Below, in pieces: positions 1-37,580 of a stretch of DNA of 37,580 nucleotides. The translations under genes and the position numbers were made by a program. The first letter of the stretch is position 1. Every line of letters starts with the position of its first letter. The stretch is from Emticicia aquatilis. Lineage in GTDB: Bacteria > Bacteroidota > Bacteroidia > Cytophagales > Spirosomataceae. The stretch spans positions 1 to 37,580 of the forward strand of contig NZ_BMKK01000025.1 in NCBI RefSeq assembly GCF_014644295.1. The letters run 5' to 3'. The notes beneath the pieces were generated by a model that was not told the origin of the DNA, did not search any database, and saw only the letters and a program-made list of their open reading frames with translations.

Positions 1-3000
1 CGTAGTATTGGTAGTACCAATCAAAATCGGAGCAGCAAAACTACCTGAAGAGTCGGAGAGTTCGACACCAAATTGATTAGAACCATTGAAAGTACCAGTT
101 GTTGAGAAAGTAACATCTACTGAATTTCCTGCACAGATATCCGTTTTAGAAAGAGTAGGAGCATTGATGGTTGCCAAGTTGCCGACAACGGTAAACGTTA
201 TGATTTTAGGTCCATAAGTAACACCTCCACCTTTATTATCTTGAGCGTATCCTGTAACTGTCAATGTATAATTACCAGGTTTGAAATTTCTACCCCAAAC
301 ATCCAGACCGAAATTATCAAAGAGAGCATAGGGAGATACATTTTGGAGGATATTCCAATTGAGTTCTGGACCTTGAATATTCATTTCGAAACTTTCGATA
401 GTAACTGATGAACAAACAGGGTTTACCAAAATAGAAACTTGGTCAGGGATTTGGTTGATAACCATGCCATTTGTTAGCGGGAACAGGGGTTGGTAAGGAT
501 TACCAGCTTTCACATACAAGTAATCAACAATACGAGAAGGGTCGCAAGGGTCGATACCGCTTACAATAACATTTGTTGTTGCTATGGAACTGCAACCATT
601 TAGCCCTATAACAGATAATGTATATACACCTCCATTTACAGGAAGAGCATTAGGAACTGTTGGCGTGCTAAGAGTACTGCTGAAATTATTTGGGCCAGTC
701 CAATTATAGCTTACGGCTCCCGTTCCTATCAAACTAATCGTTTGTCCGACTGTGTAAGGGCCTGTATTTGTTGCCGTAATTATTGGCGTAGCTTTAATTT
801 CGAGACCATTAACAGAAGTACTTGGGTCAGAAGTACATCCATTAACAGTACAAGTAGCTGAGATGCTATAAGTTCCAACTGCCGAAAGTGTTAAACTCGT
901 ACCGGTGGCAGCACTTGGCGACCAAGTAACCGTACCCGCACACCCGCTTGCAGTAAGAGTAAGTGAAGAAGGCGAACAAACGACTAAAGTAGTCGGTGGT
1001 GTAATGCTTGGAGCGTTTGGTTTGGCTTTAATTTCAAGACCGTTAACCGTAGCCGAAGCATCAGAAGTACATCCATTGACAGTGCAAGTAGCCGAAATAC
1101 TATAAGTACCAACTGCTGAAAGTGTAAGACTTGTACCCGTACTGCCACCCTGTGACCAAGTAACCGTACCCGCACACCCACTTGCTGAGAGAGTAAGTGA
1201 AGAAGGCGAACAAACAGAAATACTAACAGGTGGAGTAATCGTTGGAGCGTTAGGTTTAGCTTTAATTTCGAGACCATTAACAGAAGTACTTGGGTTAGAC
1301 GTACATCCATTGACAGTACAAGTAGCTGAGATAGCATATGTACCTGTGGCTGAAAGTGTAAGACTTGTACCCGTGGCAGCTCCTTGCGACCAAGTAACCG
1401 TACCTGCACACCCGCTTGCAGTAAGAGTAAGTGTTGAAGGCGAACAAACGACTAAAGTAGCCGGTGGTGTAATGCTTGGAGCGTTTGGTTTGGCTTTAAT
1501 TTCAAGACCGTTAACCGTAGCCGAAGCATCAGAAGTACATCCATTTGCAGTACAAGTGGCCGAAATACTATAAGTACCAACTGCTGAAAGTGTAAGACTT
1601 GTACCCGTACTACCACCTTGTGACCAAGTAACCGTACCCGCACACCCACTTGCTGAGAGAGTAAGTGAAGAAGGCGAACAAACAGAAATACTAACAGGTG
1701 GGGTGATAGTTGGAGCGTTAGGTTTAGCTTTAATTTCGAGACCATTAACAGAAGTACTTGGGTCAGACGTACATCCATTGACAGTACAAGTAGCTGAGAT
1801 AGCATATGTACCTGTGGCTGAAAGTGTAAGACTTGTACCCGTGGCAGCCCCTTGCGACCAAGTAACCGTACCTGCACACCCGCTTGCAGTAAGAGTAAGT
1901 GTTGAAGGCGAACAAACGACTAAAGTAGTCGGAGGTGTAATGGTTGGAGCGTTAGGTTTGGCTTTAATTTCAAGACCGTTAACCGTAGCTGAAGCATCAG
2001 ACGTACATCCATTGACAGTGCAAGTGGCCGAAATACTATAAGTACCAACTGCCGAAAGTGTAAGACTTGTACCCGTACTGCCACCTTGTGACCAAGTAAC
2101 CGTACCCGCACACCCACTTGCTGAGAGAGTAAGTGAAGAAGGCGAACAAACAGAAATACTAACAGGTGGGGTGATAGTTGGAGCGTTAGGTTTAGCTTTA
2201 ATTTCGAGACCATTAACAGAAGTACTTGGGTCAGACGTACATCCATTGACAGTACAAGTAGCTGAGATAGCATATGTACCTGTGGCTGAAAGTGTAAGAC
2301 TTGTACCGGTGGCAGCACTTGGCGACCAAGTAATAGTACCCGCACATTCACTTGCAGTAAGAGTAAGTGTTGAAGGCGAACAAACGACTAAAGTAGTCGG
2401 TGGTGTAATGGTTGGAGAGTTAGGTTTAGCTTTAATTTCGAGACCGTTAACCGTAGCCGAAGCATCAGAAGTACATCCATTTGCAGTACAAGTAGCCGAA
2501 ATACTATAAGTACCAACTGCTGAAAGTGTAAGACTTGTTCCCGTACTACCACCTTGTGACCAAGTAACCGTACCCGCACACCCACTTGCTGAGAGAGTAA
2601 GTGAAGAAGGCGAACAAACAGAAATACTAACAGGTGGAGTAATAGTTGGAGCGTTAGGTTTAGCTTTAATTTCGAGACCATTAACAGAAGTACTTGGGTC
2701 AGACGTACATCCATTGACAGTACAAGTAGCAGAGATAGCATATGTACCTGTGGCTGAAAGTGTAAGACTTGTACCGGTGGCAGCACTTGGCGACCAAGTA
2801 ATAGTACCCGCACATTCACTTGCAGTAAGAGTAAGTGTTGAAGGGAAACAAACTACTTGGGGATTAGGAGGGGTAATTGTTGAAACACCCGGTTTAGCTT
2901 TAATTTCGAGACCATTGACTAAAGTAGAAGCATCAGAAGTACATTCTTTAACTGTGCAAGTTGCTGATACACTATAAGTGCCAACCGCTGAAAGTGTTAA

Positions 3001-6000
3001 GCTTGTACCAGTAGCTCCACCTTGTGACCAAGTAACGGTACCTGCACAATCACTTACAGTAAGTGTAAGAGTAGAAGGAAAGCAAACCGAAAGACTCGGA
3101 GGAGGCGTAATAGTAGGTGCAGCAGGTTTAGCCTTGATTTCAAGGCCAGTTATTGCAGTGCTTGGGTCGCTTGTGCAAGTTAGTTCAGTACAAGTGGCTG
3201 TAATACTGTAGGTTCCAGCTGCTGATAAAGTTAGAGTACTTCCAGTAGCACCAGTTGACCACGTGACTACACCGCCACAACCATTAGCTGTCAATGTCAA
3301 AGTCGAAGGTTCACAAACTACCATTGTAGGAGGTGGAGTAATTGTTGGTGCTGAAATACCCGTACCAATATATGCTAATCCTCTTAAATCATCTGGATTA
3401 CTTCCAAAAGCAGGTGTAACCTCTCCGTTTATTTTAAATTTATTAAATGAACTTCCAATATTTGAAGTTAGAAACACTCCATTTCCTTCATATACAGCTC
3501 CAAATGTTTCTCCATTTGTTGTGCCAATAATTGGAATCGATGTAATTGTAAGATTTACAGGGTCAATTTTTTCATAAATTACTGTTCCGTTTCCTGACCA
3601 GTGATAAATAAACCCATCGTCGTAATTATAGGCAATTACTTCTCCATCAGCACCATTACCTAATGCACGTAACAATGTTTTCTGTGCATTAGTTATATCA
3701 ATTTTATATAATGTTTCTGGTACCGTTGCACCATCACCTGTAACAGCATAGCAAACTCCTTCGGTCGAGAAAGTTAGACTTGAAAAATTGTCACCTAAAT
3801 TGCCAATTTCTGTACAAACACCAGTGGTTGGAATAATTGATGCTAAAACTCGTCCTGATACTGCAGAGACTTTCAGAATTGCATAATATTTACCATCGGC
3901 AGGGTTTTGTGAAATGGCATTGATTCCTGTTATTGTTTTTCCTGTTAATATCGGTTTAATTCTTCGATTAATTGACCAGTCTGATGTTCTGACTGTCCAT
4001 AATGAATCTTGGAATGGAGATACTCCAACTGCTTCTACATTATATAATTTAACATTTATAAAATCTGTAGCAATTCTTTGTGACTCACACACACCATTAT
4101 TACAACCAACAAAATATTTTCTGGATGAAACCGGAGAGACGGATAATAGACTTCCTGTGCCAATAGCTGTACCTCCAGATAATTGTCCATACCAAGTTAT
4201 AACTCCGCTTGAGCATGCTGCTGAAAGTGAAACGCTATTACCTAAACAAATCGTTGTACTGCTCACTGAAACACCTGTTGGAGCTAATGGTGAGGCATTG
4301 ATTACCAATCCATTGTTTCCTGTACTCGCCACAGAAGTACAACCATTTGCCGAACATGTAGCCGAAACATTATATGTTCCAGGTGCAGATAATGTCAGAC
4401 TCGTTCCAGTTGAATTATCAGACCATGTAACAGTACCTGTACAGCCACTGGCAGTAAGATTAAGAGTTGCAGGAGAGCAAACCACTGATGGACTCGTTAA
4501 AGTAACTGTCGGAGCCGATGGTACAGTATAAACATTTATTGAATTGGAAGTAATTGTTCTTCCACTGTTACAATTAGTGGTTTCACAAGCTGCATAAAAT
4601 GATTGGCCAGTACCAGCAGAAGGAATGTAGCTAAAAGTTCCGCCTGTTCCGAGTTGAGTTGTACCAGCTGGCGAGCCATACCAAGTTACAGTCCCGGAAG
4701 TACAAGTAGCCGAAAGCGTTATGCTTGTACCTACACAAGTATTTGTTGTGCTAATCGATACGCTTGTAGGCTTTATATTATTGAAATCAAATGGAACTGT
4801 AAATGTACATATACCATCTGTTACTTTTGCGTAAAGTGTTTGAGAACCTGTTGGAATTGTATTATTTGCTGTAAACTTATTACCTGTTGAAGTATATGTG
4901 CCCGCAGAAGTTGTTGCAGCGGCATCAGTAAAAATACCACTAACTGTGTAATTATTACTTCCACCCAAAGCGAAGATTGGGCAAGTATTCGTAACTACCA
5001 TTTTATTATTGGTAATTATTGAGCTAACATTGAGCAAATCGTATTTCAAAACACCACTATTGCTAAATGTACTTAACGTGGTATTATGTAACGTGCCATT
5101 TATTTGAATATATCCTTGATTTGTGGTTGTTCCAGTATTAAAATATTGCCCCGTAACGAGTAGAATACCACAAGCATTATTTAACAACGATGAAGAGTTA
5201 TATTTCTCAATATTACCATTTGATGTTATAATACCTGTGTTAGTCAGTCCACCATTGGATAATAAAATAGTACTATTAGTTGATGTCAAATTCATATTCG
5301 CACCAGATTCATTAACTATACTACTCAAATCATTAATTATGATACCTCTGCTTGCATTAATAATTAAACTTGAATTTGTTTTATTATTGAAAGTACCAGT
5401 TATTTCTAAACTATTATTTTGAAGGGAAGTAATGTTTAATGTACCATAGTTATCGACGGTACTATTATTAATTTGAAACGCATTTTTGTTTGCAGCAGTG
5501 GCATCAGAATTAGTTATATTTATAGTCCCATTATTTGTCAAAACTCCACCAGCCTCGACTAATAATACATTAAGTGCATCAGATACTACTGTAAGTGTGG
5601 CTCCTGAATTTATCGTAAGGTTAGCTCCCGTACCATTTATAAAAATATTTTTTACAGAAGCTATACCCGAATTGATTACTGGGTCTTTTGCAACAGCAGG
5701 TATAATCACTCTACCATTCGTCATATCTGGCACCCAAGCAGGATTCCAGTTGCAAGCGTTATTCCAATCTGTATTTATCAAGCCTGTCCACGTGATATCA
5801 ACATTTCCGGGAGAAGAAATTAAAGGAGTACATGGATTATATGTAACACTAACATTCGGACTCGGCGAGCTTGCACAATTGTTGGTTCCAGTACATTTTG
5901 CAAAGAAAGTTTTGTTTGCCGAAATCGTAGGTGTATTATTTGGTAGTGCTACAGTACTGTTCGCCGCATCATACCAAGTAATTGTGAATGGTGAGTTACA

Positions 6001-8613
6001 ACCTGAAGCAGTTAAAGTAGTGGTTCCTGTGGTTGTAAGTGTTGATGGTGTTGCTATCGGACTTGTTGGGGCTGAAGTAGAGTTGACAGTTACAGACACA
6101 GTTCCTGTTGCTGAACAATTATTCGCATTCGTAACAGTAACACCGTATGTTTGAGTGCCTATTGAAGCTGGAACGGCTGTTGTGGTATTTGAATTAGCTA
6201 AAACAACGCCATTACCGCTCCATACATAAGTGGTTCCTCCTGCGGGGGCAGACAAATTGAGTGTGGCATTTTGGCATACTGGGTTTGGTGTTGGTGTTAT
6301 CGTTGCACTGGGTGGAGAGTTTATCACCACTGTTTGGCTACCCGTCATATTGGTTGTACAACCGCCAGTAGTTCTTGTGGCAACAACTGTGTAAGTACCA
6401 GTAGCAGTTTGGTTGCCAAAACTAATAGCAGCACCAGTTCCGGGAACTGGACTTCCTGAATTTGAAGTACCATTTTTTAGTTGATAAGTTACACCACTTT
6501 CAGAATTTGATAAACCTAAAACAACACCCGAACTTCCAGAACAATATGCACCACCTCCTGTAACATTATAAGCCGTAGGTGGGGTACAATACGAAACTGT
6601 TATTTTCCCATCACCTGTTCCCAAAAATCTAAAAGTACTACCTGAAACGGTTGCACCACCAATATTCGTAAAGCCATCAATAGCTATTGGGGTCCAACTT
6701 ATTCCATCATTACTATAAATTACATATGAAAGAGGTGTAAGTACACCATTAAGGTCATTTACAATTCCAACAAAATGCCCGTTACTATATTCAAAAGCAC
6801 CTTCCCCATACGCCCCACCTAAAACAGTATTGGCTGGGGGTGATGCAATTGTGCCTTTATTAATAAATGAATTTGGATTAGTTATAGTAGATGTTGAAAC
6901 AGAGAAAAAGCCAACATAAATATTGAAAGTTGCATCCATTTCCATTCCCATAAAATGGTATTTAGTGCCATCCCAAACTACATCATTGAATGAATAAGTA
7001 GAGAACGAAAGGGTAGGTGTTATATTTGTCCAAGTAATCCCATCGGCCGATTGCATGATTTTTGCACCGTAAGGAGGAACATTAGAAGTACCTAAAGCAA
7101 AGAAATTTCCGTTTACATATTTTACTTTAAAATAATAATTATCAGCAGTATTAGCCGAAGTCCATGAAACACCACCGTTTGTCGAATAAGCAATCGCTCC
7201 AATACTGGTATTTGTATTTTGGCCAGTGGCTACAAATTTAGAGTTGCCAAAAGTAACCGTATTAAAATTATAGGCAGGTGTCGCTATTTCAGACCACGCT
7301 ACGCCATCATTAGTTGATTCCAATACGGTATTTCTGCCAACTGCCAAAAACTTTGTTCCATTATGAGTTACACCATAAAGCTCTTTTGGATTAGGAGGTG
7401 TTCGGTCTGTCCATGTCGTAAAATCGGGTGAAGAAAAAATTTGACCACGTCCATTTGTACCTACGCCTACATAGCTGGTTCCACTGTATGCCAATGCACT
7501 GTAACTACCATTGGGGAATTTATAAGTGGTACCGTTTGTGGAAGAAATGATACCCTCATTACCGAATTGAAAGTATTTGCTGTTTAGATAAGCAGAGCCA
7601 GCTAAACCAGTTAAATATGCGGTTTTTGGTTCAAGAGTAAAATTTATTCCATCTGTTGATGAATAAATTCCATTACTTCCATGATAGCTGCTATTTCCAA
7701 AAAAGTAAAATTTTGTGCCGTCGTAAATACCTTCAAAAGCCTGATTTGGACTTGTAATTGTAGTGGTGGTAGCATTAGGTAATGTTACTACAATCGAACT
7801 TGAAGCATTTGTCCAAGTAATAGCATCTGTTGATGAAAATATAGTTGTGGAAGAAGTGAATACATAAAACTTATCTTTTAAATACTGCACTTTATTCATA
7901 AATATACTATTTTGAACCAACTGGTAAGACCACGAATTTGATGCTCCAGTTGTTGAACGGTAAACATAGGCGTGATTCGCAACGTTAGTGAGGCCAATCG
8001 CAAATGTTCCGTTTCCATACGTTATGTTTCTTAATTGGTCTCCTGCATTACCAACACCCAGGGTAACTGTTGTCCAGGTAATACCATCAGTTGATTTTTT
8101 GACAGTAGCATTATTTCCAACTGCATAAAAGGCTGACTGAATATAGCGTATATCATTGAAATATTCGGTCGTACCAGAGTTTCTACTTGTCCAAGTAAGT
8201 CCATCGGTTGATGAAAGTATTTGACCGTTTGTCCCTGCTATAACAAAAATACCTGCTCCAAAAGCAACGCCGTTGAATGTTCCAGTTGGATTACCTTGTA
8301 CTTTAACCCAAGCTTCACCATCTGTCGCCTTATAGATTTTGCCGACAGATAAAATTGAAATATAAAATCCATTCCCAAAAGCAATTCCTCTGGCATTAGG
8401 ATTTCCCCCTGATGGTATGCCAATATCCGTTGTTACGGTTGGAGCTTGACCCTTTATGATTGTTGTAGATATTAATAATGCTAACAAGATGTTGGATAAC
8501 ATTATTAATTTTCTAAAACTTGAATATAAACTTCTATTTTTTCTTAATATAAGAAGATGTTTGGAATTTATATACTTCATATGTATATAAGATAGGGTAA
8601 AGGCTTTTTTCAT
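1..8613 (-). CDS. Giant secreted Ig-like repeat protein with N-terminal BNR-like propeller (3' end outside window)
   Basis: The frame is open from an ATG at 8613 to the left edge, 2871 codons without a stop in what I translated, so the C-terminus is missing. Alternative starts are ATG 8580 and ATG 8502; the last places a typical signal peptide (LLALLIS core, then KGQ) at the very N-terminus. Residues ~60-660 hold repeated motifs of the type FxxVGxxGxIxxSxDGxTWT, as in BNR/sialidase-like beta-propellers. Then come PKD/Ig-like domains (~670-925), a WTG..TDWNNACNW segment followed by an Asn/Thr-rich beta-helix-like stretch (~930-1205), more Ig-like domains, a second propeller-like insert (~1505-1748), and eleven 78-aa Ig-like repeats (~1755-2605). 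The last part matches the C-terminal region of the next gene, whose remaining ~107 residues predict what lies outside. Probably exported to the surface as an adhesin or matrix protein; that role is inferred. Confidence 0.85.
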   Translation of the reverse strand, partial: MKKAFTLSYIHMKYINSKHLLILRKNRSLYSSFRKLIMLSNILLALLISTTIIKGQAPTVTTDIGIPSGGNPNARGIAFGNGFYISILSVGKIYKATDGEAWVKVQGNPTGTFNGVAFGAGIFVIAGTNGQILSSTDGLTWTSRNSGTTEYFNDIRYIQSAFYAVGNNATVKKSTDGITWTTVTLGVGNAGDQLRNITYGNGTFAIGLTNVANHAYVYRSTTGASNSWSYQLVQNSIFMNKVQYLKDKFYVFTSSTTIFSSTDAITWTNASSSIVVTLPNATTTTITSPNQAFEGIYDGTKFYFFGNSSYHGSNGIYSSTDGINFTLEPKTAYLTGLAGSAYLNSKYFQFGNEGIISSTNGTTYKFPNGSYSALAYSGTSYVGVGTNGRGQIFSSPDFTTWTDRTPPNPKELYGVTHNGTKFLAVGRNTVLESTNDGVAWSEIATPAYNFNTVTFGNSKFVATGQNTNTSIGAIAYSTNGGVSWTSANTADNYYFKVKYVNGNFFALGTSNVPPYGAKIMQSADGITWTNITPTLSFSTYSFNDVVWDGTKYHFMGMEMDATFNIYVGFFSVSTSTITNPNSFINKGTIASPPANTVLGGAYGEGAFEYSNGHFVGIVNDLNGVLTPLSYVIYSNDGISWTPIAIDGFTNIGGATVSGSTFRFLGTGDGKITVSYCTPPTAYNVTGGGAYCSGSSGVVLGLSNSESGVTYQLKNGTSNSGSPVPGTGAAISFGNQTATGTYTVVATRTTGGCTTNMTGSQTVVINSPPSATITPTPNPVCQNATLNLSAPAGGTTYVWSGNGVVLANSNTTTAVPASIGTQTYGVTVTNANNCSATGTVSVTVNSTSAPTSPIATPSTLTTTGTTTLTASGCNSPFTITWYDAANSTVALPNNTPTISANKTFFAKCTGTNNCASSPSPNVSVTYNPCTPLISSPGNVDITWTGLINTDWNNACNWNPAWVPDMTNGRVIIPAVAKDPVINSGIASVKNIFINGTGANLTINSGATLTVVSDALNVLLVEAGGVLTNNGTINITNSDATAANKNAFQINNSTVDNYGTLNITSLQNNSLEITGTFNNKTNSSLIINASRGIIINDLSSIVNESGANMNLTSTNSTILLSNGGLTNTGIITSNGNIEKYNSSSLLNNACGILLVTGQYFNTGTTTNQGYIQINGTLHNTTLSTFSNSGVLKYDLLNVSSIITNNKMVVTNTCPIFALGGSNNYTVSGIFTDAAATTSAGTYTSTGNKFTANNTIPTGSQTLYAKVTDGICTFTVPFDFNNIKPTSVSISTTNTCVGTSITLSATCTSGTVTWYGSPAGTTQLGTGGTFSYIPSAGTGQSFYAACETTNCNSGRTITSNSINVYTVPSAPTVTLTSPSVVCSPATLNLTASGCTGTVTWSDNSTGTSLTLSAPGTYNVSATCSANGCTSVASTGNNGLVINASPLAPTGVSVSSTTICLGNSVSLSAACSSGVITWYGQLSGGTAIGTGSLLSVSPVSSRKYFVGCNNGVCESQRIATDFINVKLYNVEAVGVSPFQDSLWTVRTSDWSINRRIKPILTGKTITGINAISQNPADGKYYAILKVSAVSGRVLASIIPTTGVCTEIGNLGDNFSSLTFSTEGVCYAVTGDGATVPETLYKIDITNAQKTLLRALGNGADGEVIAYNYDDGFIYHWSGNGTVIYEKIDPVNLTITSIPIIGTTNGETFGAVYEGNGVFLTSNIGSSFNKFKINGEVTPAFGSNPDDLRGLAYIGTGISAPTITPPPTMVVCEPSTLTLTANGCGGVVTWSTGATGSTLTLSAAGTYSITATCTELTCTSDPSTAITGLEIKAKPAAPTITPPPSLSVCFPSTLTLTVSDCAGTVTWSQGGATGTSLTLSAVGTYSVSATCTVKECTSDASTLVNGLEIKAKPGVSTITPPNPQVVCFPSTLTLTASECAGTITWSPSAATGTSLTLSATGTYAISATCTVNGCTSDPSTSVNGLEIKAKPNAPTITPPVSISVCSPSSLTLSASGCAGTVTWSQGGSTGTSLTLSAVGTYSISATCTANGCTSDASATVNGLEIKAKPNSPTITPPTTLVVCSPSTLTLTASECAGTITWSPSAATGTSLTLSATGTYAISATCTVNGCTSDPSTSVNGLEIKAKPNAPTITPPVSISVCSPSSLTLSASGCAGTVTWSQGGSTGTSLTLSAVGTYSISATCTVNGCTSDASATVNGLEIKAKPNAPTITPPTTLVVCSPSTLTLTASGCAGTVTWSQGAATGTSLTLSATGTYAISATCTVNGCTSDPSTSVNGLEIKAKPNAPTITPPVSISVCSPSSLTLSASGCAGTVTWSQGGSTGTSLTLSAVGTYSISATCTANGCTSDASATVNGLEIKAKPNAPSITPPATLVVCSPSTLTLTASGCAGTVTWSQGAATGTSLTLSATGTYAISATCTVNGCTSNPSTSVNGLEIKAKPNAPTITPPVSISVCSPSSLTLSASGCAGTVTWSQGGSTGTSLTLSAVGTYSISATCTVNGCTSDASATVNGLEIKAKPNAPSITPPTTLVVCSPSSLTLTASGCAGTVTWSPSAATGTSLTLSAVGTYSISATCTVNGCTSDPSTSVNGLEIKATPIITATNTGPYTVGQTISLIGTGAVSYNWTGPNNFSSTLSTPTVPNALPVNGGVYTLSVIGLNGCSSIATTNVIVSGIDPCDPSRIVDYLYVKAGNPYQPLFPLTNGMVINQIPDQVSILVNPVCSSVTIESFEMNIQGPELNWNILQNVSPYALFDNFGLDVWGRNFKPGNYTLTVTGYAQDNKGGGVTYGPKIITFTVVGNLATINAPTLSKTDICAGNSVDVTFSTTGTFNGSNQFGVELSDSSGSFAAPILIGTTNTT
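790..3345 (-). repeat. Array of eleven 234-bp coding repeats (78-aa Ig-like units)
   Basis: The codons for the conserved VCSPS segment recur every 234 bp; on the plus strand the word cgaacaaac appears at 973, 1207, 1441 and onward. Two unit types tend to alternate (TLVVCSPSTLTL and SLSVCSPSSLTL), giving a 468-bp higher-order period. Each unit carries four Cys, near unit positions 22, 34, 64 and 69. Units nearest 3345 are more diverged than the central ones, as expected when the middle of an array is homogenised by unequal exchange. Confidence 0.9.
3360..4100 (-). other. Propeller-like cassette inside the first giant gene
   Basis: About 245 residues that do not resemble the flanking Ig-like repeats. 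They show short beta-propeller-like phrases (INAISQNPADGKYYAI, LYKIDITNAQ, DGFIYHWSGNGTVIYEKIDP) spaced by 40-50 residues. The cassette sits between Ig-like domains and the 78-aa repeat array, the place where the paralogous gene has a glycine-rich domain. I recognise the general style but not a specific family. Confidence 0.55.
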
Positions 8614-8795
8614 AAAATTTTGTTGTTTTTTATTAAAATATTGAATCAGCTGTGTAATTCGAGAGAATAATGATGTGCTTATTATTGTCTTGTTTTTTTT
8701 GTATAAAAAACTAATGTAAGGCGAATAAGTATGTTGTCCTAATTAATCTTATTGAGTGGTAATATAAAATTAGAGTATTGGAAGGTGTATAAAAA

Positions 8796-8835
8796 TCAAA
8801 ACCCCTTCAAATCACATGGAATGAAGGGGTTTTGA
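8796..8835 (-). terminator. Rho-independent terminator of the 3279-aa gene
   Basis: A perfect 14-bp stem (8796-8809 pairs with 8822-8835, core AACCCCTT/AAGGGGTT) with a 12-nt loop, starting 17 bp past the stop codon of the minus-strand gene. Read on the minus strand it is followed by a run of T. Confidence 0.85.
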
Positions 8836-8852
8836 TAAATAGAAATAGAGTG

Positions 8853-11800
8853 TTAATTACTACAGCCCTGTATTTCAGCTTTGAAAACAGCCCCTGATTC
8901 AAAACCTGGACTGAGAACAATACTCTTACCAGCTTGATAAGTTATATTTGCTGGAGATGAGACTTTGTTACTGGCATTTATTGTGTTAACCGCTTTTTTA
9001 GTGTTAGTTCCAGTTAGATTATTGTTTGGACTCACCAAATTATAGGCAAGTGGATGAACCGTTACTTGACTGATAGCTGGATTACTGACTACTACTTGAT
9101 TCGACGATGTAACTCTTATGAGATACTTAGTGCCTTCGAGTGTATTCTGAGGAATCGTACAAGTAAGTGTACCCGTAGTATTGGTAGTACCAATCAAAAT
9201 CGGAGCAGCAAAACTACCTGAAGAGTCGGAGAGTTCGACACTAAATTGGTTAGAACCATTGAAAGTACCAGTTGTTGAGAAAGTAACATCTACTGAATTT
9301 CCTGCACAGATAGCCGTTTTAGAAAGAGTAGGAGCATTGATGGTTGCCAAGTTACCCACAACAGTAAACGTTATGATTTTAGGTCCATAAGTAACTCCTC
9401 CACCTTTATTATCTTGAGCGTATCCTGTAACTGTCAATGTATAATTACCAGGTTTGAAATTTCTACCCCAAACATCCAGACCGAAATTATCAAAAAGAGC
9501 ATACGGAGATACATTTTGGAGAATATTCCAATTCATTTCTGGTCCTTGCAAATTCATTTCAAAACTCTCGATAGTTACAGAAGGGCATACTGGGTTTACC
9601 AAAATAGACACTTGGTCAGTCATTTGGTTGATAATCATACCGTTAGTCAGAGGGAACAGCGGTTGGTATGGATTACCAGCCTTAACATATAAGTAATCGA
9701 CAATTCGAGAAGGGTCGCAAGGGTCAACGCCATTGATTACCACATTCGTAGTAGCGATAGCACTACAACCATTTGTTCCAACTACAGAAAGTGTATAAAC
9801 GCCACCATTTACTGAAAGAGTATTTGATATAGTAGGATTACTTAAAGTACTTGAGAAGTTATTCGGACCATTCCAGCTATAAGAGCCTCCTCCAGTACCA
9901 TTTAAGTTAATTGTTTGTCCAACGGTATAAGGCCCCGTATTGGTTGCTGTGATAATTGGTGTTGCCTTAATTTCCAGACCAGTAACTGTTGTACTGGCAT
10001 CAGAAGTACAGCCATTGACAGTACAAGTAGCTGAGATGCTATAAGTTCCAACTGCCGAAAGTGTTAAACTCGTACCGGTGGCAGCACTTGGCGACCAAGT
10101 AACCATACCTGCACACCCGCTTGCAGTAAGAGTAAGTGTTGAAGGCGAACAAACGACTAAGGTAGTCGGTGGTGTAATGGTTAGAGCGTTAGGCTTAGCT
10201 TTAATTTCGAGACCGTTAACCGTAGCCGAAGCATCAGAAGTACATCCATTGACAGTGCAAGTAGCCGAAACCGCATAAGTACCAACTGCTGAAAGTGTAA
10301 GACTCGTTCCCGTACTACCACCCTGTGACCAAGTAACCGTACCCGCACACCCACTTGCTGAGAGAGTAAGAGAAGAAGGTGAACAAACCGAAAGGCTTGT
10401 TGGTGGGGTGACAGTTGGAGCGTTAGGTTTAGCTTTAATTTCGAGACCATTAACAGAAGTAGAAGCATCAGACGTACAACCATTGACAGTACAAGTAGCA
10501 GAAATAGCATATGTACCTGTGGCTGAAAGTGTAAGACTCGTTCCCGTACTACCCCCTTGCGACCAAGTAACCGTACCCGCACACCCACTTGCAGTAAGAG
10601 TAAGTGTTGAAGGCGAACAAACGACTAAAGTAGTCGGTGGTGTAATGGCTGGAGCGTTAGGTTTGGCTTTAATTTCGAGACCGTTAACCGTAGTAGAAGC
10701 ATCAGAAGTACATCCATTTGCAGTACAAGTGGCCGAAATACTGTAAGTACCAACTGCTGAAAGTGTAAGACTTGTACCCGTACTACCACCCTGTGACCAA
10801 GTAACCGTACCCGCACACCCACTTGCTGAGAGAGTAAGAGAAGAAGGTGAACAAACCGAAAGGCTTGTTGGTGGGGTGACAGTTGGAGCGTTAGGTTTAG
10901 CTTTAATTTCGAGACCATTAACAGAAGTACTTGGGTCAGAAGTACAACCATTGACAGTACAAGTAGCCGATATGCTGTAAGTACCAACTGCTGAAAGTGT
11001 AAGACTCGTTCCCGTACTACCCCCTTGCGACCAAGTAACCATACCTGCACACCCACTTGCAGTAAGTGTAAGTGTTGAAGGCGAACAAACGACTAAAGTA
11101 GTCGGTGGTGTAATGGTTGGAGCGTTTGGTTTGGCTTTAATTTCGAGTCCGTTAACCGTAGCCGAAGCATCAGAAGTACATCCATTGACAGTACAAGTAG
11201 CCGAAACCGCATAAGTACCAACTGCTGAAAGTGTAAGACTCGTTCCCGTACTACCCCCTTGTGACCAAGTAACCGTACCTGCACAGCCACTTGCTGTAAG
11301 TGTAAGTGAAGAAGGCGAACAAACCGAAAGGCTTGTTGGTGGGGTGATAGTTGGAGCGTTAGGTTTTGACTTTATTTCGAGACCAGTTACAATATTACTA
11401 GCTGCACTTGTACAACCATTGAACACACAGACAGCTGAGATAGAATAAGTACCAACAGCAGAAATTGTTAGACTTGTACCTGTTGAATTATCCGACCAAA
11501 GGACGTTACCAGATATACATGTGGCTGTCAAGGTTAAAGTATTTGGTGCACAAACAACTAATTGGGTTGGTGCATTGACTGTTGGTGTTGTTACAGGGTT
11601 TATAGAGACACTTACTTCAACTCGATTTGACGAACAAGTAAATATTTGTGTTTGGTTGTAGGAGAAAACAATTTGACCATCGTCAGCATTATCTCCAACT
11701 GTTACGTTTCCATTAGTGACCCCTCCTATATATGAAGAACCACCGCCGCCGCCGCCACCAGGTGTTGTATCAGAGCCACTACCTCCAGAACCACCACCAT

Positions 11801-14800
11801 AGTAGCCACCGCCACCACCGCCGCCGCCGCCAGTACCATTGTAAAATGTTGTAGAACCATTCCCTCCAAGACCAAGATTACCATTTGCTCCAATTGTCCA
11901 TGTATTTCTTAAACAAGCAGTATTACCTGTATAGTTTCCAGCATTACCTCCAGCAAGTTGTGTTCCTGCTGCTCCAAAGTTTCCTCCACCACCTCCACAG
12001 TTACAAGGTGTACCTGTGCCGGCAGTTCCATTAAGTGCGGTAAGTCCACCACCGTTCCCACCATTGCCCGCAGGGCCAGCAACTTGGCAGCCTGGCCATG
12101 TGCCATTTTGGCCACCACCACCGCCACCACCAGCTACAATTACCCTATTGTTCAGAGCAGTGCCTCCAACTCTTACATCAGAAGCCCCACCTCCATTAGG
12201 AGCGTTACCAATACTATTTCCTCCAAATGTTGTATTTCCGTTGAAACCTCCAGTTCCACCGCCATTAAAACCATTTTTTCCACCAACATAAATATTTAAA
12301 ACTTGGCCAGGTGTCACGGACAACGTTCCAGTAGCAGTACCACCTAATCCACCAGTGCCACCAATACTTGCATCAGCACCTTTCGCACCTTTGGCTGTAA
12401 TATTTATTGAAGTTACTCCGGCTGGAACAGTAAAAGTTTGTACCGCTCCTGTATATAAAAAAGTTTGATTTACCAAAGTTGAACCATTGGTTAAATCATT
12501 TTGACATAATGGGTAATATTTAGTAGGAGCAGTAAGATTGGGCGTAACAAAAGGACTTGTGGTACTTACAATGTTTCCGCCAGTCATAGAGTCATACCAA
12601 ACTACATTTCCTGTTGAGCAATTGGCTGTTAATGTTGCAGTTGTATTGTTACAAATAGTAGGGTTATTAGTACCCGTTGGGAGAGAAGGCGAGGTAATTA
12701 CTGTAACCTGATTGGTTGCAACTCTACTACTAAAACAAATATCGTTTACACATGCAGCATAGTAGGTAGTATTACTTGTTGGTGACTGAGAAAAACTGCT
12801 TCCAGTGCCTAAAGATGTTCCACCTGTGCTTTGGTTATACCATGTTATCGTTCCAATTGAACAATTTCCTGTTAGCGATACACTTTCTCCAGAACATATT
12901 GTATTTTTATCAACTGAAACATTTGTTGGAATGATTGGTTGGGTAGTTACTGTTACTTCTCCAGTAGCAACTCTTGCACTTTCACAAGTACCGTCAGAAC
13001 AAGCTGCATAATAAGTAGCAGTGTTAGACGGAGTGTAATTGAAAGTAGAACCACTACCTATTGATGTTCCTCCTGTAGCCTGTGTGTACCATAATACAGT
13101 ATTTATAGCGGCATTGCTTGCATTAATTGATTTAGAGTATTCTGAACCAGTTAGTTTAGAAGGATTTTGCGAAAATATATTAGGTGTGTTAAGACTTGTA
13201 CAAGAAGCAGATAAGGTTATACTTGAACCACTACAAATATTTGTGTTATTGACTGAAACTCCTGTAGGGTTAGCGAGAATAGCTTTAATTTCAAGTCCAG
13301 TAACAGGTGTGCTTACATCAGAAGTACAGCCATTGACAGTACAAGTAGCTGATATACTATAAGTGCCAGCAGCAGAGAGTGTAAGATTCGCCCCCGTGCT
13401 ACCCCCTTGCGACCAAGTAACCGTACCCGCACAACCGCTTGCGGTGAGAGTAAGTGTTGAAGGCGAACAAACGACTAAAGTAGTCGGTGGTGTAATAGTT
13501 GGAGCGTTTGGTTTGGCTTTAATTTCGAGACCGTTAATCGTAGCCGAAGCATCAGAGGTACAACCATTGACAGTGCAAGTAGCCGAAACCGCATAAGTAC
13601 CAACTGCTGAAAGTGTAAGACTCGTTCCCGTACTACCCCCTTGTGACCAAGTAACCGTACCCGCACACCCAGTTGCTGTAAGTGTAAGTGAAGAAGGTGA
13701 ACAAACCGAAAGGCTTGTTGGTGGGGTGATAGTTGGAGCATCTGGTTTAGCTTTAATTAATAAGCCATTATTTCCTGTACTCGATACAGAAGTACAACCA
13801 TTAGTAGTACATGTAGCCGAAACATTGTAAGTTCCAGGAACTGATATTGTTATACTCGTTCCAGTTGAATTATCTGACCAAGTAATAGTACCTGCACACC
13901 CACTTGCAGTTAGATTTAGAGTCGCTGGTTGACAAACAGTTGCAGGGCTTGTAAGTGTAACAGTTGGTGCAGCAGGAATTGTATAAACATTCACTGAATT
14001 AGAGGTAATAGTTCTGCCACTATTACAGTTTGTGCTTTCACAAGCTGCATAGAAAGATTGCCCAGTACCTGCCGAAGGTACATAGCTAAATGTGCCACCT
14101 GTACCGAGTTGGGTTGTTCCAGCAGCCGAGCCATACCAAGTTACAGTCCCAGAAGTACAAGTAGCCGAAAGCGTTATGCTTGTACCTACACAAGTATTTG
14201 TTGTGCTAATCGATACGCTTGTAGGCTTTATATTATTGAAATCAAACGGAACTGTAAACGTACATGTCCCATCGGTTACTTTGGTATAAAGTGTTTGTGA
14301 GCCTGCTGGAATTGTATTGTTTGCCGTAAACTTATTACCAACAGAAACATAAGTTCCCGCCGAAGTTGTTGCTCCTGCATCAGTAAAAATTCCGTTTACA
14401 GTATAATTATTACTGCCACCCAATGTAAATATTGGACAAGCATTTGTAATCACTACTTTGTTATTTGTAATACCCGAAACTGCATTAGCTTTTAATACAC
14501 CATTGTTTGTGAATGTACCAGTATTTGTAAAGCTATAAGTATTTGGCATTTGAATTAAACCTGAATTAGTGGTTGTTCCTGGGTTAGTATAAGTACCTGT
14601 GGTCATGATTATTTTGCCACAAGCATTATTAGCGATTGTATTCCCAGCAGGGTTTTCAATACCAGTTCCTGAATTAATATTTACTGTACCTGTATTTGTA
14701 AAAATAGTAGTTCCTAAAAACTTAAAGGCCAGCACCGAACCATCATAATTAATTGTACCAGCATTATTAAAGTTGACCGCATCTGTCGGTAACGCAATTT

Positions 14801-17800
14801 CTACCCCAATACCGTTGACAATATTAATTACCCCATTCAAGCTATTAGTAATTGTTGCAGGGGTTGATACTAAACCCACACCAATTGCTTCATCTGTACT
14901 ATTAATTTTAATTGTTCCATTATTAGTTAAAACTGCATTTCCTGATTGGAGATAAATGTAAGCAGCAACAGCAGTATTGGTGCTGGATTCTATATTGATT
15001 GTACCGTTATTCGTAACAGTACCACCAACAATCTGAAGCCCTTTATTTACGCCACCATCGCCTCTAATATTTAGAGTTTGTCCACTATTGATGGTCAATA
15101 ATGCACCTGATTGTACTTCAAGTGTTTTTACATCAGGAATACTACTTGAAATTACGGGCTTATTTGTAGTATTTGGAATCAATACTTTATTGTTAGTCAA
15201 ATCTGGCACCCAAGCAGGATTCCAGTTACAAGCTGTATTCCAATCAGTGCTTTCTAAGCCTGTCCAAGTGATATTTACATTACCTGGCGAAGTGCTTAAA
15301 GGTGTACATGGATTATAGGTAACCGTAACATTTGTACTTGGAGAGCTTACACAACCGTTGGTTCCAGTGCATCTTGCAAAAAATGTTTTTGTTGCTGTAA
15401 TTGCAGGGGTATTATTGGCTAATGCTACTGTACTATTAGATAGGTCATACCAACTAATAGTTGACGGAGAATTACAGCCTGTTGCTGTAAGTGAGGTAGT
15501 GTTTCCTGAAATTACTATGGTTGAAGGGGTAGCTATTGGGCTGGTTGGTGCAGATGGCTGGATATTTACGGTAACTGACACCGTTGACGTTGCCGTACAA
15601 CCTGCTGAGCTCGTTGCCGTTAAACCATAAATTTGCGAACCAGTAGCAGTTGGCACAGCTGTTGTTGTATTAGCATTTGCTAAAACAATCCCATTGCCGC
15701 TCCAAAGGTATGTTGTTGCACCAGCTGGGGCTGATAAATTTAAAGTGCTATTTTGACAAACTGGATTTGGGGTAGGAGTGATTGTTGCACTTGGTTGTGC
15801 ATTTACAGTAACTGACACTGTTGCCGTAGCTGTGCAACCAGTCGAACTTGTAGCTGTTAAACCATAAGTTTGTGGGCCAGTGGTAGTTGGCACAGCTGTT
15901 GTCGTATTGGCATTTGCTAAAACAATCCCATTACCACTCCAAAGGTATGTTGTTGCACCTGCTGGAGCTGATAAATTTAACGTTGAATTCTGACAAACAG
16001 GATTTGGTGTTGGAGTAATTGTCGCAACGGGGTTAGCATTACCTGTACCCTTAATATTTATAATATACGGACTATTCGTTGCATCATTATTTGTAAGCGT
16101 AATAGTTGCATTTTTTACACCTGCTGAACTTGGGTCAAATTGCACTGTAAATGTAACTGAACCTGCCGCCGCAATGGGTGAAGTTGGCTGCGTAGTAATC
16201 GAAAACTGCCCTGCATCTGCTCCACCCAAAACCGCTAATGGACTACCCGAAAGCGTTAGGTTTGAAAGCCCAGAGTTTTTGATAGTATAGGTTTTGCTAA
16301 CTATTCCACCCGTTACACAAGCTCCTCCAAAATCAGTATTATTGGCAGTTGCTGCTGCCCCACCATTCGTGATAGCATTGTTTGAAGCATCAGTTACTTC
16401 AATAATTGGTAAAGTATTGACAACTGTATAGTTGAAATTATCAATGTCACAAACTGTCAAAGACCCAGTTGTGCTTACCTGAACAGCCGTTAATAATACG
16501 TTTTCGAGAGCTGTACCCGCAAAACTGATATTTTGTGTCCAACCAGTGCCGTAAGGGATGCTTCCAGTAACAGTTTTAGTGGCAGTAGCTGTACCACCAC
16601 CTAATAATGTTCCTGTAAAAGTTATTGAGCCAGTTGCACCTGTTGTTAAGCTTGTTCCAACCCAAGCATCTATAAAGTTTAGTTTAAATGCTTTATTGGC
16701 TGTTGTAATCGTAAATGTCCCCTTACTACCCACTGACGTTGTATTAGAAGACCTCAGGAAAAAACCAGATGACCCACTACCGTTTGGCAATTCTTGACGA
16801 ACCGTAAATCCTCCAGATGTAGAAAAACTAACCCCACTTTGGCTAAAGGTTGTTGCAAGATTTGTTTCATCCTCAAACGTTTCAACCACACTATCGTCAT
16901 TCTGAATTATACCTGTACCGACCTGTTTCAAAAATACCGTTCCATTGGTAGCATTAGAAAGTGTCATGAAGAAAGTTTCATCAGGTTCAATCGAAGCATC
17001 TTTCAAAATTGTAACATTAACTGTTTGAGTTAAAGCACCACCACTCGTAAAGTTTAAAGTCGTGGTAGTGTAAGCCGTATAGTCAGTTCCAGCAGTCGCT
17101 GTACCATTTGATGAAGCCAAATCTACGGAGAATGCCGTAGTATTGTTTGTTCGAGTTACAGTAAATGTTGCCGTAGTACTTCCAGCACCAGTACCTTCAA
17201 TCACACTCACATCATCAATTGATAACTGGGTGTTGGTAAGTGTTGCGGTTCCGTATTTGAAATTATCAATTTGAAGGTATTGAATGCCCGTAGGTGTTGA
17301 AAACGAAATTGCCGAAAGCTGTACTCCCGCAAAGGGTGAACCCGCAAAAAGTACAGTAGAGTGAACATTTGTACCCGATGGTGTTATTGCTGCAGTATGT
17401 GTTACAGTACCTGAGCCATCAGCTTTTGTACCTGTAAAAGTAATTGTACAGTTAGTTGGTGTGTATGTGAAGTTTGGAGAAGTCCCCGTAACTGAGGCAG
17501 CCCATAAATCAACACTAATAACATTGAACGATTTTCCAGGTGAGGTTATCTGCAAAGAACCTTGATTTCCAACTGCATAAGGCTCAGTAGAAGCGGCATA
17601 ACCCGATGTTCCTCCTTGCCCGAAGTTGCCTGCATTTCGTACAATTAATTTCCCAGTTGTTTGAAAGTTATTTCCACTTTGTGAGAATGTTGAAGTTTGA
17701 TGCGTTTCATCATCAAATGGCTCATTAATGGCATCATCATCTAAGATTGTTCCCGTTCCTGTTGCATCTAATAAAACACCACCCGTTGGATTAGAAAGCG

Positions 17801-18692
17801 TCATTATAAATGTTTCGTCGGGTTCAACGGTTGCGTCACCATTGACCACTACGTTTACTGTTTGAGTCAAAGCTCCGCCTGCCGTAAAATTTAATGTTGT
17901 CAAAGGAAACGCTGTATAATCGCTCCCAGATGTAGCCGTTCCGTTTGAAGACTGTACTTGCACTGAACTTGCCGCAGTATTATTACTTCGAGTGACAGTA
18001 AAAGTAAAATTGGTTGTACCAGAGTTTCCCTCATTTTGACTTACATCGTTAATCGAAAACTGATTAGTTACAACCGCTTGGGTTGTGAAATTAATGTGGT
18101 CTAATTCAACAAACTGAACCGAAGCCGATGTCTGAATAGCCAATGAAGTTACATATACTCCATCTAAAGCAGTGCCTGTAAAACTCAATCCATTAACCAC
18201 ATTATTAGTTTCTCTTGTAAGTGGAGTTGTAACCGTACCAGTAGAAGGTACATTCACCGTGGCCGTGGCTGTTCCTCCACCTACTAATGTTCCCACAAAG
18301 GTTACATTGCCATTAGTAGCTACACTTCCACCTTTACTGGAACTTATGAAAGCTGCAAATGAATTGATTTTGAAGGAGGTACTTGCATTGTTAATAGTAA
18401 TACTTTTCGAGAGTCCTACTCCTTCGAGTTCATTGGCTATGACTATGTAAGAGGTAGAATTACTATAGCCAAATCTTGGAGTGGATATATTCTGAAAAAG
18501 TGTAGTAGAAAAAAAACTAATTCCACTCTCTGTAAAGGTATGAGGCGTTGTATTATTTAATGTCGTTTCATTCTCAAAATCCTCCGTAGCCGTAACCTGT
18601 GCAAGTGCATGAACAGACATCAATAAAACTACAGCAAAAGCCAGTAGAGTTTTGAAAGTTTTATTAAAAAATTGAGTAAAAATAGTTTTCAT
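8853..18692 (-). CDS. Giant secreted protein: Calx-beta, Ig-like repeats, glycine-rich domain, Gly-Cys C-terminal tail
   Basis: 3279 aa from ATG 18692. Signal peptide at residues 1-31 (ALA then Q). Three related modules opening with ED(E)T..TFSQSG-like phrases alternate with two Calx-beta domains (~211-325 and ~485-605, with VEPDETFIMTLSN and IEPDETFFMTLSN). A choice-of-anchor-D/HYDIN-like domain (~765-885, DFGGACV...FTVQFDPSSAG) is followed by PKD-like domains, a WTGLESTDWNTACNW segment with a beta-helix-like Asn/Thr-rich stretch (~1137-1450), further Ig-like domains, three 78-aa repeats, a glycine-rich domain (~2078-2351) and seven more 78-aa repeats (~2364-2907). The protein ends in a ~75-residue region with LSPGFESG and EIQGCSN, which resembles the Gly-Cys-ended '3-coathanger stack' tails of Bacteroidota surface proteins. 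It is a paralogue of the preceding giant gene. A terminator lies just after it. No substrate or ligand can be named. Confidence 0.93.
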   Translation of the reverse strand: MKTIFTQFFNKTFKTLLAFAVVLLMSVHALAQVTATEDFENETTLNNTTPHTFTESGISFFSTTLFQNISTPRFGYSNSTSYIVIANELEGVGLSKSITINNASTSFKINSFAAFISSSKGGSVATNGNVTFVGTLVGGGTATATVNVPSTGTVTTPLTRETNNVVNGLSFTGTALDGVYVTSLAIQTSASVQFVELDHINFTTQAVVTNQFSINDVSQNEGNSGTTNFTFTVTRSNNTAASSVQVQSSNGTATSGSDYTAFPLTTLNFTAGGALTQTVNVVVNGDATVEPDETFIMTLSNPTGGVLLDATGTGTILDDDAINEPFDDETHQTSTFSQSGNNFQTTGKLIVRNAGNFGQGGTSGYAASTEPYAVGNQGSLQITSPGKSFNVISVDLWAASVTGTSPNFTYTPTNCTITFTGTKADGSGTVTHTAAITPSGTNVHSTVLFAGSPFAGVQLSAISFSTPTGIQYLQIDNFKYGTATLTNTQLSIDDVSVIEGTGAGSTTATFTVTRTNNTTAFSVDLASSNGTATAGTDYTAYTTTTLNFTSGGALTQTVNVTILKDASIEPDETFFMTLSNATNGTVFLKQVGTGIIQNDDSVVETFEDETNLATTFSQSGVSFSTSGGFTVRQELPNGSGSSGFFLRSSNTTSVGSKGTFTITTANKAFKLNFIDAWVGTSLTTGATGSITFTGTLLGGGTATATKTVTGSIPYGTGWTQNISFAGTALENVLLTAVQVSTTGSLTVCDIDNFNYTVVNTLPIIEVTDASNNAITNGGAAATANNTDFGGACVTGGIVSKTYTIKNSGLSNLTLSGSPLAVLGGADAGQFSITTQPTSPIAAAGSVTFTVQFDPSSAGVKNATITLTNNDATNSPYIINIKGTGNANPVATITPTPNPVCQNSTLNLSAPAGATTYLWSGNGIVLANANTTTAVPTTTGPQTYGLTATSSTGCTATATVSVTVNAQPSATITPTPNPVCQNSTLNLSAPAGATTYLWSGNGIVLANANTTTAVPTATGSQIYGLTATSSAGCTATSTVSVTVNIQPSAPTSPIATPSTIVISGNTTSLTATGCNSPSTISWYDLSNSTVALANNTPAITATKTFFARCTGTNGCVSSPSTNVTVTYNPCTPLSTSPGNVNITWTGLESTDWNTACNWNPAWVPDLTNNKVLIPNTTNKPVISSSIPDVKTLEVQSGALLTINSGQTLNIRGDGGVNKGLQIVGGTVTNNGTINIESSTNTAVAAYIYLQSGNAVLTNNGTIKINSTDEAIGVGLVSTPATITNSLNGVINIVNGIGVEIALPTDAVNFNNAGTINYDGSVLAFKFLGTTIFTNTGTVNINSGTGIENPAGNTIANNACGKIIMTTGTYTNPGTTTNSGLIQMPNTYSFTNTGTFTNNGVLKANAVSGITNNKVVITNACPIFTLGGSNNYTVNGIFTDAGATTSAGTYVSVGNKFTANNTIPAGSQTLYTKVTDGTCTFTVPFDFNNIKPTSVSISTTNTCVGTSITLSATCTSGTVTWYGSAAGTTQLGTGGTFSYVPSAGTGQSFYAACESTNCNSGRTITSNSVNVYTIPAAPTVTLTSPATVCQPATLNLTASGCAGTITWSDNSTGTSITISVPGTYNVSATCTTNGCTSVSSTGNNGLLIKAKPDAPTITPPTSLSVCSPSSLTLTATGCAGTVTWSQGGSTGTSLTLSAVGTYAVSATCTVNGCTSDASATINGLEIKAKPNAPTITPPTTLVVCSPSTLTLTASGCAGTVTWSQGGSTGANLTLSAAGTYSISATCTVNGCTSDVSTPVTGLEIKAILANPTGVSVNNTNICSGSSITLSASCTSLNTPNIFSQNPSKLTGSEYSKSINASNAAINTVLWYTQATGGTSIGSGSTFNYTPSNTATYYAACSDGTCESARVATGEVTVTTQPIIPTNVSVDKNTICSGESVSLTGNCSIGTITWYNQSTGGTSLGTGSSFSQSPTSNTTYYAACVNDICFSSRVATNQVTVITSPSLPTGTNNPTICNNTTATLTANCSTGNVVWYDSMTGGNIVSTTSPFVTPNLTAPTKYYPLCQNDLTNGSTLVNQTFLYTGAVQTFTVPAGVTSINITAKGAKGADASIGGTGGLGGTATGTLSVTPGQVLNIYVGGKNGFNGGGTGGFNGNTTFGGNSIGNAPNGGGASDVRVGGTALNNRVIVAGGGGGGGQNGTWPGCQVAGPAGNGGNGGGLTALNGTAGTGTPCNCGGGGGNFGAAGTQLAGGNAGNYTGNTACLRNTWTIGANGNLGLGGNGSTTFYNGTGGGGGGGGGYYGGGSGGSGSDTTPGGGGGGGSSYIGGVTNGNVTVGDNADDGQIVFSYNQTQIFTCSSNRVEVSVSINPVTTPTVNAPTQLVVCAPNTLTLTATCISGNVLWSDNSTGTSLTISAVGTYSISAVCVFNGCTSAASNIVTGLEIKSKPNAPTITPPTSLSVCSPSSLTLTASGCAGTVTWSQGGSTGTSLTLSAVGTYAVSATCTVNGCTSDASATVNGLEIKAKPNAPTITPPTTLVVCSPSTLTLTASGCAGMVTWSQGGSTGTSLTLSAVGTYSISATCTVNGCTSDPSTSVNGLEIKAKPNAPTVTPPTSLSVCSPSSLTLSASGCAGTVTWSQGGSTGTSLTLSAVGTYSISATCTANGCTSDASTTVNGLEIKAKPNAPAITPPTTLVVCSPSTLTLTASGCAGTVTWSQGGSTGTSLTLSATGTYAISATCTVNGCTSDASTSVNGLEIKAKPNAPTVTPPTSLSVCSPSSLTLSASGCAGTVTWSQGGSTGTSLTLSAVGTYAVSATCTVNGCTSDASATVNGLEIKAKPNALTITPPTTLVVCSPSTLTLTASGCAGMVTWSPSAATGTSLTLSAVGTYSISATCTVNGCTSDASTTVTGLEIKATPIITATNTGPYTVGQTINLNGTGGGSYSWNGPNNFSSTLSNPTISNTLSVNGGVYTLSVVGTNGCSAIATTNVVINGVDPCDPSRIVDYLYVKAGNPYQPLFPLTNGMIINQMTDQVSILVNPVCPSVTIESFEMNLQGPEMNWNILQNVSPYALFDNFGLDVWGRNFKPGNYTLTVTGYAQDNKGGGVTYGPKIITFTVVGNLATINAPTLSKTAICAGNSVDVTFSTTGTFNGSNQFSVELSDSSGSFAAPILIGTTNTTGTLTCTIPQNTLEGTKYLIRVTSSNQVVVSNPAISQVTVHPLAYNLVSPNNNLTGTNTKKAVNTINASNKVSSPANITYQAGKSIVLSPGFESGAVFKAEIQGCSN
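9965..11600 (-). repeat. Seven-unit 234-bp repeat array in the second giant gene
   Basis: The same 78-aa, four-Cys Ig-like unit as at 790-3345. The VCSPS codons recur every ~234 bp from about 10146 to 11551, again with alternating TLVV and SLSV unit types. Words of 30 or more bases are shared with the array in the neighbouring gene. Confidence 0.9.
11640..12460 (-). other. Glycine-rich domain (ALK/LTK-type Gly_rich) within the second giant protein
   Basis: About 270 residues rich in GGxGG runs. They open with FTVPAGVTSINITAKGAKG, continue through IYVGGKNG and NNRVIVAGGGGGGG, and close with GGGGGSSYIGG then DGQIVFSY. This layout matches the glycine-rich domain known from ALK/LTK receptors and from bacterial surface proteins. 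The DNA is dense in ccg/cca triplets (for example 11744-11832), so in-frame slippage is possible. It interrupts the Ig-like repeats, between the variant repeats and the seven-unit array. Confidence 0.75.
13290..13990 (-). repeat. Second, shorter set of 78-aa Ig-like repeats (three units)
   Basis: Units with VCSPS codons near 13465 and 13700 plus a diverged unit near 13930, of the same type as the larger arrays. The two inner units share long exact words with 10,100-11,350, whereas the outer one has diverged (VCQPATLNLTASGCAG). Confidence 0.8.
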
Positions 18693-18805
18693 GTCATTAA
18701 GATATTTGGAATACTTATTCCTTTAGTTTCATGAGCAATAAATGTCGTTGGTTGGTGAATTACATTGATTAACTCTATAGTGGATTAAAAATGAAATAAT
18801 AAATT

Positions 18806-18847
18806 CCGAAGTGTATTTTTAGCTTAAAAACCATCCATACACTTCGG
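18806..18847 (-). terminator. Hairpin terminator after the tail-collar gene
   Basis: Perfect 11-bp arms, CCGAAGTGTAT (18806-18816) and ATACACTTCGG (18837-18847), with a 20-nt loop. It begins 19 bp past the end of the minus-strand tail-collar gene and is followed on that strand by an AT-rich tract, so it separates that gene from the giant gene downstream. Confidence 0.7.
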
Positions 18848-18866
18848 TAGAAAACCTTATTTATCC

Positions 18867-19400
18867 TTAATTCCTTGATGGAAAAAGACCCACTAATGCA
18901 ACACTATAATTAATGGCAAGGTAGGGCTGCATATTACTGTGCGGCTGATTTCCACCAGCCATAGATGTAGCCGACGCCATCGGTACAGGTGACGTAGAAA
19001 CATTTGTGTAAATTGTTGGCATTGTGCCACCTGTACGTGCTTGAGAAGCCAACGAAGCACCTGCGGCAGTAGCTTGTGTTGGGCCATCACCTGATGCTGT
19101 CATTAAGTGATTGTGAGCTGGTATTTGTGTGCTCAAAAGTGTAACATTTTCTGTACCAGCCATTTCACCTTGCGAATAGGGACTCAAACCCGCTCCTTGA
19201 CCCATTCCGATTGGAACTCTTCCTTGCAGATTAGGTAAACCAAATGTCACCCTACCATCACCACCATAGGTGGTACCAAACAATGCGAAAAGGGCACTAT
19301 TAGTTTGGATTGATAAAAGCTGACCATTGCATAATGCCCAGCCTTTTGGGGGAAAATTGAAGCCAAACATGGCTATCATACCGATAAATGGTTGATCCAT
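18867..19400 (-). CDS. Phage tail collar (MdpB-like) protein, copy 1
   Basis: 177 aa from ATG 19400; an upstream in-frame TTG at 19424 is less likely because the paralogue also starts MDxPFIG. Residues ~5-60 form the tail collar domain (PF07484 type): IGMIAMFGFNFPPKGWALCNGQ, then LFALFGTTYGGDG and FGLPNLQGRVPIG. Then come GTENVTL, IPAHNH, a Ser/Ala/Thr-rich loop, GNQPHSNMQPYLAINY and a FPSRN end. Such proteins were first known from phage short-tail fibres, but many bacteria carry chromosomal copies ('microcystin-dependent protein') of unclear role. No phage structural genes are nearby. It lies 39 bp after copy 2, to which it is very similar, and is probably co-transcribed with it. Confidence 0.9.
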   Translation of the reverse strand: MDQPFIGMIAMFGFNFPPKGWALCNGQLLSIQTNSALFALFGTTYGGDGRVTFGLPNLQGRVPIGMGQGAGLSPYSQGEMAGTENVTLLSTQIPAHNHLMTASGDGPTQATAAGASLASQARTGGTMPTIYTNVSTSPVPMASATSMAGGNQPHSNMQPYLAINYSVALVGLFPSRN

Positions 19401-19439
19401 AGTATTATTGATTAAGAGATGCAATAATTATTTAAAAAA

Positions 19440-19973
19440 TTAATTTCTTGATGGATAAATGCCTTCCAAAGCTATGCTATAATTAATTGCAAGGTATGGT
19501 TGTATATTGCTATGAGGCTGATTACCACCCGAAATTGAGGTAGCGGATGCCAACGGCACAATATTCGTAGCACCATTTGCATATATAACTGGCATTGTGC
19601 CGCCTGTACGTGCCTGAGAAGCCAAAGACGCACTTGCAGCCGTAGCCTGTGTCGGGCCATCACCCGATGCTGTCATCTGGTGGTTGTGCTGTGGTATTTG
19701 TGTGATATTGAGCGTAACATTTTCTGTACCAGCCATTTGCCCCAAAGCATAACTACTCAAACCTGCTCCTTGACCAAAGCCAATAGGTATTCTACTTTGT
19801 AAATTAGGTAAGCCAAAAGTTTGGATGCCATCACCACCGTAAGTGGTGCCAAGCAATGAGAAAAGTGCTGAGTTCTGTGCGATAGATATCAATTGACCAT
19901 TACAAAAAGCCCAACCACGAGGAGCGTAATTGAAGCCAAACATGGCTATCATGCCAATAAATGGAGAATCCAT
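19440..19973 (-). CDS. Phage tail collar (MdpB-like) protein, copy 2
   Basis: 177 aa from ATG 19973, the same length and architecture as copy 1: MDSPFIGMIAMFGFNY, GWAFCNGQL, LFSLLGTTYGGDG, FGLPNLQSRIPIG, GTENVTL, IPQHNH, GNQPHSNIQPYLAINY and YPSRN. Most differences from copy 1 lie in the Ser/Ala-rich loop around residues 110-150, the expected variable tip region. No signal peptide or membrane segment is visible. The first gene of this two-gene unit, it is divergent from the 20081 gene with a short shared upstream region. A tandem duplication is the simplest origin. Function is not established. Confidence 0.9.
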   Translation of the reverse strand: MDSPFIGMIAMFGFNYAPRGWAFCNGQLISIAQNSALFSLLGTTYGGDGIQTFGLPNLQSRIPIGFGQGAGLSSYALGQMAGTENVTLNITQIPQHNHQMTASGDGPTQATAASASLASQARTGGTMPVIYANGATNIVPLASATSISGGNQPHSNIQPYLAINYSIALEGIYPSRN

Positions 19974-20080
19974 AATTTTAGGAGGTTTTAAAAGGTTATA
20001 AAATGAGAAAAATTAAAAATTACTATACATTACGAATAAATATTTATCTTTCGAGCAAAAATCAAAAACTCACTTTACTA

Positions 20081-20605
20081 ATGATTGACTATAAAGACCA
20101 TTCTTATTTAGCTCCCATTCTAAAATTCTTTGACCAAATTGGTATTGCTTACCAACTGACCCAAATCACCGAGCCGATGTTTTTGCCGGGCATCCGTATT
20201 CAAGATGGCATATTGCTCATTGATACCGAGCATTTACTTTATCCGGGTGATGTAATCTATGAGGCTGGGCATTTGGCCGTAGCACCTCCTGAGGTTCGGC
20301 CTAAACTCACTGACCCTATCAAAGAACAACTCGACTTCGACGAAGCAACCCACGAAATGATGACTTTAGCTTGGGCGTATGCGGCGGCAATCAAATCTGA
20401 AATACCACTCGAAGTTCTTTTTCATCCTGACGGCTACAAAGGACAACATTTACAAATTATGCAAGGTTACCAATCTGGCATGTATATAGGTTTACCTATG
20501 TTACAGTGGCTCGGAATGGCTTATGATGCCAACAATGCTCATCAATTAGGCGAAAAGCCTTTTCCTGAAATGAAACTTTGGCTTAGACCACCCAGTATCA
20601 AGTAA
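20081..20605 (+). CDS. Unrecognised conserved protein, YEAGH variant, paralogue of the gene at 21188-21691
   Basis: 174 aa from ATG 20081, chosen because the paralogue's ATG aligns here (MIDYKDHSY...FDQIG versus MIKTEEEVF...INKIG). An upstream ATG at 20003, with AAAGG 7 nt before it, would give 200 aa. Shared landmarks are FLPGIRIQDGILLID, YPGD, YEAGHLA, a D/E-AT-EM motif, AWAYAAA, FHPDGYKG, LQWLGMAYD and a PEMKLWLR end. The sister protein has HEAGH, a possible HExxH zinc-protease-like motif; here the first His is Tyr, so metal binding may be lost. I do not recognise the family. Its place beside tail-collar genes and a beta-hydroxylase remnant suggests a shared pathway. Confidence 0.8.
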   Translation: MIDYKDHSYLAPILKFFDQIGIAYQLTQITEPMFLPGIRIQDGILLIDTEHLLYPGDVIYEAGHLAVAPPEVRPKLTDPIKEQLDFDEATHEMMTLAWAYAAAIKSEIPLEVLFHPDGYKGQHLQIMQGYQSGMYIGLPMLQWLGMAYDANNAHQLGEKPFPEMKLWLRPPSIK

Positions 20606-20643
20606 ACAAAGCCTCTTTTTAAACTCCCGATACTCAACGTCTA

Positions 20644-20826
20644 TTGAAAAACTTGGTAACCTGCCGAGTTTCTCAATGGGCGTTACATTTCAACCGAATC
20701 GACTTTACAGGTAATTGGTCGAATTATGTGCTTAGGTCTGTCTCGGAGAATGAGTCCGATGAGTCGATTATTCTTTACGTTTTTTATCAAAATACCCTAA
20801 TTGTTGAAAAATGCACTAATTTCTAA
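20644..20826 (+). pseudogene. Remnant of an Asp/Asn beta-hydroxylase (N-terminal part only)
   Basis: About 60 codons align with residues ~16-75 of the intact hydroxylase at 21909. Examples are QWALHFNRIDFTGNWSNYVLRS against EWPLHFNQNDFTGHWSSFSLRS, and EKCTNF against QKCTYF. The frame then stops, and the catalytic His and Arg part is absent downstream. It follows the YEAGH gene on the same strand. This is best explained as the decayed partner of a duplicated HEAGH-hydroxylase pair; a functional micro-protein is unlikely. Confidence 0.7.
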
Positions 20827-21187
20827 GATACCTCACAAAAATTGATAGGATGGGTAGCATAAAACATTGCAAGTTAGATTTTATTAAGACCCCTCACATG
20901 GGTAAAAATACCTGTTTTAACAAATAGCAATTTGCCTTCGAGAATGACATCTAATCGATACACTTAAGCGAGCGAACCATCTGAAAATTATTGTATTTTA
21001 GTTACAAGGAAAATATTTTGAATGGAGTAAGGGCTTTTTTGAACGTCTGTAAGTTGAGTAAATTGATTGATAATGTGTCTAAGTCGCACTGAATATTTGT
21101 GAATGTTTTCTTTCATGCCAATAATCACCTGTGCATGAAAGTGTTAATGTCGGCTCTTTGGGTGTTAGTAACAGGCTTGTAACTTGG
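20827..21187 (+). other. Non-coding stretch between a pseudogene and the HEAGH gene
   Basis: No credible gene is seen in these ~360 bases. The AT-rich, stop-rich sequence may be degraded remainder of the hydroxylase copy, but I cannot align it. One hairpin is visible: CTTTCATGC (21110-21118) pairs with GCATGAAAG (21133-21141) across a 14-nt loop, downstream of the minus-strand HEAGH gene. It could end that transcript, although no T-run follows. Confidence 0.4.
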
Positions 21188-21691
21188 TTAGCTTCTTATC
21201 CAAGAAATCATTTTTGGGTAAGAAAGCGTATTATTTCGATGTATGTAAGTTATGTTATTTGCCATTCCGTACCATTGAAGTATTGGAACACCAAAATATC
21301 TTCCCTGTCCGAAGTTCTCTAAGATGCTTTGGCTTCCACCTTTATAGCCATCTGGATGAAAGACAATTGCAGGGTCAATTTCAATTTCCAGACAAGCGGC
21401 ATACGTCCAAGCAATAACTGCCATTTCAGTTGCCTCAGGGTCGTTTTGTCCTTCCAATGCCCCCGATAAATCCGCTCTTTGTGCAGCTGACATTAAAGCA
21501 ATATGGCCTGCTTCGTGCAAGGTGTCGCCTATGTAACTCAATTTGTCTTTATCTATTTGCAAAATCCCTTTTTCAATTCTTAAACCGGGTAAAAAAGTAT
21601 TATCATTGATTGTACAAAACTTAATTTGGATTCCAATTTTATTTATAAAATCAATAATTTTTGAAAATACCTCTTCTTCAGTCTTAATCAT
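21188..21691 (-). CDS. Unrecognised conserved protein with HEAGH (HExxH-like) motif
   Basis: 167 aa from ATG 21691; an in-frame TTG at 21745 would add 18 residues, but the ATG aligns with that of the paralogue. Landmarks are FLPGLRIEKGILQID, SYIGDTLHEAGHIAL, DPEATEMAVIAWTYAA, FHPDGYKGG, ILQWYGMA and YPKMISWIRS. HEAGH fits HExxH, and the Glu of ATEM about 40 residues later, or the His of FHPDG, could complete a metal site as in small zinc peptidases. That is inference, and the family is not one I can name. It diverges from the beta-hydroxylase operon and is inverted relative to its paralogue at 20081. No signal peptide is seen. Confidence 0.82.
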   Translation of the reverse strand: MIKTEEEVFSKIIDFINKIGIQIKFCTINDNTFLPGLRIEKGILQIDKDKLSYIGDTLHEAGHIALMSAAQRADLSGALEGQNDPEATEMAVIAWTYAACLEIEIDPAIVFHPDGYKGGSQSILENFGQGRYFGVPILQWYGMANNITYIHRNNTLSYPKMISWIRS

Positions 21692-21862
21692 GTTTTGTAT
21701 CGTAATAGCTTGAAAATGTAGATTATTCCTGATATAGTGTTGCAATGTAATTATTTAATTCAAAGTGCAATAATTATTTTTTCATTTTTTAGTGAGTGGT
21801 ATTTATTGGAAAAAAAACTCCGATTTATTCTTCTAAAAATACTGATTTAATAAACTATATTC

Positions 21863-21870
21863 TATATTTG
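21863..21870 (+). promoter_or_regulatory. Bacteroidota -7 box for the beta-hydroxylase/sulfotransferase/PhyH operon
   Basis: TATATTTG is an exact match to the TAnnTTTG -7 consensus, 38 bp before ATG 21909. No convincing -33 TTTG is visible at the expected distance, so strength is uncertain. Confidence 0.5.
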
Positions 21871-21908
21871 AGGCCAATAATTTATAGCCTTTAATCATAT
21901 ATTAACAA

Positions 21909-22598
21909 ATGGAATCGTATAAATTTTCGTTTCACTTCGATACCCAAAAATTAATCAACGACCTTCGTCTTTGTCAAGCAACTGAATGGCCACTTCATTT
22001 CAACCAAAACGATTTTACGGGTCATTGGTCAAGTTTTTCGTTGCGTTCAATCTCGGGCAAAGAGTCGGATATTTTGGCTACTCCCAATGCTTGTTTTCAA
22101 GATACTCCGACGCTACAAAAATGTACATATTTTCAAGAAATTATCAATCAGTTCGATTGCCCCAAAGAGGCCGTTCGGTTATTATCTCTTTCGCCCAATA
22201 GTTATATTAAAGAGCATACTGATGCCTCAAGTGGCTACGAAGATGGCTTTTTTAGAATTCATGTACCGATTCAGACCAACGAGAAAGTTGTTTTTAGAGT
22301 AAACGGAAAGGTTTTGCCAATGCAAATAGGGGAGTGTTGGTATGCCAATTTTAATTTACCGCATTATGTGGCAAACGATGGTGATTGTGACAGAATTCAT
22401 CTGGTGATTGATTGTATCAGAAATGAATGGTCGGATAGCCTTTTTGCTGAAATTGGCTACGATTTTGAAGCCGAAAAGAAAAGCAACTACGATACTAAAA
22501 CCAAGTTGTTGATGATTGAACATTTATCATTAATGAAAACCGAAACCGCAATGAAAATGATTGCTCAACTTAAAGCCGAAATAGGAGAAAATGCTTGA
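21909..22598 (+). CDS. Aspartyl/asparaginyl beta-hydroxylase family protein
   Basis: 229 aa from ATG 21909. The core resembles the Asp_Arg_Hydrox fold (PF05118), an iron/2-oxoglutarate oxygenase: KEHTDASSGY (H103, D105), FRIHVPIQTN (H118), GECWYANFNLPHYVANDG (H152) and DRIHLVIDC (R162). By family comparison H118 and H152 are candidate iron ligands and R162 binds 2-oxoglutarate; H103/D105 could also take part. Known relatives hydroxylate Asp or Asn side chains or small substrates. The stop overlaps the start of the sulfotransferase by 8 bp, so the two are translationally linked. An N-terminal remnant of a second copy lies at 20644. Confidence 0.88.
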   Translation: MESYKFSFHFDTQKLINDLRLCQATEWPLHFNQNDFTGHWSSFSLRSISGKESDILATPNACFQDTPTLQKCTYFQEIINQFDCPKEAVRLLSLSPNSYIKEHTDASSGYEDGFFRIHVPIQTNEKVVFRVNGKVLPMQIGECWYANFNLPHYVANDGDCDRIHLVIDCIRNEWSDSLFAEIGYDFEAEKKSNYDTKTKLLMIEHLSLMKTETAMKMIAQLKAEIGENA

Positions 22599-23547
22599 AA
22601 ATAAAACGCTCAAAAATTGGATTCCCTTTAAATTAGATTTTGATTCTGACCCAATTGTTTGTCGCTGGTTGTATGTAGCTGATAAAACATACACCGAACC
22701 TTTCTTTCACGAAACCACCGCCAAGTGTGGAAGTTTTGAGGAGAATCGTAAATTCTTCAAGGCAGCTTCAACTTTGGAAGGGATAATTGAATTTACTGAG
22801 TGTTTACCAACAATTGCACCAACGGCATTTATTTTTCATGTTTCACGATGCGGTTCGACGCTTTTGGCTCAGTTACTTTCTTTAGACGAACAAAATATTG
22901 TTTTGGCCGAACCGCCCATCTTTGATGAGGTTTTACGAGAAGTAGCTTTCAAAAATACCGATATTTCGGAAAAGACTATCAATGAATCATTAAAGGCAGT
23001 TGTAAAGTTTTTGGGACAAAAACGAACGGGTTTAGAAAAGAATTTCTTTATCAAACTTGATAGTTGGCATATATTTTACTATCAAAAACTCAGGGAATTG
23101 TATCCCGAAACGCCTTTTATTTTTTCTTTCCGACGACCCGATGAAGTCATACGTTCACAAATAAAAGAATCTGGTATGCACGCTGCACCTGGTGTTATTC
23201 AGCCAGAAGTTTTTGGGTTTACGTTGGAAGAAGTTTTGGCCGTTGAACGTCCAGTATATGTGGCAAAAGTTTTAGAGAAATACTTTGAGCAATATTTACA
23301 AATTATTGAAAACGACAAAAATGCCCTCTTTATTAATTATTCAGCTGGTATTTTGACGAATTTAGATAAAATTGAGCAATTCTTACAACTGAAAATCGAG
23401 CCTACAATCAGACAAAAAATGGTGGAACGAACACGTTTTCATAGTAAAAGTCCGAATACTGTTTTTTCTGAACCGCCCTTGGATGATGTATTGCCCGATT
23501 ATCAACAAAAAGTGTATAGTTTGTATGAAACTTTAGTGCAGAAATGA
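22591..23547 (+). CDS. Sulfotransferase family protein (PAPS-dependent)
   Basis: 318 aa. The 5'-phosphosulfate loop is clear at residues 81-96 (IFHVSRCGSTLLAQLL), and the 3'-phosphate-binding segment is IFSFRRPDEVIRSQ (177-190), the layout of the Sulfotransfer families. Such enzymes move sulfate from PAPS to hydroxyl or amino groups on tyrosine, sugars, lipids or small molecules; the acceptor cannot be read from sequence. ATG 22591 overlaps the hydroxylase stop by 8 bp, and its own stop overlaps the PhyH start by 4 bp, so three genes form a tight operon. An APS kinase that would make the donor is at 25397-25915. Confidence 0.88.
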   Translation: MLENKTLKNWIPFKLDFDSDPIVCRWLYVADKTYTEPFFHETTAKCGSFEENRKFFKAASTLEGIIEFTECLPTIAPTAFIFHVSRCGSTLLAQLLSLDEQNIVLAEPPIFDEVLREVAFKNTDISEKTINESLKAVVKFLGQKRTGLEKNFFIKLDSWHIFYYQKLRELYPETPFIFSFRRPDEVIRSQIKESGMHAAPGVIQPEVFGFTLEEVLAVERPVYVAKVLEKYFEQYLQIIENDKNALFINYSAGILTNLDKIEQFLQLKIEPTIRQKMVERTRFHSKSPNTVFSEPPLDDVLPDYQQKVYSLYETLVQK

Positions 23548-24458
23548 AAAACATATCGGTTTTAGATAATTTTAGAGAACAAATTTTAGCGAATATCGCC
23601 ATTGAACCAAATGATTGGAATGTTTTTCAGAAAACGCTTTTTGAATATGGTATTGGTATGGAAGAGACCTTACAATTTCTCTACGGCAATCAGCCAAATT
23701 CAACTGATTTTGCTGAGTGGATTGATAAAAACAAGTGTATTTATCAAAGTCTGAATATCGAAGATGTTCCAGACGTATTGACGCAAGACGATTTAGATTT
23801 TTGGAACACAAATGGATATGCAGTCCTTAAAAATGCTATTTCGAGAGAAGATTGTTTGGCTACCCAAGCGGCGATTTTGGAGTTTTTGGAAGCATCTTTA
23901 GAGAATCCAAGTTCATGGTACAAAAGCCATGAAGCTAAAGAAGGCTTAATGGTTCTTCTGACAAAACATCCTACTTTGGAGAAAAATCGTGCTTCAATAA
24001 CTATTCAAAAAGCCTATCAACAACTTTATGGAACACAAGAAATTTATCGGGTCATCGACAAAGTGAGTTTTAATCCACCCGAAAATAACCACTTTAAATT
24101 TTTAGGAAGTTCACTTCATTGGGATGTTAGCCTAAATCTGCCGATTCCTTTCCAATTACAAGGATTGCTCTATTTAACTGATGTAAAAGAAAACAGTGGG
24201 GCGTTTCATTGTGTAGCTGGTTTTCATCATCAAATAGAAAATTGGATGCAAAACTTACCGCAAAACGCCAGTCCAAGAGAAATTGCGGTACAGGAATTAA
24301 AGCCCATTCCTGTACTTGGAAACGCTGGTGATTTTATTATTTGGCACCAAGCTTTACCGCATTGTGCTACACCCAACACCAGCAATTTGCCCCGAATGGT
24401 TCAATATTTAACGTATTTACCCATTGAAAATAATAATAAGACCAATGTTTGGATTTGA
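23544..24458 (+). CDS. Phytanoyl-CoA dioxygenase (PhyH) family protein
   Basis: 304 aa. The PhyH-type double-stranded beta-helix is marked by LHWDVSLN (H192, D194), a distal LPHCATPN (H273) and LPRMVQYL (R284): the HxD...H iron triad and the 2-oxoglutarate arginine. The first ~75 residues are a helical lead with no family I know. PhyH-family members hydroxylate or halogenate small molecules or carrier-bound substrates. Last gene of the plus-strand operon, it ends 3 bp from the convergent formyltransferase gene with no obvious terminator between them. Confidence 0.88.
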   Translation: MKNISVLDNFREQILANIAIEPNDWNVFQKTLFEYGIGMEETLQFLYGNQPNSTDFAEWIDKNKCIYQSLNIEDVPDVLTQDDLDFWNTNGYAVLKNAISREDCLATQAAILEFLEASLENPSSWYKSHEAKEGLMVLLTKHPTLEKNRASITIQKAYQQLYGTQEIYRVIDKVSFNPPENNHFKFLGSSLHWDVSLNLPIPFQLQGLLYLTDVKENSGAFHCVAGFHHQIENWMQNLPQNASPREIAVQELKPIPVLGNAGDFIIWHQALPHCATPNTSNLPRMVQYLTYLPIENNNKTNVWI

Positions 24459-24461
24459 ATT

Positions 24462-25385
24462 TTAGATAGGAATTGTTTCAAAAACATCGCCCTTGTTTAT
24501 ACCGAGGCTCATCAATGATTCGCCCACTAAGAAACCAATTGTTGAATAAATTGCTTTTATAGAAATGGCTGTATCATTGATACAACTTACCTCGATTTGA
24601 TTCTCATCGATATTTATTATTTCTCCTGCCTTAGTAGTAGGCATATTTTTTATGCTCGCTTCCAAAATCTTCAAATCCATGCCATTTATTCGGGCGATTG
24701 CACCATTATTCCAAGGATTACAGGCTTTTATTAAAGCCATAATTTCGGGGGCAGACATGGTTTGCCAGTGAATAATAATATCTTTAAGGCTTGGTTTACT
24801 ATAAAAAACTGAATTTTGATTTGACTGAGGAGTTAAAGTAAGTGCGTTCTTCAAGATTGCATCTAACAAGAAATAAACACCGTTTATGGTTAGATAACCA
24901 TAGTTTAAATCAAGCATAGCATGGTTAGCCTGAGGATTTAGGTCGAAATTTATCTCAAAAGCAATCGGACCAGTATCGTATTCTTCATCCATCTGATGAA
25001 TTGTCAAAGTGGCTTGCGTTTCTTGGTTTTTTATTTGCCAAAATACAGGATGCCCTCCTCCATACTTTGGGAGTTTTCCAAAATGAATATTAAAAAAGCC
25101 CAATTTTGGTAAAACCAATATTTCTTTTCTTATTTTGTACGAAAAGCCAAGAACCAATACAATATTGGCATTGAGATTTTCAAGCCAATCTTTGATTTGT
25201 TTGGTGATTGATTTTTTTTTGAATATGTTTGCCGTAATCTGCTTTTGTTGACAGACAGCCTCAAAGTTTTTAAAAAACTCATTATCTTGTTCTGTCGCAG
25301 CCACACCCACCAAAAGACCTTGAGCGTGTAACCAATCAAGTAAAGGAAAAACAGCATTGCTATTACCAATTAAAGCTACTCTCAT
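24462..25385 (-). CDS. Formyltransferase-like protein (methionyl-tRNA formyltransferase fold)
   Basis: 307 aa from ATG 25385; an in-frame TTG at 25400 is less likely because MRVALIGNSNAV is the normal start of the fold. The N-terminal formyl-transfer domain has FFNIHFGKLPKYGGGHPVFW (N99, H101) and DEEYDTGPI (D137), the Asn-His-Asp set used with 10-formyl-tetrahydrofolate. Residues ~195-300 look like the C-terminal Fmt-like barrel (CNPWNNGAIARING...LKILEA). It is probably not the housekeeping Fmt, as it lacks the usual LLPRWRGAAP form and is co-directional with cysC (11-bp gap). It may formylate an amino sugar or amine in the same pathway as the neighbouring enzymes. Confidence 0.8.
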   Translation of the reverse strand: MRVALIGNSNAVFPLLDWLHAQGLLVGVAATEQDNEFFKNFEAVCQQKQITANIFKKKSITKQIKDWLENLNANIVLVLGFSYKIRKEILVLPKLGFFNIHFGKLPKYGGGHPVFWQIKNQETQATLTIHQMDEEYDTGPIAFEINFDLNPQANHAMLDLNYGYLTINGVYFLLDAILKNALTLTPQSNQNSVFYSKPSLKDIIIHWQTMSAPEIMALIKACNPWNNGAIARINGMDLKILEASIKNMPTTKAGEIINIDENQIEVSCINDTAISIKAIYSTIGFLVGESLMSLGINKGDVFETIPI

Positions 25386-25396
25386 AATCTTGAAAT

Positions 25397-25915
25397 TCAA
25401 TTATTTAAAATAAAATCTACTACTTTGGATGTTGATTCGTCAATACTTTCAGATGCTGTGTTTACCGCTAAGTCGGGGTTTTTAGGTATTTCAAAAGTAT
25501 CATTTATGCCTGTAAAATTATGAATACAATCTGGATGGTTTTTGGGTAAAAAAGCTCTTTTATAAAGTCCTTTTGTATCTCGTTGCTGCAAAGTTTGAAT
25601 ATCACATTCAACGAAAATTGTTTTAGCTTGATATTTTTCGGCTAACTCTTGCCGAATTTCCTCATAAGGATTAATCGCCGAAATAATTACAATTACTTTA
25701 TTTTGAGCTAAAAGATTGGCCACAAAACCCATTCTACGCACATTTTCGCAACGATGTTCTTTTGAAAAACCTAAATCTGGGCAAAGGTTTTTGCGGAAAA
25801 TATCTCCATCTAAAACTTCGATAGCATGGCCTCTTTCAATAAGCTTTGCTTTTACATTTAATGCAATTGTAGATTTACCAGCACCCGATAGTCCAGTCAT
25901 TTGGAAGATTCTCAT
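25397..25915 (-). CDS. cysC: Adenylylsulfate kinase (APS kinase)
   Basis: 172 aa from ATG 25915. It phosphorylates adenosine 5'-phosphosulfate to PAPS. Visible marks are the P-loop GLSGAGKST (8-16), DGD (36-38), FSKEHRCENVRRMGFVA (50-66), KGLYKRA and FTGINDTFEIP, all typical of CysC. The usual phosphate-accepting Ser in ISPYR is replaced here (SAINPYEEIR, Asn-82), with a Ser three residues earlier. This is a stand-alone kinase with no CysD/CysN sulfurylase beside it, so APS must come from elsewhere. Its place next to a sulfotransferase suggests a dedicated PAPS supply. A terminator separates it from secG, and it is followed by the formyltransferase gene. Confidence 0.9.
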   Translation of the reverse strand: MRIFQMTGLSGAGKSTIALNVKAKLIERGHAIEVLDGDIFRKNLCPDLGFSKEHRCENVRRMGFVANLLAQNKVIVIISAINPYEEIRQELAEKYQAKTIFVECDIQTLQQRDTKGLYKRAFLPKNHPDCIHNFTGINDTFEIPKNPDLAVNTASESIDESTSKVVDFILNN

Positions 25916-25944
25916 GGCAATTAGATTTCGGAAATCAAGTAAAC

Positions 25945-25981
25945 AAAAAAGGTGAATAACTCAAAGAGATATTCACCTTTT
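25945..25981 (-). terminator. Terminator between secG and cysC
   Basis: Arms AAAGGTGAATA and TATTCACCTTT form an 11-bp stem around an 11-nt loop, flanked by A and T runs on both sides. It lies 20 bp after the secG stop and can end the minus-strand transcript. Confidence 0.8.
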
Positions 25982-26000
25982 AATAATTATTTTCAGAAAA

Positions 26001-26387
26001 TTATTTCTTAGGTTGTGCTGCAGGTGCTGGAGCAGGAGTTGTTCCTGTTGCAGGTGTACCAGCGGCTGGTGTTCCAGTTGCAGGAGCTGCGGCAGGAGCA
26101 GTAGGGCGAGCAGTTGCTTTCTCTACGTTCAAACCGTTATCGTCAGCTGCAGCTGTACCAGTTTTGTCCATAAAAATTCCGGCAGTCAACGCACCAACAA
26201 TAATGAATGCAAAGAAACCCCAAGTAAGTTGTTCAAGAATATCACCAGTGCGTTGTACACCAAACATTTGTGAACCAGCACCACCAAATTCGCTTGAAAG
26301 ACCACCGCCCTTTGGGTTTTGAATCATAATCACTAATACTAATAAGATGGCAACGATTACCATTAAAACTAAAATTGTAGTGTACAT
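26001..26387 (-). CDS. secG: Preprotein translocase subunit SecG
   Basis: 128 aa from ATG 26387. Two membrane segments (about 3-22 and 57-76) flank the conserved IQNPKGGGLSSEFGGAGSQMFGVQRTGDILEQLTW stretch (positions 23-57), diagnostic for SecG of the Sec translocon. The C-terminal ~45 residues form an Ala/Pro/Thr-rich tail with repeated PATGTPAAG motifs, common in this phylum and probably disordered. Last gene of the minus-strand row after lptE and the TPR gene; a strong terminator follows. Confidence 0.95.
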   Translation of the reverse strand: MYTTILVLMVIVAILLVLVIMIQNPKGGGLSSEFGGAGSQMFGVQRTGDILEQLTWGFFAFIIVGALTAGIFMDKTGTAAADDNGLNVEKATARPTAPAAAPATGTPAAGTPATGTTPAPAPAAQPKK

Positions 26388-26463
26388 TTTTTCAATGAAT
26401 GATTAACTTATGAATAATATTTTTATTTTTCTTTTATGTTAAGAAATCTCAAAAAATATGCCG

Positions 26464-26505
26464 AAATCCTTGATAATGAATGAGTTATTTAATTATCAGG
26501 ATTTT
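26464..26505 (-). terminator. Hairpin between the TPR gene and secG
   Basis: AAATCCTTGATAAT (26464-26477) pairs with ATTATCAGGATTTT (26492-26505) apart from one bulge, right after the TPR-gene stop. A T-run follows a few bases later on the minus strand. It may attenuate or end read-through into secG. Confidence 0.5.
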
Positions 26506-26508
26506 ATC

Positions 26509-27171
26509 TTACAACATTTTCTTTTGTAAGTCTGCTATTTTTTCCGCAAAGTAAGCACTTTTTTCGGGATTTTTTACTAAAAGTTTCTTATAAACTTCAA
26601 TCGCTTGGTCGAAACGACCTTGGCGAGATAAAATTTTTGCATAACTTTCGGTCAATAATGGCCCTTTGAGGGTAGTACTACGCTCACTCAAATCTTCGAC
26701 TTCTTCATGGGCATTTCCTTGTCTGATTGGCTGAATACGGGGTTCTTTTTTAATGAATTGTTCTATAATTGCCAATTGTTCGTCTTGTATGTTTCTTAGG
26801 GCAGGTTTTGCGATTGATTCTATCAATTCTTCTTCCAATTTCTCACGATTTAATTCTTCTTCAATAGTACCAGGCGAAAACTTATTATCGAGTGGAGTTT
26901 CTGAGACCCTAACTGTGGGAACAGAATTCCAATCCATGTCATTTTCTATTACTTTTCTTAGTGCATTTCTGCTGAGAGCATAAATAGCGGCTTTCCGAAC
27001 TGCATCTTGTGCAATTTCGGGTGCTTTTGTATAAATACCTTTAGCAATAAGCGTATAGCCCAACTGAAAATACGGAAACTTTTTAGTCGCATTTTCCATC
27101 AGCATAATATCATTGAGCGATAATGCTTGTGGGCTACTCATGTAGTCTATAAAATTATTCTTATCAAGCAT
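26509..27171 (-). CDS. Tetratricopeptide-like protein of the lptE-secG operon
   Basis: 220 aa from ATG 27171. An upstream TTG at 27255 would add 28 residues from DNA that looks non-coding. The N-terminal half is helical (LSLNDIMLMENATKKFPYFQLGYTLIAKG...ALSRNALRKVIEND), with a charged Glu/Lys-rich linker (~105-150). A single TPR-like unit closes the protein (SYAKILSRQGRFDQAIEVYKKLLVKNPEKSAYFAEKI). It is soluble, with no signal peptide. Genes of this type commonly sit between lptE and secG in Bacteroidota, but the function is unknown to me. Confidence 0.82.
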   Translation of the reverse strand: MLDKNNFIDYMSSPQALSLNDIMLMENATKKFPYFQLGYTLIAKGIYTKAPEIAQDAVRKAAIYALSRNALRKVIENDMDWNSVPTVRVSETPLDNKFSPGTIEEELNREKLEEELIESIAKPALRNIQDEQLAIIEQFIKKEPRIQPIRQGNAHEEVEDLSERSTTLKGPLLTESYAKILSRQGRFDQAIEVYKKLLVKNPEKSAYFAEKIADLQKKML

Positions 27172-27276
27172 TTTTAGTGAAATTAAGACGGGGTCGCCCG
27201 TGCGATTAAATGTAGAATGAAGAATGACTGAGTAGTAAAAATGCCAAATCTTCAATTCATCATTCTTAATAAAAAC

Positions 27277-27858
27277 TTACCACTGGGCGGCCGTATCGGT
27301 AAAGATATTTAGCACGAGTTGGTCAATGATTTTTGGGACTAAACTTCCTTCAACTTGTGATAGCGTTTGCTCTTGCGGAAAATCTTGATAAAACGAAAAC
27401 TCTTTTTCAAAATTCTCTTCTTCATTTTTAGCATTCACAAATCTTACTTCTACTCTGATAGTCAATCGGTTAAGGGCTGCTTTATCGCTTGATGTAGCCG
27501 ATACTGGCGTTAACTCATACCCAACAATTGTACTTTCGAGCAGTAAATCAGCGTCGTTAGGTTTTAGTTTTAAACTGGTATTTCGCTGATAATATTCTTT
27601 CAGTTTTTCGGTAAAAGTAAGTGTCAAGTTTGCTGGACCACCCGCTGTTCCCATCACAACATTCTGAATCGTAATGGTCTTCAATTCACTCGAAAGTGTC
27701 GTTCCTGTAAAAGAGTAAATTTTGCAGCCTGTTATCAATGTACAACTGATAATTATCAATAAGCAATTGTGTATTAATAACTTAGAATATCGCTTTGTGC
27801 TAACTGACAATTTCAGACTGTGGACCGTGGACTGTGGACTACCGACTGGTTTATTCAT
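27277..27858 (-). CDS. lptE: LPS-assembly lipoprotein LptE
   Basis: 193 aa from ATG 27858, whose first 8 bases overlap the stop of the sigma-54 activator gene. A lipobox LITGC places the acylated Cys at residue 45, giving an outer-membrane lipoprotein. The mature part (YSFTGTTLSSELKTITIQNV, LTFTEKLKEYYQRNTSLKL, ADLLLESTIVGYEL) matches the LptE/LptBD-partner family of Bacteroidota, which helps LptD insert lipopolysaccharide in the outer membrane. The leader is oddly long: residues ~4-14 are encoded by a heptamer repeat (27816-27849), and an in-frame TTG at 27810 would give a normal ~29-residue lipoprotein signal. Confidence 0.85.
   Translation of the reverse strand: MNKPVGSPQSTVHSLKLSVSTKRYSKLLIHNCLLIIISCTLITGCKIYSFTGTTLSSELKTITIQNVVMGTAGGPANLTLTFTEKLKEYYQRNTSLKLKPNDADLLLESTIVGYELTPVSATSSDKAALNRLTIRVEVRFVNAKNEEENFEKEFSFYQDFPQEQTLSQVEGSLVPKIIDQLVLNIFTDTAAQW
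27816..27849. repeat. Heptamer repeat inside the 5' end of lptE
   Basis: Units GACTGTG, GACCGTG, GACTGTG, GACTACC and GACTGG follow each other with a 7-bp period (plus-strand reading). A 7-bp unit is not a multiple of three, so a change of copy number would shift the reading frame from ATG 27858. Confidence 0.8.
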
Positions 27859-29179
27859 CTTCAATATCATATTGTTTGATTTTTCGGTAAAGTGTACGTT
27901 CTGAAATCCCCAAATCTAAAGCTGCGTATTTGCGTTTGAAGTTGTTTTTCTTCAACGCCCGAACAATCATTTCTTTTTCTTGCTTTTCGAGCGAATACGA
28001 ATTTTCTTCGGTTTCATGCGAAATATCTTCAATATTCGTTCTGTCTCCTTGAAGGCTGTCAATTTTTATAACTCCTTGATTTTCAATTGGTTGATAATTC
28101 GGATAATTGACCTGCTGCGGTGGCGTATAAACTGTTGGAGGTATCAACGCTACGGCATCTTCTTGATGAATTCCTTGGAATAAATCTTGGTGTTGCTGAA
28201 TAATATCGGCACTTAAAGGAACTCCACTCGCTTGGCTGCCCTGCATCAAAGATAAAACCAATTTCTTTAAATCGGTCATATCTTTTCGCATATCGAACAA
28301 TACTTTGTAAAGAATATCTCGTTCCGAAAAACTATTATCGTAGTCGCCATTCAAACCTTTCAGTAACGTAGGTAAACCACTCGACTGTTCTCTTGGTAAA
28401 TATTTAGCCAAGATTTCGGCAGTGATGATGCGTTCTACTTCTAATATTGTAATTTGTTCAGCAATGTTTTTTAACTGACGGATATTACCTGGAAAACGGA
28501 AATTCATCAACATTTGCCCCGCATCTTCGGTCAATTCAACTGGTCGGATGCGATTTTTTTCGGCAAAGTCAGTTGAGAATTTTCTGAAAAGTAGTTCAAT
28601 ATCATAGCCTCGCTCACGAAGCGAAGGCACTCTGATAGGAACAGTATTCAAACGATAATATAAATCCTCACGGAATCGGCCACGTTCTACTGCTTCCAAC
28701 AAATTAACGTTGGTTGCAGCCACTACTCGCACATCAGTTTTCTTTACTTTCGATGAACCCACTGGAATAAACTCGCCGTTTTCGAGTACACGAAGCAATC
28801 GAGCTTGTGTGCCGATGGGCATTTCGGCAATTTCATCTAAGAAAATCGTACCTGTACTGGTGGTTTCAAAATATCCTTTTCGGTCGTCTATGGCACCTGT
28901 AAATGAGCCTTTTACGTGACCAAAAAGCTCCGAATCAATCGTTCCTTCGGGAATTGCTCCACAGTTGATTGCTATGAAAGGCCCGTGTTTGCGAGAGCTA
29001 AGTGCATGAATTATCTTTGAAAACGATTCTTTTCCACTACCACTCTCTCCATTTATCAATACCGTCAGGTCGGTAGGAGCAACCTGTATGGCCACACTGA
29101 GTGCGTGGTTCAATGCAGGGGCATTACCGATAATGCCGAAGCGATTTTTGACTGACTGTAATTCTGCGTTATTGCTCAT
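27851..29179 (-). CDS. Sigma-54-dependent transcriptional activator without receiver domain
   Basis: 442 aa from ATG 29179. An AAA+ sigma-54 interaction domain fills residues ~14-250: Walker A GESGSGKE (44-51), GSFTGA (91-96, a variant of the GAFTGA loop that touches sigma-54), Walker B TIFLDEI (111-117) and the arginine-finger region FREDLYYRLN. A linker is followed by a Fis-type HTH at the C-terminus (IVRALKKNNFKRKYAALDLGISERTLYRKIKQY). No REC, GAF or PAS sensor is present, so activity must be set by expression or a partner. It heads the lptE-TPR-secG row, suggesting a link to envelope control. A -7-like box lies at 29224-29231. Confidence 0.93.
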   Translation of the reverse strand: MSNNAELQSVKNRFGIIGNAPALNHALSVAIQVAPTDLTVLINGESGSGKESFSKIIHALSSRKHGPFIAINCGAIPEGTIDSELFGHVKGSFTGAIDDRKGYFETTSTGTIFLDEIAEMPIGTQARLLRVLENGEFIPVGSSKVKKTDVRVVAATNVNLLEAVERGRFREDLYYRLNTVPIRVPSLRERGYDIELLFRKFSTDFAEKNRIRPVELTEDAGQMLMNFRFPGNIRQLKNIAEQITILEVERIITAEILAKYLPREQSSGLPTLLKGLNGDYDNSFSERDILYKVLFDMRKDMTDLKKLVLSLMQGSQASGVPLSADIIQQHQDLFQGIHQEDAVALIPPTVYTPPQQVNYPNYQPIENQGVIKIDSLQGDRTNIEDISHETEENSYSLEKQEKEMIVRALKKNNFKRKYAALDLGISERTLYRKIKQYDIEDE

Positions 29180-29186
29180 TTTAATT

Positions 29187-29211
29187 AGCTTTTAGCTGTT
29201 GGCTTTTAGCT
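29187..29211. repeat. Direct repeat upstream of the sigma-54 activator gene
   Basis: AGCTTTTAGCT (29187-29197) and GGCTTTTAGCT (29201-29211) are two near-identical 11-mers 14 bp apart, just before the ATG. It could be a leader element or, like the heptamers at 27816, simple intergenic repeat sequence. Confidence 0.55.
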
Positions 29212-29223
29212 ATTAGTTTATTT

Positions 29224-29231
29224 CAAAAATA
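29224..29231 (-). promoter_or_regulatory. -7 box candidate for the sigma-54 activator operon
   Basis: On the minus strand this reads TATTTTTG, matching TAnnTTTG, 44 bp before ATG 29179. No good -33 element is seen. Confidence 0.4.
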
Positions 29232-29253
29232 CAATTTCTCTTGGTAGTAACGA

Positions 29254-30690
29254 CTATTCTACAATGTGCCCAATCAAGGTTGCTGACGAACATTCTGTTA
29301 CCAAAACATTTACATAATCTCCTTTTTGAAAATTCTCTCTTGGGAAAATTATCATTTTGTTTTGGTCGTTTCTGCCCGATAAATGTTCTTGAGAACGCTT
29401 CGAGAAACCTTCAACCAATACTTTATAGATTTTTCCGACTGACATTTGGTTGCGTTCTAAAGAGTGTTCTCTTTGTTTGGCAATGATTTCGGCTAATCGG
29501 CGGCCTTTTACATCATCAGGGACATCATCGGTTAATTTCTTAGCAGCTGGTGTGTTTGGTCTTTCTGAGTACGCAAACATATAACCGTAATCATATTTTA
29601 CGTAGTCCATCAACGAAAGTGTGTCTTGGTGGTCTTCTTCGGTTTCTGTGCAGAAACCCGCAATCATATCTTGCGAGATACCACATTCTTCGCCCAGAAT
29701 CTCACGAATACGGTCGATTTTACCCATGTACCACTCACGGTCGTAGGTGCGATTCATCAATTCCAGAATACGGCTACTACCACTTTGAGCAGGTAGGTGA
29801 ATGTATTTACAGATATTATCGTACTTTTTCATGGTGTAAAGTACTTCGTCTGTAATATCTTTCGGGTGAGATGTCGAGAAACGAACTCTTAAATCTGGAC
29901 TTACTTGTGCTACCATTTCGAGCAGGTTTGCAAAAGTAACTGTCGAATTATCAGTCGATTGCCATTTATACGAATCAACGTTTTGTCCCAAAAGAGTCAC
30001 TTCTTTATAGCCTTGATTGAATAAATCGGTCGCCTCTTTGACAATTGAGTTGGCATCTCGGCTGCGTTCACGTCCACGAGTATAAGGCACAACGCAGAAA
30101 CTACACATATTGTCGCAGCCACGCATGATGCTAATAAAAGCCGTTACACCATTAGAATCCAAACGAATTGGGGTAATATCAGCGTAAGTTTCTTCACGAG
30201 AAAGAAAAACGTTTACAGCTTTGTGGCCTTCTTCTACTTCGTTGATGAGGTTAGGTAAATCACGATAAGCATCGGGGCCAACAACCATGTCAACAATTTT
30301 TTCTTCTTCCAATAATTTGGTTTTCAGACGCTCAGCCATGCAACCCAAAATACCGATTTTAACATTCTTACGTTTGTTTTTCATCGGAACAAGGTGCTGA
30401 AGGCGATGACGTACTTTCTGCTCGGCGTTTTCACGGATGGCACAAGTATTGAGCAAAATAAGTTCAGCTTCTTCGATTTTTGAAGTGGTAGCAAAATCAT
30501 TTTCTCTCAGAATCGAAGCCACAATCTCGCTATCGGCAAAGTTCATCTGACATCCATAACTTTCAATATAGAGTTTACGTTTAGCCGTACTATTTGTCGC
30601 CAATGGCTCGTCTTCGCTGATGCGAGCCACATCCAGGTCTTTCTTATCTTCTTCGTTGAGAATCTTTAATGAGTTTGTAACTAATTCCAT
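29254..30690 (-). CDS. miaB: tRNA-2-methylthio-N6-dimethylallyladenosine synthase MiaB
   Basis: 478 aa from ATG 30690. A radical-SAM methylthiotransferase that adds the 2-methylthio group to i6A37 of tRNAs reading UNN codons. The N-terminal UPF0004 domain carries the three cluster cysteines C47 ([11 protein letters not shown]), C83 ([12 protein letters not shown]) and C117 (GCMAERL). The radical-SAM motif is C192-x3-C196-x2-C199 ([22 protein letters not shown]). The C-terminal ~60 residues form the TRAM domain ([12 protein letters not shown]...[12 protein letters not shown]...GDYVNVLVT). The first ~37 residues are an extra acidic leader. Length and motifs are complete. Palindromes and a -7 box occur in its upstream region. 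Confidence 0.97.
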
Positions 30691-30708
30691 GTTATTTTTG
30701 AGTGTAAA

Positions 30709-30731
30709 AGTTCAATTTTGAAAATTGAACT
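30709..30731. promoter_or_regulatory. Perfect inverted repeat at the miaB transcription start region
   Basis: Arms AGTTCAATTTT (30709-30719) and AAAATTGAACT (30721-30731) flank a single G. It begins 18 bp before the miaB ATG, where the transcript from the -7 box at 30733 should start, so it could act as an operator in DNA. Confidence 0.6.
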
Positions 30732-30732
30732 A

Positions 30733-30740
30733 CAAAATTA
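30733..30740 (-). promoter_or_regulatory. -7 box of the miaB promoter
   Basis: The minus strand reads TAATTTTG, an exact TAnnTTTG match 42 bp before ATG 30690. The palindrome at 30748-30764 lies just upstream of it, in the spacer between the -33 and -7 regions. Confidence 0.5.
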
Positions 30741-30747
30741 CAACAAT

Positions 30748-30764
30748 ACTGACAGATTGTCAGT
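30748..30764. promoter_or_regulatory. ACTGACA-N3-TGTCAGT palindrome, probable operator
   Basis: Perfect 7-bp arms around GAT. Size, symmetry and position beside the miaB -7 box fit a dimeric repressor site. I cannot name the regulator. Confidence 0.5.
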
Positions 30765-30941
30765 TTAAAATAACTTAATTTTTTAGTGGAAAGTTATACA
30801 AAGGGAAAGAATCTAACATAAAACTAATAAAACTACTGATAAATGGCTCATAATTAAGTAAATAGAGATTTCATGCTTTATGAATTGGCTTTACAAAAAA
30901 ATGTATATTTTGCAGACTAAATTCAACCTATTTTAAAAACA

Positions 30942-32258
30942 ATGCCTCTACTAATCACAATTATCGGCCTTATTGTGCTGATTTTGCTCATTTCATATTT
31001 TAAAATCCATACTTTCTTGGCTTTTCTGATAGTTTCGTTGGGAACAGGATTGGCACTGAATATGAAGCCCGAAGCCATTTTGAAATCAATTCAACAAGGA
31101 ACAGGTAGCACGCTCGGTTCGATTGTGGCCATCATTGCACTGGGAGCAATGCTCGGAAAATTGGTAGCTCAAAGTGGTGCTGCTCAAAGAATTTCAACCA
31201 AAATGATGGAACTTATCGGTACGAGTCACGTGCGTTGGGCGTTTATGATTACAGGCTTTATTGTTGGTTTACCGCTGTTCTATTCGGTTGGATTTATGTT
31301 ACTTGCTCCGTTGGTCATTACGGTGGCTTATCGTTTCAAGTTGCCTGCGGTTTATATTGGTTTGCCAATGTTGGCTTCGCTTTCGGTTACACAAGGATAT
31401 TTGCCGCCGCATCCTGCACCTTTGGCTATTGTAAAGCAATTTAATGCCGATATGGGTCTTACACTTTTCTATGGAATCATTGTGGCAATTCCTGCCATTT
31501 TAGTTTCGGGGGCTTTGTTTGGTTCGACTTTGAAAAAATATGCCACTTTACCCAACAAAGCCTTCATTGCTCCCGACCTTTCTGATGCAGAAATGCCTTC
31601 AACTTTTAGCAGCATGTTTTGCGTTTTGTTACCAATTATTCTTATCAGCTTTGCTACGGTTGCTGCTTCTTATCTTCCCGAAAACTCTTTTTTCGGTGAA
31701 AGCCTTAACTTTATCGGCGACCCAGTTGTGAGTATGTTTATTTCGGTTTTGGTCGGAATTTATTTACTCGGAATTAATCAAAACAAATCAATGTCCGAAA
31801 TTACCAATCTTTTGGGCGATTCGATAAAAGATGTGGCTATGCTATTTTTGATTTTTGGAGGAGCAGGTGCTTTGAAGCAAGTGCTTACCGATGGAGGAGT
31901 CAGTCAATCAATTGCCGATATGATGGTAACTTCGTCGCTTCATCCTTTAGTTTTAGGGTGGGGAATGGCCGCTATTATTCGAGTGGCTGTTGGTTCTTCA
32001 ACAGTTTCGGGTATCACAACCGCTGGTTTTATGTTGCCATTGCTCGCACCTACACAAACCGAACCGCATTTGATGGTATTGAGCATCGGAGCAGGAAGTA
32101 TGATGTTTTCGCACGTAAACGATGCAGGATTTTGGCTTTTTAGAGAATATTTTCAACTATCCATGACTGATACACTTAAAACATGGTCTGTTATGGAAAC
32201 ACTCGTTTCAGTGACTGGGCTTTTAGGTGTACTAATTTTAAAAATTATTATTGGTTGA
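30942..32258 (+). CDS. GntP-family gluconate:proton symporter
   Basis: 438 aa from ATG 30942, the normal length for GntP/GntT permeases. Around 12 membrane segments are visible. Family-like stretches are IIALGAMLGKLVAQSGAAQRIS, GLPLFYSVGFMLLAPLV, LASLSVTQGYLPPHPAPLAI, IFGGAGALKQVLTDGGVSQSIADMM and VGSSTVSGITTAGFMLPLL. It takes up gluconate or a related sugar acid with protons across the inner membrane. No gluconate kinase, dehydratase or GntR regulator is nearby, so the substrate is uncertain. A near-match -7 region (TATATTTTGC, 30904-30913) precedes it. It stands alone between divergent miaB and the next large gene. Confidence 0.92.
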   Translation: MPLLITIIGLIVLILLISYFKIHTFLAFLIVSLGTGLALNMKPEAILKSIQQGTGSTLGSIVAIIALGAMLGKLVAQSGAAQRISTKMMELIGTSHVRWAFMITGFIVGLPLFYSVGFMLLAPLVITVAYRFKLPAVYIGLPMLASLSVTQGYLPPHPAPLAIVKQFNADMGLTLFYGIIVAIPAILVSGALFGSTLKKYATLPNKAFIAPDLSDAEMPSTFSSMFCVLLPIILISFATVAASYLPENSFFGESLNFIGDPVVSMFISVLVGIYLLGINQNKSMSEITNLLGDSIKDVAMLFLIFGGAGALKQVLTDGGVSQSIADMMVTSSLHPLVLGWGMAAIIRVAVGSSTVSGITTAGFMLPLLAPTQTEPHLMVLSIGAGSMMFSHVNDAGFWLFREYFQLSMTDTLKTWSVMETLVSVTGLLGVLILKIIIG

Positions 32259-32288
32259 ATGACTTTTTCTACATTATTAAGATAATTA

Positions 32289-32322
32289 TTTGATAAAATA
32301 AATTGATAAAATGATATATTTG
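32289..32322 (+). promoter_or_regulatory. Promoter of the 1678-aa repeat protein gene
   Basis: TTTG at 32289-32292 and TATATTTG at 32315-32322, 22 bp apart, fit the Bacteroidota -33/-7 pattern closely. The leader to ATG 32394 would be about 65 nt. Confidence 0.65.
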
Positions 32323-32393
32323 TTCAATTAAAAGCCACCATGCTGTTAGTTTAAAAATAATTCTTCACAATTTATTTTATAAAAAAACCTTTT

Positions 32394-35300
32394 ATGAAGT
32401 ATACAACTTTACTTTTGTTGTTTTTGAGTATTGTTACATTTGCTCAAGTTAATTTAAATCCATCAATTACTACAAATTCTGAAAATAATTCACTTTGTAA
32501 TCAAAAAGAAATTATTTTATCTGTAAGTATTAAAAATAGTGATTATACTTATTCTTGGTACCGAGATGATATTGCAATAACTTTTTCTAACACTCCATTC
32601 TATACTGCCAACAAAGGTGGGAAATACTATGTAAAAGTTACAGGCAAAGATTTTGAACAAAAATCTGATGAGATTTTTATCAATGATTGTGAAATACATT
32701 TGCAAAAAAACTCGGATATTGAAGACCACAAAGAGCAAAGTTTTGAATCGAAACAGAAGGAGCTGTTGACTAACTTTAACACTGTATCGAAAAACTATAC
32801 AATTAAATTAGCACAAGGTTTACCTCAACTTGTATCGACAAATCCAGTTATTTGCGGTTCAAATACCAGTACGACATTATCAGTTACTAATACAGACCCC
32901 AGCTATACGTATACGTGGCTTTATTCCACTTCTTCTTCGGGAAACTTTTCAACGATACCGAATCAAACAAGTTCGACATACACGACTTCCACGGTTGGAT
33001 ATTATAAAGTTTTTATAAGTGATGGCAATGGCAATATTACAATAGGCCCATTGTATGTAAGTAATACACCATATGGTATCATTAGTGATTCTTCTAATAA
33101 TCCATTTGGAACTATAAATACAACAGTTGGGCAGCCAGTTCAGCTCAAGTTTACACTATTTGGAACCGGCCCTTGGACAATAAATTATTATGATGGAAGT
33201 TCGTCTAAATCAGTTGTAACTACTACTACTCCTTTTTTCTTAACAGTTTCACCAACACAAAATAGGTCATACTATATCTCATATGTATCGAATAATAATT
33301 GTGGAACTGGCTACAGTGGCAATAGCGGTTTGGTAAGAGTAGTAGTAGATGCTACTACGGCTATAAATCTTACAACTCCAACCACTACAACAGTTTGCCC
33401 TGGAGGAACTATCGAAATTCCCTACACAACAGTTGGTACATGGACAAATGAAAGAAAGATATATCTCGAATTAACTAATTCAAGTGGTACATCAACATAT
33501 GCGTCATATGGTTATTATGCTTCAAATTCGATGTTTTTTACCATTCCTTCTTATATTTCGTCTGGAAGTTATAAAATAAAAGCTAATGTTGATTTGCCAT
33601 CAATTAGTTTGCCCACAATTAGTACATATACTATTAATGTATCGGGAAGTATTTGTAGTCCGACTGCTTATATAACAGTTGGGGCTTCTAATTTTGGTTG
33701 TTCAAATGTCTCACTTTATGCTAATCCTTCATCAAGTGATTATACTTTTCAATGGTATTTAAACGGAAGTCTAATTAGTGGAGCCACTAACTATTACTAC
33801 AATGCTACACAAACTGGCAATTATACAGTAAGGGTTTCAAAATCAAGTACAGGTTTTAGCTCTACATCTGCTATGCAATCAGTAGTAGTTACTCCATTTC
33901 AATCCAAAATTACCTCAAATAATCCTGCTCTATGTGGCACTAATACAACTGCTACGCTCAATGCTTCTCCAACTGGTGTAGGATTTACTTATCAATGGTT
34001 TAAGCTGTCATCTGTTGGGAACCTTGAGCCAATTGATGGAGCAGTTCAACAATCTTATACAACGAATGTTTCAGGGCAATACTATGTAAATATAAATAAT
34101 GGAAGTTGTAGTAATACATCAAATAGCTATTATGTTGGAACAGGCCCAGTTGCAATAATATCAGATATGAATGATGAAAAATATACCGATGTAAATACAA
34201 CAGTTGGACAACCAGCTCAATTGAAAGTAAGTTTATACGGAGGGAACTCATGGACGTTTACGTACAATGATGGAAGTAATGCGAGAATTATTTCAACAAA
34301 CACAAGTCCATTTATTTTAACATTAAGCCCAGAGCAAAATAGACGTTATAGTATTTCTAATGTAACGAGTAATTGCTCGAATAATAGCGGTTATACTACT
34401 GGTTATAATAATATAATTATTGACCCTTCAACAGCTCTCAATCTGACCACCCCAGGGTCTACCACAGCTTGTTCGGGTGGTTCTATTTCGATACCTTATA
34501 CCACAATAGGTACTTGGACAAGCGAAAGAAATATAGCTTTGGAATTGGTTGATGTAAATGGAAGTTTTAGTACCTATTCTTATATATCTGGTTTTGCAAC
34601 TAACCCCATGGTATTTCCAATACCTGAATCGTTACCTATCGGTACATACAAGATTAGAGCATATAATACACTACCTTTCATAGCTAACAGTACATTGTCT
34701 TCATACTCTATTAATGTAAATAGTACAGGTTGTAGTACTTCAGCTATTTTCACCGTAAATTATACTAATGTTTCTTGTACCTCTGTTTATCTTACGGCTT
34801 ATCCTTACTCATCATCAAATGCTTATAGTTATCAATGGTATCTAAATGGAAATATTATTCCTAATCAAACAGGGCGTAATTTTACTGCTACACAGACTGG
34901 TAATTATTCTGTGAGAGTAACAAGAGCAAGTTCAAACTATGACCAGACAACTTCACAGCAAACAATAACAATAACAGGTTTTACGGCATCAATTACATCG
35001 CCAAATAGTGTTATTTGTGGAACAAATACGACCGCCATATTGAATGCAAGTTCTGGAGGAGTTGGTGCTACTTATCAATGGTTTTATTCAGCTTCAATGA
35101 ACTCACTTATACCAATTGATGGAACTACGGGGCAATCATATACTGCTACTGCGGTTGGCTACTATAGGGTTTTGGTCAAGCAAAGTAGTTCAAATTGTGA
35201 AAGCCTAAGCTCTACATTCTATGTTGGTAATACTCCTTATGGGGTTTTGGGTGACCAAAATGATAATTCGACTGCAACAATCAATATTTCGTCTGGGCAA

Positions 35301-37430
35301 ACGGCTAATCTTAAAATGACTTTGCATGGGCAAGCTCCGTGGGTTGTAAGATATTATGACGGTAGCCAATCAAGAGTCGTTAATGTTACTTCAAGTCCGT
35401 ATATTTTGCAAGTAACACCTAACCAAAATAAAATGTATTATATATCAAGTGTTAGTAATTCTTGTGGGGATGGTTATGGAAGTGGTAATGTAATTGTAAA
35501 TATTGATAATTCAACTTCAATTATACTAAATACCCCGAATAGCACAAATATTTGTGCTGGAGGTACTATCGACGTACCATATACTACTGTAGGAACATGG
35601 ACAAATGAAAGAAGTATAAACATTGAATTAATAGATGTTAATGGAAACTACGTTTCAGGAAGTAGTATATATACTGCCTTTACTAACCCTATTCGATATT
35701 CCCTCCCTTCTTCTTTAACGCTCAATGGTACGTATAGAGTTAGAGTTCGCCCCAATTTGCCATATATGAGCAATTATACCGTAAGCTCTTATACATTAAC
35801 GGTAACAAATACAGGTTGTCTCCCTTCTGCCGTTATTTACCTTGGAACATCCAATAATACCAACTCTAATTCAAATAATATTTGTGGTAATGCTCCTTTG
35901 TTTGCTTCACCAAGTGCAAATGGAAATTTATATAGGTGGTATAGAGATGGTAATTTGGTTTATACTTCAACTGGTTCGTCAAGTTATTATACCTCAATAA
36001 GTGGTAATTACAGTGTCATTATATCTAATTCATCAACAGGATATAACTCCACATCATTAAATTACCCTATTACAATAAATATGGAATCTGCTGGTTTTTC
36101 TGGCAACCCAGTACTATGTGATGGTGAGTCTGCAATAACGCTATCTGGATATCCTACTTCGGGAAATTATGAATGGTTCTATTCTCCGACCGGTACAGGT
36201 TTCAGCAAAGTAGTTGGTCAAAGTTCATCAAATTTAACAACCTCCAATCCAGGTATATATTATTTTACTGTTAACAGTGGAAGCTGTCAATCAATCTCAA
36301 GTACTTATCGGACTTGTCCAATACTATTAAACTACTCTTCAGCCACCGTTTGCCAACAGAGTGGCTTGTCAATTACTTTTAGCTCATATTTATATCTATC
36401 AACAGTAAAATATACTTTACAATTGATTAATGCTAATAACCAAGTCATTGTAAATGATAATTTAGCCTCAGTTATGGGCTCAACATCAATGTCAACCTAT
36501 GCTTTATATTTTAATTTACCAAGTACAGTTGGAGCGGGTACATACAAATTAAGAGTAGTGTCTGATATACCGAATTACACATCAACAAGTGTAGGAATTC
36601 TTACTGTAAATTCTTCTATATCATCTGTTGCACCTACGCTTGCGGCAAATCCGAGTACAATTACCTCAACCCCTCAGAACGTTACTCTTACTGCCACTGG
36701 TTGTAGTGGAACGGTATTTTGGTCAAATAACGTTCAGGGAAGTACACAAATAGTGAGTGTACAAAACTCAACAACATTCACGGCTTATTGTAGCGTGAAT
36801 AATTGTAATAGTTCATTGTCAAGTGTATTAGTTACTCTTGATTGTGACCCACTTGAGCCGAATAATACTTATTCAACACCAACTGTGATTACTAATAACT
36901 CGTATCAAAGTGCTGATTTATGTTTTGATAGCGGACTTGATAAAGATTATTTCGCTTGGATTTATAATGGAAAGATATATTACATTTTGGTACGGCCGTT
37001 TAGTAACTCCAGTATAGGAAAATATAAACTGTTTGTATCTATGAATAATGGTATTTTGACAATGGAAACGAAAGCCATAGCAGGTGGTTCGAATTTAGAT
37101 ACTTATATTATTTTATATGATTCCAATGGAACAAGTGAATTAAGTTACGATGATGATTCTGGAGATGGCAATTTCTCTTTATTAAATTATACATTACCTA
37201 CAAATCCATGTCCTTCAAGTTTAGAATTATACTCATCGTTGTTTGATGTATTGAGTGGGCAGAATACAACACCCAAAGCCGTACTAATTACAGCTGCTAA
37301 TAAGCTAAACGATAGTTCAAATTCCAATTATCGAGCAGAAAAAGCTATTATGTTAAACCCTGGTTTTGAAACAAAGTATTCATCGTCTGGTACTTTTAAA
37401 GCCGAAATAAAGGGTTGTAGTGATAGCTAA
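32394..37430 (+). CDS. Large secreted Ig/PKD-like repeat protein with PPC domain and Gly-Cys C-terminal tail
   Basis: 1678 aa from ATG 32394. Signal peptide at residues 1-18 (TLLLLFLSIVTFA then Q). After ~125 residues come three long units of about 360 aa, starting near residues 146, 506 and 866. Each has VICGTNTT..., YTWxYSxS, TVGQPxQLK, a WTINYYDGS segment, PYTTVGTWTNERxIxLEL and FQWYLNGSxI, that is, a tandem block of four or so Ig-like folds. A partial fourth unit begins near 1235. Residues ~1483-1603 form a PPC domain (LEPNNTYSTPT, DKDYFAW, YDDDSGDGNFSLLNYTLP). The end (MLNPGFETKYSSSGTFKAEIKGCSDS) matches the tail of the giant protein at 8853-18692. Likely a surface protein; ligand unknown. 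A terminator follows. Confidence 0.92.
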   Translation: MKYTTLLLLFLSIVTFAQVNLNPSITTNSENNSLCNQKEIILSVSIKNSDYTYSWYRDDIAITFSNTPFYTANKGGKYYVKVTGKDFEQKSDEIFINDCEIHLQKNSDIEDHKEQSFESKQKELLTNFNTVSKNYTIKLAQGLPQLVSTNPVICGSNTSTTLSVTNTDPSYTYTWLYSTSSSGNFSTIPNQTSSTYTTSTVGYYKVFISDGNGNITIGPLYVSNTPYGIISDSSNNPFGTINTTVGQPVQLKFTLFGTGPWTINYYDGSSSKSVVTTTTPFFLTVSPTQNRSYYISYVSNNNCGTGYSGNSGLVRVVVDATTAINLTTPTTTTVCPGGTIEIPYTTVGTWTNERKIYLELTNSSGTSTYASYGYYASNSMFFTIPSYISSGSYKIKANVDLPSISLPTISTYTINVSGSICSPTAYITVGASNFGCSNVSLYANPSSSDYTFQWYLNGSLISGATNYYYNATQTGNYTVRVSKSSTGFSSTSAMQSVVVTPFQSKITSNNPALCGTNTTATLNASPTGVGFTYQWFKLSSVGNLEPIDGAVQQSYTTNVSGQYYVNINNGSCSNTSNSYYVGTGPVAIISDMNDEKYTDVNTTVGQPAQLKVSLYGGNSWTFTYNDGSNARIISTNTSPFILTLSPEQNRRYSISNVTSNCSNNSGYTTGYNNIIIDPSTALNLTTPGSTTACSGGSISIPYTTIGTWTSERNIALELVDVNGSFSTYSYISGFATNPMVFPIPESLPIGTYKIRAYNTLPFIANSTLSSYSINVNSTGCSTSAIFTVNYTNVSCTSVYLTAYPYSSSNAYSYQWYLNGNIIPNQTGRNFTATQTGNYSVRVTRASSNYDQTTSQQTITITGFTASITSPNSVICGTNTTAILNASSGGVGATYQWFYSASMNSLIPIDGTTGQSYTATAVGYYRVLVKQSSSNCESLSSTFYVGNTPYGVLGDQNDNSTATINISSGQTANLKMTLHGQAPWVVRYYDGSQSRVVNVTSSPYILQVTPNQNKMYYISSVSNSCGDGYGSGNVIVNIDNSTSIILNTPNSTNICAGGTIDVPYTTVGTWTNERSINIELIDVNGNYVSGSSIYTAFTNPIRYSLPSSLTLNGTYRVRVRPNLPYMSNYTVSSYTLTVTNTGCLPSAVIYLGTSNNTNSNSNNICGNAPLFASPSANGNLYRWYRDGNLVYTSTGSSSYYTSISGNYSVIISNSSTGYNSTSLNYPITINMESAGFSGNPVLCDGESAITLSGYPTSGNYEWFYSPTGTGFSKVVGQSSSNLTTSNPGIYYFTVNSGSCQSISSTYRTCPILLNYSSATVCQQSGLSITFSSYLYLSTVKYTLQLINANNQVIVNDNLASVMGSTSMSTYALYFNLPSTVGAGTYKLRVVSDIPNYTSTSVGILTVNSSISSVAPTLAANPSTITSTPQNVTLTATGCSGTVFWSNNVQGSTQIVSVQNSTTFTAYCSVNNCNSSLSSVLVTLDCDPLEPNNTYSTPTVITNNSYQSADLCFDSGLDKDYFAWIYNGKIYYILVRPFSNSSIGKYKLFVSMNNGILTMETKAIAGGSNLDTYIILYDSNGTSELSYDDDSGDGNFSLLNYTLPTNPCPSSLELYSSLFDVLSGQNTTPKAVLITAANKLNDSSNSNYRAEKAIMLNPGFETKYSSSGTFKAEIKGCSDS
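32828..36090 (+). repeat. Three ~1.08-kb tandem coding units in the 1678-aa protein gene
   Basis: Starts at about 32828, 33910 and 34990. The encoded units align over their whole ~360 aa but differ at most positions, so this duplication is much older than the 234-bp arrays elsewhere in the window. Confidence 0.8.
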
Positions 37431-37450
37431 TTCTGATACAAGGTATTTTG

Positions 37451-37484
37451 AAAGACACCATAAAATTGTATGGTGTCTTTTTTT
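37451..37484 (+). terminator. Rho-independent terminator of the 1678-aa protein gene
   Basis: Stem AAAGACACCAT/ATGGTGTCTTT (37451-37461 with 37470-37480), 8-nt loop, followed by a T-run, 20 bp past the stop. Confidence 0.88.
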
Positions 37485-37540
37485 ATTTATTCTCTAATTT
37501 TGATTTATACTTGGTAGTTATAAAAATGTAATGCTATTCT

Positions 37541-37548
37541 TACCTTTG
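37541..37548 (+). promoter_or_regulatory. -7 box before a gene that leaves the window
   Basis: TACCTTTG matches TAnnTTTG and is followed by GC. An ATG at 37566 (AAGAAAAAGAG upstream) could start a gene of which only five codons are inside the window, too few to identify. Confidence 0.45.
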
Positions 37549-37580
37549 CAAGAAAAAGAGCAAAAATGAGATGCCTTCAT

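Follow-up and report, generated by a model that had tools for sequence, protein, structure and literature searches.

Stand-alone tail-collar proteins of Emticicia aquatilis in a recurring neighbourhood of predicted hydroxylation and sulfation genes

Tail-collar proteins that occur outside phages carry the label "microcystin-dependent protein", and a literature search found no role for them there. What such proteins might do is the question raised by contig NZ_BMKK01000025.1 of Emticicia aquatilis, where two of them stand beside a set of enzymes with predicted roles in hydroxylation, sulfation and formylation. The window, i.e., the whole stretch of DNA that was analysed, is 37,580 nt long, and the cluster occupies positions 18867..25915. 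A first-pass annotation had read nine genes and a remnant in this interval as a candidate modification cluster, and the open reading frames of all nine genes were confirmed where it had placed them.

The two collar proteins, A (18867..19400, minus strand, ~177 residues, with a likely ATG start at 19400 judging from the sequence) and B (19440..19973, minus strand, 177 residues), are 79% identical in an alignment, and are the only PF07484 proteins encoded in the genome. Their assignment as tail-collar proteins is secure, with PF07484 scores of 95.6 and 96.1 bits, respectively, and a cut-off of 24 bits. The structure of T4 gp12 (1ocy) matched the profile of the collar family over positions 5-166 of 175 (E 7e-8), and the HxH pair of gp12 was aligned with HKH in this comparison; the AF2 model of the collar was too poor for use (pLDDT 57). 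The locus was also said to lack a phage structural context, and, in fact, the two collars alone among the nine proteins matched PHROGs tail families, while none of the seven flanking proteins scanned (SecG, TPR, LptE, sigma-54 regulator, MiaB-like, GntP and Ig_7) was phage-like. A prophage or phage tail module was rejected, since structural phage genes besides the collars were not found in the proteins scanned.

The enzymes of the cluster include two Fe(II)/2OG oxygenases with a sulfotransferase between them. The first oxygenase, aspH (21909..22598, plus strand), matches PF05118 with 64.9 bits, and its Fe ligands and 2OG arginine (H103, D105, H152 and R162) are invariant in 20/20. The remnant upstream (20629..20823, plus strand) is an N-terminal aspH fragment of 65 recognisable codons, 46% identical to the intact protein by tblastn (E 5e-19), after which stops follow. 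The sulfT gene (22591..23547, plus strand) probably encodes a PAPS-dependent sulfotransferase, as had been proposed: its PF13469 score of 28.3 bits lies barely above the cut-off of 27 (+1.3), and the SRCGST loop, R181 and S189 of the 5'-PSB and 3'-PB motifs are invariant in 11/11; a sequence match for it in the PDB was not found. The second oxygenase, phyH (23544..24458, plus strand), matches PF05721 with 49 bits, with the HxD...H and Arg residues H192, D194, H273 and R284 invariant in 8/8. The overlapping starts described for these three genes, which form an operon, are exactly 8 bp (aspH end 22598, sulfT start 22591) and exactly 4 bp (sulfT end 23547, phyH start 23544).

On the opposite strand lie the Fmt/ArnA-type formyltransferase fmtL (24462..25385, minus strand, likely ATG start at 25385 from the sequence; PF00551 and PF02911), whose catalytic triad N99, H101 and D137 is invariant in 12/12, and the APS kinase CysC (25397..25915, minus strand; PF01583 152 bits, TIGR00455 168.8 bits with a cut-off of 138.7). 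For fmtL, a role as the tRNA-Met formyltransferase equivalog was rejected (TIGR00460, 120.7 bits against a cut-off of 201.5). The proposal that CysC supplies the donor of the sulfotransferase gained support because cysC adjoins the sulfotransferase gene in 9/11 further genomes, in 8 of these 9 without a nearby collar.

Between the collars and the oxygenases lie two members of a family named for its HEAGH motif, neither of which matched a Pfam family. HEAGH protein 1 (20003..20605, plus strand) has a degenerate YEAGH motif, and its start is more likely the ATG at 20081 than position 20003, judging from the sequence. HEAGH protein 2 (21188..21691, minus strand, likely ATG start at 21691 from the sequence) has an HExxH motif with a glutamate downstream and is a predicted metalloprotein: E60, H63 and E89 are invariant and H59 nearly so among 45 sequences, and its AF2 model has a pLDDT of 90.8. 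Within the fetched flanks of 51 HEAGH loci, a collar was present in 12 and a tailoring gene in 23, and 11 of the 12 with a collar also had a tailoring gene. Neither partner was present within these flanks at 27/51 loci, and the HEAGH family is broader than the collar and tailoring system. A carbamoyltransferase gene adjoins the HEAGH gene, or is fused to it (L024), in some loci.

Whether the combination is more than accidental was followed in a sample of the order (148 genomes) and in 160 Flavobacterium genomes. Collars are present in 40/148 (counting every PF07484 protein) and 54/160 genomes, respectively. In the order sample, collars were also present in all genomes with HEAGH (7/7), the hydroxylase (7/7), the sulfotransferase (6/6) or a strong hit to a Peripla_BP_6-like binding protein (9/9; 12/15 when 6 weak hits are included). 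The union of these four families, with only the strong binding-protein hits counted, amounts to 13/148 genomes, 13/13 of them with collars (P 7.9e-9, kinship ignored); part of the seed sequences of profiles A4-A6 came from collar loci in this sample. The families are also physically close, with 7/9 hydroxylase, 5/6 sulfotransferase and 9/9 strong binding-protein places lying within 7 kb of a collar; 38 places in the order sample were covered as collar loci, the set leaving aside some weaker or second places (e.g., in G003, G032, G034, G090, G095, G123, G136 and G142). In Flavobacterium, collars occur in 21/21 genomes with sulfT and in 33/139 without it. The families of the cluster thus recur together above chance, on the comparison by which the first-pass annotation had proposed to be judged.

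The association is not uniform. A sulfotransferase match is absent from 34/40 collar genomes of the order sample and 33/54 of Flavobacterium, in which the cassette mostly lies away from the collars (8/9 mapped loci without a collar within ~10 kb). Partial gene combinations occur in Methylobacter (L044), Granulicella (L017), Azospirillum (L258) and Pseudoalteromonas (L057), and the enzymes beside collars vary, including a sulfotransferase, a carbamoyltransferase, GNAT, a formyltransferase, other 2OG oxygenases, JmjC_2 and a PRMT-like TPR protein. A description of collars in association with tailoring enzymes was not found in a literature search.

The steadiest partner of the collars is a giant secreted protein, which the first-pass annotation had not included. 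A gene of at least 900 codons starts within 3.5 kb directly downstream of the small collars in 60/83 loci, the background being 9/659 genes of this size. The giant of the window (8853..18692, minus strand, 3279 residues) follows immediately downstream of the collars, sharing their strand, shows a signal for secretion by eye and contains Ig_7 and Calx-beta repeats; it belongs to the same recurring unit. The Peripla_BP_6-like protein is in Flavobacterium a steadier partner than the sulfotransferase (30/54 and 21/54 collar genomes, respectively).

The recurring combinations suggest a chemically decorated surface structure. The explanation that we favor, with a probability of roughly 0.4, is that a domesticated fibre protein resembling the gp12 head acts with a giant adhesin, and that hydroxylation of the side chains of the fibre protein is followed by sulfation or another form of capping. 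The collars are stand-alone relatives of the receptor-binding head of T4 gp12 that have persisted with no other phage genes around them. The cytoplasm would be where collars and enzymes meet, a signal peptide being absent, by eye, from both; we know of no export route for the collars. Hydroxyls would be placed on collar side chains by either or both of the 2OG oxygenases, possibly together with the HEAGH metalloprotein, the sulfotransferase would sulfate these hydroxyls with PAPS derived from CysC, and the formyltransferase might add a further cap. The sulfotransferase may be replaced in other species by a carbamoyltransferase of the NodU type, an acetyltransferase of the GNAT family or a PRMT-like enzyme, and such swapping would alter the chemistry of the fibre surface. 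Once outside the cell, the decorated fibre and the giant would serve together for adhesion or recognition. More tentative is the generalization that, in several phyla, a fibre head domesticated as a surface protein is served by a dedicated, interchangeable toolkit, which would install hydroxyl handles and then sulfate, carbamoyl, acetyl, formyl or methyl groups, the chemistry of the tip being switched by exchange of the transferase.

A different product is conceivable, i.e., a small hydroxylated, sulfated (or carbamoylated or formylated) amino-acid-like or aromatic ligand, which an unmodified collar would bind or display, and which the Peripla_BP_6-like protein would bind where present. This reading, somewhat unlikely as we see it, is a serious rival because both hydroxylases resemble free-amino-acid or small-molecule types and no diagnostic site was found in the collars. 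The name Asp/Asn beta-hydroxylase, earlier given to aspH, comes from Pfam only; membership of PF05118 stands, and the nearest solved structure to its profile is L-proline cis-4-hydroxylase (4p7w, E 9.5e-24), ahead of any entry named beta-hydroxylase (best E 3e-7). The profile is also near 1e5r, deposited as a proline oxidase, which we take to be proline 3-hydroxylase, and the sole NCBIfam match of aspH is TIGR04531 (non-proteinogenic amino acid hydroxylase), at 20.1 bits and a cut-off of 300. Similarly, the nearest relatives of phyH are EctD, SnoK and leucine hydroxylase, and fmtL is as close to sugar formyltransferases of the ArnA type as to Fmt. The binding-protein family is nearest to the solute-binding proteins 4evq/4ey3, the ligands of which are presumably aromatic acids, and a Dioxygenase_C-type protein adjoins the collars in four HEAGH loci. 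As for the collars, the Ser/Thr-rich loop, to which attention had been drawn as a clue, is uninformative because Ser and Thr make up 21.5-22.1% of collars with and without the cassette alike. Collars from loci or genomes with the sulfotransferase more often have a cysteine close to the C-terminus (37/53, vs. 31/121 in other groups), but both window collars have Ala at this position, and no modification site cleanly tracking the cassette was seen in the collar comparison. Against a small molecule, however, neighbour clustering, read by eye and with the unlabelled genes annotated in part, revealed no family of NRPS, PKS or glycosyltransferase genes that recurs beside collars, the window has no binding-protein gene, and collars have neighbours of the PRMT-like, JmjC_2 and GNAT families, many substrates of which are proteins.

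Modification of the collar, as we favor, has also to be weighed against modification of the giant before or during its export, with the collars as a second product acting separately. The frequent presence of the giant downstream of the collars speaks for this; however, the giants are heterogeneous, forming several sequence clusters as well as singletons, the enzymes lack a signal sequence by eye, and L044 and L162 combine collar, hydroxylase and sulfotransferase without a giant-size gene immediately next to the collars in the part of the locus covered. We consider this reading improbable. Still more doubtful is a RiPP-like pathway, in which the substrate would be a short unannotated precursor peptide, and the maturing enzymes would be lasso-peptide-like in some lineages and the oxygenase-sulfotransferase set in others: PqqD, Transglut_core3, AsnB and HprK-like genes accompany a sulfotransferase at the collar locus of Azospirillum TSH100 (L258), and PqqD, Transglut_core3 and NTP_transf_5 do so in L162, a set without the cyclase, but no such maturation gene was among the window proteins scanned. 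Least probable of all is the chance sharing of a genomic island by a collar-giant locus and an independent cassette for sulfation, which the Flavobacterium cassettes unlinked from collars and the HEAGH loci with neither partner would permit, but which the 21/21 and 13/13 genome-level co-occurrence, and a linkage seen in several classes, argue against.

A reproducible set of partners (giant, binding protein, formyltransferase and sulfation cassette) gives non-phage collars a testable role. If the collar is the substrate, the locus would represent a bacterial system for protein sulfation in which an oxygen-dependent hydroxylation comes first, and phage parts would have been put to a new use; with a small molecule as the product, the cassette of cysC, hydroxylase and sulfotransferase would become a candidate pathway to a sulfated metabolite tied to collar-bearing bacteria.

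Among known systems, lasso-peptide-type maturation resembles the collar locus of Azospirillum TSH100 in the genes named above; a lasso-peptide-like cluster in the window was rejected, PqqD, leader protease and cyclase genes not being among the proteins scanned. The HEAGH proteins share no sequence homology with the EF-P hydroxylase EpmC/YfcM (PMC4231759); membership of that family was rejected (no EpmC match in Pfam; hhalign probability 7.9%, with similar values for ArdC, 5.5, and CapP, 4.4). T4-like cyanophages carry accessory PhyH, asparaginyl hydroxylase, 2OG oxygenase and carbamoyltransferase genes, which are accounted for there by host metabolism (PMC3037559); these are the enzyme classes of collar loci, here in tailed-phage genomes, whereas tblastn gave few phage homologues, or none, for the window enzymes. 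In RaxX-RaxST of Xanthomonas, a PAPS-dependent sulfotransferase gene adjoins the gene of the secreted peptide that it sulfates, with PAPS made by housekeeping genes (PMC6637879). The likeness is a bacterial sulfotransferase gene of this kind beside that of a putative substrate; unlike that system, the window joins oxygenases to the sulfotransferase and has CysC in the cluster and tail-collar neighbours, and neither a RaxX-like peptide nor a gene for a type I exporter was seen among the genes described. The closest likeness of the collars themselves is to the C-terminal head of the T4 short tail fibre gp12, with which they align along most of their length, HxH pair included, and from which they differ as stand-alone proteins of 177 residues, encoded in tandem and adjoining a giant secreted protein.

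All nine genes and the remnant that the first-pass annotation had placed in the cluster are present as described (open reading frames and Pfam), and the overlaps of 8 and 4 bp by which it joined the hydroxylase, sulfotransferase and PhyH genes were confirmed. The formyltransferase gene and cysC are oriented towards these three, and secG is the next gene to the right of the cluster. On the left, on the minus strand with the collar genes, lies a gene for a giant protein of 3279 aa with Ig_7 and Calx-beta repeats (8853-18692), one of three giants in the window, the others being at 1-8613 (minus strand) and 32394-37430 (plus strand). The second and third, both scanned, have Ig_7 repeats and similar ends; the first is incomplete at the contig end, and the sequence at that end is also present in the second. 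The window is one complete contig of a 6.75-Mb assembly, and whole-genome searches found the collars, HEAGH, the hydroxylase and the sulfotransferase (the latter two at E≤1e-10) in this genome only at this cluster. Next to the degenerate YEAGH gene there is an aspH fragment (20629-20823), suggesting that a second aspH copy decayed there. HEAGH occurs in just 3/11 genomes of Emticicia, so the cluster is accessory.

The first-pass annotation had proposed a search of HEAGH neighbourhoods. Named genomes were scanned once with HEAGH2 (21188-21691, minus strand) as the query, giving 51 loci; window proteins were used in blastp, and profiles built from the matches were run over all open reading frames in the fetched flanks. 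Collars and tailoring genes do recur: the hydroxylase was found in 19/51 loci, collars in 12, the sulfotransferase and PhyH in seven each, the formyltransferase and a NodU-type carbamoyltransferase in six each, a 2OG-FeII_Oxy_3 protein and cysC in five each, Peripla_BP_6-like and Dioxygenase_C-like proteins in four each, and GNAT in two (Pfam names of the additional families were checked on one member each). Neither a collar nor a tailoring gene was present in the fetched flanks of 27/51. The closest locus, in Emticicia sp. HJF.15 (L005), combines a single HEAGH and three collars with the window's enzymes and an additional PhyH, and also includes 2OG-FeII_Oxy_3, Dioxygenase_C and binding-protein genes. 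HEAGH is fused to the NodU-type carbamoyltransferase in a single reading frame (L024, 969-3191). Its fusion partner in Algoriphagus (three species: L030, L034 and L041, about 9245-10450) is, by eye, a methyltransferase. Separately, a distant HEAGH lies between PD-(D/E)XK nuclease and UvrD-helicase genes on a Pseudomonas aeruginosa plasmid (L060, 9980-10525), and Pseudomonas accounts for 109 of the 124 plasmid records that HEAGH matched. In Azospirillum lipoferum (L058, 6981-10567), a different sulfotransferase, CysD and HEAGH are consecutive, near glycosyltransferase and ABC transporter genes.

Among 148 genomes of the order, 40 have PF07484 collars, long phage-type ones counted, and these include all seven genomes with HEAGH, all seven with the hydroxylase (nine places) and all six with the sulfotransferase. 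The binding protein was matched in 15 genomes, nine strongly and six weakly (E 1e-14 to 1e-18), with collars in 9/9 and 3/6, respectively. All 13 genomes in the union of strong HEAGH, hydroxylase, sulfotransferase and binding-protein matches have collars (hypergeometric P 7.9e-9, relatedness ignored). Distances to a collar were <5 kb for HEAGH in 5/7 genomes (exceptions G030 and G051, the latter's copy being on a 5.5-kb contig), <7 kb for the hydroxylase at 7/9 places, <6 kb for the sulfotransferase at 5/6 (adjoining the hydroxylase at 6/6) and <1.3 kb for strong binding-protein matches at 9/9. Since the profiles built from matches of window proteins (A4-A6) contain members from order-sample loci, this test is not blind and shows that there are few copies elsewhere.

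Flavobacterium offered a blinder test, the sulfotransferase profile containing no member from that genus. It matched 21/160 genomes and the collar profile 54, and all 21 fall within the 54 (P 5.4e-12, relatedness ignored). The cassette was found in 0/25 collar loci fetched from these 21 genomes, so the tie between collar and sulfotransferase goes beyond physical linkage. A wider sample of 395 genomes from the phylum has the sulfotransferase in 11 besides the window's own, beside cysC in nine and the hydroxylase in nine, with collars within about 10 kb in three; no collar lies in the stretch fetched around it in 8/9 Flavobacterium. Thus cysC, hydroxylase and sulfotransferase form a unit able to stand alone.

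A giant (at least 900 aa, same strand, starting ≤3.5 kb downstream) follows the small collars in 60 of 83 fetched loci (24 from the order, 59 from Flavobacterium); in 11 loci a contig end intervenes, and 12 lack a giant. As background, 9/659 genes of collar-free HEAGH loci reach 900 aa. Two layouts recur, collar(s)-binding protein-formyltransferase-giant and three collars-GNAT-DUF6916-giant, DUF6916 being Pfam-checked in L109 and the equivalent 99-aa Flavobacterium genes assigned by position. Loci L106, L107, L109 and L006 have the collar-GNAT-DUF6916-giant layout; no paper on DUF6916 was listed in the open-access library searched. In L101 (5978-7741), near a collar, a TPR protein whose C-terminal part is PRMT-like lies between aspH and binding-protein genes.

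Outside Bacteroidota, combinations include a giant Ig-like protein, tail fiber, formyltransferase and HEAGH in Pseudoalteromonas CF6-2; HEAGH, DUF6916, GNAT, hydroxylase, collar and sulfotransferase in Methylobacter; collar, HEAGH, PhyH and cysC in Granulicella; and PqqD, sulfotransferase-like, HprK-like, AsnB, JmjC_2, three collars, GNAT, DUF6916 and Transglut_core3 in Azospirillum TSH100. In the last, on a plasmid (L258, 8640-18299), the collars lie amid lasso-peptide-like maturation genes (PqqD, AsnB, HprK-like, Transglut_core3) and the JmjC_2 oxygenase.

Collar and giant are the most constant parts of the recurring loci, and chemistry is the common thread of the variable genes: oxygenases able to make hydroxyl groups, and transferases that would cap hydroxyl or amino groups with sulfate, carbamoyl, acetyl, formyl or methyl. 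Most simply, the collar would be the substrate of these enzymes; by eye, a signal sequence is present in the giant and in none of the collars or enzymes. The main rival is a sulfated small-molecule ligand as the product, because no clean collar site was found and because both oxygenases and the binding protein have relatives of small-molecule type. The hydroxylase profile is nearest to L-proline cis-4-hydroxylase, PhyH to EctD, SnoK and leucine hydroxylase, and the binding protein resembles solute-binding proteins, all of which count against the collar as substrate. No alignment site tracks the cassette cleanly between collars with and without it; a single column is enriched, for Cys close to the C-terminus (37/53 in sulfotransferase loci or genomes vs 31/121 in other groups), and both window collars carry Ala at that position. 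The Ser/Thr-rich loop that had been taken as a clue to the substrate loses that role, its Ser/Thr content being equal with and without the cassette.

Among the matches listed from the open-access literature, most subscription papers and preprints lying outside it, no paper connects these enzymes with collar proteins. All enzymes that could be given a family name are members of known families, and the system, with the collar as its proposed substrate, would be an enzymatic decoration of a surface protein, an already known type of process.
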